Shown here in pieces: positions 1 to 64,000 of a stretch of DNA of 64,000 bases. A model generated the notes under the pieces. It was given only the letters and a program-made list of their open reading frames with translations, was not told where the DNA came from and did not search any database. The position numbers were made by a program, and so were the translations under genes. The stretch is from Blastopirellula sediminis. GTDB lineage: Bacteria > Planctomycetota > Planctomycetia > Pirellulales > Pirellulaceae. Each line of letters begins with the position of its first letter. Positions within the stretch are counted from its first letter, which is position 1. The stretch is from positions 1,762,720 through 1,826,719 of the forward strand of contig NZ_JAJKFT010000010.1 of assembly GCF_020966755.1 (NCBI RefSeq). Reading direction: 5' to 3'.

Positions 1-168
1 GCGGTATCGACTTCCCTCGGCAGCGGTCGATACGACGAAGGACGTTCTGCGCCAGGATGGCGAACCGGAGCGTCTTACATGGACGACCTGCGCAAAAGTG
101 CGAACGCGGCCTCGATGGCGGAATCGAAGTCGCCAGGTACGGATACCTATTTCTGTAGAACCAGAGTC

Positions 169-1572
169 ATGAAGTCGATCGCGTCACTCTGTTTGTGCTT
201 GACGGCGGCGTTCTGCGCGGCGCCGACGAATTACGCCCAGGCCGCTGCGCCCAACGCGATGGCCATTGATGGTTCTTGGCCAGCGGCGGACGTCACGTAC
301 GCTTCAACGCAGCAAGATTCGCTGGTGACGCCGGTTGGCTATTACGCGGCTGCCGGTTGCAGTTGCGGTCACGGCGGCCAGTGCGATTGCCTTTGTTGCC
401 GCGAGTCGCTCACCAATGGGCTGTGGGGCTACGGTTATTGCCTGGAAGATTGCGGGATCGGCATCAAGAGCTCGCTGACGCAGTTCTACCAAGGCCCGTC
501 GAGCGGCGGTCGTCAGCAATCGTTCAGCTACGGCGCGAAGTTCGATCTCTACGCTGATTTCAACACCGAGAAGATGGGGCTGTGGGAAGGGGGCGATATC
601 CTGGTTCACGCCTCGGAATGGCAGTTCGGCGAGAACGCCAACGCCGACGCCGTCTTCGCTTCGCCGGTCAATGCGAACCTGCTCTACCCGACCAACGGAC
701 CTTCGTACGCGCTGTCGCATTTGCTGCTGACGCAACAACTTGGCGACGGACATCTGGCGATGGTCGGCCGCTATAGCATGCTCGACTTGTGGGAAGGATT
801 TTATCCGGACTACGGTCACGGCTTGGACGGCTTTATGAACGTTTCGATGATCATTCCGTTGAATATTATCGTGCCGACCGTCGCGCCGATCTCGAACATG
901 GCCGGCCTCGTCAAAGCGGGCGAACGTGGTCTGGAGCGGGGCGTCATCGTTACCGAAACGACCAACCACGCGACCGACGCCGGGCTCGACTTCAACAACG
1001 GCGTGACGATCCTCGGTTTCGATCGTCTCTATACCGACTTCGGCGGCCTGGCCGGTTCGCACACCGTTGCGGCGACCTACGCCACCGGAACGTTCCGTGA
1101 CTTCAACCCGAACGGCTGGATCACCGGTCCGGCCGGACTGGTGCAGATTCCGATTCTGGGAGAGCAGAAAGGTTCGTGGTCGGCCGGCTACATCGCCGAA
1201 CAACGCCTCTGGCAAGATCCCTGCAACGCCCAGCGCTACAGCAAGATGATGCTCACGCTCGGCGTCGCCGATCATGACACCAGCCCTTATGGCTTCGGCG
1301 CCAACGTTTCTTCCGAAGCGTTCGGGCTGTTTGCGTGTCGCCCCAGCGATCGGATGGGGATCGGGTACTTCTACTACGATTTGACCAACGGTTTCCAAAC
1401 GGCGATTCAAGCTCTCGGACCGGCGCAAAACGTTCAGGGGGGAGAGATCTACTACAACGCGGCGATCACCAAATGGTTCCATCTGACCGCCGACGCTCAA
1501 GCGATTCAGCCGATCTACAAAGCGAATGACACGGCGATCGTCCTCGGCCTGCGTGGTCGAATCGATTTCTAA
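169..1572 (+). CDS. OprB-like outer-membrane porin
   Basis: Predicted secreted beta-barrel of 467 residues, most like the OprB carbohydrate-selective porin family; it would form a channel in the outer membrane. The ATG at 169 is preferred over the in-frame ATG at 79 because it begins directly with a signal peptide (MKSIASLCLCLTAAFCAA). Mature N-terminus carries a striking cysteine-rich segment (CSCGHGGQCDCLCC, then two more Cys in YCLEDCG) ahead of the barrel. The barrel part shows alternating aromatic/Gly strands (DLYADFNTEKMGLWEGG, FGFGANVSSEAFG-type) and the protein ends in RIDF, a terminal Phe typical of outer-membrane proteins. Substrate cannot be told from sequence. Monocistronic, with a perfect hairpin just downstream. 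No clear Shine-Dalgarno sequence. The Cys-rich N-terminus is seen directly; its role (metal binding or disulfides) is unknown. Confidence 0.75.
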   Translation: MKSIASLCLCLTAAFCAAPTNYAQAAAPNAMAIDGSWPAADVTYASTQQDSLVTPVGYYAAAGCSCGHGGQCDCLCCRESLTNGLWGYGYCLEDCGIGIKSSLTQFYQGPSSGGRQQSFSYGAKFDLYADFNTEKMGLWEGGDILVHASEWQFGENANADAVFASPVNANLLYPTNGPSYALSHLLLTQQLGDGHLAMVGRYSMLDLWEGFYPDYGHGLDGFMNVSMIIPLNIIVPTVAPISNMAGLVKAGERGLERGVIVTETTNHATDAGLDFNNGVTILGFDRLYTDFGGLAGSHTVAATYATGTFRDFNPNGWITGPAGLVQIPILGEQKGSWSAGYIAEQRLWQDPCNAQRYSKMMLTLGVADHDTSPYGFGANVSSEAFGLFACRPSDRMGIGYFYYDLTNGFQTAIQALGPAQNVQGGEIYYNAAITKWFHLTADAQAIQPIYKANDTAIVLGLRGRIDF

Positions 1573-1607
1573 TTTCTTTTTTTCTGATGACAATCGAAGC
1601 GTGCAGC

Positions 1608-1634
1608 GGGATCAAGGCCATCGGCCTTGATCCC
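1608..1634 (+). terminator. Hairpin after porin gene
   Basis: Perfect 12-bp inverted repeat GGGATCAAGGCC / GGCCTTGATCCC with a 3-base loop, 35 bp after the porin stop. The following sequence is only mildly T-rich (GTCCTTCGTTTCC), so it may be a weak or bidirectional terminator. Confidence 0.6.
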
Positions 1635-1755
1635 GTCCTTCGTTTCCGCTCGACGAAGTTGACGTCTTGCGGTTCTCGGCCGATACTGGAACGACGCGCG
1701 GTATCTCCAGTGGCGTTCTCGCCGCTCGCGTGATCTCCCCCTATTGCAGCTCTTC

Positions 1756-1779
1756 GGCCCAACGAGAAAGCTTGTCATG
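1756..1779 (+). promoter_or_regulatory. Conserved 5' leader of sulfatase genes (copy 1)
   Basis: Partner of 5541-5564. The shared block GGCCCAACGAGAARGCT lies 7 bp in front of the ATG and helps to decide that start. Probably a translation-initiation region kept after gene duplication, or a shared regulatory site. Confidence 0.55.
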
Positions 1780-3309
1780 TCCGCAGCCGTCGCTTTGCGT
1801 AAATCCATCGCCTCGCTTGTCTCATTGCTGTTGTTGACGACGCTGATTGCTGCGGCCAACGCCGCGGATCGCGCGAAGAGGCCGAACGTCATCGTCATCC
1901 TGGCCGACGATCTGGGGCTGGGAGACGTCACGGCCTGCAATCCCGAGAGCAAGATCAAGACGCCGCGGCTGGATGGACTTGCCGCCGAAGGGATCACGTT
2001 CCTCGATGCGCATACGCCCAGCTCGGTTTGCACGCCGACTCGCTATGGATTGTTGACCGGGCGTTACAACTGGCGCTCGCGGTTGGCCAACGGCGTGCTC
2101 AGCGGAACGAGCCAGCATTTGATTCCGTCCGATCGTCCGACGCTCGGGCACTTGATGAAAGGCGCCGGCTATCACACCGCGATGATCGGCAAGTGGCATC
2201 TCGGTTGGGATTGGACGAAAGAAGGGGGGAAGATCGACTTCAGCCAGCCGGTCGCCAACGGTCCCGATATCAACGGCTTCGATCAATACTACGGTCACTG
2301 CGGTTCGCTCGACATGCCGCCGTACGTCTGGGTTGATACCGGTCGTCCGACTGCAATTCCAACTCGCGAAGAAGGAGTGACACCCCAGCAAGATCCGTAT
2401 GGTTGGTATCGCAAAGGTCCGATTGGCCCTGACTTTGAAATCGAACAGGTCCTGCCGCACTTGTTCGACAAGGCGATCACCTACGTGAAAGAGCGGACCG
2501 CGCCGGCGAATGCCGACCAGCCCTTCTTCCTCTACTTGCCCCTGCCGGCGCCGCACACGCCGATCGTGCCGCTTCCGCCGTTCAAAGACGCCAGTGGGCT
2601 GAACCCCTACGCCGACTTCGTGATGCAGGTCGATCATCATGTCGGCCAATTGCTTGATACGCTGAAGGAAGCGGGAGTCGACGACGACACGATCGTCTTC
2701 TTCACCAGCGACAACGGCTGCTCTCCGCAGGCCAACTTTCCGGTGCTCTTGGAAAAAGGACACGACCCGAGCGCCGGCTTCCGTGGGCACAAGGCCGACA
2801 TCTACGAAGGGGGACATCGCGTTCCGCTCGTGGTGCGCTGGCCCGGCAAGATCGACGGCGGACAAACGACGAAGGCGCTCGCCTGTCTGACCGACATCTA
2901 CCCGACGCTCGCAGCGATCACCCAGCAGCCGCGCAAAGCGGCCGGCGGCGAAGATGGCTATAGCCTACTGCCGGTCTTCGCGGGTAAAGAAACCTCTGGC
3001 CGCGATACGCTGATCAGCCATTCCATCTCCGGCCACTTCGCGATTCGCCAAGGGGATTGGAAGTTGTGCCTGGCCCATGGCAGCGGCGGCTGGAGCGATC
3101 CGAAAGAAAACGTCGCGATCAAACAAGGCCTGCCTGCGATGCAGCTTTTCAACCTGGCCAGCGATCCGGCCGAACAGGAGAACCTGGTCGACGCGAATCC
3201 GGAGAAGGTGAAAGTATTGCTCGCGTTGCTCCAAACGCAGGTCGAACAAGGGCGCTGCACGCCGGGCGAAAAGCTGCCGAACGATCGCAAGATCAACGTC
3301 ATGCACTAA
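1777..3309 (+). CDS. Secreted sulfatase (type I, FGE-dependent)
   Basis: Sulfatase of 510 residues from the ATG at 1777, hydrolysing sulfate esters outside the cytoplasm, probably of a polysaccharide. It starts with a signal peptide (to about ANAAD). The metal site sequence RPNVIVILADDLG, the formylglycine site CTPTR (Cys 85 from this start), GKWHLG, and the late FFTSDNG element are all present and in the usual order. Presence of CxPxR means it needs formylglycine-generating enzyme. The ATG at 1777 is chosen over an in-frame upstream start because the leader GGCCCAACGAGAA..TCATG matches that of the second sulfatase at 5562. The stop overlaps the stop of the convergent barrel gene by 4 bp. Substrate specificity cannot be assigned. 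Confidence 0.93.
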   Translation: MSAAVALRKSIASLVSLLLLTTLIAAANAADRAKRPNVIVILADDLGLGDVTACNPESKIKTPRLDGLAAEGITFLDAHTPSSVCTPTRYGLLTGRYNWRSRLANGVLSGTSQHLIPSDRPTLGHLMKGAGYHTAMIGKWHLGWDWTKEGGKIDFSQPVANGPDINGFDQYYGHCGSLDMPPYVWVDTGRPTAIPTREEGVTPQQDPYGWYRKGPIGPDFEIEQVLPHLFDKAITYVKERTAPANADQPFFLYLPLPAPHTPIVPLPPFKDASGLNPYADFVMQVDHHVGQLLDTLKEAGVDDDTIVFFTSDNGCSPQANFPVLLEKGHDPSAGFRGHKADIYEGGHRVPLVVRWPGKIDGGQTTKALACLTDIYPTLAAITQQPRKAAGGEDGYSLLPVFAGKETSGRDTLISHSISGHFAIRQGDWKLCLAHGSGGWSDPKENVAIKQGLPAMQLFNLASDPAEQENLVDANPEKVKVLLALLQTQVEQGRCTPGEKLPNDRKINVMH

Positions 3310-4178
3310 AAGCGATATGCAAATCGCAAGTCGTTCACGAAGTCTGGCGCCGATTCGCTCACGCCGAACGCCGTTCGCCAACTCAGCACCCAGCGTTCGT
3401 TGAGCAGGTATGAGAATCCGCCGCCGAGCATGTGTTGATCGGTGTCGTACGCCGAGCCATGGTTCGACAGCATGTCCCACGAGACGAACGTCCCAATCCG
3501 ATCGGTCAGGATGTAGTCGTAGCTCAGGCTTTGTTGCAACTGCGTGTAGTGATCGCCGCCGGCGTTGAACAGCGCAAAGCCGGTGCTGCCGCTGACCGTG
3601 CTGCGCGGGCCGACCTGCCATGAGTAGAGGACTTCGGTCACCGGCTGAAAGCTGTTGATCGCGAACGGGTTTCCCTGCATCGTCAGCGGCGCCGCGACGT
3701 GAATCGCCATCTGCGGCCTGTAGCCGTCCTGTCCCCACATGTCGTAGACGACGCCGAAGCTCGGATCGAGCACATGGCTCTCGCCGTCAGTGAAGACGAT
3801 CCCCGGCCAGCCGAGCCGGATTTCCAGGCGATCGGTCCAGCCGTAGCGCAGCAGCATGTCGGGCAGCGCATGCTGCGATCCTCCTCTCCCTTTGAGATAG
3901 GAGTAGCCTCCTTCCAGCTGCGTGCGTCCCGCCGTCATCCGTGCGAGCCGCTGCGACCAACTCAGGTCAACCGGCGGCGGCTGCGAAGCGTTGAACCAGG
4001 CCTCCTCATTCAAGAAGGTCTCGTCAACAACTTCCGGCGCAACTTGCGGCGGAGTCAGGGTCAGAGGGGAAGGAGATTCGAAATATTCTTGGGCGACGCA
4101 CTCAGAGGAGCGCGCGGCGACCAGACAGGCCGCCGCGATCGCTACCGCAATCAGCGTCCGCGCATGGCGAACTAGCAA
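3306..4178 (-). CDS. Putative outer-membrane beta-barrel (transporter/phenol MetA-like)
   Basis: 290-residue secreted protein with a signal peptide (MLVRHARTLIAVAIAAACLVAARSSECVAQE, first 20 residues plus). The C-terminal two thirds are amphipathic strands (LEGGYSYLKG, LEIRLGWPGI, GTFVSWDMLS, LGGGFSYLLN) and the chain ends FAYRF with a terminal Phe, the usual signature for barrel insertion. It resembles the PF13557-type 'transporter / meta-pathway of phenol degradation' family common in planctomycetes; that name does not imply phenol use. Lies 12 bp downstream of the secreted protein at 4191-5159, so the two are probably one operon. Convergent with and touching the sulfatase gene. Confidence 0.7.
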   Translation of the reverse strand: MLVRHARTLIAVAIAAACLVAARSSECVAQEYFESPSPLTLTPPQVAPEVVDETFLNEEAWFNASQPPPVDLSWSQRLARMTAGRTQLEGGYSYLKGRGGSQHALPDMLLRYGWTDRLEIRLGWPGIVFTDGESHVLDPSFGVVYDMWGQDGYRPQMAIHVAAPLTMQGNPFAINSFQPVTEVLYSWQVGPRSTVSGSTGFALFNAGGDHYTQLQQSLSYDYILTDRIGTFVSWDMLSNHGSAYDTDQHMLGGGFSYLLNERWVLSWRTAFGVSESAPDFVNDLRFAYRF

Positions 4179-4190
4179 CAGCAGATTCCC

Positions 4191-5159
4191 TTAGCGAATG
4201 CGTCCGTTACCCGGATTCGATCGAGAAGCGGTCGCCGCCGAGTTGGCGTGCGCCGGCAACGTCCGCGTCGTCGTGTCGCGAGGAACGCTACCGGCGAAGG
4301 AAGGCCGATGCGTGTTCTGGCTCCCGCGCAGCGACGGAGAAACGTCAGGCGTCTGCGCGTTGGCGCTCGAGACGGTCTGGCCATGGTTCGAGACTTCGGT
4401 CGAGTGACCGGTACCGATCGTGAAGCCGCGACGCGGCGCCGGCGAGTCGGTCGAAGTCGAACGAGCTTGCATGTTCGCGGCATGCGAGGTCGACGTCGTC
4501 GTGCTGGCGCTGTCGCCGCCGCTCTTGCGGAACGGATTGAGCCGCTGGTACCACGCGACCTTTTCTTCTTTCTTCACAGCGGTCGGCGCGATGCTCGTCG
4601 CTTGAACCACCGGCGCACCGCTCGGCTGCGTCGTTTCGACGCCGTCCGGAGTCCAGCTGCGCGAGGTCTCGCGCGTCTGTCCGTTGGGGAGCGTCATCGT
4701 GCGTTCCATCGTCCCGGTCGTTCCGTCCCACGTACGGACCGTCGACTGCTGAACGACGCGGCCGTCCGGCAGCGTGACCAGATGATCGCGGGTCGTGTTG
4801 TACGGGTCGGTCGTCGTCCGCGTCATTTCATGCTGACGCAAGATCGTGCCGTCCGGTGCGGTCCAGGTTTGGTTCCGCGTGATCGACGAACCATCCTCGG
4901 TTTGCAGGCGCTGGTAGGTCTGCGTCATTTCGCCGCGCGGATTGACGACCATATGCTCGCGGACGTAGCGACCATCTTCCGGGGCGTTCAGATAGCTTTG
5001 CGTATTGGTAACCGTACCAGCTGCGTTTTGGGTTTGGCGCTGGTACGTCCATTGCGGTTGCGGCGGCAATGGCATCTCGACGGGCGTCACTTCTTGAGCC
5101 CAAAGGTTACCGGTGGCGGCCAGCATCACAATGGATGCCGAAATGGCGATCCGTGGCAT
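4191..5159 (-). CDS. Secreted hypothetical protein, YD/pentapeptide-like low-complexity
   Basis: 322 residues, unrecognised. Signal peptide MPRIAISASIVMLAATGNLWAQ is followed by a segment (about 30-190) of short imperfect repeats rich in Thr, Arg and Gln around the pattern 'T..DGT..R...T' (for example TWTAPDGTILRQ, VTLPDGRVVQQ, MTLPNGQTRETSRSW). These read as strand-turn-strand units. Residues from about 200 on are Ser/Thr/Pro/Asn-rich and probably disordered, after a short basic motif WYQRLNPFRK. Exported to the periplasm or cell surface. First gene of a likely two-gene operon with the barrel protein. Function unknown. Confidence 0.7.
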   Translation of the reverse strand: MPRIAISASIVMLAATGNLWAQEVTPVEMPLPPQPQWTYQRQTQNAAGTVTNTQSYLNAPEDGRYVREHMVVNPRGEMTQTYQRLQTEDGSSITRNQTWTAPDGTILRQHEMTRTTTDPYNTTRDHLVTLPDGRVVQQSTVRTWDGTTGTMERTMTLPNGQTRETSRSWTPDGVETTQPSGAPVVQATSIAPTAVKKEEKVAWYQRLNPFRKSGGDSASTTTSTSHAANMQARSTSTDSPAPRRGFTIGTGHSTEVSNHGQTVSSANAQTPDVSPSLRGSQNTHRPSFAGSVPRDTTTRTLPAHANSAATASRSNPGNGRIR

Positions 5160-5561
5160 CGATTCGCTTCCTTGCTTGGGGAGATTGGTCGAACGGATAA
5201 GTCGCCGCTGGCATGACGAGTCGATCCATCCGGGTTGGTCGTTCTTCGATTATCGACCGCTTGCCGCCGTCATCCGCAGAACGTCGCGGGATCCTACGAA
5301 AAATAGGGAAGGAAAGTCCACACGAACTTGAAAAATCGGCAGCACGGCGCCAGCATCGCTCACCCGGCAGGAGGAGAGCAGGGGCGCTACAGGACTTTTT
5401 CGCCATTCCCCAATCCAGGGAAGCGTGCGTCAGCCCCCAAAAGTTGACGCGGCATCACGGACCGTTGATACTAGAGCGACATATCGAGTCCCCACCTCGC
5501 GGCGTTTCCGCCCCCAGAAAATCACCCATTCCGCCCCTCGGGCCCAACGAGAAGGCTCCTC
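5160..5561. other. Intergenic region without a gene
   Basis: About 400 bp between the divergent secreted-protein gene and the second sulfatase. No convincing ORF or RNA seen. The last 24 bp (5541-5564) form the conserved sulfatase leader. Confidence 0.6.
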
Positions 5562-5564
5562 ATG
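5541..5564 (+). promoter_or_regulatory. Conserved 5' leader of sulfatase genes (copy 2)
   Basis: GGCCCAACGAGAAGGCTCCTCATG here matches 21 of 24 bases with 1756-1779 in front of the first sulfatase (differences only at three positions). Contains a GAGAAGG element that could serve as ribosome binding site. The match spans the start codon and ends there. Confidence 0.55.
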
Positions 5565-7193
5565 CACGCTTTCCTGACGCTTCGCAAATCACTCACTGTC
5601 GTCGCTTGCTTACTGATGATCGGTTCGGTAGCCATCGCCGCGGATGGCGCCAAACAGCCGAACGTCATCTTTATCCTCGCCGACGACATGGGTTATTCCG
5701 ATCTCGGCTGCTACGGCGGCGATATCGAGACGCCGAATCTCGACAAGCTGGCCGCCGGCGGTTTGAAGTTCACCAACTTCTACAACACCGCCCGCTGCTG
5801 GCCGACTCGCGGAGCGCTTCTCAGCGGTTACTACGCCCAGCAAATTCATCGCGACGCGCTCCCTGGTCTTGGCGGGGGAGGGCAGGCCTCGCGCCAGAAC
5901 TGGGCTCGGTTGCTCCCCGATTATTTGAAGCCGCACGGCTATCGCAGCTATCACAGCGGCAAATGGCACATCGACGGCAAGGTGCTGGACGCTGGGTTCG
6001 ATCGTTCGCTCGACATGCGAAACCAAGGGAACTTCTTCACGGCGAAGGGGAATTTTGAAGATGATAAGCCGGTCACTCCCGCTGCGGACGAATCGGGCTA
6101 CTACTCGACGATCGCGGTCGTCGATCATGCGATCGATTGCTTGAAAGAACATTCGGACAAGTACGCCGATCAACCGTTCTTCCACTACGTCGCCTTCATC
6201 GCGCCTCACTTCCCGCTCCATGCGTTGCCGGAAGATATCGCCAAGTATCGCGACAACTATCTGAAGGGCTGGGACAAGGTGCGGGAAGAACGTTTCGCGC
6301 GACAGCGCGAACTTGGTTTGCTCCACACTTCGCTTTCAGCGCTGGAGCCGGAAGTCGGCCCTCCTTACGATTTCCCCGAAGCGATCAAAAAGCTCGGCCC
6401 CGGCGAGATCAATCGCCCCCTTCCTTGGACCGAACTGACCGACGAACAACGTCGTTTCCAAGCGACCAAGATGGCGATCCACGCCGCGATGGTTGATCGG
6501 ATGGATCACGAAATCGGCCGTTTGGTCGAACAGCTGAAGGCGATGGGGGAATACGAAAACACGCTGATCTTCTTCGCCTCGGACAACGGCGCAAGCGCCG
6601 AAATCATGGTTCGCCACGGCGGCCACGATCCGAGCGCCCCGATGGGAAGCGCCGCTTCTTACTTGTGCTTGGGCCCTGGCTTCTCGAGCGCCGCCAACAC
6701 GCCGTTCCGCCGCCATAAGACCTGGGTGCACGAAGGTGGGATCAGCACGCCGCTGATCGTCCATTGGCCGGCCGGGATCAAGGCGAAGGGAGAGCTGCGC
6801 AACACGCCGGGCCATGTCGTCGACATCGCGCCGACGATTCTCGACGCGGTGGGAGTCGAAAAGCCGACCGAGTGGGACGGAGAAGCGATCCCGGCCGCTC
6901 CGGGCAAGAGTCTCGTTCCGGCGTTCGGCGAAGACGTCGCCATCGATCGCGACTTCCTCTGGTGGCTCCACGAAGGAAATCGCGCCATCCGCGCCGGCGA
7001 CTGGAAACTGGTCGCCGCCAAAGATGACCCGTGGGAACTGTACGACCTGAGCGTCGACCGCGCCGAGTCGAACAACCTGGCCAAGCAGAACCCGGAAAAG
7101 GTCAAAGAACTGGAAGCCCTCTGGAACCAACAACTAGAGGCGTCCATCGAACTGGCCAAAAAGACGGTGAAGAAGCCGGCCAAGAAAAAATAG
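5562..7193 (+). CDS. Secreted arylsulfatase (type I, FGE-dependent)
   Basis: 543-residue sulfatase. Signal peptide to about residue 27 (GSVAIAADG). Metal-binding QPNVIFILADDMG, formylglycine motif CWPTR (Cys 79), HSGKWHIDG and FFASDNGAS are all present, so it should be active after FGE maturation. Of the arylsulfatase A type (contains HGGHDPSAP and a threaded-through large insertion). The C-terminal tail is strikingly lysine-rich (LAKKTVKKPAKKK), unlike the first sulfatase. The two sulfatases share only family-level similarity plus their leader sequence. Periplasmic or surface sulfate-ester hydrolysis, substrate unknown. Confidence 0.93.
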   Translation: MHAFLTLRKSLTVVACLLMIGSVAIAADGAKQPNVIFILADDMGYSDLGCYGGDIETPNLDKLAAGGLKFTNFYNTARCWPTRGALLSGYYAQQIHRDALPGLGGGGQASRQNWARLLPDYLKPHGYRSYHSGKWHIDGKVLDAGFDRSLDMRNQGNFFTAKGNFEDDKPVTPAADESGYYSTIAVVDHAIDCLKEHSDKYADQPFFHYVAFIAPHFPLHALPEDIAKYRDNYLKGWDKVREERFARQRELGLLHTSLSALEPEVGPPYDFPEAIKKLGPGEINRPLPWTELTDEQRRFQATKMAIHAAMVDRMDHEIGRLVEQLKAMGEYENTLIFFASDNGASAEIMVRHGGHDPSAPMGSAASYLCLGPGFSSAANTPFRRHKTWVHEGGISTPLIVHWPAGIKAKGELRNTPGHVVDIAPTILDAVGVEKPTEWDGEAIPAAPGKSLVPAFGEDVAIDRDFLWWLHEGNRAIRAGDWKLVAAKDDPWELYDLSVDRAESNNLAKQNPEKVKELEALWNQQLEASIELAKKTVKKPAKKK

Positions 7194-7204
7194 GTAGCCC
7201 AACT

Positions 7205-7251
7205 TCTTCACTAGCCCGCAGCGCAAGCAAGGGAATGCGTCCGCAAGAATA
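7205..7251 (+). repeat. Dispersed intergenic repeat A, copy 1
   Basis: Core CTAGCCCGCAGCGCAAGCAA followed by GGGAATGCGTCCGCAAG. Four related copies lie between the small genes from 7.2 to 8.6 kb, each directly after a stop codon. This repeat class is familiar from planctomycete intergenic regions. Confidence 0.75.
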
Positions 7252-7278
7252 GAACACGGACGCCACGGCAAGGAAATC

Positions 7279-7400
7279 GTAGGTTGGGTGAAGCGCAGCG
7301 CAACCCAACAATGCGGTCGCCAAACCCAAGGCGGGTTGCGCAGGCGAGTCACGTCCCCCAAGCCAAACGTCTTTCTTCGCGCTCGCTCCACCCACCCTAC
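7279..7400 (+). repeat. MITE-like 122-bp element with 12-bp terminal inverted repeats
   Basis: Begins GTAGGTTGGGTG and ends CACCCACCCTAC; the ends are inverted repeats matching 11 of 12. Inside is a second small palindrome (GTTGGGTGAAGCGCAGCGCAACCCAAC region and GGCGGGTTGCGC). No ORF of its own. Reads as a REP/MITE-type non-autonomous repeat. Confidence 0.6.
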
Positions 7401-7415
7401 ATCTTGCGCCTCAAA

Positions 7416-7459
7416 ACTAGCCCGAGGCGCGAGCCGAGGGAATGCGGCCGCAAGCAACA
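7416..7459 (+). repeat. Dispersed intergenic repeat A, copy 2
   Basis: CTAGCCCGAGGCGCGAGCCGAGGGAATGCGGCCGCAAGCAACA-like copy, directly after the MITE-like element and 16 bp before the next gene's start. Confidence 0.7.
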
Positions 7460-7475
7460 TCTAACGGAGTCTCTC

Positions 7476-7907
7476 GTGGCGAAGCGCAACACCAAAAAGA
7501 AGCCAACCGTCACGCACGAAGAAATCGTCACCCACTCGATTCGCCTTGTCGATCGCGAAGGAAACGATCGCATCATGCTCCACGCCAGCGCCGAGGAGCC
7601 AGGCCTGGCCGGAATTCAAATCGTCGGCAGCTCTGGATTTCCTCGCCTGGAACTCCAAGTCGCCAATGATGGTGAAGTGGGCATCCGGATCACGAACCAA
7701 GAGAATCAAAACGTTATTCAGATCGGCGTCAACCAAACTGGCAACGGTTTCTCAATCAGCACCAAGGATGGCTCGCCGGTCATCATGATGGGCGTCAATT
7801 CCGAACAATTCGGCCCGTTCGGTCCCACGCAAGGAAACATGGTGATTCGCGACGCCGCTACGAACGAACAGACGATTATTCCCAATCCGAACAAGAAGCA
7901 ATTGTAG
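7476..7907 (+). CDS. Small hypothetical protein with beta-solenoid-like sequence
   Basis: 143 residues from a GTG at 7476, chosen because GGAG sits 7-10 bases upstream and the earlier ORF runs through the repeat sequences. After a basic N-terminus (AKRNTKKKPT) the protein is a series of short strands of 10-15 residues (HSIRLVDREGNDRIMLHA, GIQIVGSSGFPRLELQV, GEVGIRITNQENQNVIQIGV, GFSISTKDGSPVIMMGV), which suggests a stacked-strand fold. No signal peptide or TM segment. Family not recognised. Confidence 0.6.
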   Translation: MAKRNTKKKPTVTHEEIVTHSIRLVDREGNDRIMLHASAEEPGLAGIQIVGSSGFPRLELQVANDGEVGIRITNQENQNVIQIGVNQTGNGFSISTKDGSPVIMMGVNSEQFGPFGPTQGNMVIRDAATNEQTIIPNPNKKQL

Positions 7908-7919
7908 TCGCAACCTCTT

Positions 7920-7950
7920 CACTAGCCCGCAACGCAAGCAAGGGAGTGAG
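7920..7950 (+). repeat. Dispersed intergenic repeat A, copy 3
   Basis: CACTAGCCCGCAACGCAAGCAAGGGAGTGAGG, a shorter copy just after the stop at 7907 and just before the next start. Confidence 0.65.
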
Positions 7951-7971
7951 GTTGGAATTGAGGACCGCGAA

Positions 7972-8553
7972 TTGAACGAACATCCCCGCAAGCCGTTAAA
8001 GTCCGGCGACGTCTATTCCGCAGAGATTCTCCGCGACGAGTACGGCATGAACGCGGCGAATCGACCTTACTTTACGATCGATCCCGCCGAGGTGCCGGAG
8101 CATCTCCGCGATTTGATTCCCTATGCCGAGCGATGGGCGATCTCTTGCGACGTGACGCGCGGCGACTATCGGGACCAGCAGCCCGAAGAGGACATCGCCG
8201 CCTTTTACTACGACGTGCTCCCCTACATCGAGCAAATCAACGAGTGGCTTGATAGCAATCCGAGGGCAGGGGACTTTACCATCCCGCTGCCCGATGCGGA
8301 GTATCATTTCCTCATCCTTTTGAAGGCGCACGCGGAAGCGTATCAGCCGACGGAAGAGGATATCCGCCGCCGAGAGGAGCAATGGGCGATCTGGCGGCGC
8401 CAGCGAGAACGCGAAAAGGCGCTCGCCGCCGTCGACGACGCGTTCCGCGCCAAGGACTACCAGCAGGTCGTCCGCTTGCTGACCCCGTATGAAGAAGACC
8501 TCGACAAAGTTCTCACCGCCAAATTGAACCTGGCGCGGAAAAGGGCGCAATAG
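7972..8553 (+). CDS. Hypothetical cytoplasmic protein
   Basis: 193 residues, TTG start at 7972 (the first in-frame ATG is at residue 26, 8047, inside a well-formed protein). Acidic, alpha-helical; residues 125-150 (TEEDIRRREEQWAIWRRQREREKAL) form a charged helix, followed by a TPR-like pair of helices (AVDDAFRAKDYQQVVRLLTPYEEDL). No catalytic motif recognised. Flanked by copies 3 and 4 of repeat A. Function unknown. Confidence 0.65.
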   Translation: MNEHPRKPLKSGDVYSAEILRDEYGMNAANRPYFTIDPAEVPEHLRDLIPYAERWAISCDVTRGDYRDQQPEEDIAAFYYDVLPYIEQINEWLDSNPRAGDFTIPLPDAEYHFLILLKAHAEAYQPTEEDIRRREEQWAIWRRQREREKALAAVDDAFRAKDYQQVVRLLTPYEEDLDKVLTAKLNLARKRAQ

Positions 8554-8566
8554 CCGAGGTGCCAAC

Positions 8567-8610
8567 GCTAGCCCGCAGCGCAAGTCGAGGGAATGGACTC
8601 GCAAGCAACA
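8567..8610 (+). repeat. Dispersed intergenic repeat A, copy 4
   Basis: GCTAGCCCGCAGCGCAAGTC then GAGGGAATGGACTCGCAAGCAACA. Lies between the stop at 8553 and the ankyrin gene. Confidence 0.72.
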
Positions 8611-8625
8611 GAATAGGAACGCGTG

Positions 8626-9072
8626 ATGGAAGAGACGCCTGAATCGCTGGAAGACTCGCTTGTCCATGAAGTCTGGCGGCAAGATCTCGCTGCCGTTCAG
8701 CGATTGCTAGACGCTGGCGCCAATCCCAATATCCCAGGGCGCAACTGTTCGTCGGCAATCATGTGCGCCGGCGAGAATGACGAAACCGGCGAAATTGTCC
8801 GCGCCCTGGTGGCCGCAGGCGCCGACGTGAATCTTCAGGACGATAGCGGTTGGACGCCGTTGCATCAGGCCGTTGATATGGCGATCGACGGAGCGAATCA
8901 GATGGATCGCACAGAAATTGACTGGACGACTGTGGGCGTTTTCCTTGAACTGGGGGCCAACCCCAATCTCGCCGACAAGTATGGCAGGACCGTCGCCGAT
9001 ATCGCGTCGGCTTACGGCGACAATGCCAAGCAGTCGTTTGACGATTTTTTGCGGACCAGGGGCGCAGGCTGA
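8626..9072 (+). CDS. Ankyrin-repeat protein
   Basis: 148 residues from the ATG at 8626 (AGGA about 8 bases upstream; a GTG is directly before it). Three to four ankyrin repeats: LVHEVWRQDLAAVQRLLDAGANPN, IVRALVAAGADVNLQDDSGWTPLHQAV, VGVFLELGANPNLADKYGRTVADIA. No signal peptide, so a cytoplasmic protein-protein interaction module. Partner unknown. Convergent with the small gene at 9110. Confidence 0.85.
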   Translation: MEETPESLEDSLVHEVWRQDLAAVQRLLDAGANPNIPGRNCSSAIMCAGENDETGEIVRALVAAGADVNLQDDSGWTPLHQAVDMAIDGANQMDRTEIDWTTVGVFLELGANPNLADKYGRTVADIASAYGDNAKQSFDDFLRTRGAG

Positions 9073-9109
9073 ATCTACAACGCGCCCGCTTGCCGCCCTT
9101 CGCATTCTT

Positions 9110-9412
9110 TTACTCCTCGCGCCGCCGGAACTCTTCCATCGCGTCGTCCATATCAATGCTGAGCATCCCCTTGAACGGAATGTCGTATTCGGGCTCGGCC
9201 CGCTGATAACCGCGGAGGTCCATCGAAAAGAACTGGTATTCATCGAGCCACGCGGCGTCGCAGTTGCGGTGCTCATGCATAAACTGCAACATCACCGCCG
9301 CCAGTCGATCCGACTTTACATTGTGGCGCAGCACGCTCGTCTCGACCGTGTCGCCGCCGTTGCCGACCAACAGCGCTTTGCGGTGGTCGCGACAAACGAA
9401 ATAGAGGTTCAT
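9110..9412 (-). CDS. Small hypothetical protein
   Basis: 100 residues (MNLYFVCRDHRKALLVGNGG...), a coherent alpha/beta sequence with no signal peptide or TM segment and an acidic, charged C-terminus (DMDDAMEEFRRREE). Not recognised. 82 bp downstream of the methyltransferase gene on the same strand. Confidence 0.55.
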   Translation of the reverse strand: MNLYFVCRDHRKALLVGNGGDTVETSVLRHNVKSDRLAAVMLQFMHEHRNCDAAWLDEYQFFSMDLRGYQRAEPEYDIPFKGMLSIDMDDAMEEFRRREE

Positions 9413-9494
9413 CGGCTCGATTTCGGTGGAAGTTTGGAATCAGGGTTGGGTACGGTATCAGAGAGGCCAAGTCCGAATTTGGTTCGGCTGGCGA

Positions 9495-10445
9495 CTACTG
9501 TCCCGTTCCGATCGTCCGCACGTCGGACCCCAACAGCCTGAGCGAGAGCCGCGGCGCCCAGATGCCAACCTTTTTTCGATATTGCACAAAATTGGCGCCA
9601 AAACGCTGTTGCAGATCGGCTTCTTCGGCCGGGCGAACGGCGACATGCCAGATGACTGCCCCAAGCAGCGCGTAGCCGATTACCGGCAAACTTTCCAGAA
9701 AAACGCCGACCGCGATCGCTTGCCCGATGCCGGCGATCGCCATCGGATTTCGCACGTAACGATACGGCCCAACGACCACCAACTTCGGCGCGGCGGCCGT
9801 TGGGAGCGGCGTTCCGTTGCCGATTTTCGCCATCACGTAGGCGCTGCTGGCGCCCAGCGACGCCGCCGCCGCGAACAGGAGTGCGGCGATCACGCTTTGC
9901 CCGTCAATGCGAAACGGAGCGATACCGAGATACCGCTGAAGCTCGACGATCGCCAGCGGCAGAATCCCCAGGAAGACGCTCCAGAAAATGGCCATCTGGG
10001 CGCTCGTCCAGATGCATGCGGTTTGGGGAGCCAGCGGCGTCGCGCGAAACAGGGCCGGCGATTGCTCCTGCGTGCCGTAGATCGTCGCCATCGCCAGCGT
10101 CATTCCGGCCAGACAAACCATCAGGCCTGCCGCGATCCAGGCCTCGCCGCTCAAAAGGCTCACCCCGACGCAGGTCAGCGTCGGATACCAGGCCGCCGCG
10201 GCGAGCGCCCAGACCGCCAGCCGAGCATGGCGATCGTCCCGCATTACAAAGAGCGCCGCGATCAGCGAACCGCCGACTAGCAACAGCAGGTCGCCGAGCC
10301 AAAACCCGAGCAACGCTTCCCGCGGCCAATTGGCCGGCTGAAACCAAGCGGCCGACGCTGGAACCAGCCACAACAGCAGCCACCACGCGGCGGTCGCCGC
10401 AGCTTGCAGCAATAGGTAGCTGGCGACGACAGTTCGCGGATGCAT
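9495..10445 (-). CDS. ICMT-like integral membrane methyltransferase
   Basis: 316 residues from the ATG at 10445; the longer ORF start at 10505 is unlikely because the protein begins with a membrane helix (MHPRTVVASYLLLQAAATAA). Seven or so hydrophobic segments, then the isoprenylcysteine carboxyl methyltransferase / phospholipid methyltransferase signature VVVGPYRYVRNPMAIAGI and the downstream EEADLQQRFGANFVQYRKKV, which bind SAM in this family. In bacteria such proteins methylate membrane lipids, quinone-like compounds or small peptides; the substrate is not evident. About 100 residues longer at the N-terminus than minimal members. Confidence 0.8.
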   Translation of the reverse strand: MHPRTVVASYLLLQAAATAAWWLLLWLVPASAAWFQPANWPREALLGFWLGDLLLLVGGSLIAALFVMRDDRHARLAVWALAAAAWYPTLTCVGVSLLSGEAWIAAGLMVCLAGMTLAMATIYGTQEQSPALFRATPLAPQTACIWTSAQMAIFWSVFLGILPLAIVELQRYLGIAPFRIDGQSVIAALLFAAAASLGASSAYVMAKIGNGTPLPTAAAPKLVVVGPYRYVRNPMAIAGIGQAIAVGVFLESLPVIGYALLGAVIWHVAVRPAEEADLQQRFGANFVQYRKKVGIWAPRLSLRLLGSDVRTIGTGQ

Positions 10446-11254
10446 GGTCGACCTCAAAGCGTGCGGTGGAATCACTTCAAAATCCCAACCGCAGGCGGCC
10501 AGCATCGTTCACCGAAAAACGTAGACCAGGCCGTGCCCAATATCGTTCGGCACGACAATTGTGCGGCGCCGTCAACAACCATCTGCGTTCATCTGCGTAG
10601 ATCTGCGGTTCACAAAACTACCGCCGGAGTCGTTGGAACCGCAGATGTCCGCAGATTGACGCAGAGAAGCGTCAACGGGCGACGAAACGGGACCAGACCC
10701 AATGACGCTCGGCGCCCAAAAGAGCAGAGAAGCAACGTTAATCAGTGGCGCAAATCTCGTGCAAAACATGATTGGGCCGTGCCTGCCGAATGCGTGCGCG
10801 AGAAGAACGGGCACGGCCTCCGCTACATTTGTCGATTGACAAAGCGCACGGATTTAGGGTCGACTCCGAGTCGCAGGGGAGGATCAACGACGCTTTTGCC
10901 CAACGCGTCACCCCAAGTATTTGTTCTTTGAAAATTGAGTCGTATTCCGACCGTGAAGGGGCCCGTCGCTTCGGCGCTAAACCGACGGTGGAAAAAAAAG
11001 GTTCGCGGTCCGGTCCCATTTTTGGAATTGGCGTATTATTAGACGAGGATTTGACTTAGGTCGTATGAGCGGTCCCTGCGGGCCAGAAATGGGACCCGCG
11101 CCGTGGGGGCCCAAAAAGAAGGCAGTCCGGTCCAGCGGGCTTCGTTGAATGGTTGACGACCCGGATGGTGCGGCATTTTATCGCCACACATGCGGCTCGG
11201 CCTGCGGCAGAATGAATGGAGCACTTGGGGAAAATAATCGACAGCGGTCCGGCG
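10446..11254. other. Intergenic region with repeat, no gene seen
   Basis: About 800 bp. Holds the ATCTGCG inverted repeat (10579-10668) and around 11,020-11,140 pieces of GGTCCGGTCCCATTTTTGG / CCAGAAATGGGACC in opposite orientation. The short ORFs here are not convincing as genes. Confidence 0.55.
10579..10668. repeat. ATCTGCG-type palindromic repeat
   Basis: Left arm 10579-10611 (three ATCTGCG units ending GATCTGCGGTTC) and right arm 10636-10668 (GAACCGCAGATG.. GCAGATTGACGCAGA) are inverted copies matching about 26 of 33, with a 24-bp centre. This 'AACCGCAGATGAACGCAGAT' class is a widespread intergenic repeat in several bacterial phyla. Confidence 0.75.
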
Positions 11255-11587
11255 CTACTTGTCGGCCTTCTCGTCTGGGTCATGCAACTGTTGCTGCACA
11301 CGAACGAAATTGTAGTCCGCTCCCTTGGTCCACTTGGAATCAAAATCGTAAAACAGGATTGCTACATACGATGGATCGCCAGTCGGATGGTTCAGCCAAA
11401 CGACCGACAGTTCCATCATAAGATCACGGAATTGCGACAGATCAATTCCTGATCTCTGGGCGAGGTCCAACACTCGCTGCCAGTGTCCGGCATCGGTCCG
11501 GAGCAGTTGGATCAGAAAAGGTTCGTAGCGACGTTCGGAAACCAAATCGCAGCAGAGGTTTTCGAGTTCGAAGTCCGGCATTTCCAA
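11255..11587 (-). CDS. Small hypothetical protein
   Basis: 110 residues (MEMPDFELENLCCDLVSERR...), soluble, mixed alpha/beta with several Trp and Asp residues. No family recognised and no close partner gene: 80 bp downstream of the secreted protein at 11668 on the same strand, so possibly co-transcribed. Called because its composition is protein-like throughout and the region has no better ORF. Confidence 0.5.
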   Translation of the reverse strand: MEMPDFELENLCCDLVSERRYEPFLIQLLRTDAGHWQRVLDLAQRSGIDLSQFRDLMMELSVVWLNHPTGDPSYVAILFYDFDSKWTKGADYNFVRVQQQLHDPDEKADK

Positions 11588-11667
11588 TTCACGGCGCCGC
11601 CTTATGCGGAATATTCATGGTGCAAATTTGGTGATGGCACAGGCGCGATACGACGTCAACGAAAAAC

Positions 11668-12219
11668 CTACTGAATCGGCTTCACCGCCGTGGCCCAGCG
11701 GGTCATCAGTTCCAAGCCTTCTTCTTTGCTGGCGACGATCATCAAGACCGTCGTGTAGCTGGTGAAGAAGATCCGCTCGCGGACGAACTTGGTGACCCCT
11801 TGGTCATTTTTGTATTCCATGTCGAGAAAGAGCGGTTTCGAGAAATCGTAGGTGGCCAGATCGGGAATGTTCTTTTTAACCACTTGGAACTTGAGCTGCG
11901 TCATCGTTTGTTCCGCCTGGGCGATGTACTTCTCGACGTCGGCGATTTTTTCGGCGTCGGTTTTGGGAGCTTCCAGCGTGATCGTGATCAAGATTTCGCC
12001 ACCGACGCCGGGGCGAGAAACTTCGACCTGGAAGCCGGTGAACTGGTCGCCGTTGATAATCGGCGACTTGGTCGTGGTAAATCCCAGGGGCGGTTCCGGC
12101 ATCGTCAGATAGTTGCGCTGCACGATTTGACGATTGGCCTCGGTATCGGGCGGCTGAGCGGCGGCGAGCGCGGTGAGGCAGAAGAGAGTGCACAGCGACA
12201 AGAGAGCGACGTTACGCAT
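11668..12219 (-). CDS. Secreted hypothetical protein
   Basis: 183 residues. Signal peptide MRNVALLSLCTLFCLTALAAAQ, mature domain of about 160 residues with alternating strands and helices (GFQVEVSRPGVGGEILITITLE, ADVEKYIAQAEQTMTQLKFQV) resembling small periplasmic proteins of the PsbP/DcrB type, though this is only an impression. Upstream gene is the MBL protein 72 bp away on the same strand. Function unknown. Confidence 0.65.
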   Translation of the reverse strand: MRNVALLSLCTLFCLTALAAAQPPDTEANRQIVQRNYLTMPEPPLGFTTTKSPIINGDQFTGFQVEVSRPGVGGEILITITLEAPKTDAEKIADVEKYIAQAEQTMTQLKFQVVKKNIPDLATYDFSKPLFLDMEYKNDQGVTKFVRERIFFTSYTTVLMIVASKEEGLELMTRWATAVKPIQ

Positions 12220-12291
12220 GGCGGTTACTCAGCGGAAGGATGTTGGATCAAGTTGTGCGTCAGTTGAAATCAGGTTGTCGGTCGCCGCGAT

Positions 12292-13269
12292 CTAACCAAG
12301 CCAGTAGGCGTTGTGCCCGCGGCTACGGAGATCGTCGACAAATCGCTTGGGCCCGTGCGTGCAGTAGATCCGCTGCGGGGCCACTTGCTCGATCGTTTCG
12401 AGCAGTTCGTTGTAGTCGGCGTGATCGGAAAGGGGGATCACATGTTCGCAGCGGTAACGAGCGGCGAGCGCCGGGTTCCAACCCCAGCCGGTCATCGCAA
12501 AATGTTCGGCATGCACGACCCCGTGCACGTCGCAGCCCCGCTGCGAACGAGGAGCGGTGACGATTGCGTGGCGCGTTTTGGGGCGACCGTCGTACAGTTC
12601 GTACTGTCCCAGATCGCAGCCGCACTCGGTGTAGATTTGGCTGATCGCGTAAACGTCTTGCTGTTGTTGGACGCGGATCCCGTGGTCGGTCAGGATCTTG
12701 GTCACCTCTTGCGCTTTCCCCAGGACGTAGGCGTGGATGATCGGCGTCGCGCCGCGGCGAAAGGCCTGGTCGACCAGGTCGAGAAACTTGGCGATCGTTT
12801 CCGAGCGCGGGGGCAAGCGGTAAAAGGGATCGCCGAAGGTGCACTCCATCACCAGGACGTCGGCGGTGGGAAGTTGGGCCTCGCCGGCGGTGTACGATTC
12901 GCCCAGACGATAGTCGCCGGTGTAGAGGACCGACCCTTCGTCGGTTTCGGCCAGCAGCATGGCCGAGCCAAGGACATGCCCGGCCGCGAGCGGAGTGAGC
13001 CGCGATCCGCGGAACTCGAGCGTTTCGCCCAGCGGCATCACACGGTAGGTCGTTTCGCCGATCCGGTGGCGAACCAGGGCGGCCGTTTCCGGCGTGCAGA
13101 GGACCGTTTCGTGCCGGGCCGCGTGGTCCATGTGGGCGTGCGAAATGAAGCCAAACTGCTGGCGGCGCCGGACGTCGAGGCCCAAATGCCCCGGCAACAG
13201 AAAGAGCCCCCGGTCGAAATAAAAGCTTTCGCGAGGTTTGGCGTCGATTTCAAACAGCGTTTTTTGCAT
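12292..13269 (-). CDS. Beta-CASP metallo-beta-lactamase fold nuclease-like protein
   Basis: 325 residues. The metal-binding motif HAHMDH is at 44-49 (HxHxDH), followed by AGHVLGSAM, YTGDYR and a C-terminal LSDHADYNELLETI..IYCTHG, i.e. MBL motifs 2-4 and the beta-CASP His region. This combination is typical of RNA/DNA-processing MBL enzymes (CPSF73-like, and the exonucleases that accompany DNA ligases in some bacteria). No ligase gene is next to it here. Cytoplasmic, two metal ions expected. Size is that of the shorter 'DNA ligase-associated exonuclease/mRNA 3'-end processing factor' type rather than RNase J. Which nucleic acid it cuts is not determined. Confidence 0.85.
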   Translation of the reverse strand: MQKTLFEIDAKPRESFYFDRGLFLLPGHLGLDVRRRQQFGFISHAHMDHAARHETVLCTPETAALVRHRIGETTYRVMPLGETLEFRGSRLTPLAAGHVLGSAMLLAETDEGSVLYTGDYRLGESYTAGEAQLPTADVLVMECTFGDPFYRLPPRSETIAKFLDLVDQAFRRGATPIIHAYVLGKAQEVTKILTDHGIRVQQQQDVYAISQIYTECGCDLGQYELYDGRPKTRHAIVTAPRSQRGCDVHGVVHAEHFAMTGWGWNPALAARYRCEHVIPLSDHADYNELLETIEQVAPQRIYCTHGPKRFVDDLRSRGHNAYWLG

Positions 13270-13475
13270 GCGAAAAGCGAACTGTCGCGCAGCTCGGCCG
13301 CTATCTTTGGAGTCGAAACCAAGCTATGATAACACTTTACGCCGCCGGGGAGAGAACTTTTTCTCATTTGGCGACGTAGAATGAGTAGATTCGGGCGGGG
13401 GACAATATCAAGTTCGCCGCAGCGAATGACGAAAAAAGGAAGCTGCCGGCAGCAATGACGGTACTCTTACCTTCA

Positions 13476-13834
13476 GGGGGCGAATTGGAATCGACCGGAT
13501 AGCCTGAAGTGTAAGTGGCGTGTCGAGGTTAGTCAGTGGGCCTCGTTAAAAGCTGACTACAACAATAATTGCCGAGAATAATCTCGCTCTCGCTGCCTAG
13601 TATATAGGTAGTGCCGACTGAGGGTTTTTGTCGGAGAGACCCAAAAGTCGGTTGCCAATTCCGACTCGTCTTCAGTCACGCAAAGCACGCTGAAGACTAA
13701 ATAAAGTTCTTTGATAGTGAGGGGCGTATCCCGTCGATTGGAGCCTCCCCTCGCGAAACTCAAATAGTCGACTACACACGTAGAAGCTTGCATGGAAATG
13801 TCGCGGGACGCGGGTTCAAATCCCGCCGCCTCCA
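13476..13834 (+). ncRNA. ssrA: tmRNA (transfer-messenger RNA)
   Basis: One-piece tmRNA of about 359 nt. The 5' end GGGGGCG pairs with CGCCTCC (13827-13833) as acceptor stem, with A13834 as discriminator; the T-arm is GCGGGTTCAAATCCCGC. The tag reading frame starts at GCC 13571 and stops at TAG 13598-13600, coding AENNLALAA, with the normal ALAA degron end. CCA is not encoded (CTT follows), so it must be added after transcription. Several hairpins between tag and 3' end fit the pseudoknot region. The 3' end is the integration site of the islands downstream. It rescues stalled ribosomes together with SmpB. Confidence 0.93.
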
Positions 13835-13837
13835 CTT
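13822..13837 (+). repeat. attL core (tmRNA 3' end)
   Basis: CCCGCCGCCTCCACTT, the last bases of ssrA plus three. Direct repeats at 36787-36802 and 45846-45861 bound two islands. With the middle copy the identity extends one base further left (17 bp). Confidence 0.85.
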
Positions 13838-13838
13838 G

Positions 13839-13878
13839 ATAGCCACTTGTTTTTCTGAGCAAAGTGGCTATTTTTATT
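13839..13878 (+). terminator. Intrinsic terminator after ssrA (island-supplied)
   Basis: Stem ATAGCCACTT / AAGTGGCTAT (10 bp, 13-base loop) followed by TTTTATT, starting 2 bp after attL. The island thus brings its own terminator for the rebuilt tmRNA gene. Confidence 0.8.
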
Positions 13879-13938
13879 GGAAATCAAGTGTTTTTCGGCC
13901 TGTGCTGGGACGGATGGGCCACTGGAAACCTCCTGGAT

Positions 13939-13990
13939 TTCCGATAAATGTTCTTATAGCGGCCCGATTTGGACACTGATGTTCCGATAA
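13939..13990 (+). repeat. TTCCGATAA direct repeats near attL
   Basis: TTCCGATAA at 13939-13947 and 13982-13990, 100-150 bp inside the left end of island 1 and just before the integrase gene. Possible integrase arm-type sites; no match seen at the right end. Confidence 0.3.
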
Positions 13991-14011
13991 GAGCCCGGAA
14001 CGAGTGTGCAA

Positions 14012-15955
14012 ATGGCAACGCGGTCCCGGCAGAAATGGAAGCCAGATTCGCGAGGATACTACACCCGGCAACTCGGGTGGGAACTCAGCAAATCTGGCAA
14101 GCTCCAACAGCACAAGTTCATCCTAGGGACGGATCGCAAGGAAGCCGATAGGCGGGAGAGAAAACTCCGGGAACTGTGGGACAGTTTCTGCAAATCGTGC
14201 GACGACGAGCGTCCCCTCTGGCCCGAGGATCTTCTGATCATCGGGAAACGGATTGCGAAAGGGACGCCGGAGATCCCTATCCCGCGCGGTCCGAGCGAGA
14301 AGCAGCATCAGTATGCGGCTCGAATCCAGCGGATGCAGGCGAAGTACCCTGTCATTCTTTTCCTTCCCGAAGATCAACACGCATACGAAGTTGGCCAGGC
14401 CGCCCTGGAGCTTTTCGAGGCGATCCCCCATGAGCCAGCGCCCATCCAGACCCCAGATGTTGAGGTGATCGAGGCGCTCGAAGAAGCCAAGAAGCGACTT
14501 GCCGATGCCGGCATCAACTTCTCACCGGAGTTGGCGATCCTGTCTGCGACGATTGAAGCGAAACATGAGCCGCTCGAAGGGGTGCTCAAACCCAGCGATC
14601 CTGGCGCACGACGCGTAGAGAAGCCTCAATCGAATGGGAGCGTCCAAAAAGCTAACCCGCGGGCAGTATCAAACGGGCAAACGCACTTGCCAAAATCGCG
14701 GACTCCATCCGCAACCCTGCACCAAGCGTTCAATGCGTACCAAAAGCACCTGGAGAAGGACTACTTTGACCCCGAGCTTGATCATGTTTCCCCGTGGGGG
14801 AAAACGCAGATGAGGCAGGTGAAGAACCTGAAGAAGCACCATGATAACGTGTTGCTTGCCCGGCTCGATGCGGACGCAGTCAACGAACTTGTCGGATACT
14901 GGCGACGACGACCGTACAAGATTGGGACAAGGGAGCCGATGACGGCAAAGTCGGCGTCGAACTTCTTGGGAACGCTCATACGCTTCTTTAAGTGGCTCGA
15001 TGAATCCAGCCAGTTTGACTGGCAAAAGCCATTTGCTTTTAACGACATCAAAACCAGAGTTCGTCGTCTCGCCAGCGACCACGCCAAGAGGAGCCTTGAA
15101 CAAGTTGATACGTTCTCGCTGGATGAGCTTCGGCTTCTGATGCGTTATGGGCAGCCATTTGAGCGGCTTCTGCTTCTATTGGGGTTGAACTGTGGTTTTG
15201 GCCGAGCAGAAATCGCGTCACTTCTCATTGGCGAGGTGTATTTTTACCAGGCACATTCTAAACGAGAGCAGGAAGTACTCGATTATAAAAGCACACCCGA
15301 TGATTCGTTTATCAAACGGATTCGTCGCAAAAGTGGCGTGTATGGCGAACACATCCTGTTTCCACTGACGGTGGAAGGTGTTCAATGGGCACTCGAACAT
15401 CGAAAAGGGTTTCCCAACTTCGCGCCGGACGCCCGGCTAGTCGTCACAAAAAATGGGACGGCGCTCGATCGGCCGACGGAGGGCAACAACGCAAATCAAG
15501 CGATCCCCAATCACTTCGATCGGCTCATCGCGAGAATCAAGAACGACGGAAATCAAATCCGCAAACTTTCATTTGGGAAGCTACGCAAGACGGCCACGGA
15601 TTTGATCAAACGATTCTCGGACGGAGAGATTGCCGGAGTCTTTGACTGCCACGGTTCGCCCGTGAAAACTGATTCACTTTCCGACCAATACTCCAACCGT
15701 CCATTCGGCCGGGTGTTCAAGGCAATCCGTGATGTTCAGCAATACTTGGCCCCTGTCTTCGACGAGGCAGGACCAACGCCGTTTGCACCACAAGCCCAGG
15801 CATACACCAAACGGTCGACGATTGATCGCATCATCGAAATGTACGAGGCAGGGTACCCCACAGGGCAAATCGCAGCCGGGGTTGGCCTCTCTGGTTCAGC
15901 CGTCAGCCGACACGTTCAGACACACAACATGCAGAAGCAGGGTTCGAGCGAATAG
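14012..15955 (+). CDS. Tyrosine recombinase (integrase) with C-terminal HTH
   Basis: 647 residues from ATG 14012 (GTG 14006 is the alternative). Catalyses site-specific integration at the ssrA 3' end. Numbered from 14006, the catalytic-core residues appear as Arg 400 (GFGRAEIASL), Arg 527 (KLRKTATDL), His 549 (FDCHGSPVK) and the nucleophile Tyr 562 (SDQYSNRPF). A SAM-like core-binding domain lies at about 235-350. Two things are unusual: a 200-residue N-terminal part with basic arm-binding-like sequence and helical segments, and a C-terminal extension (605-640) that reads as a resolvase-type helix-turn-helix (IIEMYEAGYPTGQIAAGVGLS, split by family alignment). About 250 residues longer than lambda-type integrases. 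Transcribed inward from attL, as expected. Confidence 0.87.
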   Translation: MATRSRQKWKPDSRGYYTRQLGWELSKSGKLQQHKFILGTDRKEADRRERKLRELWDSFCKSCDDERPLWPEDLLIIGKRIAKGTPEIPIPRGPSEKQHQYAARIQRMQAKYPVILFLPEDQHAYEVGQAALELFEAIPHEPAPIQTPDVEVIEALEEAKKRLADAGINFSPELAILSATIEAKHEPLEGVLKPSDPGARRVEKPQSNGSVQKANPRAVSNGQTHLPKSRTPSATLHQAFNAYQKHLEKDYFDPELDHVSPWGKTQMRQVKNLKKHHDNVLLARLDADAVNELVGYWRRRPYKIGTREPMTAKSASNFLGTLIRFFKWLDESSQFDWQKPFAFNDIKTRVRRLASDHAKRSLEQVDTFSLDELRLLMRYGQPFERLLLLLGLNCGFGRAEIASLLIGEVYFYQAHSKREQEVLDYKSTPDDSFIKRIRRKSGVYGEHILFPLTVEGVQWALEHRKGFPNFAPDARLVVTKNGTALDRPTEGNNANQAIPNHFDRLIARIKNDGNQIRKLSFGKLRKTATDLIKRFSDGEIAGVFDCHGSPVKTDSLSDQYSNRPFGRVFKAIRDVQQYLAPVFDEAGPTPFAPQAQAYTKRSTIDRIIEMYEAGYPTGQIAAGVGLSGSAVSRHVQTHNMQKQGSSE

Positions 15956-16111
15956 CTTAGTTCATCTGCCGAATCGCAAGGTTCAGCATACTCCCAGAAC
16001 AGACCCACTCTAGGTATGGTACCATCAACCAGACGGCGATCTTTCGATCGCAATTGGATCCCAACGAAGTCCTGTTGTTTGATCGCCGGTTCCGATGCAT
16101 TCTCCCACCAG

Positions 16112-17203
16112 TCACTCATTTACTTGCGCCAGTATCTCCTGAATGGATGCATGATCGTTGGCCATGTAGTTGTAGATGCCGTAATTTCGATAAGCGTATT
16201 CTTCGGAGCCAATCTTTCGCTCGTAGTAATCTCGTTTCTCGATCAGCGTTTCCTGAACCACGGTTCGATCGACTGCAATGCCTCGTATCCGCAATCTTCG
16301 CAGTTCCGATTCGACTTCGTCTTGTTCCTGCCTGAGGGCTGCGCGTAGACGATCCGACCAGGTCGTGTGGACGTTGGTCAGCTGCACAAAGTTATCGACG
16401 TGGGGAGCAAATAAGGCATTGGTAGGTTCTACGGTTAGTTCAAGTCGATTACCGTTTCGGGCTACTCGAACGACCAATTGTCGTTGTGCCGTACGCCAAC
16501 GGGGATGAAACCAATCTGTCACATCAACTTCGCCGCCAATAGTTGGTGTGTATGGAGGTTTCGCAAGCTTGGCCCGGGGACCATTGCAGGTATCGCAAAT
16601 CGGAATGAGATTGTCTGGGAAGCATGTGAGAGCGGGGAAACCTTCTTGCGGAAAAAAATGATCAATAACGCGGTTACGTGGATCGAGTTTTCCATCGCAA
16701 AGAGGACAAACTCCTGAGTCGGCGAGTCCCGTCTCAAGGATTGAGATGTAACTGACTTCACCCGCGCGGAGCACGAACCCTTTTTTTAGTCCTCGGTCAT
16801 AGAAGGTTCGCATCAGCGTGGCAAACGCCTCGCGAGCCAATTCATCATGAGTCGCATTCTTCTTGGGTGCTGCCCATGTCAACACCTTAACGCGTGTCCT
16901 ATTTCCCTGCTTATAGAGTCGTCGGACGCGGGTTTGCTGAACTGTGGATCGCCAAAGAGATCGTTTCACTGAACTTGATGCCGCAGCGACGGCGCTCATT
17001 GCCGTGTTCCGAGGCCCGTTTGTGTTACCCCAGAAACTCTTGACCCAATCCCGGTCAACATCCGCCCAAACGCCATAAAGCCAATTCACGTCCACCCTTG
17101 AACCAGCAGGCATGGCACATAGTGCTCGAATGAGTCGGCGTTGCAACCAGCACGCAAAATGTAGGTATTTTCGCTGTCGTGTTTCTGGCAGTGGATGCAG
17201 CAT
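16112..17203 (-). CDS. HNH endonuclease (PtuB-like / RM-associated)
   Basis: 363 residues from the ATG at 17203, which overlaps the TGA of the ATPase gene by one base (TGATG), so the two are translationally coupled. The nuclease core is at 160-210: CPLC (Cys 166, 169), VIDHFFP (Asp 181, His 182), PDNLIPICDTCN (Asn 198, Cys 203, 206), i.e. an HNH fold with a four-Cys zinc site. The N-terminal 150 residues are basic and unrecognised; the C-terminal 150 are helical. Predicted to cut DNA or RNA when triggered by its ATPase partner, as in Septu (PtuA ATPase + PtuB HNH). Last gene of the six-gene minus-strand operon. Confidence 0.85.
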   Translation of the reverse strand: MLHPLPETRQRKYLHFACWLQRRLIRALCAMPAGSRVDVNWLYGVWADVDRDWVKSFWGNTNGPRNTAMSAVAAASSSVKRSLWRSTVQQTRVRRLYKQGNRTRVKVLTWAAPKKNATHDELAREAFATLMRTFYDRGLKKGFVLRAGEVSYISILETGLADSGVCPLCDGKLDPRNRVIDHFFPQEGFPALTCFPDNLIPICDTCNGPRAKLAKPPYTPTIGGEVDVTDWFHPRWRTAQRQLVVRVARNGNRLELTVEPTNALFAPHVDNFVQLTNVHTTWSDRLRAALRQEQDEVESELRRLRIRGIAVDRTVVQETLIEKRDYYERKIGSEEYAYRNYGIYNYMANDHASIQEILAQVNE

Positions 17204-19101
17204 CAGAGTTCCTCCAAGATTTCTCGAAGGCGTGCTCTGGGCCATCCGCCGCCGACCTCGGCGACAACGTGCTCCAGCAACGAGCGTCTGCCCTGCCAGT
17301 TCGTTTCTTCCAGCAGAATTCGCAGCACTTCCTCAGCTCGACTTCCAATCGCCTCCGGCATGTTGAAGACGTTGAGCATGACCCGACCGGGTTCTGCTCC
17401 AAACGAAGCGAACGACACAGGCTTGAACTCAGCTCTGCCGTTACTTCGGATCAGTCGAATGATTTCGCTCGCGAAGGCGTCTGTCAGAGCAATGCTTGTG
17501 TGCGTGGAAACGATGACGTGAGCGGCGGTTGTGCGCAGGATGTTATCGTCGACGATGTCGATGATCTCGCGTTTCCATGAGTCGTTGAAATGGGTTTCCG
17601 GCTCGTCGAGCAGAAGAAGACTACCGTGACGACCGCTGAGCAATAACAACAGCGACATTCGTCCGAGCAGCATTTGCTCGCCATCGCTCAGGTCTTCCCA
17701 TGTCACAACGACATCATCTAGTTCGCCGTCGATGGCTTCCATTTTGGTGATGCGGCGAATTGTAACCGTCACATCATCTAGCAAGCGCGCATTGTGCCAA
17801 GAGTGCAGCGTTTGAAAGATTTCCCAGCGGGCACGCTCGGGATCGAGATTGCCGTGCTTATTGGGGGTAAGGCGGCAAAGCGTTCGAACTACCGCTTGAG
17901 CGCCCGATGTTGAACCTTCCACCCGATTGACAACTTCCTGAACTTGAATCGGGATGTCTCGATCACCGTAGACTGCCGCGATCTTGTCGGAGAGTGTGAT
18001 AGTTCGTGGTCCGAGATAGATCACCATCTGCATTCGCCCCAGCGGCTGCCGAATCACTTCTTCGGCAAGTGCACACAGCACAAGTTGTTGTGCGTGAGTT
18101 TCCGCATTCAGCTTGTCTGGGCTCGGGCGGTACTCCATGCTCAAGTGTGTCGGATACCACCAGTCTGCGTAATTCAGTAGTGATCTGGCTGTCTTCTCGC
18201 TGACCACGTCACTTGGTGGCTGTGTCGCGATTTGTTCTGCCAGTTCATGTCGCCACACTTCTTCCAACTCGTTGCTGGCGAGTCGAGGCATTTCGCTTGA
18301 AGCCTGAGTGAGGCTTACGGCAAGGGCCGCCAGCTTGAGGGCGATTGGCTTCAGCAGTTGGCAGTGAGATTCACCGGTCTGAGTACTAGGGTCGGTAAAC
18401 TTGCGCAGTTCGCCGCGTTCGCTTTGCCCCACATGATCCTCCGGCAACGCAAGTTCCCGATGAACGTCCCAGCCACGGGGGCGTTCGTCATCGCTGACAA
18501 CAGAAATAATTTCATTCAGGTCCTGATCCGGAAGGTCGGGCTCACGAACACGGTCCCAGACTGCCAGGGAGCCGGATGTGTAGACCAGCAACGGATCGGG
18601 TAGGCTGGCTCGCACCTGTCCATTGCCCTGCAATTTGTCGGAGGGAACGAGCCCACTCATCTGCTCGGGAGTGTTCGGATTGGCATACGGTTTCAACCAC
18701 TCGATCCAGCCATTCCAGTCCCCATGATCTGCTTCGTTCAATGGTGACATCGCAGCAAAAAAGAAACCGTCAGAAACCGACTGTCCTTCATGATGAAAGA
18801 TGCAGGTCCGATCGCCATCTTTTCGATTAGGTAACGGTAAGTCATAGACCAGCGTAACGGGAAAAGGAAACGGCGTGCGAGAGTTGATCAGGTCTCTGTT
18901 GACTCCTTCCAGCCAGCGGAAGGTTTCATACAACGCTCTCAGCAGGCTACTCTTTCCGGTGCCATTCAAACCGACGACGAAGTGCAGGTCACCAACACGC
19001 ATCAGCTTTTCATGCTCACGAAAGATGCGTTCGCGGTCGAAGTGGACTCGCAGGTCGGTCAGGACACCGTAGTTCGAAATGTGGAGATACCGGAGCCGCA
19101 T
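17203..19101 (-). CDS. AAA/ABC-type ATPase of the OLD/PtuA kind, RM-associated
   Basis: 632 residues. N-terminal RLRYLHISNYGVLTDLRVHF strand pair typical of SMC/RecF-like AAA_15/21 ATPases; Walker A GLNGTGKS at 44-51; ABC signature-like LSDGEQ at about 471-476; Walker B LLLLDEPETH at 495-504; H-loop STH at 532-534. About 420 residues lie between the Walker motifs, without an obvious coiled coil. No TOPRIM domain, so not a full OLD protein. Starts 3 bp after hsdS and is fused by TGATG to the HNH gene. Type I loci with an extra AAA ATPase are a described arrangement ('restriction system-associated AAA family ATPase'); with HNH it resembles Septu. Likely sensor/motor controlling the HNH nuclease. 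Confidence 0.85.
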   Translation of the reverse strand: MRLRYLHISNYGVLTDLRVHFDRERIFREHEKLMRVGDLHFVVGLNGTGKSSLLRALYETFRWLEGVNRDLINSRTPFPFPVTLVYDLPLPNRKDGDRTCIFHHEGQSVSDGFFFAAMSPLNEADHGDWNGWIEWLKPYANPNTPEQMSGLVPSDKLQGNGQVRASLPDPLLVYTSGSLAVWDRVREPDLPDQDLNEIISVVSDDERPRGWDVHRELALPEDHVGQSERGELRKFTDPSTQTGESHCQLLKPIALKLAALAVSLTQASSEMPRLASNELEEVWRHELAEQIATQPPSDVVSEKTARSLLNYADWWYPTHLSMEYRPSPDKLNAETHAQQLVLCALAEEVIRQPLGRMQMVIYLGPRTITLSDKIAAVYGDRDIPIQVQEVVNRVEGSTSGAQAVVRTLCRLTPNKHGNLDPERARWEIFQTLHSWHNARLLDDVTVTIRRITKMEAIDGELDDVVVTWEDLSDGEQMLLGRMSLLLLLSGRHGSLLLLDEPETHFNDSWKREIIDIVDDNILRTTAAHVIVSTHTSIALTDAFASEIIRLIRSNGRAEFKPVSFASFGAEPGRVMLNVFNMPEAIGSRAEEVLRILLEETNWQGRRSLLEHVVAEVGGGWPRARLREILEEL

Positions 19102-19104
19102 GGT

Positions 19105-21021
19105 TCACTCGTCTCCCTTCTTTACGTACACTCCACCCTCAAGCGACGGTGGTGGAAGGCTTTTGCCTTTCTCGATCGAAACTGTTTTACCAAGCTCACC
19201 ATCCGGACCGATCTCTTGGTACAGGCCGGAAACGGGAGCCAGGTTTCCAGCGCTAAGCCGTTCCGACGTCGCGGCGATCTTTTCGGAAAGTGTCAGTTGA
19301 TCAGTTAGCGTTTCATGAAACACTCGGCCCTGTCGGGACATACGGTCGAGTTCTGTCATTCGCACTTCATCAGCTTCGGAATCGGTTTTCACAGCTTGTT
19401 TGTTGTTCTTCGGCAGGCGATAGGCGTTGCCGAAGGCGACATCAATGCTGCCGCCAGCACCAGCCCGCCGGCTAATGGATTTGACCAGGCCGCGAGCGGT
19501 CAACACGTCGAGGTGGCGTCGGACGGTTGCGACCGAGAGCTTGTCGAGCGGCTCGACCAACGAATCCGTCAACGTCGACAAGGTGAACGTGCCGGCGCTG
19601 GCATCGAGTTCAAGCGATTGAATTTGGCGGAGTAGTTCATGCTGTTCCCGATTGAGGTCTTCGTGCCGATCGTCCTGATCTTTCGCTTTGACTTCGATTT
19701 TGGTGTCAGCGACGGTCAGTTTGACGCCTGCTTCATGTAGCCATTTGTCACGTTTCGCCGCCTCCTGTTCGAGCAATTCACGATTGGCTTCCCGCCATTC
19801 AGCTGTCAGTTCGCCGCTGAAAGCGTGCGCGAGAAGTGATCTGTTCAATTTCAAGTCAATACATTGTGATTCGTACATCAGCGACCGCTTCAAGTCATCT
19901 ATTTCTCTAACGACCTCAATGAATCGCAATTGTCGATCTCGTGGAACCGCCGGAATTGCTAAACCCTTAAGACCTTGAGTGTTGATGTTGAATTGCCCAG
20001 CTGACGTCTTCGACTGTCGCATGACGTCTCGTCGGCCAATCGGTGTGCGGAGATACGAAGCAACAAACTCGGGTTCAAACGAATCCTCCTTCAAACGAAG
20101 TCTTATGAGATACGAAGCGAAAATGACTTCTTGCTCGTTCAATCCAGCTTCATTAGCGAGCTGACGATTGAAGACAGCACTTCGACCCACATACTCAGGA
20201 TTTCCATTGGTCCGTACGAAAAGCATGTCGTGATCGCTAAGAAAGTATTTCTTAGCCTCTGCTTCTGAGAGTGGAACTGTTACTAGTTCATCGTAGGAAA
20301 CAGTGTCGCCAACTACGTTTGGAATCCTGAGTGTTGTGTACCCCGTTTCGGCGGATGCAGTAGACGTTCCATACTGAATTTCGCTCGTAATGGCTCCAAG
20401 TCGCACGTACTGCACTTCCGAAAGCTCTTCGCCGAACATGTCATGGAAGATGGCGGGGATAAGATCGGCAGTGAGGCCGTAGGCCTGCTGGCGGAGTTGT
20501 CGGATGTCACGCGCCTCGTCCAGAGTCTCCACAATTCGCCGCTGCTCACTCAGCGTAGGAAGTGGAATGGGGAACGTCGACAGCGCGCGTGCGTCAACCG
20601 CAGCTTGATTTACCCATTGTTTGCCCCGTCGCCCCGAGAATCCCATGCCCCAGTAGAAGTGAAGCACTCGCGCGAGGAACTTGGGATCGACCACCTCAGG
20701 ATTGACGCGCAACCGCGTCATGTGATTGGACAAGACCCAATCGCCATCAAGATCAAAGAATGCGGTTTTGCCAACAAGCTCTGGGCTGTTGGTGTTATTG
20801 AAAATCACGTCACCAGGCGTCACGGAATACTTCGTAAGCTCAGCCTCCGACGCGTCGACGCGTTTCACTGTCTCAAGTGAAAGCTCGCCATTCCTATCCA
20901 CGTTGTTTGTTCTTAGCTGAGCAATGCCAACGTCACCATCTCCAGGATCACGTGCGAAACCAGGTTGGACATCAGTAAGCAACTGCGACAGACGGGCTAC
21001 CGGCCATTCGGTGCGAAACAT
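19105..21021 (-). CDS. hsdS: Type I restriction-modification specificity subunit HsdS, extended
   Basis: 638 residues, against about 400-460 for usual HsdS. Two target-recognition half-domains: residues 1-175 (PVARLSQLLTDVQPG..., ending LPTLSEQRRIVETLDEAR) and 205-390 (VRLGAITSEIQYGTS..., ending IPAVPRDRQLRFIEVVREIDDLKRS), each followed by the conserved spacer helix. The extra C-terminal 230 residues contain a charged helix and at about 455-535 a winged-helix-like segment (LLRQIQSLE..LSVATVRRHLDVLTARGLVKSISRRAGAGG), then a tail. DNA sequence recognised is unknown. ATG overlaps the hsdM TGA by one base. Confidence 0.92.
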   Translation of the reverse strand: MFRTEWPVARLSQLLTDVQPGFARDPGDGDVGIAQLRTNNVDRNGELSLETVKRVDASEAELTKYSVTPGDVIFNNTNSPELVGKTAFFDLDGDWVLSNHMTRLRVNPEVVDPKFLARVLHFYWGMGFSGRRGKQWVNQAAVDARALSTFPIPLPTLSEQRRIVETLDEARDIRQLRQQAYGLTADLIPAIFHDMFGEELSEVQYVRLGAITSEIQYGTSTASAETGYTTLRIPNVVGDTVSYDELVTVPLSEAEAKKYFLSDHDMLFVRTNGNPEYVGRSAVFNRQLANEAGLNEQEVIFASYLIRLRLKEDSFEPEFVASYLRTPIGRRDVMRQSKTSAGQFNINTQGLKGLAIPAVPRDRQLRFIEVVREIDDLKRSLMYESQCIDLKLNRSLLAHAFSGELTAEWREANRELLEQEAAKRDKWLHEAGVKLTVADTKIEVKAKDQDDRHEDLNREQHELLRQIQSLELDASAGTFTLSTLTDSLVEPLDKLSVATVRRHLDVLTARGLVKSISRRAGAGGSIDVAFGNAYRLPKNNKQAVKTDSEADEVRMTELDRMSRQGRVFHETLTDQLTLSEKIAATSERLSAGNLAPVSGLYQEIGPDGELGKTVSIEKGKSLPPPSLEGGVYVKKGDE

Positions 21022-23504
21022 CAGGCCCCACCTCCGACCATCTTGAGTAAATCGCTGAGCTTATCACCTATTCTCTTGTGGACGTTGTCAAGCTCTTCAA
21101 TGAGTTCTGAGGGGGGGCGGAAATCTTCTGGGTCGTAAACGAATGGTTTATGTCTACCCGCCGACAGGTTGAGATCGGCCGCCTCGATACAATCGGGATC
21201 GAGCAGTTCCACGAAGTCATCTTTGACTGTTCCGTCGTCGTTGAACGCCTCTAGCTTCTCAATAAGAAACTTCAGGTACTCTGGATCGACTAGACCGTCG
21301 TCATCGTGCGTTGGCTTCTTGATCTCCTTTTCCGTTTCAGGATCGGCTCCCCATGTGTCGAGCTTTGCCCATGCACGGACGGGCGTGATCCAAGCGAGCA
21401 CATCCGATGGGGCTTCTTCGTGTTCGGTCGACTTCTGCGGCTTCTCATCGTGTGTTGTGACATCGACACTGCGGAGCCAGATGTCATAACCATCCAACCT
21501 CGCAAAACACTTCAAGATTCCGTTGAGTGATTCCTCGGCAACGTCATAATCCTGCGGCTCTTCTGGCTTCGACTTGTCTTTGGATGCTGTCTCCAAGTTT
21601 GCCCGAGCGTCCTCGGATGCTGCATCCAGAGTCTGCTTCAATGCCTTGTAACCGAACTCGTCGTATTCGCGGTCCAGAACCTTCTTCTCGCGTATCTGCT
21701 TATTCAGATCGCTGGTCAACTTTCGTAATCGCTTGTTCAGCTCTTTTGCGGCATTCTCCCGCTTTTTGGCTTTTGCTTTGGCCTTCGCACCAGTCGCCCA
21801 CGCATGTTTCACAAACTGAGACGTCAGGGCGTCGATTAGCGCTCGACCCTCAGTACAGACGACTTCGGTCATTTCCTCGGGATCGCGCGGCAGATCAGCA
21901 AAGATTTCATGCAACCCGAGCGCGTGACCCTTTTGCGATTCTTCTTCGGGGAAGATAAGCAGGAAATCATCGTCGATGACACGCCAGCGTTCTCTCCAGT
22001 ATTCAGGCTGGTGGTAGGTTGTGGCCTCGGCCGCTTCACGCAGGCCAGCGATGTCTGAGCCCTGAAGCACCTCAAACCACTTTTGAAACTTTTCACTCGC
22101 GTCGTATAGGTCGTTATTCTGTCCCTGACGTTTGTTGCGTTTCTGATCGAGCGTGAACGCTTCTTCGGCGATCTCGTAAAACCAGACCTCTTTCGTCCGA
22201 GGCTCGCGGCCCGCCAGCGCCTCGTCGCCGACCTTCTGGAAGATCAGGATCGACGTTTTCACGCCTGAGTACGGATTGAAGACCCCACCGGGGAGTGAAA
22301 CGACGCCTTCCAGTGTATGCTCAAACAATAACTTGCGGCGAAGTTCCTTGTGAGCGTTTGTTGAACCAAACAGTACGCCATCTGGGACGACCACTGCACA
22401 ACGGCCACCGACTCGCAACAGGTCCAGCATCATCCAGACATAGAGCAGCTCGCTCTTGGTTGTCAGCGGCTTCTTGCCTTTGAACTCCACTCGGTTTCGA
22501 TTCGTTGAAAGATCACCCTGATCGACGGTCCCCGTGTAGGGAGGATTCGCAAGAACAAAGTCGAATGTGTCGCTCAGATCATCCGGCATCCGTTTGGAGA
22601 GGCTATCCAGCTGGTCGATCTTGGGGAAATCCAGATCGTGGAGGATCATGTTCATCCACGCGATGCGGACCATCGTGCGATCGTTGTCGTAGCCGAAGAA
22701 GCATTCGTTCGGATCGAGTTCTTCAGGTAGCGTTGCAAACAAACGATGCGGCGTGCCGTCCCATTCCAGACGCAATAGTTCCTTGTCCGTCTTGTTCTTC
22801 TTCCAGTGGATCAGTGTGTTGACGAGAAACCCGCCTGTGCCACACGCAGGATCGAGGATTCGAGTCGGCCGTCCATTGGTGATGGGCGGTGGATCAAGCA
22901 CCTCGATCATGAATCGAATGATGTGCCGTGGCGTGCGAAACTGCCCGTTTTTTCCGGCCGTTTGAATCTCGCCGAGCAGGTACTCGAAGATGTCACCCAT
23001 GATGTCGGCGTTGGCTCCGCCGATCTGGTTGAACAATTCGTGTATCGCCTGAACCGCTCGTGTGAGGGTGTCGGTCTTGTTTGGATCGAGCACGAAGTAA
23101 GCGTCATCTAATCGACCGGTAATCTTTTCCAGTGGATCATGGTTCGATGGATTATTCTCCTTCAGCCACTTCTCAAGCTGTCGCAGCCACGGGAAGACCG
23201 TATCGTTGAAAAGCTCGAACGTGGGATTCTGGCGAATGTACTCCCAGCGGCATACGTCGTAGTCGATCGTGACTGGCGTGTCGTCGTCATTCTTCAACAC
23301 GTGTCCTTGCGAGTCTTTGACTTCACGAAGTCCATAGATGGTTGGCTTACCATCTTCGACACGTTTCTGATCGAAGTGTTCGAGTTGTCTCAGGAACAGC
23401 AGATACGTGATCTGTTCGATGGCAACCAACGGGTTGGTCATCCCGGCTGCCCAGAACATGGTCCACAGACTGTGGACTTTGCTGCGGAGTTGTGGTGAAA
23501 GCAT
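21021..23504 (-). CDS. hsdM: Type I restriction-modification DNA methyltransferase subunit HsdM
   Basis: 827 residues. HsdM N-terminal helical domain 1-160; N6-adenine methylase domain with SAM motif DPACGTGGF at 218-226 and catalytic NPPY at 320-323. The C-terminal 270 residues are beyond the normal 500-550 length and contain a very charged Lys/Glu/Ala coiled-coil-like stretch (about 575-660, KAKAKAKKRENAAKELNKRL and on) and an acidic segment. Methylates adenine in the host site and forms M2S(R2) with HsdS and HsdR. Starts 8 bp after the hsdR stop; ends overlapping hsdS. Confidence 0.95.
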   Translation of the reverse strand: MLSPQLRSKVHSLWTMFWAAGMTNPLVAIEQITYLLFLRQLEHFDQKRVEDGKPTIYGLREVKDSQGHVLKNDDDTPVTIDYDVCRWEYIRQNPTFELFNDTVFPWLRQLEKWLKENNPSNHDPLEKITGRLDDAYFVLDPNKTDTLTRAVQAIHELFNQIGGANADIMGDIFEYLLGEIQTAGKNGQFRTPRHIIRFMIEVLDPPPITNGRPTRILDPACGTGGFLVNTLIHWKKNKTDKELLRLEWDGTPHRLFATLPEELDPNECFFGYDNDRTMVRIAWMNMILHDLDFPKIDQLDSLSKRMPDDLSDTFDFVLANPPYTGTVDQGDLSTNRNRVEFKGKKPLTTKSELLYVWMMLDLLRVGGRCAVVVPDGVLFGSTNAHKELRRKLLFEHTLEGVVSLPGGVFNPYSGVKTSILIFQKVGDEALAGREPRTKEVWFYEIAEEAFTLDQKRNKRQGQNNDLYDASEKFQKWFEVLQGSDIAGLREAAEATTYHQPEYWRERWRVIDDDFLLIFPEEESQKGHALGLHEIFADLPRDPEEMTEVVCTEGRALIDALTSQFVKHAWATGAKAKAKAKKRENAAKELNKRLRKLTSDLNKQIREKKVLDREYDEFGYKALKQTLDAASEDARANLETASKDKSKPEEPQDYDVAEESLNGILKCFARLDGYDIWLRSVDVTTHDEKPQKSTEHEEAPSDVLAWITPVRAWAKLDTWGADPETEKEIKKPTHDDDGLVDPEYLKFLIEKLEAFNDDGTVKDDFVELLDPDCIEAADLNLSAGRHKPFVYDPEDFRPPSELIEELDNVHKRIGDKLSDLLKMVGGGA

Positions 23505-23512
23505 GAGTGTCC

Positions 23513-26248
23513 TTACGCGGCTAAATCGGCAACGAGTGCCAGTATTTCATTGAGTTGTTGGGGGCTGAATAGCTTCCGTGGGTCGCCAATCCTATTCAGC
23601 GGCGGTTGATTGAAATCTTCAATTGAAGTGATTGCTGGACGGCTCAGCACGAATTGCCGTAGCGTCCTGATAAACATCAGTTGTGTCGCGTTGAGCCGCT
23701 GATTGGATGCAATCCATTTGTCGAATGCCTCTGAAACCTGCTTTTCCCTTGAAGGCAACGCCGCGACTCCGAGGATGTGACTCAGAAACCCCTTCAAGTC
23801 GGCATCAGGAAACTCATAGGCTTCGCGGAGACGATCCTCGGTAATAAACAGGTCTGGCCGCTCCAGCAGGCTCGCGATGGAATTCAGCTCTTCTTCGGTG
23901 AGTTCCTCACCATCGCGCAGTTTTTGTAATGCGGGACTTTGTTCTGTCAGATCGAGAATGTAGGCTTCTACCTGCTGACGGTACGTTTCGACAAAAGCGC
24001 CTTCGCCAGAAGGGCCAAAAACGATCCAGTGCCGATCTCGTATGTAATCGCGAACCGATAGCTTGATCATTTGGCCCCCGCCACGACGTCGTGACCGGAA
24101 TCGCATCAGTGGTGTAAACACCTCTTGAATGCGTCGAAGTCGTTCCCAATTCAGTCCCTCCCAGTATTTGTCGGCAGTGACTTCGTCTAGCACATCCAGT
24201 ACAGCGCGAACTTCAGGAATGTCTCTTGGGAGTAGCGACAGGTCCTCACGCACACGATTGCTGAGCCTTGCGACTTCGCCTTCGTCTGAGCTCAGCTGAG
24301 CAATGATCAATTTCTCGGTAGTCCGCTCGAATTGTAGCATGACGTAACTGAAGGCGGTCGAGAAACGCAACAGCGGAGCGATAGTCAGCGAAAGACGTTG
24401 GTGCTTCGCTTCGTCCATTGGCAGCCATCCATCGGCGGACATGATCAGCTGTTCGATCTCGTCGGTATGCGGAGCGACGTTGATGTTGTCCAGCGGTAGC
24501 GCGCGGAGTATTGCCTGAAGGGAGGCAAGCTCTTGGTTTGCCGATTCCATCTGATCTCGGCCGGCAAGTATTTCAAGAGCTTCCAGCCGGAGCCGAAAGA
24601 TGCCGGTCGGCAACGGTTCGACCGGCTCGCTATCCTCGCCCCCTTCCGTGTTGACCTGCCAATAGGCGAAGTTGTCCCAATGGTCGATGATCAGAAAATC
24701 CTTCTTCTCCTCGCCCGAGACAGGGTCGGTCCACGTTCGCGTCCCTCGGCCGATCATCTGCCAGAATTTGACTTGACTAAACACTGGCTTGGCAAAAACG
24801 AGATTACGAATTGCGGGGACGTCAATCCCGGTATCCAGCATGTCGACAGAAATCGCGACTCGCGGGAAACCACGGTTCTTGAAGTCATCAAGTGTCTTTT
24901 CAGCACGCTCCATGTGGCTATCAATGACCTTCGCCAGCCCTCGACGTTGTAAGTCGGGATAGAGCCTGTTGAAACTCTGATAGATTTCCAGCGCGTGGTT
25001 GTGGCTCACAGCAAAGATAATTGTTTTTGCGGGCAATGTCCCTGAGGCATCCTTGATCGACACGTCCATGAACTCTCTCACGATGGCGTCATTCGTGCCG
25101 GTGTTCGTGACGCGCCGCTCGAAGTCAGTGCCGTCGAAATCCAATTCAGATGGATCAATGCCCTGCTCCCTTAGTTGAGCTTCGACCTCCGGAGGCAACA
25201 ATCCTGGCTTCAAACCTTCGACTTGGAATTGAGTCTTGGCGACGTGTATAGGACGATACGGGACGAGGTATTTGTCCTTTATCGCCTCCTCGAGGCCGTA
25301 GTAGAAGGATGGTAAACCGTCCTCGCATTCAAACAGCTCAAACGTGTTATGGTCGATGAAGTCAGTCGGGGTTGCAGTAAGGCCGACGTGGATAGCGTCG
25401 AAATGATCGGGGATCGCACGGTATCGGTTGTAAATCGAGCGGTGACTTTCATCAAAGATGATCAGGTCGAAGAATCCGGGAGAGAGACGCTGGTAAGCGG
25501 TCATCATTCCGGGATAAGTCGATGCAAGAATCCGAGCAGCGGGATCGACGTTGCCTGCCTCAATCCAGTCGCGGGGCACGTTCGGAAGATGCTCTTTGAA
25601 CGCATCGAGTGCTTGCTTCACCAATTCGCGGCGGTCAGCGAGAAACAAGACTTTTTGAATCCACTGGCAGCGAGAAAGTAAGTCGACAAGGCCAATGATG
25701 GTTCGGGTCTTGCCAGTTCCAGTGGCCATGACCAGGAGGAAGCGGCGACGAGCGGCTTCGATTCGCTCGGCTACGGTTCGAATCGCTTGGATTTGATAGC
25801 CTCGGCCGGCGATCCCTTCAGAGATGTCAGAATCTTCGGTCGGCGTCCGAAACTTCCTTAGGTGGTGAAGGCGTTCCAAGTCGTCCTGCGTGAAGAAACC
25901 GCTGACCTTTCTCACGGGGTAAAGAGAGCGATCGTGAAACCAAATTTCATTTCCGTTGGCAAGAAAGATGTATGGCTCGATGCCTTCCTTCTGCAAGACC
26001 CGATCGGCATAGTCCGAAGCCTGCCGCTCTCCTTCAAGAGCGTTGCGACTGCTCCGCTTGGCTTCAACTATCGCGAGAGGTTGTTTGCGGCTGTTTGTCA
26101 GCGCGTAGTCTGCAAACTCATTGCCGCTTTCGTGGACATCCCCAGCGAGCAAGTACTCCTCGACCGTGCGCTGATTTGCGGCCATCCAGCCCGCCTTACG
26201 CAGCTGTACGTCAATCTTCCTCGCCCGTGTTGTTGCCTCATTGTCCAC
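23513..26248 (-). CDS. hsdR: Type I restriction endonuclease subunit HsdR (EcoEI-like)
   Basis: 911 residues, GTG start with AGGA about 6 bases upstream. N-terminal PD-(D/E)xK nuclease: Asp 47 (EFADYAL) and EAK with Glu 62, Lys 64 (PLAIVEAKR). SF2 helicase: Walker A ATGTGKT 175-181, DESH box 266-269, TATP 291-294, and motif VI-like QMIGRGTRTW. C-terminal region fits the EcoEI-type R C-terminal domain. Translocates on unmodified DNA and cuts at a distance. Nuclease and motor residues are intact, so an active enzyme is expected. Confidence 0.95.
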   Translation of the reverse strand: MDNEATTRARKIDVQLRKAGWMAANQRTVEEYLLAGDVHESGNEFADYALTNSRKQPLAIVEAKRSSRNALEGERQASDYADRVLQKEGIEPYIFLANGNEIWFHDRSLYPVRKVSGFFTQDDLERLHHLRKFRTPTEDSDISEGIAGRGYQIQAIRTVAERIEAARRRFLLVMATGTGKTRTIIGLVDLLSRCQWIQKVLFLADRRELVKQALDAFKEHLPNVPRDWIEAGNVDPAARILASTYPGMMTAYQRLSPGFFDLIIFDESHRSIYNRYRAIPDHFDAIHVGLTATPTDFIDHNTFELFECEDGLPSFYYGLEEAIKDKYLVPYRPIHVAKTQFQVEGLKPGLLPPEVEAQLREQGIDPSELDFDGTDFERRVTNTGTNDAIVREFMDVSIKDASGTLPAKTIIFAVSHNHALEIYQSFNRLYPDLQRRGLAKVIDSHMERAEKTLDDFKNRGFPRVAISVDMLDTGIDVPAIRNLVFAKPVFSQVKFWQMIGRGTRTWTDPVSGEEKKDFLIIDHWDNFAYWQVNTEGGEDSEPVEPLPTGIFRLRLEALEILAGRDQMESANQELASLQAILRALPLDNINVAPHTDEIEQLIMSADGWLPMDEAKHQRLSLTIAPLLRFSTAFSYVMLQFERTTEKLIIAQLSSDEGEVARLSNRVREDLSLLPRDIPEVRAVLDVLDEVTADKYWEGLNWERLRRIQEVFTPLMRFRSRRRGGGQMIKLSVRDYIRDRHWIVFGPSGEGAFVETYRQQVEAYILDLTEQSPALQKLRDGEELTEEELNSIASLLERPDLFITEDRLREAYEFPDADLKGFLSHILGVAALPSREKQVSEAFDKWIASNQRLNATQLMFIRTLRQFVLSRPAITSIEDFNQPPLNRIGDPRKLFSPQQLNEILALVADLAA

Positions 26249-26275
26249 GGTTCCTGAACTCCGCTGAATTGCCGA

Positions 26276-26479
26276 TTACTTGGAGACTCGTTTCACTGGC
26301 TGACGCATTTTCTTGAGTAATTTCTCGATCTCTATTCTCTTGAACATCCGGTAATCGTTCACTGGATGACGGTATTCGGTGAGCTTGCCGTTGGCTCCCC
26401 ATGCTCGAATGGTGTTGGGGCATACCCCCAACAATTCAGCTGCTTCTCTGACGAGAACGAATTCGTCCTTCACCGTCAT
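26276..26479 (-). CDS. Small HTH DNA-binding protein (MerR/excisionase-like)
   Basis: 67 residues: VREAAELLGVCPNTIRAWGANGKLTEYRHPVNDYRMFKRIEIEKLLKK is a helix-turn-helix followed by a short wing, of the HTH_17 / excisionase kind. It heads the RM operon, 27 bp before hsdR. It may control expression of the restriction genes (a role played by C proteins elsewhere) or act as recombination directionality factor for island 1. Sequence alone does not choose between these. Confidence 0.8.
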   Translation of the reverse strand: MTVKDEFVLVREAAELLGVCPNTIRAWGANGKLTEYRHPVNDYRMFKRIEIEKLLKKMRQPVKRVSK

Positions 26480-26798
26480 ACCTTGGACCCGTTAGAGGCT
26501 CTATTGGCCGGCAATCTCACCTGCTCAAACCTTACCAGAGTGTTCAGCCCAAAACAATCGGCTCAGCCCCAAGGGTAGAGAGAGAACGTCAAGCATCTCC
26601 GGTTAGGCAAGACCTGTCGTCGCTAAATTGAAGCAAGAAACGCGTCAAGTATGTTGAGGCCCTTAGCTTATCTCGCGTGAGCCACCGATCGGCCCTTATA
26701 GCCCCGTCATCTCCGACGTTGTCCGGAGATCGCGGGGCTTTTTTGTTTCCTGGCGGGCCGGTGCTCGGCTCGCCGCAGGTTGCTTTGTGGAGGAGTTC
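26480..26798. promoter_or_regulatory. Divergent promoter region between RM operon and DUF1257 operon
   Basis: About 320 bp between the two divergent island operons; no gene. Contains the strong hairpin at 26700-26744 within the leader of the plus-strand operon. Individual -35/-10 boxes are not clear. Confidence 0.5.
26700..26744 (+). terminator. Strong intrinsic terminator / possible attenuator in operon leader
   Basis: AGCCCCG..ATCTCCG / CGGAGAT..CGGGGCT: two 7-bp stems separated by 2-nt bulges, then TTTTTT. It lies 55 bp upstream of the first ATG of the plus-strand operon, with no gene upstream to terminate on that strand. Confidence 0.7.
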
Positions 26799-27167
26799 AT
26801 GTCGCACATCGTCTTTATTCAGACTGAAGTTCGTGATCCCGTCGCCATCCGGTCGGCTTGTGATCGTCTGCGTTTGCCGGAGCCTGTGTTTGGGCGGACG
26901 AAGTTGTTTAGCAGTTCCGAGTCAGGCTGGGCCGTGAAGTTGCCGGATTGGCGCTATCCGATCGTCTGCGACGTGAACACGGCGACGATCGCCTTCGATA
27001 ATTATGGCGGGCGCTGGGGTGACCAGAAGCAGCTCGACCGCTTTCTTCAGGGATACGCCGTTGAGAAAGCCAAGATCGAAGCCCGACAGAAGGGCCATTC
27101 GGTGACCGAGCAGTCGATGGAAGACGGCTCAGTGAAACTGACCATCAACGTCGGAGGGGCGGTATGA
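26799..27167 (+). CDS. DUF1257 (Ycf35-like) protein
   Basis: 122 residues from ATG 26799, preceded by GGAGGAG. Reads as the DUF1257/Ycf35 family: MSHIVFIQTEVRD start, central WRYPIVCDVNTATIAFDNYGGRWG, and the C-terminal Lys/Glu-rich helix with a final strand (SVKLTINVGG). Ycf35 is known from algal plastids and cyanobacteria, without defined biochemical function. Stop overlaps the next start (ATGA), so it is coupled to the DUF2997 gene, a pairing recurrent in this family. Confidence 0.8.
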   Translation: MSHIVFIQTEVRDPVAIRSACDRLRLPEPVFGRTKLFSSSESGWAVKLPDWRYPIVCDVNTATIAFDNYGGRWGDQKQLDRFLQGYAVEKAKIEARQKGHSVTEQSMEDGSVKLTINVGGAV

Positions 27168-27358
27168 ACAGGACTATCGAGATCATCATCGCACCCAACG
27201 GTCAGACCAAAGTCGAAACGAAGGACTTCGTCGGCGCGAAATGTCGAGACGCGAGTCGGTTCATTGAGCTGGCTCTCGGCCAGCAAACCGACGAACTGCT
27301 CAAGGCCGAGTTTCACCAGACCGCCTCGAACCAGCAGCACGTTCGCCAAGGCGAATAG
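27164..27358 (+). CDS. DUF2997-like small protein
   Basis: 64 residues: TIEIIIAPNGQTKVETKDFVGAKCRDASRFIELALG, i.e. two strands and a helix carrying the invariant-looking 'F.G..C...s..ie..lG' pattern of DUF2997. ATG overlaps the DUF1257 stop by 4 bp. Cys in the FVGAKCRDA element is conserved-looking. Function unknown; expected to bind or act with the DUF1257 protein. Confidence 0.8.
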   Translation: MNRTIEIIIAPNGQTKVETKDFVGAKCRDASRFIELALGQQTDELLKAEFHQTASNQQHVRQGE

Positions 27359-27420
27359 CGGCATTCCTCGACGCTGCTGCGACTCTTCTTTCGCATCCAC
27401 CTCAAACGAAGGAGTCTTCC

Positions 27421-28902
27421 ATGACATTTACCGAACGACTAGCGGAGTATGTGCGCGCATGCTTCACCGGCCTTTGGATTGAATCCCACGAACATCAGGA
27501 TGCACTGGTTGCAATGGCCCAACTCTGTCGACAGGAAGATTGGCGAATGGCAACCTGGGACATTGACCAAGGCTTGAAACTCCCTAGAGCCGAGACCGAA
27601 GCCGGGGCCAGTGATCCGTTGGCGGCGATCCGGGCGATCAACTCGCTGGCGACGCCAGAGGGGACGGCGATCTTGGTGCTTCAGAACTTTCATCGGTTCA
27701 TGCAGTCGGCCGAGATTGTCCAGGCCCTCTCACAACAGGTCGTCACTGGCAAGCAGAACCGCACCATCATCGTGGTGCTCTCGCCGGTGGTTTCTTTGCC
27801 GGTCGAACTGGAAAAACTGTTCGTCGTGTTGGAGCACGAACTTCCCAATCGTGAGCAGCTGACGGAAATCGCGGAAGGTGTCGCCACCGAAGACGGCGAG
27901 TTTCCCGAGGGGCAGGAACGTGAAACGATCCTGGATGCCGCCGTCGGGCTGACTCGCTTCGAGGCCGAAAACGCTTTCAGTTTGTCGCTCATTCAAGAGG
28001 GGCGACTGAACGCTTCGACGCTCTGGGAACAAAAGGCCCAGATGCTCAAGAAAAGTGGAACGCTTCAGCTCTATCGCGGCGGCGATGACTTCAGCCGGCT
28101 CGGCGGATTGTCAGCACTCAAGGCGTTCACGAAACGGTCGCTGCTGCAACCCAACCGCAACAATCCGCTCAAGCGGCCGCGCGGCGTGATGCTGTTGTCG
28201 CCACCTGGCTGCGGAAAGTCACAGTTTTGCAAAGCCCTTGGCAGTGAAGTCGGGCGACCCGTGTTGATCCTGGATGTGGGCAGCCTGATGGGTTCGCTCG
28301 TCGGACAGAGCGAGGAGCGAACTCGGCACACCTTGCGAACCATCGACGCGATGGCTCCTTGTGTGGTGATGATCGACGAAGTGGAGAAGGCGTTCGCCGG
28401 CGTGAACGGCCAGAGTGATTCCGGCGTGGCGGCTCGCATGTTCGGTACGTTCCTTGGCTGGCTCAACGACCATCAGTCCGATGTGTTCGTAGTCTGCACA
28501 GCCAACGATGTCAGCAAGCTCCCGCCAGAGTTCAGCCGCAGCGAGAGGTTTGACGGCGTATTCTTTGTCGACTTGCCGACTCGCGAGGAGAAAGACGCGA
28601 TCTGGGACATCTATCTCAATCTGTTCGAGATCGAACCAAATCAGCGACGGCCCAAGGATGACCAGTTCACCGGCGCTGAGATCCGTGCTTGCTGCCGACT
28701 GGCGGCGCTCCTGGATGTGACGCTTGTGCAAGCGGCTCAGAACGTCGTCCCGGTGGCCGTGACCGCTGTCGAATCAGTCGAGCGATTGCGGACCTGGGCC
28801 AGTGGCCGCTGCCTCGATGCCAGCCGTCCTGGCATCTATCAGCACGACGGTGGAAGCGGAAAATCTCGGCGACGCGTCAGTCGCGATCCCTCCAACAACT
28901 GA
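27421..28902 (+). CDS. Ycf46-like AAA+ ATPase
   Basis: 493 residues, AAGGAG 8 bases before the ATG. Residues 1-210 form the N-terminal domain of Ycf46-type proteins (RACFTGLWIESHEHQDAL, WDIDQGL, then TAILVLQNFHRF and LSPVVSLPVELEKLFVVLEHELP), which mimics an inactive P-loop fold. The AAA+ module follows: Walker A PPGCGKS 261-267, Walker B VVMIDEVEKAF around 315-325 (Asp 319, Glu 320), sensor-1 VVCTAND, Arg finger-like RSERFDG. Likely a hexameric remodelling ATPase for which the DUF1257/DUF2997 pair may be substrate or cofactor. In cyanobacteria Ycf46 has been linked to inorganic carbon use; here it is on a mobile island, so the role may differ. Confidence 0.87.
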   Translation: MTFTERLAEYVRACFTGLWIESHEHQDALVAMAQLCRQEDWRMATWDIDQGLKLPRAETEAGASDPLAAIRAINSLATPEGTAILVLQNFHRFMQSAEIVQALSQQVVTGKQNRTIIVVLSPVVSLPVELEKLFVVLEHELPNREQLTEIAEGVATEDGEFPEGQERETILDAAVGLTRFEAENAFSLSLIQEGRLNASTLWEQKAQMLKKSGTLQLYRGGDDFSRLGGLSALKAFTKRSLLQPNRNNPLKRPRGVMLLSPPGCGKSQFCKALGSEVGRPVLILDVGSLMGSLVGQSEERTRHTLRTIDAMAPCVVMIDEVEKAFAGVNGQSDSGVAARMFGTFLGWLNDHQSDVFVVCTANDVSKLPPEFSRSERFDGVFFVDLPTREEKDAIWDIYLNLFEIEPNQRRPKDDQFTGAEIRACCRLAALLDVTLVQAAQNVVPVAVTAVESVERLRTWASGRCLDASRPGIYQHDGGSGKSRRRVSRDPSNN

Positions 28903-28958
28903 AGCCGCTCTTTCCCAGTGGATGTCGCGGCTTGATTTTTCCAGTGAAAGGTAAGCCT

Positions 28959-29405
28959 ATGAGCGAAGAACCCAAAACCCGATTCGCCAAATACGAAGGC
29001 GGTTGCCTGATCGCGGTACTTGTCGTGATCGGGCTGGTCTTCCTTGCGGGACTGTTGAATCCCAAGAAGAAGCTTGTCGACGTCCGGGTCACCGGACAGA
29101 TCCAAGGGCATTTCATTGATGACCCGACATTCACGCTTTTGGTGTGGCATCAGTATGAGGGCAATCTGAAGAACGGGCGACTCACCGTCCGTCTTCATGG
29201 AAAGAGTGTCCGGCCGGAAGACGCAGTCCATGTGCATAGCTTTGAGACTTGGAGTCCCAACCAGCACAACGTGGTGACCAAAAGCATTTCGCTGCCGAAC
29301 TACGATCCAGCCGAACCGTTGGTCGTGGAAGTCTATGTGAAAGCGGCAAACGCCCGTGACACCTTGATCCGGCTTGTCTGGCAAAACGGCGATTGGAAGG
29401 ACTGA
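28959..29405 (+). CDS. Single-TM hypothetical protein
   Basis: 148 residues, ATG 28959 with AAAGG upstream. One N-terminal transmembrane segment (GGCLIAVLVVIGLVFLAGLL, 15-34), then a soluble beta-rich domain of about 110 residues outside the membrane (ITGQIQG.., RLTVRLHGKSVRPEDAV, VVEVYVKAANARDTLIRLVW). No family recognised. Followed by a terminator, so it closes the first transcription unit of the operon region. Confidence 0.65.
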   Translation: MSEEPKTRFAKYEGGCLIAVLVVIGLVFLAGLLNPKKKLVDVRVTGQIQGHFIDDPTFTLLVWHQYEGNLKNGRLTVRLHGKSVRPEDAVHVHSFETWSPNQHNVVTKSISLPNYDPAEPLVVEVYVKAANARDTLIRLVWQNGDWKD

Positions 29406-29431
29406 TCGCTAAATCGTAAAACGACTTTCTG

Positions 29432-29473
29432 CGCCGAGCCTGGTTCCTAAGGGAACTGGGCTCGGCGTTTTTC
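29432..29473 (+). terminator. Intrinsic terminator
   Basis: CGCCGAGCC..GGTTCC / GGAAC..GGGCTCGGCG stem with a TAAG loop, then TTTTTC. Separates the Ycf46 unit from the next gene at 29499. Confidence 0.85.
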
Positions 29474-29498
29474 TTGGTCTCTATTTTGGAGATTACGC

Positions 29499-30449
29499 AT
29501 GAGCACATTGTTAGATGAACCCACATCCCAGTCGGTCGAAACAACCTCTGCCTCCAATCGACTTCGCACGACGATGGCGGCGGCACGACTCAGTTTCAAC
29601 TGGCTTGGTGTGCGGAAATCGCTCAACTCCCAACAGAAGAATCAAGCGGCGGACTCGTTCGGCGCGGAAGGCAAGTTTCTCAGCGCCGGCAAGAAGTTGC
29701 TGGATACGTCACATCCGAGCTACAAAGCGGTGACCGCGATTCGCGGCCGTGCCGTTTCCTATTGGAAGGGCGTTTCGTTGCCGTATCCCGAACCGGGTGT
29801 CCGCTTGATTCGGCAGGATGCGATCACTGAGTTTGACGGCAAGATCGCCGAGTTCCGCACGGAGTTGGATGATGCGGTCGCCGAGCTGGACCGACACTTT
29901 GACGAGCTTCGTGAGGCGGCTCGCCAGCGGCTGGGAGATTTGTTCGACGCCAGCGATTATCCCGCATCGTTGATCGGAATGTTCGCCATTGAGCACGACT
30001 ATCCCAGCGTCGAGCCGCCGGACTACCTGCGACAGCTCAGCCCCGAGTTGTACCAGCAGGAGTGCCAGCGCGTTCAGGCCCGTTTCGACGAAGCGGTTCA
30101 ATTGGCCGAGCAGGCGTTTCTGGAAGAACTCGCCAAGCTGGTCGATCACTTGGCCGAACGTCTCAACGGTCAAGACGATGGCAAACCCAAAGTGTTTCGG
30201 GATTCGGCCGTCACCAACCTGACCGAGTTCTTCGAGCGGTTCCGGTCACTCAATGTCCGGTCAAATGACCAACTCGATGCGTTGGTGGAACGGGCTCAGG
30301 GCGTGGTCAACGGAGTGGCCGCGCAAGACCTCCGCGACAGCGGGGTACTGCGGCAACAGATCGCCTCCCAACTGACCAGCGTGCAGTCCTCGCTCGACGG
30401 ATTGCTAGTCGATCGCCCACGTCGCAACATCCTCCGCCGACCTCGGTAA
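29499..30449 (+). CDS. Helical hypothetical protein (DUF3150-like?)
   Basis: 316 residues, GGAG 10 bases before the ATG. Ser/Thr-rich first 30 residues, then FNWLGVRKSLNSQQK..FGAEGKFLSAGKKLLDTSHPSY and RAVSYWKGVSLPYPEPGVRL, followed by a long helical, coiled-coil-like region (110-280). The layout (short signature at 35-100, then helices) recalls the phage/plasmid DUF3150 family, which often lies with AAA/VWA genes, but this is a weak call. Function unknown. Confidence 0.65.
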   Translation: MSTLLDEPTSQSVETTSASNRLRTTMAAARLSFNWLGVRKSLNSQQKNQAADSFGAEGKFLSAGKKLLDTSHPSYKAVTAIRGRAVSYWKGVSLPYPEPGVRLIRQDAITEFDGKIAEFRTELDDAVAELDRHFDELREAARQRLGDLFDASDYPASLIGMFAIEHDYPSVEPPDYLRQLSPELYQQECQRVQARFDEAVQLAEQAFLEELAKLVDHLAERLNGQDDGKPKVFRDSAVTNLTEFFERFRSLNVRSNDQLDALVERAQGVVNGVAAQDLRDSGVLRQQIASQLTSVQSSLDGLLVDRPRRNILRRPR

Positions 30450-30460
30450 AGGAGACCAGT

Positions 30461-30706
30461 ATGGAACTGCTCATTGAAACAACCGGTCAGGTGCGTTGCG
30501 TCTACGCCGAATCCGTCGATCTCCATGAACTGGGTGCCGTGTCGATTCGGCGCGGTTCTCATGTGGAACCCACTGATGACGGTCATTGGACGGCGGACAT
30601 GGCCCCGGTGGACGGGCCGCTGCTTGGTCCGTTTGCAACACGATCCGCGGCGCTGGATGCCGAAGTCGCCTGGCTTCGTTGCCATTGGCTTACGCCAGCC
30701 AAGTAA
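30461..30706 (+). CDS. Small hypothetical protein
   Basis: 81 residues; AAAGGAG 7 bases before the ATG, 11 bp after the previous stop. Beta-rich N-terminal half (MELLIETTGQVRCVYAESVD, SIRRGSHVEPTDDGHWTADM), then a helix (TRSAALDAEVAWLRCHWL). The ending 'GPF.TRSAAL.AE..WL' is a pattern seen in small plasmid and phage proteins. No function assigned. Confidence 0.65.
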   Translation: MELLIETTGQVRCVYAESVDLHELGAVSIRRGSHVEPTDDGHWTADMAPVDGPLLGPFATRSAALDAEVAWLRCHWLTPAK

Positions 30707-30801
30707 CCAACAACTGATTCTCTGCCTCGCAGATCGCGGGGCGGCTGTTTTCATACGGCCGCCCTGCGTTGGGTGGTCGTTATCTCTTTCCTTTGGAGCG
30801 A

Positions 30802-31029
30802 ATGATGACCCAAACTGACATTGATCATGCCGTCGCCTATGCGACCGGCGAAGAACTCTCTGAAATCAAGCGGCGGGGGTTCTCCATCGCCGATCCAACC
30901 GAGGTGGACTTCGATCCCGAACCTGACAATCTCTCCGGCCAGGTGGTCGACTGGGACGATGACCGATTCTCCTGCCCGTATCCGACCGTGATTCGTCTCG
31001 ATGCGTTTCTGCAACGGCGGTCTGCTTGA
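30802..31029 (+). CDS. Small acidic hypothetical protein
   Basis: 75 residues from the ATG at 30802 (GGAG 6 bases upstream; a second ATG follows directly). Very acidic centre (DPTEVDFDPEPDNL, VVDWDDDRFSCPYP). Stop overlaps the next ATG (TGATG). Not recognised. Confidence 0.6.
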   Translation: MMTQTDIDHAVAYATGEELSEIKRRGFSIADPTEVDFDPEPDNLSGQVVDWDDDRFSCPYPTVIRLDAFLQRRSA

Positions 31030-31274
31030 TGCGGAACTCCCGCAAATCCAATGACACCCGGCCGGGATACCACGGCGACCCGATCTACCGGAACGCCATC
31101 CACCGGTATCTCGGCTGGCTCGGAGTGGCTTGCATCATTGCCTGCCTTCACGCTGGTCCGGTCGTGCTACTCGTCTGGCTCGCGGCAGCGTACGTGCTGA
31201 CGCGAGACGGCAGCGGGGGCGGCCGGAATCAGGCAAAACGAAACTGTCAAAGTAAGCGAAGGAGACGCTGTTGA
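31029..31274 (+). CDS. Small membrane protein
   Basis: 81 residues. Basic N-terminus, one or two hydrophobic segments (YLGWLGVACIIACLHAGPVV and VLLVWLAAAYVL), then a basic tail (NQAKRNCQSKRRRRC). ATG overlaps the preceding stop by one base and its own stop overlaps the next TTG start by 3 bases, so it is tightly coupled to both neighbours. Confidence 0.55.
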   Translation: MRNSRKSNDTRPGYHGDPIYRNAIHRYLGWLGVACIIACLHAGPVVLLVWLAAAYVLTRDGSGGGRNQAKRNCQSKRRRRC

Positions 31275-32122
31275 TCACATTTTCCAGAAGACACGTCCGG
31301 TCAGTCCGAACGATGATGAGCCAAGCCCTGGACATCACATCTCGGAAAAGCCCGGCACCCATCGGTTTTCAGGCCACCAACGATGGCATCACACTCACGG
31401 CAAGGAACGAGACCATCGCCATTCGGCACATCATCCCCGGCACAGGGGCGTCCGGGGCATTTGTAATCCCCTTAGCAGCCCTGGCCGATTGCGAAGGGCG
31501 CGGGGATGAAGTCGTTACGTTTCGGCGCGAAGACGACGTAGTCATTGCGGAGTGGCGAGACGGGGGCATCCCGCAAACTGCTCGGCACGACGTACTTGAA
31601 GTGCCTGAAATGCCCGCCGTGGTCGAATCTACCGTCGTGTGTGACCCGGCGCTCATGCGGGCGTTGGCCGACGCGGTGGACACCGCTGATCGCGAACCGA
31701 CGCGGTATGCGATCAACTGCATCCAGCTTCGTGCGAACGGTCAAATCCTCGCGACGGATGGCCGGCAAGCCTACGTCCACGATGGTTTCGACTTTCCCTG
31801 GAATGAGGACCTGCTTGTTCCCGCCTCGCGGGTGTTGACACGAAAGGAACTTGCCGTCGTACCCGAACTTGCCATCGGTGCGTCTGACGATTGGGTTCAG
31901 GTGCGAGCGGGCGAGTGGGAACTCTGGTTGAAGATCAACAAAGACGCCCGGTTTCCACGCGTTGACGAGCATGTTCCCGATCCCAATGCCGCGACAACAA
32001 CACTGCAACTCGCCGATGAGGATGCCCAGTTTCTGATCAAAGCGATGTCGCGGTTGCCGGGTGGAGCTTGGTCCTTGGCGGTGCGATCCACAGTGCCGCC
32101 GAGTTTCATTTCAACCAGCTGA
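31271..32122 (+). CDS. DNA sliding clamp (DnaN)-like protein, 3'-truncated
   Basis: 283 residues from a TTG with GGAG 7 bases upstream (ATGs at 31313/31316 are alternatives). Two clamp-type domains can be followed: domain 1 with GAFVIPLAALADCEGRGDEV.., domain 2 with LMRALADAVDTADREPTRYAINCIQL, GQILATDGRQAYVHDGF and LLVPASRVL..EL, ending in KDARFPRVDEHVP; this matches DnaN's 'R..L.gv.l....ATDghRla...iiP' order. Domain 3 is missing: after about residue 260 the reading frame runs into sequence that, one frame over, codes the start of the nuclease gene. So the gene looks broken at its 3' end. Could still be a two-domain clamp-like factor. Confidence 0.65.
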   Translation: MITFSRRHVRSVRTMMSQALDITSRKSPAPIGFQATNDGITLTARNETIAIRHIIPGTGASGAFVIPLAALADCEGRGDEVVTFRREDDVVIAEWRDGGIPQTARHDVLEVPEMPAVVESTVVCDPALMRALADAVDTADREPTRYAINCIQLRANGQILATDGRQAYVHDGFDFPWNEDLLVPASRVLTRKELAVVPELAIGASDDWVQVRAGEWELWLKINKDARFPRVDEHVPDPNAATTTLQLADEDAQFLIKAMSRLPGGAWSLAVRSTVPPSFISTS

Positions 32123-32736
32123 TGGCCGGCAACCCGATTCCCGACCACGACACCCTGCTGGCCGTGTTTTGGGACGAGTGGCGGGATCGTAACGAGGAAG
32201 CTGAGATTCGTTTCGGCAAGAGCGAAGACGTGAACTCGGTGGCCAAGCTAGCGGATCGTATCCTGACCGAGTTTCGCCAAAGCGACCTCGCGGTCCCGCA
32301 CGGGAAAATCCTCGGGGTGGAAGAACAACTCCGTGGGGAACTGATTCCGGGAGTGCCTGACCTTTTAGCGCGAATCGACTTGATCGTCGAGGCTGAAGAT
32401 CACGTGACGATCACCGATCTCAAGACTTCTCGCTCGCGCTGGAGCAACGATCAGGCGGAAGACAGCGGCGAGCAGTTGTTGCTTTACTCTGAACTTGTTC
32501 GCTGGCTGGTGCCGGGCAAGGAAGTGCGGTTGGAGTTCGCCGTCATCACGAAAGCTGAGAAACCCGTCGCGGAACGACATCCAGTGACCTACGATCCCGA
32601 AAGAATCGACCGAACCAAGCGAATCGTCGAGCGTGTGTGGCGTTCGATTCAGGCCGACCATTTCTATCCCTCGCCATCGCCGATCGCCTGTGGTGGCTGT
32701 CCCTTTCGTCAGCCTTGCCGAGAGTGGAAGGGCTAA
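32068..32736 (+). CDS. RecB/Cas4-family PD-(D/E)XK nuclease, N-terminally truncated
   Basis: 222 residues from a TTG at 32068, overlapping the clamp-like gene by 55 bp in another frame. Nuclease motifs: GGAIHSAAEFHF (His 8), VPDLLARIDLIV (Asp 98/104), TITDLKTSR (Asp 117, Lys 119), QLLLYSELV (motif IV Gln-Tyr). C-terminal CGGCPFRQPC (Cys 208, 211, 217) is the three-Cys part of the 4Fe-4S site found in AddB/Cas4-type nucleases. The N-terminal segment that normally carries the fourth Cys (a CP..Y element) is absent, and the frame is closed by a stop at 32017. So the gene has lost about 30-60 residues. Active-site residues are intact. Confidence 0.75.
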   Translation: MVLGGAIHSAAEFHFNQLMAGNPIPDHDTLLAVFWDEWRDRNEEAEIRFGKSEDVNSVAKLADRILTEFRQSDLAVPHGKILGVEEQLRGELIPGVPDLLARIDLIVEAEDHVTITDLKTSRSRWSNDQAEDSGEQLLLYSELVRWLVPGKEVRLEFAVITKAEKPVAERHPVTYDPERIDRTKRIVERVWRSIQADHFYPSPSPIACGGCPFRQPCREWKG

Positions 32737-32768
32737 ACAACGAAACGCAAAAACTGAAAGGAGGCTGT

Positions 32769-32888
32769 ATGGAGTTGCTCTTTGGAATCGGAATGCTTGT
32801 CGCTGCCGGCTACGTCGGCTTTCAAACGGGCGTCTGTTACACGATCGACCAACATAATCGACATCGCCGAAACCGTCGCCGACACTAA
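32769..32888 (+). CDS. Very small membrane protein
   Basis: 39 residues (MELLFGIGMLVAAGYVGFQTG, then a His/Arg-rich tail). Perfect AAAGGAGG 7 bases before the ATG at 32769 supports it. One TM segment. Last gene of the operon, followed by a terminator. Confidence 0.6.
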   Translation: MELLFGIGMLVAAGYVGFQTGVCYTIDQHNRHRRNRRRH

Positions 32889-32900
32889 TCATCTGTGAGT

Positions 32901-32949
32901 GTCCCGTCTGCCCGGCCCATCGCGGCCGGGCGGGCGGGGCTTTTTCTTT
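32901..32949 (+). terminator. Strong intrinsic terminator
   Basis: 17-bp stem with three G-U pairs (GTCCCGTCTGCCCGGCC / GGCCGGGCGGGCGGGGC), 6-base loop, then TTTTTCTTTA, right after the small membrane protein. Confidence 0.9.
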
Positions 32950-34013
32950 AGCATTTGACGTTCTGCGACTTTCGTCTCCAGGGACCACATCCTTGGGTTT
33001 CTAAGTACCGACTGGGCTCGGATTGACCGAGTTGGACGACTAGAAGTTGCATGATGAGAAATGAAGTGCGACAGTGTCAACATAGTTGCCGAGGAATACA
33101 GGCTCGGGGCGAGAGTGTTTCAGGTCAGGGTTTTGGACGTTGGAATCTGAGGCGTTGCGGCCAGGTCCAAGCGACTTGACCCTGCATTGTCACCCTCAGC
33201 TCAAGGGTGCCGATAACCCTAGAAGGTTTCACAAACGCTTGGCAGGGTAATAGAACGGGATCTGATGTCAGGGTTCGAGAGACCTTACGACGAGAGCAAT
33301 TGCCAGCAACTCTCGCGTCGGGACGCTTATTTGGTTACCAGTGACGTGGCGCGCCCCAGTTATTAGCGCCGAGAGCCAAAATGCGTGGAAGGTCTGAAAT
33401 TACCGCATTTTCCTAAGCCTCGTACTGACAGGTGGTTGCGATACCTGTCGTTGTTCTCGGCTCAAGCGTGATTCTGATTGCGTGTACATCCGTGTGTTCT
33501 GAGGACGGAAATTACGATTAGATTTTGGCTGATAATCGGCTTTTCGGTATCTGCCTCACGCATCACAACATTGTTTTCGCTTCCGTTGGCCATGGTCAGT
33601 TTGATGTTAGAACGCGCCCAGTTAGGGTATCCCTAAGTGGGTGGTGGCCCCGGTCTGTGAAATCGGCTTGATTATTCGGATGTAACTTCCCGTCCGCGTC
33701 GCAAAGTCAACGACGGCTGGATTCCGAGGTTCAACTTCAACTTTACGTATACACGATACGCAACATGGTTACCGACAGAAGTAAGATGATGGGCATCTCG
33801 AAGCGTGAACACCTGGATTTTTGCTGTGGTACATTTTTCGATCTCGTCGGTGGATGACTTTTTCCGATCTTCGCCAGAACATCAGCCAGGGAGCAGCAGC
33901 ACAACAACGGGCCCCTAAAGGGGCCCGTATGTTGTCGTGCTGCGCTCCCCACTCCCCGCGCAAGCAAACACACGAAGTAGAGCGTATGTCTGCTCGTCCT
34001 TCTGGAATCCAAT
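32950..34013. other. 1.06-kb region without a gene, downstream of repA
   Basis: No convincing protein gene on either strand. Contains the inverted repeat at 33901-33935 and several short G/A-rich direct repeats (GTCAGGGTT, CAGGGT). Its place between the terminator and the RepA-like gene makes it a candidate origin or control region of the element, but no iterons are clear. Confidence 0.5.
33901..33935. repeat. Long inverted repeat near repA 3' end
   Basis: ACGGGCCCCT / AGGGGCCCGT, 10-bp perfect stem with AA loop, extended by flanking ACAAC / GTTGT. About 80 bp after the repA stop. No T-run, so not a classic terminator. Confidence 0.7.
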
Positions 34014-35798
34014 TCACGGTGTGGCGACTCCGTTCTCCGAGGTGAATTCGCCTGATTGACTTTGCCGGCCACCCAACGTCACCTGCCATGCATCGTACTT
34101 CCTTCCGTTGCGAGTCACTGTGGTTCGTTCCACCAAGCGGCGGGTTTCCAGTTCCCGAAGACTTCGTCGGCAAGCATCGCTACGAGCCCCGACAGCTTGA
34201 TGAAGCGCCGTGAGTGTTGTCCCTTCGCCCTCAGACAGCCCTACGAGATGGGTGAGGATCGCCTGCTCACGGTTCCGCTCCTGTTGGGCGCGGGGGCCCT
34301 GCAGCGAGCCTCTGGTCTCTGTCTCGTGGATCTCCTCGCGAGTTAGCACCTGCACATTCCACTCGCGGCCACGGAAGTTTTGGTCGAGTTGGCCTTCGTG
34401 GATGTCGAGTCCGTACAGACCACTTTGCCCGGCGCGGCCACCAAAGGCCATCCACAAGCGACAATGACCGGCCGAGGAGTCAAAAGGGACACGGTGATTG
34501 ATCAGCAGCCACTGGGCCGCCCGCTCGGCCGATCCGGCGAACGACATGTCCTTAAGGGCTGGCACGGCCCCAGTTTTGACGGTCTTCGTGAAGTGATGCA
34601 CGAACACCGGCGTAGCTCCTTCAGATTTGCACAGGTCTTCCAGTTCACTGATCCGTTCACCCATCTGAAACACATTGCCGGCCTCGGTATTCGTCCCGGA
34701 TAGGGCAATCAGGTAAAAGGGGTCAAAGATCACCACTTGCGAACTGAAATCGCGAATCAGTTTTTTAACGCGTTGCTGGTCTTGTTTTGACGCTAGTTTT
34801 GGGGCCTCAAAAATCGTATGGAGATTGAGTTGATGGGCGGCTCTCCAACCCTCTGGCCGACGAGTACGTAGGCCACACGCCAACGTAGCTGGCCGACTGT
34901 CAGCGATTTCGTGGATTCGATTTCTGGTCACCCACATTCCTGACTCCGCGCTGAACAACAGGACGTGATCCACCGGTTCACATGGAAACGTGTTTAGAAA
35001 TCTTGGCTCGATGGTGCCGTTCCTGGGCGTCGCCAAACCCACCGCTAGATCAACCGCAATGCCCGACTTGAGCGCTTTCATCGGTCCCGAGAGAAACAAG
35101 GTTTCGCCTGCGACCATCACACCGCGAACAAGCCACTGTGGCGGCTCGGCCACTTGGTCAAGTTCCTCCATCGAGAACGCCCTGAGACGACAACGATCGC
35201 CGCCCCGCATCCGCAGATCATCTGCAAGTACCTTTATCGCGTGGATCTTTTCGGTGGCCCTCACAGCCCTTAGCAGGTCGCACATCATGCCGGAAGCCGA
35301 AGCTATTTCTGTGGCGACACCGTACGTTGTGAGGTACTGGCCGACAACCTCGCTGGCAGCTGCCGGGTCGTCAGTGACGATCATCCCATCGGCAAACATC
35401 GGTGATACGAACTCGCGAACTCGACTCTCCAACCCCGGCATTTCTGTGAACTGTTCGCTCTCCACCACTCTGGTGACGATGGTGGCTAGCCCATCGGGCG
35501 TCTCGGGGATTCTTCGACCTGCCCTGTGCAACTTGTTGAGGGCGTCGATTAGTTGCTGGCCTGCATGCCCAAAGCAACGGTGCCACGTATCGAAATCCTC
35601 GCCGAACAGCCGGTCTTGTAAAGCAGGGCACCGTAGGATGTGGGCGAGGGCCACGATTTCGGCTTCTTGCCGGGCAGCGGATTCCCAGGGGTTTGAGTTC
35701 GACTGTTCCGGCAACCGGGCAACAGAGCTGGCATCAGAATTGTGATGGCCGTTGTTTTGAGGCGGCGTATTGGCCGTAATAGGTTGAGTGCGTATCAT
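34014..35798 (-). CDS. RepA-like RecA-fold ATPase / replication protein
   Basis: 594 residues. N-terminal 40-200 is helical and resembles a DnaB-type N-terminal domain (EAEIVALAHILRCPALQDRLF..). ATPase domain 220-480 of the AAA_25/RepA kind: atypical Walker A GPMKALKSG 238-246, LLFSAESG, Walker B VVIFDPFYLI 355-364, FVHHFTK with a double His, then SFAGSAERAAQW. C-terminal 515-575 is a winged helix (LTALHQAVGARSDACRRSLRELETRRLVER). This organisation fits plasmid RepA-type hexameric helicases. Probably drives replication of an excised form of island 1. Confidence 0.8.
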   Translation of the reverse strand: MIRTQPITANTPPQNNGHHNSDASSVARLPEQSNSNPWESAARQEAEIVALAHILRCPALQDRLFGEDFDTWHRCFGHAGQQLIDALNKLHRAGRRIPETPDGLATIVTRVVESEQFTEMPGLESRVREFVSPMFADGMIVTDDPAAASEVVGQYLTTYGVATEIASASGMMCDLLRAVRATEKIHAIKVLADDLRMRGGDRCRLRAFSMEELDQVAEPPQWLVRGVMVAGETLFLSGPMKALKSGIAVDLAVGLATPRNGTIEPRFLNTFPCEPVDHVLLFSAESGMWVTRNRIHEIADSRPATLACGLRTRRPEGWRAAHQLNLHTIFEAPKLASKQDQQRVKKLIRDFSSQVVIFDPFYLIALSGTNTEAGNVFQMGERISELEDLCKSEGATPVFVHHFTKTVKTGAVPALKDMSFAGSAERAAQWLLINHRVPFDSSAGHCRLWMAFGGRAGQSGLYGLDIHEGQLDQNFRGREWNVQVLTREEIHETETRGSLQGPRAQQERNREQAILTHLVGLSEGEGTTLTALHQAVGARSDACRRSLRELETRRLVERTTVTRNGRKYDAWQVTLGGRQSQSGEFTSENGVATP

Positions 35799-35839
35799 GT
35801 AATCAAAGTCCTCTTTTGCTGATAGGGGAATAAAGCTTT

Positions 35840-35880
35840 AGCCCCGTCCGGTAGTGCTGGTCACCGGCGGGGCTCTTTTG
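35840..35880 (+). terminator. Hairpin resembling an intrinsic terminator
   Basis: AGCCCCG.CCGGT / ACCGG.CGGGGCT then CTTTT. It sits between the DUF1580-like and repA genes, both on the minus strand, but the T-run is on the plus strand. The outer stem AGCCCCG/CGGGGCT is the same as at 26700. Confidence 0.6.
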
Positions 35881-36056
35881 TGCTGGTCACTTCTTGCCCT
35901 GGTAGTTTCTCTCCTCAGACGCCCCATCAACCTCTGCAGACAACTGGAGGATAATGGCGGTAGTTAGCTTCTGTCGGGTGATGAACACCGCAAGAAAATG
36001 ACGGGGATGATCGGGCGCGGTTGACGACGGGGTGCCGTATGGTAGTGGCTACGCGA

Positions 36057-36353
36057 TCACAGTAACCCAGCCACTCGGAGTGTCTCGTCATCGACTTCGG
36101 GGGTGGGCGTAGCTGACTGCCGCAGCGAATCGGCGCGGCGCGCGAGAAAATCTCGAAAGGCAGCCTCAGTCGTGTTCCATCTGCCATTGCAGGGAACAGC
36201 AAGTAGCTTGATGCCGCGATCAACCCCCTTTTTGATCCATCGCCAGGTGGTTGGACCAGAAGGGCGTTTGCCTGTGATTTGTTGGGCGATAGCGGCGACG
36301 GGGCGGAGGTCGCCGTGTGCCAGCAGATCGTCGTTCAGGTTGGGATCGGTCAT
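36057..36353 (-). CDS. DUF1580-like HTH protein
   Basis: 98 residues from the ATG at 36353. Segment LRPVAAIAQQITGKRPSGPTTWRWIKKGV is a helix-turn-helix, and GIKLLAVPCNGRWNTTEAAFRDFLARR completes the pattern of DUF1580, a family found mainly in planctomycetes. Often next to integrase or Rep genes. Likely DNA-binding regulator or excision factor of the island. Located 433 bp from the island's right att core. Confidence 0.8.
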   Translation of the reverse strand: MTDPNLNDDLLAHGDLRPVAAIAQQITGKRPSGPTTWRWIKKGVDRGIKLLAVPCNGRWNTTEAAFRDFLARRADSLRQSATPTPEVDDETLRVAGLL

Positions 36354-36786
36354 TTTGGACTCCTGTGTTGGGGAGTCCGCGCAGCAAAAAACCGTAGGCG
36401 CGGACTCCAATCGCAAGATCGGATGTCGCACACTACGGAAGTGCGCCGGCCGCCTTACGCGTGCCGGGGACCGTGTATCTGTGTGGCAGGTAGTCGAAAC
36501 GGAAAACCTACGCTTCGTATCCTTGCAAAAAGTTACGGCCCGTCAAGTGTCCCTATCCGACTATTCGTTCGTCAATCTCGACTAGTATTCTCAACCCACT
36601 CGATGATGCGCTAGTTGGTTTACTGACTAATCGCCCCTTACTGGTTGGAGCAAATCGCCGATTGTCTTACGGTACACATAGATGTTCTGATTGTGTGAGA
36701 GCTCTCACGGCGCTATCGTCGTAACCTATTTTACAAAAGTGGCTTGCGATTGTCATAATCGCAAGGTGCAGTGTTTTTTCGGGATT
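36354..36786. other. Island 1 right-end region without a gene
   Basis: 430 bp of lower GC. Contains the hairpin CTTGCGATT / AATCGCAAG (36743-36765), whose end is 21 bp from the att core, a likely recombination-related site. No gene seen. Confidence 0.5.
36743..36765. repeat. Perfect 9-bp inverted repeat beside the middle att core
   Basis: CTTGCGATT gtcat AATCGCAAG. May bind the recombinase or an accessory factor, or form a terminator arm. Confidence 0.5.
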
Positions 36787-36802
36787 CCCGCCGCCTCCAC
36801 TT
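36787..36802 (+). repeat. Middle att core (island 1 / island 2 junction)
   Basis: CCCGCCGCCTCCACTT, identical to the ssrA 3' end at 13822-13837. Here it is not preceded by a tmRNA (GGGATT upstream), so it is a displaced 3'-end copy. Confidence 0.85.
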
Positions 36803-36804
36803 TG

Positions 36805-36843
36805 GCCGCATCTTACCGATTTCGGTAAGGTGCGGCTTTCTTT
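36805..36843 (+). terminator. Intrinsic terminator after middle att core
   Basis: 14-bp stem GCCGCATCTTACCG / CGGTAAGGTGCGGC (one G-U), ATTT loop, then TTTCTTT, 2 bp after the core. Marks where the tmRNA 3' end was supplied by island 2. Confidence 0.88.
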
Positions 36844-36891
36844 GTGTTTGGGAAGGCGAGCTATGCTGGAGATTGGCTTTAGAAGCTTGTA

Positions 36892-36910
36892 TGTCTGATT
36901 TCGTGTCTGA
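36892..36910 (+). repeat. TGTCTGA pair, left end of island 2 (putative arm-type sites)
   Basis: TGTCTGA at 36892 and 36904, 12 bp apart. A near copy with the same spacing lies at the other end (45730, 45742); 17 of 20 bases match. Distance to the core is 89 bp. Confidence 0.6.
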
Positions 36911-37042
36911 ATTCAATGTCGTAAGCGGAACGTCAAAACCGGTTTTGTAATTCGTGCTAAGGCAATGCGGTAGCTACTTTCGCCATCGAGGCTTGTCGCT
37001 CCCAATGGAATCTACGATTGCGCGACGTGACCATCGTCAGAC

Positions 37043-40000
37043 TTAGACATTCGTGGGATGCTGCGTCAGTTCGTCAGGCTCCGACGCATGCGAACCAATG
37101 ACTCGTTCGCACAAATCATGGTAAATCGAGTAGAACACCGGCACCATGTACAGCACCAGCAAGGTGCTGACCATCAGCCCGCAGGCGATGCTGGTGGCCA
37201 TGGGAATTAGCATTTGAGCTTGTCGTGAAGTCTCGAACATCAGCGGCATCAGGCCGCCGATCGTGGTGACCGAGGTTAGCAGAACCGGGCGCAGGCGTCG
37301 TGCGCCGGCCTCTTGCAACGCTTGGTCGAGGGAGATTCCTTCTTTGACGCGGTGGTTGATGAAGTCGACTAGCACGATCGAGTCGTTCACGACGATGCCG
37401 CACAGTCCAACCAGGCCAAGCAAGCTAAAAAGCTCAAGCGGGCGTCCCAAGACCCAGTGGCCCAGGACAGCGCCGACCATCGCAAAGGGGATGATCGCCA
37501 TGATCAGGAGGGGTTGGAAGTACGATTTGAATTCGATCGCCAGCAAAACCAGAATGGCCAAGAGGGCGACTCCAAACCCCATCATCAGGCTGCTGACCGA
37601 CTCCTGGGTCTGCTCCTGCTGACCTTCCCAGCGGACGGAGACGTTCGGGTACTTCTCCTTCAGTTCTGGGACAAAATCGGCCTGAAGCGATTTCACGACG
37701 TCAAAGGCGTTCCCTTGGCTTTCATTGACGTCAGCGGAGATGGTGACGGTTCGCTTTTGATCGAGACGATTGATCTCGGAATAGCCGCGGACAATCTCGA
37801 CATCGGCAAGTTCCGACAACGGGCGTTCGACGCCATCTTCGGTCCGAACCCAGATATCCTTGAAGTTCGAGAGGTTTTCGCGATCGCTACGGGGATAGCG
37901 AACCATGATCTTCACTTCATGCCGTCCCCGTTGAATGCGCATCACTTCGGCGCCGTAGTAGGCGTTTCGCAACGTGTTGGCCAGATCGGACGACGTAACG
38001 CCAAGCGGCATCGCATCTTCTTTGACGCGGACGCGATACTCCCATTTGCCAGGGATCGCATCGTCGGCGACGTCAAAGACGCCGGGGAACTTGGCGAGCT
38101 TTTCCTTGCAGGCTTCCACTGCTCCGCTCAGTTGTTCGGCATGAGCGCTGCTCGCCATCAATTTGAATTCGATGGGAGTGCCGCCAGGACCGCTGAACAT
38201 CGTCTCAAACGTAAGGCTGTCGACGCCGGGGATGTCCCCCACCGCAGTTCTCCAGAGCGAGAGGATTTCGGCGCTGGACAAATCACGGTCCTTACTGCTT
38301 ACAAGTTCGACTTCGACGCTCCCCTTGTTGCTAGCGCCGCTGGTCGCCGCGCTCGTTCCCGGCGGTCCGGTCGAAACCTGCGATCCCACGACGCGGCAAT
38401 AAGTTTGCGCCAGCGGCTTCCCCTGGGCGGCATATTCGGCGTCGATCTTTTCAAAGGCTTCGGTAATTCGCTTCGTCCAGCGATCGGTCTCGCCAACCGG
38501 CGTACCATCAGGAAAGGTAACGGAGCAGACCAGGTTCTTGCTGTCGATCTTCCCGAGAAAGACAAACGGCACGATGCCGGAACGGATCAATCCGCCCGAG
38601 GCGATGAGAAGGCCGATGATGGTCGCTACCGAAATCAACTTGTTCGCGAGCACCAATCGTAACGTCGGCAAGTAGAAACGTTCGATAAACGCATCCAATG
38701 CTTTCGACGTCAACCCATTCAGCCAGCCAATCACATGGACGAGCCAGAGAAAGGGATAGAAAACGACCCGGATGATGCGGAAGACAAGGCTGTCATGATG
38801 GCTCATGTGAGACGGCAGAATCAAAAACGATTCCAGCATCGAGACGAATAACATCGACAACAGCGCAACCGGCATGACGCTGAGCATTTTCCCCATTTGA
38901 CCAGTTACGAACATCAGCGGAACGAACGCTGCTACGGTCGTCAGCACCGCCGTGATCACCGAGGGAACGACTTCAATCGTGCCGTCGTAGGCGGCCTGCA
39001 CGGGGGATTTTCCCATTTGTTGATGAGCGTGGATATTTTCGCAGACGACGATCGCATCATCGACGACAATGCCCAGCGCCATGATGAACGCAAACATCGA
39101 AAGCATGTTGAGCGAGCTGCCGGAGAAGTAGAGATACGATCCGGTCACAAAGACGCAAAATGGGATCCCGACCGCGACCCAGAATGCGGCTCGCAGGTCC
39201 AGGAACAGCGCCAAGAGAAACCCGACCAACGCCAAGCCTTGAAGGCCGTTAACGATCAGCAACTGCACGCGTTCGCGAACGTCAACCGACTGGTCGCTCC
39301 AAGTGACTAGGTGATAGCCCGCCGGCAATTCCGCGGTTTTGACGTAGTCGTAGACGGCGTCGACGACCGCCAACAGGTCATCCGTCTTGTTACGTACGAC
39401 GGAGATCGCCAAGCCTGGTTCGCCATTGATCTCGCAGATTGCGGCGGTGTCGGTAAACTCATCGCGGACGACGCCAATCTCTCCGATCGTCAGGACAGTG
39501 CCGCTATTGCCAGAAAGGAGGGGCAAGTCGGCGATTTCGGAGCCGTACAATCGCCGACTATGCCCACGTAGCAAAATCTCTTGCGAGTCGTCCCGAATCG
39601 TTCCGCCGGGTAGCTCGTAGTTTTCCTTGGCGACGATGGAAGCGACCTTCGAGAGCGAGAGACCATAGGCCCGCAGGCGTTCTTCCGGAATTTCGATGTC
39701 GATCTGATAGTCTTTGGCCCCGGAGATTTCGATGTCGGCAACCCCAGGCAGCCCAAGCAGGTCTTCCCGCACCAGTTCCGCGACTTCTCGCAGCTTAAGA
39801 GCGGCGTCGACGCTGGTTGGCGGCGGTCCGATCAGGCCGACGCGGATTGCGGTCTCCTGGCGCGTCTGGCGACGAACTTCCGGGTCTTCCGCCATGTCCG
39901 GAAAGCTGGTGATGCGGTCCACTTCCGAGCGGATTTCGTTGAGCACGCGGTCCGGATCGGCGACGTTGGAGCGAAGTTCGATCGAAACCGACGCGGAACC

Positions 40001-40261
40001 TTCGGTCGCCGTCGACGTCACCTTGCGGATGCCATTGACCGAGCGAACCGCTTCTTCAATCTTCTGGCAAATCCCTTGCTCGACTTCGTCGGGCGTAGCG
40101 CCGGGATACGAAACCGAGACTTGGATCGTTTCCATCTCAAATTCAGGAAACAGCTCTCGATTGAGCTTGCTCGTAAAGTAAAGGCCGCCGACGATCGCCG
40201 CGATCATCAAAATGTTCATCGCCGGCTGATTCTGCATGGCCCAGCGGACTAACGACTTCAT
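37043..40261 (-). CDS. RND-family efflux transporter (HAE1/AcrB-like)
   Basis: 1072 residues, full length. Inner-membrane proton-driven pump with 12 TM helices: TM1 near 10-30 (AMNILMIAAIVGGLYF), central TM4 with the proton-relay pair in ALGIVVDDAIVVCENI, and repeated TM10-11 region LVGLCGIVVNDSIVLVDFIN. The long periplasmic loops carry the porter and docking parts. ATG overlaps the stop of the membrane-fusion gene by 4 bp (ATGA). No outer-membrane TolC gene is in the island, so it would use one elsewhere. Probably multidrug or organic-compound efflux. Confidence 0.93.
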   Translation of the reverse strand: MKSLVRWAMQNQPAMNILMIAAIVGGLYFTSKLNRELFPEFEMETIQVSVSYPGATPDEVEQGICQKIEEAVRSVNGIRKVTSTATEGSASVSIELRSNVADPDRVLNEIRSEVDRITSFPDMAEDPEVRRQTRQETAIRVGLIGPPPTSVDAALKLREVAELVREDLLGLPGVADIEISGAKDYQIDIEIPEERLRAYGLSLSKVASIVAKENYELPGGTIRDDSQEILLRGHSRRLYGSEIADLPLLSGNSGTVLTIGEIGVVRDEFTDTAAICEINGEPGLAISVVRNKTDDLLAVVDAVYDYVKTAELPAGYHLVTWSDQSVDVRERVQLLIVNGLQGLALVGFLLALFLDLRAAFWVAVGIPFCVFVTGSYLYFSGSSLNMLSMFAFIMALGIVVDDAIVVCENIHAHQQMGKSPVQAAYDGTIEVVPSVITAVLTTVAAFVPLMFVTGQMGKMLSVMPVALLSMLFVSMLESFLILPSHMSHHDSLVFRIIRVVFYPFLWLVHVIGWLNGLTSKALDAFIERFYLPTLRLVLANKLISVATIIGLLIASGGLIRSGIVPFVFLGKIDSKNLVCSVTFPDGTPVGETDRWTKRITEAFEKIDAEYAAQGKPLAQTYCRVVGSQVSTGPPGTSAATSGASNKGSVEVELVSSKDRDLSSAEILSLWRTAVGDIPGVDSLTFETMFSGPGGTPIEFKLMASSAHAEQLSGAVEACKEKLAKFPGVFDVADDAIPGKWEYRVRVKEDAMPLGVTSSDLANTLRNAYYGAEVMRIQRGRHEVKIMVRYPRSDRENLSNFKDIWVRTEDGVERPLSELADVEIVRGYSEINRLDQKRTVTISADVNESQGNAFDVVKSLQADFVPELKEKYPNVSVRWEGQQEQTQESVSSLMMGFGVALLAILVLLAIEFKSYFQPLLIMAIIPFAMVGAVLGHWVLGRPLELFSLLGLVGLCGIVVNDSIVLVDFINHRVKEGISLDQALQEAGARRLRPVLLTSVTTIGGLMPLMFETSRQAQMLIPMATSIACGLMVSTLLVLYMVPVFYSIYHDLCERVIGSHASEPDELTQHPTNV

Positions 40262-41796
40262 AGAGCTTGCTCCGCAATGGCGACTTCGCTGTTTTCCGCC
40301 GGGGCGATCAACGGAGAGGTAACGACGAGGTCCTCGGCGACGATCCCCTCTTTGTCTTGATAGGCGATCACTTCCGATTCGCTGGCATTGGCGACATTGA
40401 TCGGCAACTCGTGCAGTTTCTGATCGCGAATGACCCAGACGTAGCCATTCGGTTTGACGGCCGATTTCGGCAGCCGCAACAGCGGGATTTTCGGATCGGC
40501 ATGGATGACCACTTTGACGAACATGCCGCTCATCAGCGTCGGCGGAATCGTTAACGGCCGTTTGGCGATCACGTTCGGCTTCGCATCGGCGTCAACCGTG
40601 ACGCGACACGGAACGAGCCGCGTGACTTCGCTCAGTTTGCCGCCGTCAAAGAAGCGGAGCGCGGCCGGCCATTCGTAGCGAGCCGATTCGGTCTCATAGA
40701 CAACCGTCGCAGGGGTCTCTGGAAACTGATACGAAGCGGTTAACTGCGTTGAATTCGGGTCGCTCAAGGTCGACTGCCAGAGCCACTCCATCTCATTCAT
40801 GCGGATGCTGCAGCGTACTTCCATTTGGCTGGAGTCTTGAATGACGACGACGACCTCCCCGCGATTCACAAAGCTATCTTGGACGACCGGATCTTGGGTG
40901 ATTACGCCGTCGATCGGAGCTCGAATTTCGGTGCGCGACAAGTCGAGACGCGCTTGTTCGCATTCCAGCGACGCCAGCTTGCAGGCGTTTTCCAACCGAA
41001 CCTTCTGGGAAAGCAACAATTCCAAGGAATCGCGTCTCGATTGCAACTCGGTCATCGCGTTGTGCTCATTGAGTTTCGCCGAGTCAATCTCCGCCTTAGA
41101 GATCGCCCCATTCGTCTTGATCGCTTCAAACCGACGAATCTCACGACTCTTGATCTCGACATTGACCTCGGCCAGCGCGATTTGCCCCTTGGCTGCGTCG
41201 ATTTGGACGGTCAACTCCTGTAGATTCGCTTCGGCCTGATGAAGCTGATGGTCGAGTTGCTGGACCTTCAGTTGGTAGTCGGTATCGGCAATCTTCAGCA
41301 ACAGATTTCCTTGCTTGACGACCTGCCCAATCCGGCATTCCGGCGCACGATAGGCGATCCGGCCGTCGACTTCCGCAGAAAGGGAGACCTCCTGGAACGG
41401 CACAACAACGCCGTCCGCCTCGAAGTCGATTCCCGAGTGATGCACGGCGACGGTCGCCGCTTCGACAAGCGGAACCGCTGCCGACGTTTCCCCCTTTTCC
41501 GCAGGTTTTTCGGATTGCCCCAACCCGACGAAAACCACCACGCTGCCGCCGAGAATCGCGAGCGAAATGACAACTTGCACAACATGTCCCAGCAGGTTAC
41601 GCCAGACCGATCTCTGGGAATCGGACGGTCTAGGAATGTCGCGGTGCGACGCGGGTTCGTCGGTTTTCGCGACTTCTTTTGGGACCGTTTCGCGATAGTT
41701 TTTCGTCAGGTCGCTTGGCACAAGATTCTCGCAGGAGAAGTGGTAAACCCGCTGACAATAAGCGGTTGCAATGAGCCATGGACGCACGAAAAACAT
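40258..41796 (-). CDS. RND membrane-fusion protein (HlyD-like)
   Basis: 512 residues as drawn. N-terminal cytoplasmic part about 75 residues, then a single TM helix (VVQVVISLAILGGSVVVFVG), barrel-sandwich half-motifs (VSLSAEVDGRIAYRAPECRIGQVVKQGNLLLKI and IRAPIDGVITQDPVVQDSFV), a coiled-coil hairpin (185-270), and a C-terminal membrane-proximal domain. The long N-terminus is unusual; an internal start is possible. Joins the RND pump to an outer-membrane channel. Coupled to the pump gene. Confidence 0.9.
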   Translation of the reverse strand: MFFVRPWLIATAYCQRVYHFSCENLVPSDLTKNYRETVPKEVAKTDEPASHRDIPRPSDSQRSVWRNLLGHVVQVVISLAILGGSVVVFVGLGQSEKPAEKGETSAAVPLVEAATVAVHHSGIDFEADGVVVPFQEVSLSAEVDGRIAYRAPECRIGQVVKQGNLLLKIADTDYQLKVQQLDHQLHQAEANLQELTVQIDAAKGQIALAEVNVEIKSREIRRFEAIKTNGAISKAEIDSAKLNEHNAMTELQSRRDSLELLLSQKVRLENACKLASLECEQARLDLSRTEIRAPIDGVITQDPVVQDSFVNRGEVVVVIQDSSQMEVRCSIRMNEMEWLWQSTLSDPNSTQLTASYQFPETPATVVYETESARYEWPAALRFFDGGKLSEVTRLVPCRVTVDADAKPNVIAKRPLTIPPTLMSGMFVKVVIHADPKIPLLRLPKSAVKPNGYVWVIRDQKLHELPINVANASESEVIAYQDKEGIVAEDLVVTSPLIAPAENSEVAIAEQAL

Positions 41797-41899
41797 CCGC
41801 CCACGTACCTTAATTGGAGAAACGCCCAGTCGCGTCCACAGGTATTTTTCCCGCGAGGAGAGAATTACTCGGCGAGTGAGTAGCCCTGATTTCAGGAGA

Positions 41900-44863
41900 C
41901 TAGGGCTTCGACGACGACGTCTCGCCCAGCGCAGAGCGATCGATCCGCCATGGATCGTTCGTTAGCGGAGTCGGCGGCAAGGGCAACTCCACTTGCTCCA
42001 ATTGCCGCTGGAGCTGCGCCTCTTCAGAAGCCGCATGCTCGGCTCGCTGGTTGTTTCCAAGCGCCGTATGAATAGATTTCAGTCCGCGCTGCGCTTTCGC
42101 GGCCATGTGTATGAGAAACGCGGGAATGGTTCCGCCGCTGTTCAAACCGCAATTTGCAATACATTCTTCCAGGTCGCCGCTGGCCTGGTTCAGGTCACCT
42201 CGCTCGTAAGCCACGATCGCCTGAAGGTAAAAATTGCGCGCCAAGCCAAACTGATATCGTTTCGTATAAGGAAAGTCTTCGGCCAGTTTGATGATCGTTT
42301 GCTGACTTTCTTCCAGCAACTCGTCAAGGCCATCCAATTCGCGAAGGTCCAGCTTGCGTTCCGCCAAATGCTGCGAGATCCGCGCTGCGATCTCGCGAGT
42401 CTCCGGTTGTTCCGCATATTCCGGCGGCATATCGACCAGCAGTTCTCGAGCGGTTTGCAACAATTCGAGCGGATCTCGCTCCAGCTCTTCGCTTGAAAAC
42501 TCGGCGGCGTGAGCGTAGGTCCAAGCCAAGGCGCGACGATATTCGGCCTCTTGCGGAAACTCGGCGACCAGTTCTTCCAGCAGTTGAATCGCCTGTTTGA
42601 CGCCGTCGGACGAGGGCCTGCCGTTTGCGGCGAAACTCATCATTCCGCCATAGTCTTCCCAGCTTCTGGCAAGCTCCAAGCGGTAGTCACCCGTATTGGG
42701 ATAATCGCGAACCAGACGCTCCAGGATTTCGATCGATTTCGATAGCAGCTGCCGAGCGTGATCCGCATCGACTTTCGCTCCGGTGGTGGAGAGAGGAATC
42801 ACCTGGCCGAAGATGTTCGCCTTGCCCATTGCGCTATAGGCCTGGGCAAGCTGAAGCTGCGCCTCAGGCGTTTCACTCCAGACGGCGTCGCCGTTTTCAA
42901 TGATTTCGCTCGCCTCCTGAAAACGCTGGTAAGCGACGTCAAATTGATCGGCGGCCATCGCCAAATCGCCAAGTTGCTGATAGATCGACGCCATCTCCAG
43001 CTGGGGAGGCGTTTGCGAGGAAACCTCAATCGCTGGGACTTGCTTGAGAAGTTCGATCGATCGTTCAAAGGCGGCTTGCGCTCGATGCGCTCGACCGAGT
43101 CGCTGTTGGATTTCTCCCACCTTGCGATAGGCGAGCGCACTCTCGTACTGCCAACGCTTACTGTCGCCGTTAGCTTCCGCAAAACGATCGTAAAACGACA
43201 GCAGCCCCTCCAGGATTTGTACGTCATTATTGGAGAGACGCGGCGTCGGCGTCTCCCCCAACTCGGAAGCGTTCGTCGAATCGGCCAGCGAACGGGTCGG
43301 CGACTGAACGCTGATGCGACGAAAGATCGTGTCGAACGCTTCCGCCGCGAGCCCCAGGTTCGCTTCCGCTCGACTCTTTTCCGTCTCTGCGGAGGATCGC
43401 AAATGCGACTCTCGCAGATAACCGAAGACCGCCGCGAAACAACTGATAACGAGCAACAGCAGCGTCGACGTCGTCAGCGCCGCCATCGCCGGATTTCGCC
43501 GGCACCAACGGCGCAAATGTTCCCAACTGCTGGTGCGGCGCGCTTTGATCGGGACGTCATCGAGATATCTCTGCAGATCTTCCTCGAATTCGTGCGCCGT
43601 GGCGTAGCGGTGATCTGGATCGGGCGAAATCGCCTTTAACACGATCGTTTGCAGATCGGCGGGGATCTGCGGATTGATCGAACGAGGCTCAGGCGGCGTG
43701 GTGCTCGTCTTCAGCTTTAGCAGCGCAGCGTAGTGCTCGGCTCGGTCGAACGCAGGACGGAGGGTCAACAGTTCGTAGAGGGTTAGCCCAAGACTATAGA
43801 TGTCAGTTTGCGTCGTCGCGCGTCCTTCCAATTGCTCCGGCGCCATATATCGCAAAGTTCCGACGACATCGCCCGGCGTCGTCAAATCGGCCTCATCCAG
43901 CAGCTTCGCCAAGCCAAAATCCATCAGCCAGGCTCGCCCACTGTTGTCAAGCATCAAGTTGCCAGGCTTGATGTCGCGATGCAGCACGCCTTGTTGATGC
44001 GCGTAATGCATCGCGTTAGCAGCCTGCACGCCGATGCCCGCGACGCTGCGCCAATAGTCGCGACTAAGGCGAACCGAGGCGACTTCACGCGTTTCCCCCA
44101 AGGCGGAGGAGGTGACCTCCGCTGCTGGACTGCTTGGCGCCCCGACCGTCGGAGAGGTTGGCGACAGTTTGGAAACGGAAGGGGGAGCGGTCACCTTCTT
44201 CGCCGCCAAGGAGGGTTCAAAGCGGCCCTGTTTTAACGCGACCGCGATCTCCGCCGCCAGTTCGTCATCGACGTTGGTTGCGGAACCCAAATCATCAGCG
44301 TCTTGCCCCTTGGAATCCGTTCCGCGAAGCGCGTTCAACTCGGCCAAGATGCGGTCCAAGCTGCGGCCTGCGATGTATTGCATCGCGTAGTAATGCTTCC
44401 GCTCCCATTGGCCGACGCCGAACACGGCGACGATATTGGGATGTTGCAGTCGAGCGGCGGCCTGGGCTTCGCGGCGAAAGCGTCGGACCGCTTGCGGGGA
44501 ATCGGAAAAGTGGTCGATCAGCACCTTGATCGCGACCGTACGCCCAAGCGATTCCTGCTCCGCTTCGTAGACGACCCCCATTCCGCCGCGACCGATCATC
44601 TCCAGCACGCGAAAGTCGCCGATCGTTTCCGGGATCTCCTCGGACGTTTCGCCTGACGGCGTTTGCCAGCGATCTTCGTCGTGGTGAGATTTCAGGTCTT
44701 CCAGCGCCATCAGCGTGCCGAACAGCGAGCGAATCTCCTCGGCATGGTCAGGATTGGCGGCGACATATTCGTTGATCGAAGGCTTCTCGCCGCTGCGCAG
44801 CCGCTGGACGAATTCTTCCCCGAGCATTTCGACCGGATCGCGGAGTTCGTCGGAATCGTCCAT
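41900..44863 (-). CDS. Transmembrane Ser/Thr protein kinase (PknB-like) with TPR-like C-terminus
   Basis: 987 residues. Kinase domain from 82: Gly loop GRGGMGVVYE 91-100, Lys 113 (VAIKVL), HRD 295-297 (HRDIKPGN), DFG 315-317, APE 341-343; all catalytic residues present. A 90-residue low-complexity insertion (about 172-262, Ala/Ser/Pro-rich) splits the two lobes after the hinge. One TM helix near 465-485 (LTTSTLLLLVISCFAAVFGY). The rest (500-970) is helical repeats of TPR type facing outside. Follows the ECF sigma gene by 42 bp; such kinase-sigma pairs are frequent in planctomycetes. Confidence 0.93.
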   Translation of the reverse strand: MDDSDELRDPVEMLGEEFVQRLRSGEKPSINEYVAANPDHAEEIRSLFGTLMALEDLKSHHDEDRWQTPSGETSEEIPETIGDFRVLEMIGRGGMGVVYEAEQESLGRTVAIKVLIDHFSDSPQAVRRFRREAQAAARLQHPNIVAVFGVGQWERKHYYAMQYIAGRSLDRILAELNALRGTDSKGQDADDLGSATNVDDELAAEIAVALKQGRFEPSLAAKKVTAPPSVSKLSPTSPTVGAPSSPAAEVTSSALGETREVASVRLSRDYWRSVAGIGVQAANAMHYAHQQGVLHRDIKPGNLMLDNSGRAWLMDFGLAKLLDEADLTTPGDVVGTLRYMAPEQLEGRATTQTDIYSLGLTLYELLTLRPAFDRAEHYAALLKLKTSTTPPEPRSINPQIPADLQTIVLKAISPDPDHRYATAHEFEEDLQRYLDDVPIKARRTSSWEHLRRWCRRNPAMAALTTSTLLLLVISCFAAVFGYLRESHLRSSAETEKSRAEANLGLAAEAFDTIFRRISVQSPTRSLADSTNASELGETPTPRLSNNDVQILEGLLSFYDRFAEANGDSKRWQYESALAYRKVGEIQQRLGRAHRAQAAFERSIELLKQVPAIEVSSQTPPQLEMASIYQQLGDLAMAADQFDVAYQRFQEASEIIENGDAVWSETPEAQLQLAQAYSAMGKANIFGQVIPLSTTGAKVDADHARQLLSKSIEILERLVRDYPNTGDYRLELARSWEDYGGMMSFAANGRPSSDGVKQAIQLLEELVAEFPQEAEYRRALAWTYAHAAEFSSEELERDPLELLQTARELLVDMPPEYAEQPETREIAARISQHLAERKLDLRELDGLDELLEESQQTIIKLAEDFPYTKRYQFGLARNFYLQAIVAYERGDLNQASGDLEECIANCGLNSGGTIPAFLIHMAAKAQRGLKSIHTALGNNQRAEHAASEEAQLQRQLEQVELPLPPTPLTNDPWRIDRSALGETSSSKP

Positions 44864-44905
44864 GGCGTCGTCAGGGGATGAGTGATCGTCTGTTGTGCAA
44901 ATGGC

Positions 44906-45535
44906 TTACGGATCAGGAAGCCAAGATACGCTCGAAAGTAACTTGTTCAACCGCTGCAAAGCGCGAATGTATCGATTGCTGGCAGCCGTTTTACTGATCC
45001 CGAGCTCGACGGCGACCTCGGCGTTGGAGAGTTCGTCGAAGTGCCGCAGAGCGATAATCTCGCGGTCCATAGGGTCCATTTTCTCCAACGTTGCTCGCAA
45101 ACGCTGACGAAATTCTCGTTTTGCGGCATCCCGACTAGGGCTGATCATCCCATCGGCCAGAAATTGCGAAAGGGATTCTGCGTTCGCGTAGGAGGGAGCA
45201 TTACCTCCCAGCGAAACTTCCAGCTTCGCATCCCGCTTTTGGACGCCCAAATGGTGGCGATGAGCGGCGATGATCTGCTGCCGCGTAATCAGCCGCAACC
45301 ACAATTTGGGGGTCAGGTTCCGCGCTTCCAAAAACGCCGGCAACTGCCGAACCGCTTCCAAGTACGACTCTTGCAGAATATCGGAAGGATCAACCCTACC
45401 GGCCACTCGGGCATCAAGCCGAATGTCGATCATCCGGCGCAAACGCCCCCGATGGCTGGCGAAAAGATGCGCTAGTCCATCTTCCCCCGTTTGCAGGGAG
45501 GCGAAATCGGGTTCATCAGAAGGTTCGTCTCGCAT
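44906..45535 (-). CDS. ECF sigma factor (planctomycete type)
   Basis: 209 residues. Region 2 with DPSDILQESYLEAVRQLPAF, region 4 with LEKMDPMDREIIALRHFDELSNAEVAVELGISKTAASNRYIRALQRL. No anti-sigma gene beside it; instead it is followed by the kinase gene, suggesting control by phosphorylation. First gene of island 2's four-gene set, which it may transcribe. Confidence 0.92.
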   Translation of the reverse strand: MRDEPSDEPDFASLQTGEDGLAHLFASHRGRLRRMIDIRLDARVAGRVDPSDILQESYLEAVRQLPAFLEARNLTPKLWLRLITRQQIIAAHRHHLGVQKRDAKLEVSLGGNAPSYANAESLSQFLADGMISPSRDAAKREFRQRLRATLEKMDPMDREIIALRHFDELSNAEVAVELGISKTAASNRYIRALQRLNKLLSSVSWLPDP

Positions 45536-45720
45536 GCTGCAATTATAGGTCGACCATCACCAATGTCGCCAATGTGAGCGAGCTAGGGGAGGCATTTGCA
45601 GCATGCGCGATTCGGAATCGCGAACCAAGCCTCGCTTGAAACCGCCGCTCGACAAATGGCAACGACTTGCAGTCCAAACATGTTTCATAAGTCGCGATCT
45701 CACAGAGAATTTTGCGTGCG

Positions 45721-45748
45721 TGTCTGATGTGTCTGAAATCGTGTCTGA
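45721..45748 (+). repeat. TGTCTGA triplet, right end of island 2 (putative arm-type sites)
   Basis: TGTCTGA at 45721, 45730 and 45742, 98 bp before the att core. Mirrors the left-end pair in distance and in the 12-bp spacing. Confidence 0.6.
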
Positions 45749-45845
45749 TTTCGGCCATGTTCAGCTCCAGCGGCCAAAATTGCTGTTTTCGCAAGTGTCT
45801 TGCTCAGGACACCTTCCGGCGACAAGTTTCAAAAGAGTTTTCGCC

Positions 45846-45861
45846 CCCGCCGCCTCCACTT
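45846..45861 (+). repeat. attR core (distal copy of ssrA end)
   Basis: CCCGCCGCCTCCACTT. Third direct copy; marks the right limit of the island region and what was once the end of ssrA. Confidence 0.85.
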
Positions 45862-45899
45862 AACCCACCTTGGCCGATTCGGCCGGGTGGGTTTTTCTT
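45862..45899 (+). terminator. Original ssrA terminator
   Basis: AACCCACC..GGCCG / CGGCC..GGTGGGTT stem, ATT loop, T-run, directly after the att core. By the integration logic this was the native tmRNA terminator before the islands came in. Confidence 0.85.
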
Positions 45900-45953
45900 T
45901 GGGCTTGTGAAAGCGAGTTCCAGTTCGAGCCCAAAATGCACGTCAGCGCCCGG

Positions 45954-48900
45954 TTAGCGTGGGTTCGCGACAGGCCGCGTCGTTGTGGCGGCGCCGCCGT
46001 CGAGCATGCGGACGCGGATGCGGTGGAAGACGATTCGCGACCCGCCCAACGTAATCACGCCCAGGCGGCGACTCTGGTCGTAGTTCCTCTCGTCGTCGAT
46101 GGCGATCGCCGGGAGGTCGCCGGTCCACTCGCCCACCTGCTCGGCGTCGTCGCCGCTGCCGAGCCACAGGCTGACATGATCCTCGTCCCCCTGCCGGACC
46201 ACGATGCGAATGGTCTTGGGCTGGCCGGTCTCGACGATGTCAGCCTCGGAGAGCGTCGTCGTCTCTTTCTTCTGGTGCACTGCCCCGATAATGACGCCCG
46301 GCTGATTCGGCCACGTGAAACCAATCGGGCAGCGTCTTGGGTGGCAGGGGAGGCTCACGTTGAAGCCCGAACCCTGGGATACCTCGGTCAGCTTCATCTC
46401 CACCTCGTACGCGGACCAGTTGGAGTCGATCGGGAACAGCAAATTGTGCGGCTTGTCATCTTTGTCGCCGACGACTAACGTGCCGTTCTCGACGTACCAG
46501 TCGTTCGCTCCCGTGAAGTTCGCTTCGTCCTGCTTGTCGAGTTTCGGGTCTACAAGCGGAAGGACCTCGATCCACTCGCCGCTCTTGAATCGACCAAGTT
46601 GGTCGACTTCCTTCCAGAAGTCCTCGATTGTCTGGACTGCACGCCAATCGTCGCTGACGTTGATCCTCTGCAGGGACGAAATCGAGCGGAGCAATTCAGT
46701 GTCCCGGTCGGGCTGGAAATCCATTGCGATAGTCTCCAGGTCAGGCAGGTTCTTCAGCGGTGAGAAATCTGTGACTTCGGGCCCGTACGCCCGCAGATCC
46801 CTCAGTTTCGGGCAGTCCTCGACGAGTTTCTTCAGCCCGGCATTGGTCATGCGGGAACTGCGAAGGTGGAGAATCTCCAGATTCGGGCAACCGCTGAGAT
46901 TGGCCACGCCGGCGTCTCCGATTTTCGTCCAGGATAGGTGGAGTTCTCGCAGATTCCTGCACGTGGCGAGATGGGCTATTCCGGCGTCGGTAATCGCCGA
47001 ATTCGTCGACAGATTGACGTAGGCTAGTTCCGTACAGTCCCGCAGATTGGCCAACCCGGCATCGCCAACACGCATACCGTTGAGGCTGATCCACTCCAGT
47101 TGCCGGCAGTTGCGAAGATGAACCATTCCCGCATCGGTCACGCCGGTCCCCGGAAGCTGGACCTTTTTGAGATTGCTGCAGCCTGCAAAGTGGGCCAGAC
47201 CTGCGTCGCCGATTTGCGGATTCCCATCGAGATTCAGTTCCTCTAGTTCCTCGCAGCCTGCAAAGTGTGCAAGGCCGGCGTCGGTGATTTGCGTCCCTCC
47301 CAGATTGAGTGACCGCAGACTTCCGCAGTCCGGAAAGTAAAGCTTCAGTCCCTCGTCGGTGATTTGCGTCCCGTGCAGGTCGAGCTTCGTCCATGTTCGT
47401 CCGCGGAAGACTGCGAGTCCCAGTTCGGTGACCTTCGTGTGGCCGAGCGAGAGGGAAGTCAGCTTTTTGGAGTTCGCGAAGACCTTCACCCCATCGTTCG
47501 TGATACTCGTGTAGCTGAGGCCGAGCTTATCGAGATCTGGGAGACTGTCGAACAGTGCGAGCCCTCGGTTGGTGACCTTGGTTCCGTCCAGATAGAGCTC
47601 GACGAGCCCCTTACACTCGCTGAACGCGCCGATCCCGACGTCGGTGATCTCATGGTTGGTGAAGAGCACCAGCTTCGTGATGTTTGTGCAGCCCTTGAAA
47701 TGCTGGAGGGACTCGTCGGTGATATTCGTGCGCATTAGGAAAAGGGTCTTCAACGGCGCGGGATCAAGGGGCGAGAGATCCTCGACGGGTGTGAGGCCAA
47801 CCCCGACGTGTTCGAGCGGCATTCCCTTCAGCGGTGAAAGATCGGACACCTGGGTCGCGCTGCACATGAGGCTGTTGAGTGGAAGGCCCCGCAGGGGACT
47901 CAAATCGGCGACCTGGCTCAACCCGCTCGAATTCCACCCGCCCGACCCATCGTATGATCCATTGCAGCTGAGCGACTTCAATCCCTTCAGCGCGCCAACT
48001 GGGGTGATGTCGCTGACGTAGTCGGACAGGAACTTCAGTTCAACGACCACGCCGTCCTCGATCGTCGCCTCAAGCGTGGTCTCGTCGAACTTGGGATTCA
48101 ATCGCTTGAGCTCCCGGCGGACCGTCTCGACCTGCTCCTCCGCTGCGCGTTTGGGGATGCTGTCGTCGGGCACGATTGCGCTGAGGTAGGGGGGCGGATT
48201 AGGCGTGGGCTCCGATGCGCTTGGTAACCAAAATCCGCGCCCGGCAATCCCCGTGACGGCGACGAGCAACAATACCGCCGCTGCAATCTTCACGTGCGGT
48301 CGGCGCAGCAGCGGTGTCGTTTCAACGCGAGGCGTCACGGCCGTGCCCCGTTCGCCGCCCAATTCGGCAGGCGAGGGAATCGTCGGCGTGCGCCCTGCCT
48401 GAATGTCGACCAGGCATTGTCCGAGCAGGTTGGCGACGTCCTTCGCAGAGCCGTATCGCTTGGCGGGGTCCTTGGCGTGCAGATGACCGATCAGGTCGCA
48501 CAACCAGTCAGGAGCTTCAGGGATGATTTCCTGGATGGGACGCGGCGCGTCTTCGGTAACCCTTTTGAGGACGGCCATCGTCGACGTGGAGCGAAACGGA
48601 GGGCGACCACTGATCATTTGGTAGAGTACGCTACCGAAGCTGAACAGGTCGGCTCGTTGATCAAGTTTTCGGCCATAGGCTTGTTCGGGCGCCATATACA
48701 TCGGCGTGCCGGCGATCATTCCTGACTGCGTCATGCTGGAGTCGTCCACGGTACGGGCCAGACCAAAGTCGGTGATCTTGATCCGCTCCTCCATGTCTCC
48801 TTCCAGCAGAATGTTTCCGGGTTTGATGTCGCGATGGATCAGATCCTGCGCGTGCGCGGCCGCCAGACCGTCAGCGATCTGCTTGCCTAACCGCAACACG

Positions 48901-49556
48901 CTGGGCAGGTCCAGTGGGCCATGATCCTTCAGTTGCTGTTGCAGCGTCCGTCCCGGGACATATTCCATCACCAGGTACGGAATCGGCTCTTCTTCGACAG
49001 AATAGATGCTCACCACGTTGTCATGACGGATTTGTGCGGACGTACGGGCCTCGCGGAGAAACCGCTTGCGCGCCGGCGACATGGAGGCCATCTCCAGCGC
49101 AAGGACTTTGATCGCGACGATTCGTTCCAGCTTGGTGTCGAACGCCCTCAGCACCGTGCCGAACGCCCCCTTACCGACAACCTCCAGAACCTCGTAGTGT
49201 CCCAGACGCCCCAGGGCGTCGTCGCGGGTCGCCGGTTCGAGGTAGCTGAGGAGGATTTTGTCTTCGGGATCTTGCTGATTCTTCGTCATGTTGATCCCTT
49301 CCGAGGAAATCGCGTCCCCTTCGTCGTCACAGGTGGAGCCGCTCCCGAGCACCATCGTTGGGCTGATCCCGTTGAGTACGCCCGAGTCGGAATCGAGCGG
49401 CGGGTGCTCGAGGAAACTTCCCAGTTGGGCTTGTTCCTTGAGCAATCGTTCGATCCGCGGTCGCATCTCGTCATCACAGACTTCATTCAGGAATGCCTGT
49501 CGCTCGGCCTCAGTCGGCTGCTCCAGCGCCGCCGCGAAGATTTCACGTTCGTTCAT
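45954..49556 (-). CDS. Ser/Thr kinase with leucine-rich repeats and DUF1080-like C-terminus
   Basis: 1200 residues from the ATG at 49556 (GGGAG 7 bases upstream; a longer ORF starts at 49601). N-terminal 100 residues are acidic. Kinase domain: GKGAFGTV about 128-135, Lys 150, HRDIKPGN near 241, DFG 263-265, all intact. TM helix at about 422-442. Extracytoplasmic part: about 15 leucine-rich repeats of the cysteine-containing 'ITDAGLAHFAGC..L..L.L.GT' kind (520-910), then a 220-residue lectin/concanavalin-like domain resembling DUF1080 (YEVEMKLTEVSQGSGFNVSL..). Likely senses an external ligand or wall component. Adjacent to its ECF sigma gene. Confidence 0.93.
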   Translation of the reverse strand: MNEREIFAAALEQPTEAERQAFLNEVCDDEMRPRIERLLKEQAQLGSFLEHPPLDSDSGVLNGISPTMVLGSGSTCDDEGDAISSEGINMTKNQQDPEDKILLSYLEPATRDDALGRLGHYEVLEVVGKGAFGTVLRAFDTKLERIVAIKVLALEMASMSPARKRFLREARTSAQIRHDNVVSIYSVEEEPIPYLVMEYVPGRTLQQQLKDHGPLDLPSVLRLGKQIADGLAAAHAQDLIHRDIKPGNILLEGDMEERIKITDFGLARTVDDSSMTQSGMIAGTPMYMAPEQAYGRKLDQRADLFSFGSVLYQMISGRPPFRSTSTMAVLKRVTEDAPRPIQEIIPEAPDWLCDLIGHLHAKDPAKRYGSAKDVANLLGQCLVDIQAGRTPTIPSPAELGGERGTAVTPRVETTPLLRRPHVKIAAAVLLLVAVTGIAGRGFWLPSASEPTPNPPPYLSAIVPDDSIPKRAAEEQVETVRRELKRLNPKFDETTLEATIEDGVVVELKFLSDYVSDITPVGALKGLKSLSCNGSYDGSGGWNSSGLSQVADLSPLRGLPLNSLMCSATQVSDLSPLKGMPLEHVGVGLTPVEDLSPLDPAPLKTLFLMRTNITDESLQHFKGCTNITKLVLFTNHEITDVGIGAFSECKGLVELYLDGTKVTNRGLALFDSLPDLDKLGLSYTSITNDGVKVFANSKKLTSLSLGHTKVTELGLAVFRGRTWTKLDLHGTQITDEGLKLYFPDCGSLRSLNLGGTQITDAGLAHFAGCEELEELNLDGNPQIGDAGLAHFAGCSNLKKVQLPGTGVTDAGMVHLRNCRQLEWISLNGMRVGDAGLANLRDCTELAYVNLSTNSAITDAGIAHLATCRNLRELHLSWTKIGDAGVANLSGCPNLEILHLRSSRMTNAGLKKLVEDCPKLRDLRAYGPEVTDFSPLKNLPDLETIAMDFQPDRDTELLRSISSLQRINVSDDWRAVQTIEDFWKEVDQLGRFKSGEWIEVLPLVDPKLDKQDEANFTGANDWYVENGTLVVGDKDDKPHNLLFPIDSNWSAYEVEMKLTEVSQGSGFNVSLPCHPRRCPIGFTWPNQPGVIIGAVHQKKETTTLSEADIVETGQPKTIRIVVRQGDEDHVSLWLGSGDDAEQVGEWTGDLPAIAIDDERNYDQSRRLGVITLGGSRIVFHRIRVRMLDGGAATTTRPVANPR

Positions 49557-49674
49557 TGATTCTCCCTTTTCGAAACGCCGAATCTCGGTCTCGGAAGACA
49601 ATGCGACGGAAGGCGCCCGTTACTGCAAAAGAATGTCGAGATTTTTTTTGAGCCGATCTGCCCCAATCAAAAGA

Positions 49675-50235
49675 CTATTCATCAGGCTGTAACTGGCAGC
49701 GCAGCCATGATCTGGCGTAATCCCAAGTGTAGTAACCAGTTCGGGCCGACATTCCGAGTGAATTGGCGGCTTGTTCTACGCTCATGCCGGCAAAATATCG
49801 CAGTTTGACCAGATCGGCCGCGACCGCGTCTGTTTTCTCGAGTTCGTCCAGCGCGTCGCTGACGGCGATCAAATCGAGACCGTCCGTGGTCGCCGGTTCC
49901 TCAATGTCGTCGACCGCTTGTCGCTGATAGCCGCCACCATGCCTGAGTCGGGCCTTGCGGCGTGCAGATTCGACCAGAATCCGCCGCATTGCCTCGGCGG
50001 CAGCGGCGAAGAAGTGCCCCCGGGAGTCCCACTGCTGAGCCTGCTCGACATCGACCAAGCGTATGTAGGCGTCATGCACCAGCGCCGTGGCCTGGAGCGT
50101 TTGGCCTGGCTTCTCATTGGCCAGTTTGGCAGCCGCGAGTTTGCGCAGCTCGTCGTAGACCAGCGGCAACAGTTGCTGGGCCGCCGCTGGATCGCCATGC
50201 TCAATGCGAGATAAGATTTGAGTCACATTCGCCAT
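49675..50235 (-). CDS. ECF sigma factor (Sig-70_X6 type)
   Basis: 186 residues: IEHGDPAAAQQLLPLVYDELRKLAAAKLANE and TLQATALVHDAYIRLVDVEQAQQWDSRGHFFAAAAEAMRRILVESARRK are the typical start of the planctomycete/acidobacterial ECF subfamily; region 4 is AADLVKLRYFAGMSVEQAANSLGMSARTGYYTWDYARSWL. 118 bp before the LRR-kinase gene on the same strand, so probably co-regulated. Confidence 0.93.
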   Translation of the reverse strand: MANVTQILSRIEHGDPAAAQQLLPLVYDELRKLAAAKLANEKPGQTLQATALVHDAYIRLVDVEQAQQWDSRGHFFAAAAEAMRRILVESARRKARLRHGGGYQRQAVDDIEEPATTDGLDLIAVSDALDELEKTDAVAADLVKLRYFAGMSVEQAANSLGMSARTGYYTWDYARSWLRCQLQPDE

Positions 50236-50484
50236 AAAAAATGAGTATACCTCGGCGAATACCGCGTCTCCATCATCCGCGTAAACGGCCGAGCGTTAAC
50301 CGGCGTCCGCCATCAGCTACTTTTCCGATCGGAATACCGGCCCGATCAAAGTGGATTTTCACCACCTGGACCTGCTAAAATTGGAGTCCAACCCACCTCC
50401 ACCTCCCACCACCTTCCCCGACTTTCCATTTCTTACTGGCGGGATGTCGATCGGATCTACGATGAAACGATTTCGAACAACGAC

Positions 50485-53400
50485 ATGATGAATCGACCTT
50501 TTCAATCGATAGGCGGCTACCGAGCGACCGGAGTTTTTTGTGCGGTGCTGCTTGGGATCGCGTGCCCGGCACTCATCGCCGAGGAACTCAAAAGCCCAGC
50601 GGAAGCCAAGCCAGCTTTGCCGTCGGTTGATTTCGCAGGCGACATCTTCCCGATCCTGCAGCGATCGTGCATCGAATGCCATGGACCGAACAAGGAAGAA
50701 GGGGGGCTGCGGCTCGATCAGCGTGACTACGCGCTCGACTCCGGCGCCATCGAACCAGGCTCGCCGGAAGAGAGCGAACTGCTGCGCCGGATCGTGCTAC
50801 CGCGGGGGCACGACGACATCATGCCGGCGATTGGCGAACCTCTGAATAAGAACCAAGTCGCCGCCATTCGTGGCTGGATCAAGCAGGGCGCCATCTGGCC
50901 CAAGGACTTCCAGGAAGCGACGCACTGGTCTTACGTCGCTCCTAAGCGGCCGGCGCTGCCCGACGTATCGAATCCCAATTGGGTTCAATCGCCGATCGAT
51001 CGTTTCGTGCTGCATCGCCTCGACGAAGCGGGGCTGACGCCTTCTGCGCCGGCAACTCCAGAGAAACGGATTCGCCGCGTCTACCTCGACTTGATCGGTT
51101 TGCCGCCGACGCCTGCCGAGGTCCAGGCCTTCGTCGCCAATCCAACCGCGAAGCATTACGAAACGATCGTCGATGATCTGCTCAATCGGCCGCAGTTCGG
51201 CGAACGATGGGCACGACCTTGGCTCGACCTGGCCCGCTATGCCGACTCGCACGGATTCCAACGGGATGACCTGAGAGATGTCTGGGCGTATCGTGATTGG
51301 GTGATTCGCGCCATGAACGACGACATGCCGTTCGATCAGTTCACCATCGAGCAAGTCGCCGGCGATCTGCTTCCCAACGCGACGGAGTCGCAGCGAATCG
51401 CGACCGGTTTCCATCGCTGCACGCCCACCAATGTGGAAGCAGGTTCCTTGCCGGAAGAAACGCGAATCGAACAGGTCCTCGATCGCGTCAATACAACCGG
51501 GGCCGTGTGGCTTGGCACGACGCTGGAATGTTGCCAGTGCCATGACCACAAGTACGACCCGTTCACCCAACGCGACTATTACCAACTTCTGGGCTTCTTC
51601 AACAGCACCGAGTTAGAAGCGGATCGCGCCAGCGATTCACCCAGCTCGATCCGTTTCAACGGACCGTCAATGCCGTTGTCGGACGCTCAGCAAGATACTC
51701 AGCGGAAGGAACTGCAAGGGCAACTGGCAGGCCTAAAGAAGAAACGAACCGAGCGTCGCCGCGAATTGACCACCGACTTGGAATCGTGGGTCGCCCAATA
51801 TGCGGAACAGTTGTCGCAAGCGGCAAAGACGCATGTGCTAGATGTCGTCAGCTTCGAGTCGCAAGGGAATACCGACACGTTCAAGACGCTGGACAATGGA
51901 TCGGTGCTGCTGGTCGGCGGCGATCCTCCGGAAACCGACGTTTACGCCGTCCGCACGAAAGGGGCGATTGCCGGAGTGACGGCCATTCGGCTGGAAGCGT
52001 TGAGGCACGAAGACCTGCCAGGCGGCGGCCCAGGCCGCGGCGATCCTCAGAAGCGTAACTTTGTGCTGAACGACTTTTCGGCCGAGATCCAATCGGAAGG
52101 GGAGCCGACGACGAAGCTTCATTTCACCGGCGGCACGGCGGCTTACTCGCAGCCAAGTTGGGATATTAACGGCGCGGTGGATGAAGACCCCAAAACCGGC
52201 TGGGCCATTGCGCCGAAGTTCGATGAGTCGCACACGGCGACGTTCCGCCTGGCCGAGACGATCGATCTGACCGACGACCAGCAACTTGTCTTCACCTTGA
52301 GTCAACAGTGGGGCAAGGCCCGCACGATCGGCTGCTTCCGCTTGTCGGCCATCACCGGAAATGTCGACGCCGAAACCGTTCCGGATGTCGTCGCCAAGGC
52401 GAGCAAGACGCCCGCCATGAAATGGTCCGAAAAGCAGCGGCAAGAGTTGGTCGACTACCGCGTCGAGCGCGACTCCAAGTCCGGCGACCTGGACAAGCAG
52501 GTCAAAGCGATGGAAAAGAAGATCGAGCAACTGAAGCCCGATACGACCCTGGTCATGATCGAACTGGCCAAGCCGCGCGAGACTTCGATCTTCGAGCGCG
52601 GCGACTACCGCACCCCGGGTGAGAAAGTCGAGCCTGGGACGCCCGATATTTTACATTCGATGCCGGAGGGCCCGCCCAATCGCCTGACGCTGGCCAAGTG
52701 GCTGGCTTCGCGCGAGAACCCATTGGCGGCCCGGGTAACGGTGAATCGCTGGTGGGCGGAATTGTTCGGCCAAGGAATCGTAACGACCGTCGAAGATTTC
52801 GGCATCAAAGGAGAACCCCCCTCCCATCCCGATCTGCTTGACTGGCTGGCGGCCGAGTTCATGGACAACGGTTGGTCGATGAAAAAGCTGCTCAAGACGA
52901 TCGTCATGTCGTCGACCTACCAGCAGTCATCGAAGGTGACGCCCGAACTCTTGGAGATGGATGACCAGAACCGATTGCTGGCCCGCGGTCCGCGTTTCCG
53001 AATGAGTGCTGAGATGGTTCGCGACAACGCGTTGGCGGCCTCAGGCCTGTTGAGCCTCGACCAGTTTGGCCCGCCGATTCGACCCTACCAGCCGAAAGGG
53101 ATCTGGACCAAGGTCGGGGGCACGAACTATCAGTACGAAGTCAGCCCAGGGGAGCAGCAGTACCGCCGCGGCATTTACGTGGTCATCAAACGGGGATCGC
53201 CTTATCCCAGTTTCATGAACTTCGACGCGTCGGCTCGCTTGGCCTGTACGGTGAAGCGTTCGCGAACCAACACGCCGCTTCAGGCCCTGACGCTGCTGAA
53301 CGATCCGGTCTATGTCGACGCCGCCAAGGCGTTGGCGAAACGTATCCAGGACGAGACCAAAGACCAACCGCTCGATCAGCAGCTCGCCTATGCCTTTCAG

Positions 53401-53550
53401 CTTTGTACCGCCAGACGCCCAACCGAAAGGGAACAGGCCATCCTGCAAAAGCTGTACGCACAACAAGCGAAAGAGCACGATCAAGACGAGGCCTGGTTCA
53501 GCGTGTCCCTGGCGCTATTGAACCTGCACGAGACCATTACCAAGGATTGA
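50485..53550 (+). CDS. PSCyt1-DUF1549-DUF1553 protein
   Basis: 1021 residues, exported (signal to about 32). Cytochrome-type haem motif CIECH at 62-66 (planctomycete cytochrome C domain 1). DUF1549 at about 160-370 with the Cys motif TLECCQCHDHKYDPFTQRDYYQLLGFF, a middle coiled-coil/beta insert (375-700), and DUF1553 at about 720-1010 (LTLAKWLASRENPLAARVTVNRWWAELFGQG; FRMSAEMVRDNALAASGLL). Family function is not established; these proteins always accompany DUF1501 proteins, here 18 bp downstream. Possibly part of a periplasmic redox or polysaccharide degradation system. Confidence 0.95.
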   Translation: MMNRPFQSIGGYRATGVFCAVLLGIACPALIAEELKSPAEAKPALPSVDFAGDIFPILQRSCIECHGPNKEEGGLRLDQRDYALDSGAIEPGSPEESELLRRIVLPRGHDDIMPAIGEPLNKNQVAAIRGWIKQGAIWPKDFQEATHWSYVAPKRPALPDVSNPNWVQSPIDRFVLHRLDEAGLTPSAPATPEKRIRRVYLDLIGLPPTPAEVQAFVANPTAKHYETIVDDLLNRPQFGERWARPWLDLARYADSHGFQRDDLRDVWAYRDWVIRAMNDDMPFDQFTIEQVAGDLLPNATESQRIATGFHRCTPTNVEAGSLPEETRIEQVLDRVNTTGAVWLGTTLECCQCHDHKYDPFTQRDYYQLLGFFNSTELEADRASDSPSSIRFNGPSMPLSDAQQDTQRKELQGQLAGLKKKRTERRRELTTDLESWVAQYAEQLSQAAKTHVLDVVSFESQGNTDTFKTLDNGSVLLVGGDPPETDVYAVRTKGAIAGVTAIRLEALRHEDLPGGGPGRGDPQKRNFVLNDFSAEIQSEGEPTTKLHFTGGTAAYSQPSWDINGAVDEDPKTGWAIAPKFDESHTATFRLAETIDLTDDQQLVFTLSQQWGKARTIGCFRLSAITGNVDAETVPDVVAKASKTPAMKWSEKQRQELVDYRVERDSKSGDLDKQVKAMEKKIEQLKPDTTLVMIELAKPRETSIFERGDYRTPGEKVEPGTPDILHSMPEGPPNRLTLAKWLASRENPLAARVTVNRWWAELFGQGIVTTVEDFGIKGEPPSHPDLLDWLAAEFMDNGWSMKKLLKTIVMSSTYQQSSKVTPELLEMDDQNRLLARGPRFRMSAEMVRDNALAASGLLSLDQFGPPIRPYQPKGIWTKVGGTNYQYEVSPGEQQYRRGIYVVIKRGSPYPSFMNFDASARLACTVKRSRTNTPLQALTLLNDPVYVDAAKALAKRIQDETKDQPLDQQLAYAFQLCTARRPTEREQAILQKLYAQQAKEHDQDEAWFSVSLALLNLHETITKD

Positions 53551-53568
53551 GGCCGCAAGGATTCTGTC

Positions 53569-54972
53569 ATGAAACACGAGAGCCCGCTCAATCAATCGCG
53601 CCGCGCCTTCCTCAGTTCGTGTGGAATTGGCTTTGGCGGTATGGCCTTGGCCTCGATGTTGTACGACGAGGCGTCGGGCGCAACTCGCAAGCCGCATTTC
53701 GCTCCGAAGGCGAAGCATGTGATCTATCTGCACATGATCGGGGCGCCGTCGCAACTGGATCTGTATGACGAAAAGCCAGAGCTCAAGAAGCGACACAACC
53801 AGCCATGCCCGCCGGAAGTGACCAAGGGGCGCGACTTCGCGTTCATCGGCAAGACGTCGACTTTGGCGGGATCGCCCTTTAAATTCAGCCGCCATGGCGA
53901 AAGCGGCCAAAGTTTTTCCGAGCTGCTGCCTAACATTGCCGGCGTAGCGGACGAATTGGCCGTGATTCACTCGATGCATACCGAAGAAATCAATCACGCC
54001 CCTGCGCAGATGTTTCTGCATTCCGGCTTCGGCCGCGGCGGGCGACCCAGCTTCGGTTCGTGGGTCAGCTATGGACTCGGTTCCGAAAACGAAGACTTGC
54101 CGGGCTACGTGGTGCTGCTCAGCGGACCGGCAGGCGGCGCCGGTACCAGCTTGTGGTCGAGCGGCTTCTTGCCCAGCATCTACCAAGGAATCCAGTTTCG
54201 CTCGGAGGGAGATCCGGTTTTGTTTCTTTCGAGTCCGGACGGTCGCACGCGTGACGATCGCCGGCAGGTGCTGGACGCCTTGGGTCAGTTGAACGGAGAG
54301 CAGCTCCAGGCGACCGGCGACCCAGAAATCGAAACGCGGATTCAACAGTACGAAATGGCGTTTCGCATGCAGGCCTCGGTGCCGGACCTGATGAATATCG
54401 ACGACGAAACGAAAGCCACCCTCGATATGTACGGCGCCGTGCCAGGGAAGGCGTCGTTCGCCAACAATTGCCTGTTGGCCCGTCGCCTGGTCGAGCGGGG
54501 CGTGCGGCTGATCGAACTGTACGACGCCGACTGGGACCACCACGGCAACCTGCAGAATCGACTGTCCGCCAAGTGCAAAGAGACCGACGCCCCGATCGCG
54601 GCGTTGATTACCGACTTGAAGCAGCGCGGACTGTTGGACGAGACGCTGATCGTCTGGGGATCGGAATTCGGCCGCACGCCGCTCAACCAAGGGGGCAAGC
54701 CCAAGGGAAATGGAATCACTGGCCGTGATCACCACAAAGACGCGTACACGATGTGGCTGGCCGGCGGCGGCGTCAAGGGTGGCGTCAGCTACGGCCGATC
54801 CGATGACTTCGGCATGGACATCGCAGAAAATGGGGTCCATGTCCACGACTTGAACGCCACGATTCTGCATCTGTTAGGTCTCGATCACGAGCGACTCACC
54901 TATCGTTACCAAGGACGAGAGTTTCGACTGACCGACGTGCATGGCGACGTCGTTAAAGATTTGCTGGCCTGA
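53569..54972 (+). CDS. DUF1501 protein, Tat-exported
   Basis: 467 residues. N-terminal [20 protein letters not shown] is a Tat-type signal. DUF1501 belongs to the alkaline-phosphatase/sulfatase superfamily; conserved [51 protein letters not shown] and [21 protein letters not shown] are present. Operon with the preceding DUF1549/1553 gene (18 bp gap). Confidence 0.95.
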
Positions 54973-54976
54973 TTGC

Positions 54977-55081
54977 CTATCGAATCTCCGCCAGCTTGCC
55001 GCGTTTCTTTATCAGCGGATCAATCTTGCAGATGGGAATGCCCTGGTTATCAAGGTATGCGCTACGGGCCAGGAACTTCAT
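54977..55081 (-). CDS. Short ORF or gene remnant
   Basis: 34-codon ORF (MKFLARSAYLDNQG...KLAEIR), overlapping the last 20 bp of the propeller gene in another frame and ending 4 bp from the DUF1501 stop. Reads like a real, basic protein C-terminus; may be the end of a lost gene. Confidence 0.25.
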   Translation of the reverse strand: MKFLARSAYLDNQGIPICKIDPLIKKRGKLAEIR

Positions 55082-56555
55082 TCACCGTGTAGTACGCATT
55101 GTGGTGAAGAAGTTCTTCCTTGTCGTGAGAGCGCAAACCAGCCAAGTTGAACTCGTAAACGAAGCCCTTTCTTAGCTCACTGGTTTGAATGACCGCGGTT
55201 AGGCCGTCTTCGGACAGAGATACCGATTCCACCGCACAGCGATGCTGCTCAATTTCTGGTCCGCCGTAACCGGCGTGGTAGGGATGAGTAAAAGCGGAGA
55301 TCGAGTAAACGTCCTTCTTCTGACCGCTTACTTGGTCGACGGGCTTCGTAAACGTCAACTTAAATCCATTTGGCTCGATTGTAATACGATTGATCTCGAA
55401 TGGCATCTTTCCGCTCCACTCGATTCTCTCTAGCGCAAACGGCTTAACTCCCCGTACCGGCCATCCTCGATTCGTGCCGCCGCAAAGGAGGTTTCCCTCT
55501 GGCGTAAATTCGACATCAAGAATTCCGGTCGAAAGTCCTTCTCGAAACGGATAGCACGCCCCCTGCCAGACTCCATTCACCTGTTCCGTGGTCGCTCTCA
55601 TGACGACGGACAGCGTGTAGTCGCCGAGGAACATTTGTCCCTCGAACGGACCGAACTTCCCTTGAGTGTGATTGACGGCGAAATCGGTGACGGAGCGTCC
55701 CATACGGATGTACGGAAACACGACGGCGTAGGGAACCAACTGCTCGACTCGCTGGCTTTCCGTTGCGATTCTCGTTCCTGATTTTGGTTCCTTGGGCACG
55801 GGCCCTAGCTCCGGCGCAAACTTATACCACTCGAAACTAGCCGGATGACCATGAAAACTCTGTTCCGTAACAGCCTTCAGGCTGCATGAGCAGTTCCAAG
55901 GGCCCTGGCTTTCGACGTAGAACAACGCCCCATGTTCATCCAATCCAATGCCGCCAGGACTTCGTAGTCCGCTGGCGAAGGCCGTCGTCTTGCCTTCAGG
56001 CGACACCTTCATGATCATTCCGCGGTGCAAGGCACGCGAATAGTACGATGCCGACAGACCAAGGGCGATGAATTGATTGCCTTGCGGATCGAGTTCCGAT
56101 CCAAAGGCGTATTCGTGGTAATTGGCGTAGCCCCATCCGTCTGACAGAGTCTCGAACCGGTCGGCCTTTCCGTCTTTATTGGTATCGCTGACGCGCGTTA
56201 ATTCGCAGCTTTGCGTCACGCGAAAACCATCGCCGTCCCACAAGAGACCAAAAATTTCATCCAGGCCTGTTGCGAACAACTCAAATGAAGGATTGGGTTT
56301 TGCGGCGTCAATTCCACGGATGAGATAGATGTCGCCACGTCGCGTGCCAACGGCGATCCGGCCATCGGGCAGAACGGTGAATGCCCCCGCTTCGATGACT
56401 GAACCTGCCGGCAAGGGAATATTGACGATGGGATAATATTCACGTTCCCGTTGCTGCGTCCCCCATCGATCGCCAACATCTTCGGCGCAAATCGTTCCGA
56501 CATTGGTAACGACAGCGAGAAGTAAGCTCAGGAGCAGACGAGCGTTCTTATTCAT
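55062..56555 (-). CDS. Secreted beta-propeller (PQQ-dehydrogenase/TIGR02604-like)
   Basis: 497 residues from the ATG at 56555, signal to about 26 (NVGTICAED). Six-bladed propeller signs: GAFTVLPDGRIAVGTRRGDIYLI, IFGLLWDGDGFRVTQSCELTRVSDTNKDGKADR, FASGLRSPGGIGLDEHGALFYVES. This is the 'putative membrane-bound dehydrogenase' type found in the PVC group. No CxxCH in this gene; the haems are on the upstream cytochrome gene, which it overlaps by 8 bp. Together likely a secreted sugar dehydrogenase-like electron-transfer pair. Confidence 0.8.
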   Translation of the reverse strand: MNKNARLLLSLLLAVVTNVGTICAEDVGDRWGTQQREREYYPIVNIPLPAGSVIEAGAFTVLPDGRIAVGTRRGDIYLIRGIDAAKPNPSFELFATGLDEIFGLLWDGDGFRVTQSCELTRVSDTNKDGKADRFETLSDGWGYANYHEYAFGSELDPQGNQFIALGLSASYYSRALHRGMIMKVSPEGKTTAFASGLRSPGGIGLDEHGALFYVESQGPWNCSCSLKAVTEQSFHGHPASFEWYKFAPELGPVPKEPKSGTRIATESQRVEQLVPYAVVFPYIRMGRSVTDFAVNHTQGKFGPFEGQMFLGDYTLSVVMRATTEQVNGVWQGACYPFREGLSTGILDVEFTPEGNLLCGGTNRGWPVRGVKPFALERIEWSGKMPFEINRITIEPNGFKLTFTKPVDQVSGQKKDVYSISAFTHPYHAGYGGPEIEQHRCAVESVSLSEDGLTAVIQTSELRKGFVYEFNLAGLRSHDKEELLHHNAYYTVNEVPGP

Positions 56556-58974
56556 GAAGCAACCCATAGTTCAATTCAATCGTCGATTTACCTTGGGGCA
56601 ACGAAAGACGGAGCAGCAGTTCCTGTTTTTCCTTGTCGCCGGTCTGCGGTCGCAATACCACATCCGTTCGCGGGAAAGAAAGTCTTAGTTTGCCGCTTCG
56701 GTAAGTCCCTTCCGACTCCTTTTCAATCTCGCCCGTTAGCGCTCGGAACAGGATGATTTGGGGCTTGGGCGAATCGAAGGTTATTTTGCGTGTAAGCCGC
56801 TTGACGTCCTGTTCGGCAATCGCGACGGAGGAATCCTCGATCTTGATATCTCCGAGCCGATACATGAACGTGGGGATCGAGTCGTCGTCCAGGAAGTAGC
56901 CCTGAAACTGGTAGCCAAGATTCTTTGGATAGAGAGGGTCAGGGTTTACCGGAGCCTCCTTGGTCATCACCGGCAGAAGAGGCCAAGGGGCGTCTTCCTT
57001 GTCAAGCTGGACGAATGAGACGTCTTGGGCCATCGTGATTGGACTTACGGCTGGATTAAAATCGCCGGCTCCCTGTCCGCTCCAATTAACACGAACAAAA
57101 TCGCCAGGCCAAATTGCCGAAAGCGTTCCCGTTTCGGCGTTGAACGCATAGTTCAGTCTTTCGGGAAATCCCACAGCGATTCCCCGAAAGCCCGCTACAC
57201 GGCTCCGTCCGCGGTAGACTCTTGCCTGATCGCCTACCGCCAGGGCTGTATTCACTTCCTGAATGCCGGGCGGAATTGGGGCGGATGTCCCCAACGAAAG
57301 GTAATCCCAGATCGCGTTAATCTGGTCATCCGTATTGCCATCCAGTATGTCCTTATACGCGGCGACTCCATTGGGCCAAGCGGTTGGCATGATGGTCCGA
57401 GTCCGGTAGGCGCCTGGATTTCGTAAGAAGCGATGAAACCATTCTTTATTCAGACGCTCTGGCATCGCGAGCAGATCAATCCCCTTGTTGAGTTGCGCCG
57501 GCAAGCCGTTGAAATTGTGACAGGCGACGCAATTCAGTCCCTTGTCGCCAAGGAGCGTGCGAGCGGCCGCTTGCCTCGCCTTCTGCTCGTCGCGACTCAA
57601 TTCCGGCTCATCTTCCGATGGCGATAGTGCGACCTCTGGCTCGTCGTCCGCGTGTAGTCTCTGGAGCAAATCAGGCAAGTGGCGAAGATTGTTGGATCCA
57701 TACTGAGGCATTCGCGTCAACATATAAGGACGCACGCTTTCGCCATCGAAAAGAACTTTCTTTAAGGCCAACGCTTGAAGCTTCGCCTCCACGCCGGTTA
57801 GAGGAGGTGGAATTCGGCCATCGTCCCCCAGGTTCTTTTCCGTAGTCTCAAAGAACGAGTTGTAGTCGTCGTGGACTCCGCCATATTCATCCCGGCGATG
57901 ACAGGCAACGCAATTGAACGCCGTGAGCGTCTTGCCTAAGACAACCTTGTCGGACTCCTGCTTCGAGGCTTCCTGAAGCGAAGCGATAATTGCCGTCGCT
58001 TTCGCCGCGTCAAGTTCATAACGCGGACTGGGGCCAGGCGAATTCGACAGGCATCCGCGAGTCCAATCCGCGTCTTGCAGCGACAAGACTTTCGGAGCAG
58101 GCGTTATTCCGGGAGTCGTGTGGCAAGCGGCGCAGTTCAGTTCTGCAAAGTATTCCTTTCCCTTGGCGACCAGCGAGGGCTGAGGATTCACCGAGTGCTG
58201 CGGAGGAGGGTTCTGGCCGGTCAGGTAGTGGGCGATCGAGCCTGCCTCTTCGCGGGTAAGCTTCATGTCTGGCATACGACCAGAAGGCCTGACGATCAAC
58301 GGCTGGAACAGAAACTCGCCGAGAGAATTCGCGTCGTACTTTGCAGGGACATGATCCAGCGAGACCGCGATGGGGGCGAACTTTGGACGATCAACGAGCT
58401 CCTCGTCCTCAAGGTCTTCATTTTCGTCAACTTCACGGATTGGAATTTCACGTGGGCCATGACATGCGACGCAGCCCACAGTGTGATAAAGCCTTTTGCC
58501 TTGGTCGAACGAGCCGGCCCGCGTGAGGCCTGGCCTTGTTTCGGAATGTTTTTGAGCGACAAGGAAATGCGTAATCGCCTCGGCGATCTCTTTCTTTTGC
58601 TCGGCAGACTTCGAAGCCAGCATATTCGGCATTGTCGTGCCGTGATGTACCGCGGAGGGAGACTCGATAAAACGCCGAATGTAGTCGTGCGATAGTCTTG
58701 ACCCAACTTCAGATAAATCGGGGGCAAGCTTTTCAAAGACTGGGTCTTGCTGAATCCCAGCATGGCAGGCCGAGCAGCGGAGTTCCGATACCAACAAATC
58801 TCCCGCCTGCTTTTCGTTGAGCGGGTGATTGCCAGGCAGCGGGCTATCCGCCGACTGGGATATTCTTGCCATGTTCAGCGAGAGGATCACCAGCACGACT
58901 CTCAGAACAAATCGAAACACAGAGGCCTCCGATTTCGGTGATACTCGTTCATCAAAGTTGGGAAGTGGCGACAT
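56548..58974 (-). CDS. Pentahaem c-type cytochrome protein
   Basis: 808 residues, exported (hydrophobic stretch 22-35 inside a longer N-terminus). Five CxxCH sites: CSACH, CVACH, CAACH, CVACH, CVACH, each with downstream Met-containing axial-ligand stretches (MPNML, MPDMKL, MPQYG, MPTAW). C-terminal 200 residues are haem-free, beta-rich. Periplasmic electron carrier, possibly for the beta-propeller protein translated just after it. Confidence 0.92.
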   Translation of the reverse strand: MSPLPNFDERVSPKSEASVFRFVLRVVLVILSLNMARISQSADSPLPGNHPLNEKQAGDLLVSELRCSACHAGIQQDPVFEKLAPDLSEVGSRLSHDYIRRFIESPSAVHHGTTMPNMLASKSAEQKKEIAEAITHFLVAQKHSETRPGLTRAGSFDQGKRLYHTVGCVACHGPREIPIREVDENEDLEDEELVDRPKFAPIAVSLDHVPAKYDANSLGEFLFQPLIVRPSGRMPDMKLTREEAGSIAHYLTGQNPPPQHSVNPQPSLVAKGKEYFAELNCAACHTTPGITPAPKVLSLQDADWTRGCLSNSPGPSPRYELDAAKATAIIASLQEASKQESDKVVLGKTLTAFNCVACHRRDEYGGVHDDYNSFFETTEKNLGDDGRIPPPLTGVEAKLQALALKKVLFDGESVRPYMLTRMPQYGSNNLRHLPDLLQRLHADDEPEVALSPSEDEPELSRDEQKARQAAARTLLGDKGLNCVACHNFNGLPAQLNKGIDLLAMPERLNKEWFHRFLRNPGAYRTRTIMPTAWPNGVAAYKDILDGNTDDQINAIWDYLSLGTSAPIPPGIQEVNTALAVGDQARVYRGRSRVAGFRGIAVGFPERLNYAFNAETGTLSAIWPGDFVRVNWSGQGAGDFNPAVSPITMAQDVSFVQLDKEDAPWPLLPVMTKEAPVNPDPLYPKNLGYQFQGYFLDDDSIPTFMYRLGDIKIEDSSVAIAEQDVKRLTRKITFDSPKPQIILFRALTGEIEKESEGTYRSGKLRLSFPRTDVVLRPQTGDKEKQELLLRLSLPQGKSTIELNYGLLHE

Positions 58975-59337
58975 CGGCTACCGGGAGTGCAGGCGAGGAT
59001 ACCTGCGCTCTAGACGCAGGAACTCGCTCTTCAGGTGGGCGTTGATTCGCTAACTACTCTTTTGCCGCACGGACGTCGTTGACAGGGCAGTTCCGGAGGA
59101 TTCGACGATCAACAGCGAAGACGATACGGCTTCTTTAATTTCTTTATCTTACCGGGCAAATGGGTCAAATAGCCGAGTATAAGCGACACGCTTTTCCGTA
59201 ATAATTTTATGGCAACTTTTTGGGGGATTTGCTACATTGCCTCAAAGCGTTCCTCCTTCCTGCGACCATTCCGCTCACATTCCTTCCGCAACTCAGTCGG
59301 TCCATCGCCGATTACCTCTTTCCCTGAGTTCCGAATT
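58975..59337. promoter_or_regulatory. Divergent promoter region
   Basis: 360 bp AT-rich region between the cytochrome operon and the second DUF1549 operon. Contains GTATAAGC and TAATAATTTTATGG near 59,180-59,215. No clear operators. Confidence 0.45.
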
Positions 59338-60990
59338 ATGGCAATGGCTCGTCCACGCGCGTTGCTAATGCGCTTCGTCTATTTCACGCTCGCAATCGCC
59401 TCCATGGTGTTGAACGTCCCGTCGGCCATTCATGGATCCGAATTGCTGCCGGAAGATCAGTCGATTGCCGAGGTGGTCGACCATTACATCTCGGCACGGC
59501 TCAAGCAGGAAAGGATTGACGCGGCTCCGCCTGCCAATGATGCCAATGTGCTTCGACGTACGACGCTCGATCTGGTGGGACGCATTCCGACGAGTAGCGA
59601 GACCGCCAGCTATGTCAACGACAAGGATGAATACAAACGGCGGAATCTGATTGATCGGCTCATCGGGTCGCCTGCCTTCGTTCGCCATCAGGTAAACGAG
59701 TTCGACGCCTTGCTGATGCCCGACGAAAAGAACCGGTTGCGCGAGTACCTGTTAGCGGCGTTTACTGAGAATCGTCCGTGGGACCAGATGTTTCGGGAGA
59801 TGATGCTGGGGCAAGCGGATGACCCAGAGCAAAAAGGGGCTCTGCAATTTGTCAAAGCGCGGGTCGGGGATACGGATCGTTTGACGAATGACGTCAGCGT
59901 CACTTTCTTTGGCGTTAACGTTAGCTGCGCTCAGTGTCATGATCACCCAGATGTCTATGAGTGGAGCCAGGATCGCTTCTACGGAATGAAGTCGTTTTTC
60001 AACCGTACTTTTGATAACGGCGGTTTGCTGGGGGAGCATGAATATGGATTGGTGTCGTATCAGACGACGGAAGGCGAAGCTCGCAAGGCCCAATTGATGT
60101 TCTTGACCGGTGCAATACTGGAAGAACCAGAGGTTGCTGAACCAGACGACAAGACCAAGAAAGAAGAGAAGGAAAAGCTGGAAGAGTTGAAAAAGCAGAA
60201 GCAAGCTCCTCCTGCACCCAGTTTCAGTCGTCGCGAACAATTGGTGGAGATCGCTTTAAAGTCGGGCGAGAACGACTACTTTGCCAAGGCGATCGTCAAC
60301 AAATTGTGGAATCGTTTCTTTGGTTATGGGTTGGTCATGCCTCTGGACCAGATGCATCCGGAGAATCCAGCGAGTCACCCGGAGTTGCTGGAGTGGCTGT
60401 CCCGCGATCTCGTTGCGCACAATTATGATTTGAGCCGGCTTGTCCGAGGCATTGTTTCCAGTGAGGCCTACTGTCGCTCCAGCGTTTGGAAGGGGAGCTC
60501 GCGACCGCACCCAGACACGTTTGCCGTTGGCAGCGTGCGACCCTTGACCCCGTACCAATATGCAACGCTCTTGCGCGTGGCGACGGCGAATCCCGACTCG
60601 CAAAGCGCCGATCAGAAGCCGGAAGACGTGGAAGCGCGTTTGGCCAGCCTAGAGAACGCTGCCCGCGGGATTGCCGGCGAAATCGAGTATCCCGGCCCCG
60701 AGTTTCAGGTTGGCGTTGCTGAGGCCCTCTTTTTCTCGAATAGCGAACGGGTCCGCAACGACCTTCTCCGGGATTCGAATGACATGCTGATCGGAAAACT
60801 GAAAAAGACGGATGACGTCAACGAGTTGATAAGCGTCGCGACCATGTCGATCTGGAATCGTTTGCCCGATCCCGAAGAAGAAGCGGCGCTGGTCGCGTAC
60901 CTTCAAAGTCGGTCGGACCGTCGCGACGAGGCCATTGGTCAGATGGTCTGGGCGATGCTCACCTCCAGCGAGTGTCGATTTAATTACTAA
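59338..60990 (+). CDS. DUF1549-DUF1553 protein
   Basis: 550 residues from the ATG at 59338, chosen for its signal peptide (LMRFVYFTLAIASMVLNVPSAIHG); the ORF is open from 59209. DUF1549: ISARLKQERIDAAPPANDANVLRRTTLDLVGRIPTSSE, then VSCAQCHDHPDVYEWSQDRFYGMKSFF. DUF1553 follows (FAKAIVNKLWNRFFGYGLVMPLDQM...). No N-terminal cytochrome domain, and much shorter than the protein at 50485. A Lys/Glu-rich linker separates the domains. First gene of a three-gene operon. Confidence 0.92.
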   Translation: MAMARPRALLMRFVYFTLAIASMVLNVPSAIHGSELLPEDQSIAEVVDHYISARLKQERIDAAPPANDANVLRRTTLDLVGRIPTSSETASYVNDKDEYKRRNLIDRLIGSPAFVRHQVNEFDALLMPDEKNRLREYLLAAFTENRPWDQMFREMMLGQADDPEQKGALQFVKARVGDTDRLTNDVSVTFFGVNVSCAQCHDHPDVYEWSQDRFYGMKSFFNRTFDNGGLLGEHEYGLVSYQTTEGEARKAQLMFLTGAILEEPEVAEPDDKTKKEEKEKLEELKKQKQAPPAPSFSRREQLVEIALKSGENDYFAKAIVNKLWNRFFGYGLVMPLDQMHPENPASHPELLEWLSRDLVAHNYDLSRLVRGIVSSEAYCRSSVWKGSSRPHPDTFAVGSVRPLTPYQYATLLRVATANPDSQSADQKPEDVEARLASLENAARGIAGEIEYPGPEFQVGVAEALFFSNSERVRNDLLRDSNDMLIGKLKKTDDVNELISVATMSIWNRLPDPEEEAALVAYLQSRSDRRDEAIGQMVWAMLTSSECRFNY

Positions 60991-61048
60991 CCGCCCAAAG
61001 CAGGCAACCAGGTTCGGTTGCCATGGCGTTTGAGTCAGGGGTATCAAT

Positions 61049-62347
61049 ATGTCGAAACGACGCAATTGGTTTTGCGGTTCCGAGGAACACCGAATTAGCC
61101 GGCGTGGTTTTCTTGGCACGGCCGCCGCAACCGCCGGGTCAATGTCTGCGTTGAACCTGCTACGCGAGCCGTGTCTGGCCGCGGAGCTGAAGAAACAGGA
61201 TAAACGCGTCATCTTGCTATGGCTGGCCGGCGGCGCGAGTCAACTGGAAACATGGGATCCTAAACCGGGACGTTCGACCGGAGGCCCGTTCGCCGCGATT
61301 CCCACATCCGTACCCGGAATTCACATTTCGGAATTGATGCCCAAGATGGCTCGCCGCATGGAGGACACGGCGATCATTCGCTCTTTGAACACGAAAGACG
61401 GGTCGCATGGAGGCGGGGCCCGCATGATGCACCTGGGGAGACGAGACGAAGCGGCGGTAAAGTATCCGGATCTGGGCGCCGTCTTGGCCCGAGAATTGGG
61501 CAGCGCTGATAGTCGAGTGCCCGACAACGTTTCCTTCTATACCGCGACGGAAGGGCGAGGAAGCGCCGTTGGGCAAGCAGGCTTCCTGGGGGCGCGCTAT
61601 CTACCGATGTCGCTGACGACGAACTCGAAGCCTGACAACCTGGCGCGCCTCGATTCGATCTCGGATCTGGATCACCAGCAAAGACACGAGTTGCGAGAGC
61701 TACTGAGCAACAGGTTCATCGAGTATCGAGATTCCAGCAGCTTGCGCAGCCACAACGAGGCGTACTCTCGCGTTCGCGGCTTGATGTCCAGCGATAAGCT
61801 GTTTGACGTCTCTGAAGAGCCGCAATCGATTCGCGATCTCTACGGACCCTCGCTGTTCGCCGAACAATGCTTGATCGCGCGGCGGTTGGTTGAAGCGGGG
61901 ACGCCGTTCGTAAAAGTATCTCGCGCATGGTGGGATAGCCACGGACAGAACTTTGAAACCCACCTGGAGCTCGTTTCGGAGCTCGACCACGTCATGTCTA
62001 CGTTATTGGACGACCTCAAGCAGCGCGGCCTGCTGGAGAATACGATGGTCATCACGTTGTCTGAATTCGGCAGAACGCCCAAGATTAACGCGAGTCTGGG
62101 GCGTGATCACTTTGCCAGCGCTTGGAGTTGTTCGCTCTCGGGCTGCGGGATCAACGGCGGAACAGTCTACGGTGCTACCGACGAGGATGGTCAGACCGTG
62201 AAGGATGGCGAGGTCGACGCCGGCGATTTGTTCGCCACGATCTATCAAGCGCTCGGCATCGACCCGCATACGGAGTACCACGTCGGTTCTCGTCCGATTC
62301 CACTGGTTCATGAAAAAGCGTCGGTCGTGACGGACGTGCTCGCATGA
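61049..62347 (+). CDS. DUF1501 protein, Tat-exported
   Basis: 432 residues. Twin-arginine signal ISRRGFLGTAAATAGSMSAL. Conserved WLAGGASQLETWDPKPG, IRSLNTKDGSHGGGARMMH, LSEFGRTPKINASLGRDHF. Companion of the DUF1549/1553 gene upstream (58 bp). Confidence 0.95.
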   Translation: MSKRRNWFCGSEEHRISRRGFLGTAAATAGSMSALNLLREPCLAAELKKQDKRVILLWLAGGASQLETWDPKPGRSTGGPFAAIPTSVPGIHISELMPKMARRMEDTAIIRSLNTKDGSHGGGARMMHLGRRDEAAVKYPDLGAVLARELGSADSRVPDNVSFYTATEGRGSAVGQAGFLGARYLPMSLTTNSKPDNLARLDSISDLDHQQRHELRELLSNRFIEYRDSSSLRSHNEAYSRVRGLMSSDKLFDVSEEPQSIRDLYGPSLFAEQCLIARRLVEAGTPFVKVSRAWWDSHGQNFETHLELVSELDHVMSTLLDDLKQRGLLENTMVITLSEFGRTPKINASLGRDHFASAWSCSLSGCGINGGTVYGATDEDGQTVKDGEVDAGDLFATIYQALGIDPHTEYHVGSRPIPLVHEKASVVTDVLA

Positions 62348-62394
62348 CGCTGGGACAAGACGATTTTCCAAGAGATCTCTTCTAGGCAAGACGC

Positions 62395-63387
62395 ATGACA
62401 GCCCATCCTGAAAATCTGAAATTGATCAAGGAGATTTCGCGCCCCGATATTTTGTTCAGCGTTGCTGCGCTGAACGAAACGAAAGTCTTCGTGGGAAGCT
62501 CGGATAGCAAAATCCATCGACTCAATACCCAAGAGGACAAAGCCGAGCCGAGCGAACTTTCCGGGCATACGAGTTACGTCACGGGATTGGAGCTTGTCGG
62601 CGATCAACTTGTCTCCGCAGCCTACGACGGAAAACTGAAATGGTGGGACCTGGAAAACAAGGCTGAGATCCGCAGCGTTGATGCGCATGCAAAATGGATT
62701 CGCCGCACCGCGTTATCCCACGATGGTAAGCAGTTGGCCACGGTGTCCGACGATATGGTCTGCCGCGTTTGGGATGCCGTCAATGGAAACTGTCTGCATG
62801 AATTGAAAGGGCACCAAGCAGTCACGCCCAATCATTTTCCATCCATGCTGTATTGCTGCGCCTTCAGTCAGGACGATCGCTTGTTAGCGACAGCGGACAA
62901 GATTGGTCACGTGGTTGTTTGGGATCTTCAGTCTGGCAAAGAAGTCAAAACCATCGAAACGCCCGACATGTATACCTGGGACCCCAAGGCTCGTATTCAT
63001 TCGATTGGCGGGGTACGAAGCGTGGCGTTTTCTCCCGATGGAAAGCAATTGGTCATCGGCGGCATGGGGCATGTCGGGAATATCGATCACCTCGGTGGGA
63101 AGTCTCTCATCGAAGTCTTTGACTGGGAAAAAGGGGAGCGACTGCATCAATTGGCGGACGATTCCTACAAAGGGCTTACCGAGCGACTAGTGTTCCATCC
63201 CAACGGAGAGTGGTTTATCGCCGCAGGTGGAGACCATGCCGGGTTCGTTAAATGCATCGACGCGAACACGGGCAAGACGATTGTCGATAGTAAAGCGTCG
63301 ACGCATGTGCATGATATTCGACTGGATGACCAGCAAGGGATGCTGGTTGCCGTCGGCCACGGCAAGCTCTCGCTCTGGCAACTCTAG
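62395..63387 (+). CDS. WD40-repeat protein
   Basis: 330 residues, no signal peptide. Six to seven WD-like repeats (HTSYVTGLELVGDQLVSAAYDGKLKWWDLE; WIRRTALSHDGKQLATVSDDMVCRVWD; GVRSVAFSPDGKQLVIGG). Third gene of the operon, 47 bp after DUF1501. Cytoplasmic scaffold, or exported by an unrecognised route. Confidence 0.9.
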   Translation: MTAHPENLKLIKEISRPDILFSVAALNETKVFVGSSDSKIHRLNTQEDKAEPSELSGHTSYVTGLELVGDQLVSAAYDGKLKWWDLENKAEIRSVDAHAKWIRRTALSHDGKQLATVSDDMVCRVWDAVNGNCLHELKGHQAVTPNHFPSMLYCCAFSQDDRLLATADKIGHVVVWDLQSGKEVKTIETPDMYTWDPKARIHSIGGVRSVAFSPDGKQLVIGGMGHVGNIDHLGGKSLIEVFDWEKGERLHQLADDSYKGLTERLVFHPNGEWFIAAGGDHAGFVKCIDANTGKTIVDSKASTHVHDIRLDDQQGMLVAVGHGKLSLWQL

Positions 63388-63505
63388 GTCGTCGCTGCTC
63401 AAGCTATTCCCTTGGATCCGTTGATCAAGCGGATTTGGCCCTTCGACTCTCACCATTTCGTGTGCGAAAATATTGATTCTTGTCACTCTACTCTGGGGTA
63501 GAGGT

Positions 63506-64000
63506 TCACTGAACGAATCGCTTGCGCCATGCAGCGGGAGTTAGACCGGTCACCTCGCGAAATCGTTTGGTGAAATGGCTCTGGTCGGTGAAGCCGACAT
63601 CTACGGCGATCTCGGCCAGTTTGCGTGACGTCGTGGAAAGCAGACGCTGAGCGGCCTGAATCCGGACCGTTTGCAAGTACCCGGTCGGAGTGACTCGCAG
63701 CAACTGCTGAAAGCGACGATTGAAGTGGGTGGAGGATAGCCCGGCGATGGCGGCCATATCGGTCACAGAGATCGGTTCGGCGTAATGTTGTTCGACGTAT
63801 CTCGCTACCGGAAGCAGTTCCTGCAAATATCGCGACAGTTCCTCCTGCTGCTCAATCCGGTACATTGCCCCCGCAATGCCGATCACTTCGCCGCTCGCAT
63901 CAAACAGCGGCGCTTTGGTGCAAACGTACCAGCGCGGCATGGTGCGGCGATATAGAACTTGCCAGACCTGTCCTGGCAACGGTTGGCGACTGGCCATCAC
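63506..64000 (-). CDS. AraC-family regulator with PAS-like domain, 5' part outside window
   Basis: 164 codons visible; the gene continues past the window edge. N-terminal visible part (WQVLYRRTMPRWYVCTKAPLFDASGEVIGIAGAMYRI) reads as the end of a PAS/PAC domain. C-terminal 100 residues are the AraC DNA-binding pair of HTHs (ISVTDMAAIAGLSSTHFNRRFQQLL, LAEIAVDVGFTDQSHFTKRFREVTGLTPAAWRKRF). Convergent with the WD40 gene. Confidence 0.9.
   Translation of the reverse strand: MMASRQPLPGQVWQVLYRRTMPRWYVCTKAPLFDASGEVIGIAGAMYRIEQQEELSRYLQELLPVARYVEQHYAEPISVTDMAAIAGLSSTHFNRRFQQLLRVTPTGYLQTVRIQAAQRLLSTTSRKLAEIAVDVGFTDQSHFTKRFREVTGLTPAAWRKRFVQ

Follow-up and report, generated by a model that had tools for sequence, protein, structure and literature searches.

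The window, a 64,000-nucleotide stretch of Blastopirellula sediminis DNA, carries a closely packed group of three genes encoding a DUF1257-like protein, a DUF2997 protein and an AAA+ ATPase (Table 1). The first two genes overlap in an ATGA, the AAA+ gene follows at close spacing, and each of the three is preceded by a Shine-Dalgarno-like stretch, as judged by eye; the sequence-only reading had described a tight unit with ribosome sites, and was accurate in both respects. The DUF2997 protein belongs to Pfam family PF11211 (E 6.6e-14, 51.9 bits against a cut-off of 24.1). The DUF1257-like protein scores 19.2 bits against PF06868, below the threshold of 22.2, and is likely to be related to DUF1257, because 16 of the 22 aligned members of its family match PF06868 at E<=0.1. 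For the third gene, the one firm Pfam assignment is AAA. The label Ycf46-like was given to this gene in the earlier reading, and the comparison made here was with plasmid relatives; identity to a cyanobacterial plasmid protein is 33%.

Table 1. Features of the island in the window. L and G numbers are handles for related loci and genomes; fractions of 21 refer to the window and 20 loci chosen by their AAA gene.
Feature	Position	Strand	Evidence or remark
tmRNA gene (ssrA), integration site	13476..13837	+	Rfam RF00023, E 2.1e-69
attL, 17-bp direct repeat, equal to the tmRNA 3' end	13821..13837	+	longest exact repeat between the compared flanks
Integrase-like gene next to attL	14006..15955	+	tyrosine-recombinase-like motifs, by eye only
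HNH-like protein and ATPase, PDC-M01/Septu-like pair (cargo)	16112..19101	-	PADLOC PDC-M01B 8e-14, PtuA 5e-27
Type I restriction-modification, S, M, R (cargo)	19105..26248	-	Pfam Methylase_S, N6_Mtase, ResIII
MerR/excisionase-like small HTH protein, divergent	26276..26479	-	HTH_17 1.1e-7; excisionase PHROGs
Terminator-like hairpin in the leader, then T6	26701..26738	+	111-nt leader fold, z -3.3
DUF1257-like protein, 122 aa	26799..27167	+	Pfam and family alignment
DUF2997 protein, 64 aa	27164..27358	+	Pfam PF11211
AAA+ ATPase, modelled as tandem, Cdc48 type, 493 aa	27421..28902	+	Pfam, motifs, profile and model comparison
g4, variable small protein, membrane-anchored-looking by eye	28956..29405	+	homologues in L027, L028 and some census loci
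g5, DUF3150-related protein, 316 aa	29499..30449	+	profile alignment to DUF3150 proteins
g6, conserved small protein, 81 aa	30461..30706	+	19/21 loci
g7, conserved small protein	30769..31029	+	18/21 loci; also beside stand-alone Ubl cassettes
g7b, small protein	31026..31274	+	comparison of loci
Sliding-clamp-like protein, 3' part lost	31316..32122	+	phrog_947 4e-7; longer L047 counterpart
PD-(D/E)XK nuclease, 5' part lost	32068..32736	+	PF12705 4.8e-21
RepA-like AAA_25 protein, island gene	34014..35798	-	PF13481 1e-17
attR, second copy of the 17-bp repeat	36786..36802	+	junction shares 20 bp with the G003 tmRNA end

The three genes lie inside an integrative island of about 23 kb that is bounded by a perfect 17-bp direct repeat; in the comparison of one flank with the other, the next longest exact repeat was 12 bp. 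The tmRNA gene was not reported in the window by ARAGORN and was found through its Rfam match. The integrase-like gene starts about 170 bases from attL, and L054 and L061, which also carry the module, have homologues of it; neither the gene of the window nor its L061 relative gave an integrase match in Pfam. Homologues of the MerR/excisionase-like protein occur at L034 and L036. Three other genomes of the genus share the left flank, at 81-83% DNA identity. A comparison of congener sites (G001, G002 and G003) covered about 1.5 kb past each tmRNA. In G003, the repeat is followed by the 20 bp shared with the right junction of the window and then by DNA unlike the left end of the island; in G002, the site carries DNA that is 72-75% like the integrase end of the window; in G001, the exact 17-bp core was not found at the tmRNA site. 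Synteny of the right flank was not found, the shared sequence being 20 bp long in G003 and 17 bp in G002, and the gene to the right of the island, with best congener matches of 51% identity, gave no clean empty-site comparison. The locus of the window is an integrative element, as seen from the att repeats, the integrase (its type assigned by eye) and a congener site without the integrase end. Its earlier description as an island beside a restriction system holds, given the att repeats, the tmRNA site and the type I restriction genes. No structural phage genes were recognised among the island proteins scanned against Pfam and PHROGs.

The hairpin previously noted in the leader is present, followed by six T, and is recurrent, yet a standard terminator scan reported 0 sites there. 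Of 53 loci examined, 17 have a similar hairpin ahead of DUF1257, where mononucleotide shuffles gave 2.85; 2 of the 17 lie more than 200 bases upstream. Leader attenuation is possible.

The AAA+ protein models as a Cdc48-type tandem AAA ATPase. The solved structures nearest to its alignment profile are Cdc48/p97, its AF2 model (mean pLDDT 79.3) contains two AAA modules in one chain, and each of the 50 PDB matches listed by Foldseek is a tandem ATPase of the Cdc48/p97, NVL, Rix7 or AFG2 kind, with E values from 4e-20 to 8e-18 over 500-585 alignment columns. The likeness to Cdc48/p97 is thus one of tandem AAA fold by model comparison, whereas identity in the listed matches is 14-19%, no separate N domain was seen, and the first module of the window protein has no ATPase motifs. 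Walker B (VVMIDE) and SRSERFD were each found once, in the second module only, where a P-loop (PGCGKS) was recognised by eye; the strict Walker A pattern was found nowhere. Two active ATPase sites were not found, the first module being inactive-looking by its motifs. That the machine would be ATP-driven, as proposed earlier, agrees with the sequence of its AAA+ gene. Residues 3-475 match phrog_8638, a family without assigned function, at E 1.7e-94, so relatives occur in phages too, and a 4.8-kb viral contig encodes a 32%-identical relative, the single one given by a short-pattern scan. Both observations would suit a prophage reading; against it stand the lack of recognised structural phage genes among the scanned island proteins and the 121 phage records with matches, in which coverage of the ATPase never reaches 80%. 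The PADLOC matches were generic AAA-domain ones only, to IetA and weakly to TRIP13, and identity with IetA was rejected, as the match spans the AAA domain only.

Conservation of the genes was followed in 21 loci, namely the window and 20 fetched 20-kb loci from 10 genomes, these 20 chosen by their AAA gene. The grouping is far beyond chance, because DUF1257 and DUF2997 come ahead of the AAA gene in every one of the 21, and the conservation claimed for the unit from the single sequence was confirmed. The conserved order continues with g5 (present in 19 of the 21 loci) and two small genes, and the families that reach at least 18 of the loci are those of the module alone, overlapping antisense frames aside. 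The notion of a three-part machine consequently proved too narrow: the DUF3150-like protein and two small proteins also belong, and related loci add a ubiquitin-like (Ubl) cassette. The g5 protein of the window has no Pfam DUF3150 match; its homology to annotated DUF3150 proteins was established by hhalign (probability 98.9, E 1.1e-17, 237 columns; probability 98.2 in a further run). These DUF3150 relatives come from Burkholderiales and Manganitrophus plasmids, and the likeness extends over most of the length. The clamp-like and PD-(D/E)XK nuclease genes of the window are both truncated by deletion relative to L047.

That these genes are ordinary neighbours, unrelated passengers of islands, is very improbable and is contradicted by the conserved grouping. 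Cargo inserted between the AAA gene and g5 does separate them by as much as 9.4 kb, and gene order differs on the plasmids of other phyla; against this, the order is kept in all 21 planctomycete loci, and, for eight plasmid AAA relatives from other phyla, an annotated DUF2997 gene lies within a few kb in six, with DUF1257 too in four. Extra genes between AAA and g5 were observed in 19 loci with gaps above 1.4 kb. Among the 58 cargo rows scanned, a few match models of dynamin-like LeoA/LeoBC, the PD-T4-6 kinase, mad6 and PglW; a TIR domain and a ParE toxin were also found, together with DNA ligases and a sulfatase (25 of the 40 matching families listed, for the rows as a whole).

Within Planctomycetota, the DUF3150-like g5 was found in 42 of 393 genomes and the DUF1257 profile was matched in 48 of 393, and one genome (G064) holds five full-length copies of the AAA gene. 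These figures exclude a core-gene reading, which would have refuted the earlier proposal, and agree with its claim of a mobile module. Long AAA relatives were counted by hand at E 1e-46 or better and occur in 32 of 98 genomes, that of the window included. The copies within a genome reach 94-97% identity over 3-6 kb. Because the phylum searches scored up to 5 candidates per genome (g5 and E2-RING) or up to 10 (DUF1257), copy numbers are lower bounds. The module is a patchy, multicopy, mobile unit without core status.

A search with the DUF3150-like protein gave 149 relatives, and the best 80 were taken for a census, in which the presence of g5 is by construction; some of these loci lie in the same genomes as the loci chosen by AAA gene. 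Tallies were restricted to the 44 of the 80 loci with at least 5.5 kb of downstream sequence and the 38 with at least 9.5 kb upstream. Matches to a large-serine-recombinase profile lie upstream in 12 of the 38, and three examples contain the Pfam domains Resolvase and Recombinase. The module is also found in islands with another integrase type (the window, L054 and L061). Since different recombinases carry it and some elements with related serine recombinases lack it, the module looks like payload, not integration machinery.

In 20 of the 44 loci, the module has beside it genes for Ubl, E2-RING, JAB and E1 proteins, in that order; this cassette is on the downstream side in 19 of them and on the upstream side in L116. 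The clamp-like gene was found in 16 of the 44; three loci contain both clamp and cassette and ten contain neither. The cassette is absent from the window, and the genome to which the window belongs has no E2-RING match at E<=0.001. In Pfam, the Ubl matches ThiS (1.4e-4) and the E1 matches ThiF (8e-25), while the match of the JAB to Prok-JAB (3.7e-5) falls just under its cut-off; this protein keeps HTHP-x6-S-x2-D. The E2-RING protein contains an invariant HPHV-x5-C, reminiscent of the stretch from HPN to the cysteine in E2 enzymes, and many cysteines. It has no E2 or RING match in Pfam; the best solved-structure match of its cysteine-rich domain is the MID1 RING (E 0.005), and its model (pLDDT 82.6) has no significant fold match, the best E being 0.27. 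UEV and E2 domains make up about half of the 50 fold matches listed, all of them at E 0.27 or higher, and the FYVE-type domain of CARP2 is another match. The identification as E2-RING is thus only likely, since there is no Pfam match and the fold matches are below significance.

The association between module and cassette is loose. In the phylum survey, with places listed at E <1e-80 for E2-RING and E <1e-32 for g5 and DUF1257, g5 lies within 6 kb of 26 of the 41 strong E2-RING places; DUF1257 is no more than 12 kb from a further three, and the remaining 12 have neither. Seen from the other side, 26 of 86 g5 places have an E2-RING gene within 6 kb, so neither gene requires the other. The DUF1257 list excludes three rows (two second pieces beside listed rows and one in G045), with no effect on the counts cited. 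Nine of the 12 lone E2-RING places were fetched, and AAA, g5 and DUF1257 were found in none of them, which indicates that the cassette also travels alone; g7 was found in six and a serine-recombinase match in four. On the g5 tree, the presence of Ubl requires 13 changes, 8 of them forced by well-supported branches, compared with a mean of 17.7 in shuffles, 10 of 500 of which were as low as 13. Judged from these sequences, the cassette is often gained or lost. A strict requirement of the cassette for the AAA module is ruled out by the locus counts and the g5 tree.

A comparable arrangement occurs on plasmids. In a Cupriavidus plasmid, the PRTRC genes are ordered C, F, B, A, ThiF, and 5.6 kb further along come genes for an ATPase, DUF3150 and VWA; C, B and A are taken here to be Ubl-, E2- and JAB-like. 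Of the 43 plasmids with a g5 match, 25 were listed, and 20 of these are among the 60 listed, of 359 matched, with PRTRC ThiF. In 18 of those 20, no more than 12 kb separates ThiF from the DUF3150-like gene, and in all 20 the two share a strand; the distances were taken by hand, and the Burkholderiales plasmids are related, so the counts are non-independent. With 359 ThiF plasmids against 43 g5 plasmids, most PRTRC plasmids have no detectable g5. PRTRC (NCBIfam TIGR03736 and companions) resembles the planctomycete loci in the order C, B, A, ThiF, in its mobile DNA and in its proximity to an AAA+ gene and DUF3150, and differs in having VWA and ParB. When PRTRC proteins were compared with the planctomycete cassette, E1 alone aligned; no significant alignment was obtained for Ubl, E2 and JAB, nor between the PRTRC and module ATPases. 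Membership of PRTRC was rejected, only the E1 model having matched, at 33 bits against a cut-off of 144.75. Two distant groups of mobile DNA, the planctomycete elements and the PRTRC plasmids, thus have DUF3150 close to both an AAA+ gene and a Ubl cassette.

These plasmids bear on a reading of selfish maintenance, in which the machine would remodel protein-DNA complexes for replication, segregation, establishment or excision control of the element. The relatives on plasmids with ParB-bearing PRTRC, the frequent clamp-like gene, the number and near-identity of copies within genomes, and the confinement of the widely conserved families to the module would all suit such a role. It is rather unlikely, given that different recombinases accompany the module, that some elements with related serine recombinases do without it, and that no replication gene common to all loci was seen.

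Plasmid relatives also bear on a host function. On a Manganitrophus plasmid, DUF3150 too is near the AAA relative; on a cyanobacterial plasmid (Pseudanabaena), GrpE and Hsp70 genes lie beside the triad; Paenibacillus and Paenarthrobacter plasmid relatives have an adjoining 4Fe-4S protein, and a third relative has a 4Fe-4S-binding protein. A DUF2997-ycf35-fed7 cluster is named in Synechocystis, in the part of the article available (PMC4284462). Such neighbours would fit a role in host proteostasis or redox/Fe-S metabolism, as may hold for the chromosomal ycf35-DUF2997 pair of cyanobacteria, spread by mobile elements. For the planctomycete module this is unlikely: it is patchy and mobile there, and no Fe-S gene was recognised in it.

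Bacterial Ubl conjugation with a JAB protein is known from CBASS Cap2/Cap3, whose component set is unlike that of the module cassette; the cassette JAB matches the Cap3 model at E 6e-4 only. Bacterial RING-E2 systems are said to have been treated by Burroughs et al. in 2011. Bil, as described in the accessible text, likewise combines Ubl conjugation with a JAB protein, and its component set differs (PMC11354881). Operon type 6d of Iyer et al. (2006; PMC1779556) shares with the cassette the Ubl, JAB, E1 and E2 gene set, accompanied there by a helical protein, and its mobility, these clusters being called highly mobile; it differs in that the terms "AAA" and "planctomycet" have 0 occurrences each in the portion of that article available. 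A close precedent is found in the FtsH-ternary MoxR-vWA conflict systems with tri-ligase Ubl conjugation (eLife 2020; PMC7159879), for which a role in conflict is predicted in the text available. They too are found in planctomycetes and combine an AAA+ chaperone with E1, E2, RING-type E3, JAB and Ubl, but have MoxR, vWA, FtsH, a Ubl joined to E2 and EAD1, and an effector as their own features (PMC7159879). The present module instead combines a putative Cdc48-type tandem AAA protein with DUF1257, DUF2997 and DUF3150; the Ubl here is a protein of its own, and the E2-like protein carries a RING-like domain. Ycf46, DUF3150, Cdc48 and DUF1257 are absent from the main text of that paper (PMC7159879), so far as available, and no MoxR, vWA or FtsH was found among the module proteins scanned against Pfam, the neighbours being annotated in part. 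No paper on the combination of DUF1257, DUF2997, AAA+, DUF3150 and Ubl was found in a literature search within whose reach few subscription papers lay. The proposal of an undescribed system agrees with this search as regards the gene combination, but not as regards its type: conflict systems that pair AAA+ proteins with Ubl conjugation have been described from planctomycetes, at least in the text of PMC7159879 available, and the present combination is a variant.

Tentatively, the most plausible reading is that the module is the payload of a planctomycete integrative element and a Cdc48-type protein-remodelling machine, most likely for conflict between genomes. Gene order, mobility, copy number, the modular cassette, sequence motifs and predicted folds were observed; from them we infer that the proteins act together. 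The tandem AAA+ ATPase, with an inactive-looking first ring and an active second one, would unfold or extract proteins, and DUF1257, DUF2997, the DUF3150-like protein and the two small proteins would serve as adaptors. In many relatives, the plug-in cassette would provide a ThiS/MoaD-like modifier, an E1, a JAB isopeptidase and an E2 to which a RING-like zinc domain is fused, and targets could then be tagged, extracted and de-tagged; in the window, which is without the cassette, targets would presumably be recognised directly. The purpose may be to protect the cell and the element against phages or rival elements. Among purposes, genome conflict is ranked first, followed by element maintenance and then by host proteostasis or redox.

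Direct evidence of defence was not found in this analysis. PADLOC gave no specific match on the module (g5, one weak match to WGR_XIII at 8e-5; DUF1257 and DUF2997, none). Counted for the reading as a remodelling machine in genome conflict were the conserved gene order, the fold matches of the ATPase, the cassette with its motifs, the closeness of PRTRC ThiF to DUF3150, the GrpE and Hsp70 genes of the Pseudanabaena plasmid, the signs of payload, and the defence-like neighbours in the window, which are the type I restriction genes and the PDC-M01/Septu-like pair. Counted against it were the lack of a specific PADLOC match, the small number of defence-like cargo rows (only a few of 58), the E2-RING places without g5 or DUF1257 and the many g5 places without E2-RING, the non-significant fold matches of E2-RING, the failure of PRTRC Ubl, E2 and JAB to align, the scarcity of g5 among PRTRC plasmids, and the phrog_8638 relatives of the ATPase in phages.

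A bolder version of the conflict reading, possible at best, would make the module a mobile bacterial counterpart of the eukaryotic Cdc48-ubiquitin pathway, that is, a segregase with adaptors into which Ubl, E1, E2-RING and JAB are plugged or from which they are lost, and which would serve mobile genomes as a weapon or a shield against one another. If the working outlined above is true, bacteria carry a Cdc48-like extraction machine on mobile DNA, optionally coupled to Ubl tagging, and the module would be a compact model for studying how cooperation between unfoldases and ubiquitin-like modifiers arose. It would also give a testable role to DUF1257, DUF2997 and DUF3150, families without assigned function on plasmids of several phyla. 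DUF1257 and DUF2997 also occur in cyanobacteria.

A terminator-like hairpin directly 5' of the DUF1257 gene was also observed upstream of DUF1257 in other loci. Where a clamp-like gene meets a PD-(D/E)XK gene, the island is decayed, as indicated by a deletion that, relative to the related locus L047, has brought these two genes together.

Features of the island in the window
Feature	Position	Remark
HNH and ATPase gene pair	16112-19101	PDC-M01/Septu-like; within the island
Terminator-like hairpin	26701-26744	before DUF1257
Clamp-like and PD-(D/E)XK genes	31316-32736	joined by a deletion

In genome G001, of the same genus, the tmRNA gene is separated by about 11 kb from a locus (L157) with DUF1257, DUF2997 and a serine-recombinase match; an AAA gene was not detected beside DUF1257 and DUF2997 in this stretch, which partly reads N.

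Ubl-E2RING-JAB-E1 cassettes stand alone at L147, L139, L144 and L142, each with the small protein g7, and a serine-recombinase gene adjoins three of the four. Genome G410, with three strong E2-RING places, gave no match to the DUF3150-related g5.

Relatives were also found on plasmids. On that of Pseudanabaena (L148), GrpE and Hsp70 genes adjoin the DUF1257, DUF2997 and AAA genes, a hint of protein remodelling. AAA and DUF2997 are adjoined by a 4Fe-4S single-cluster protein on plasmids of Paenibacillus (L150), where DUF1257 is annotated, and Paenarthrobacter (L151), where it is not. On a Treponema plasmid (L043), a contractile-injection-like gene cluster includes a relative of the AAA protein.
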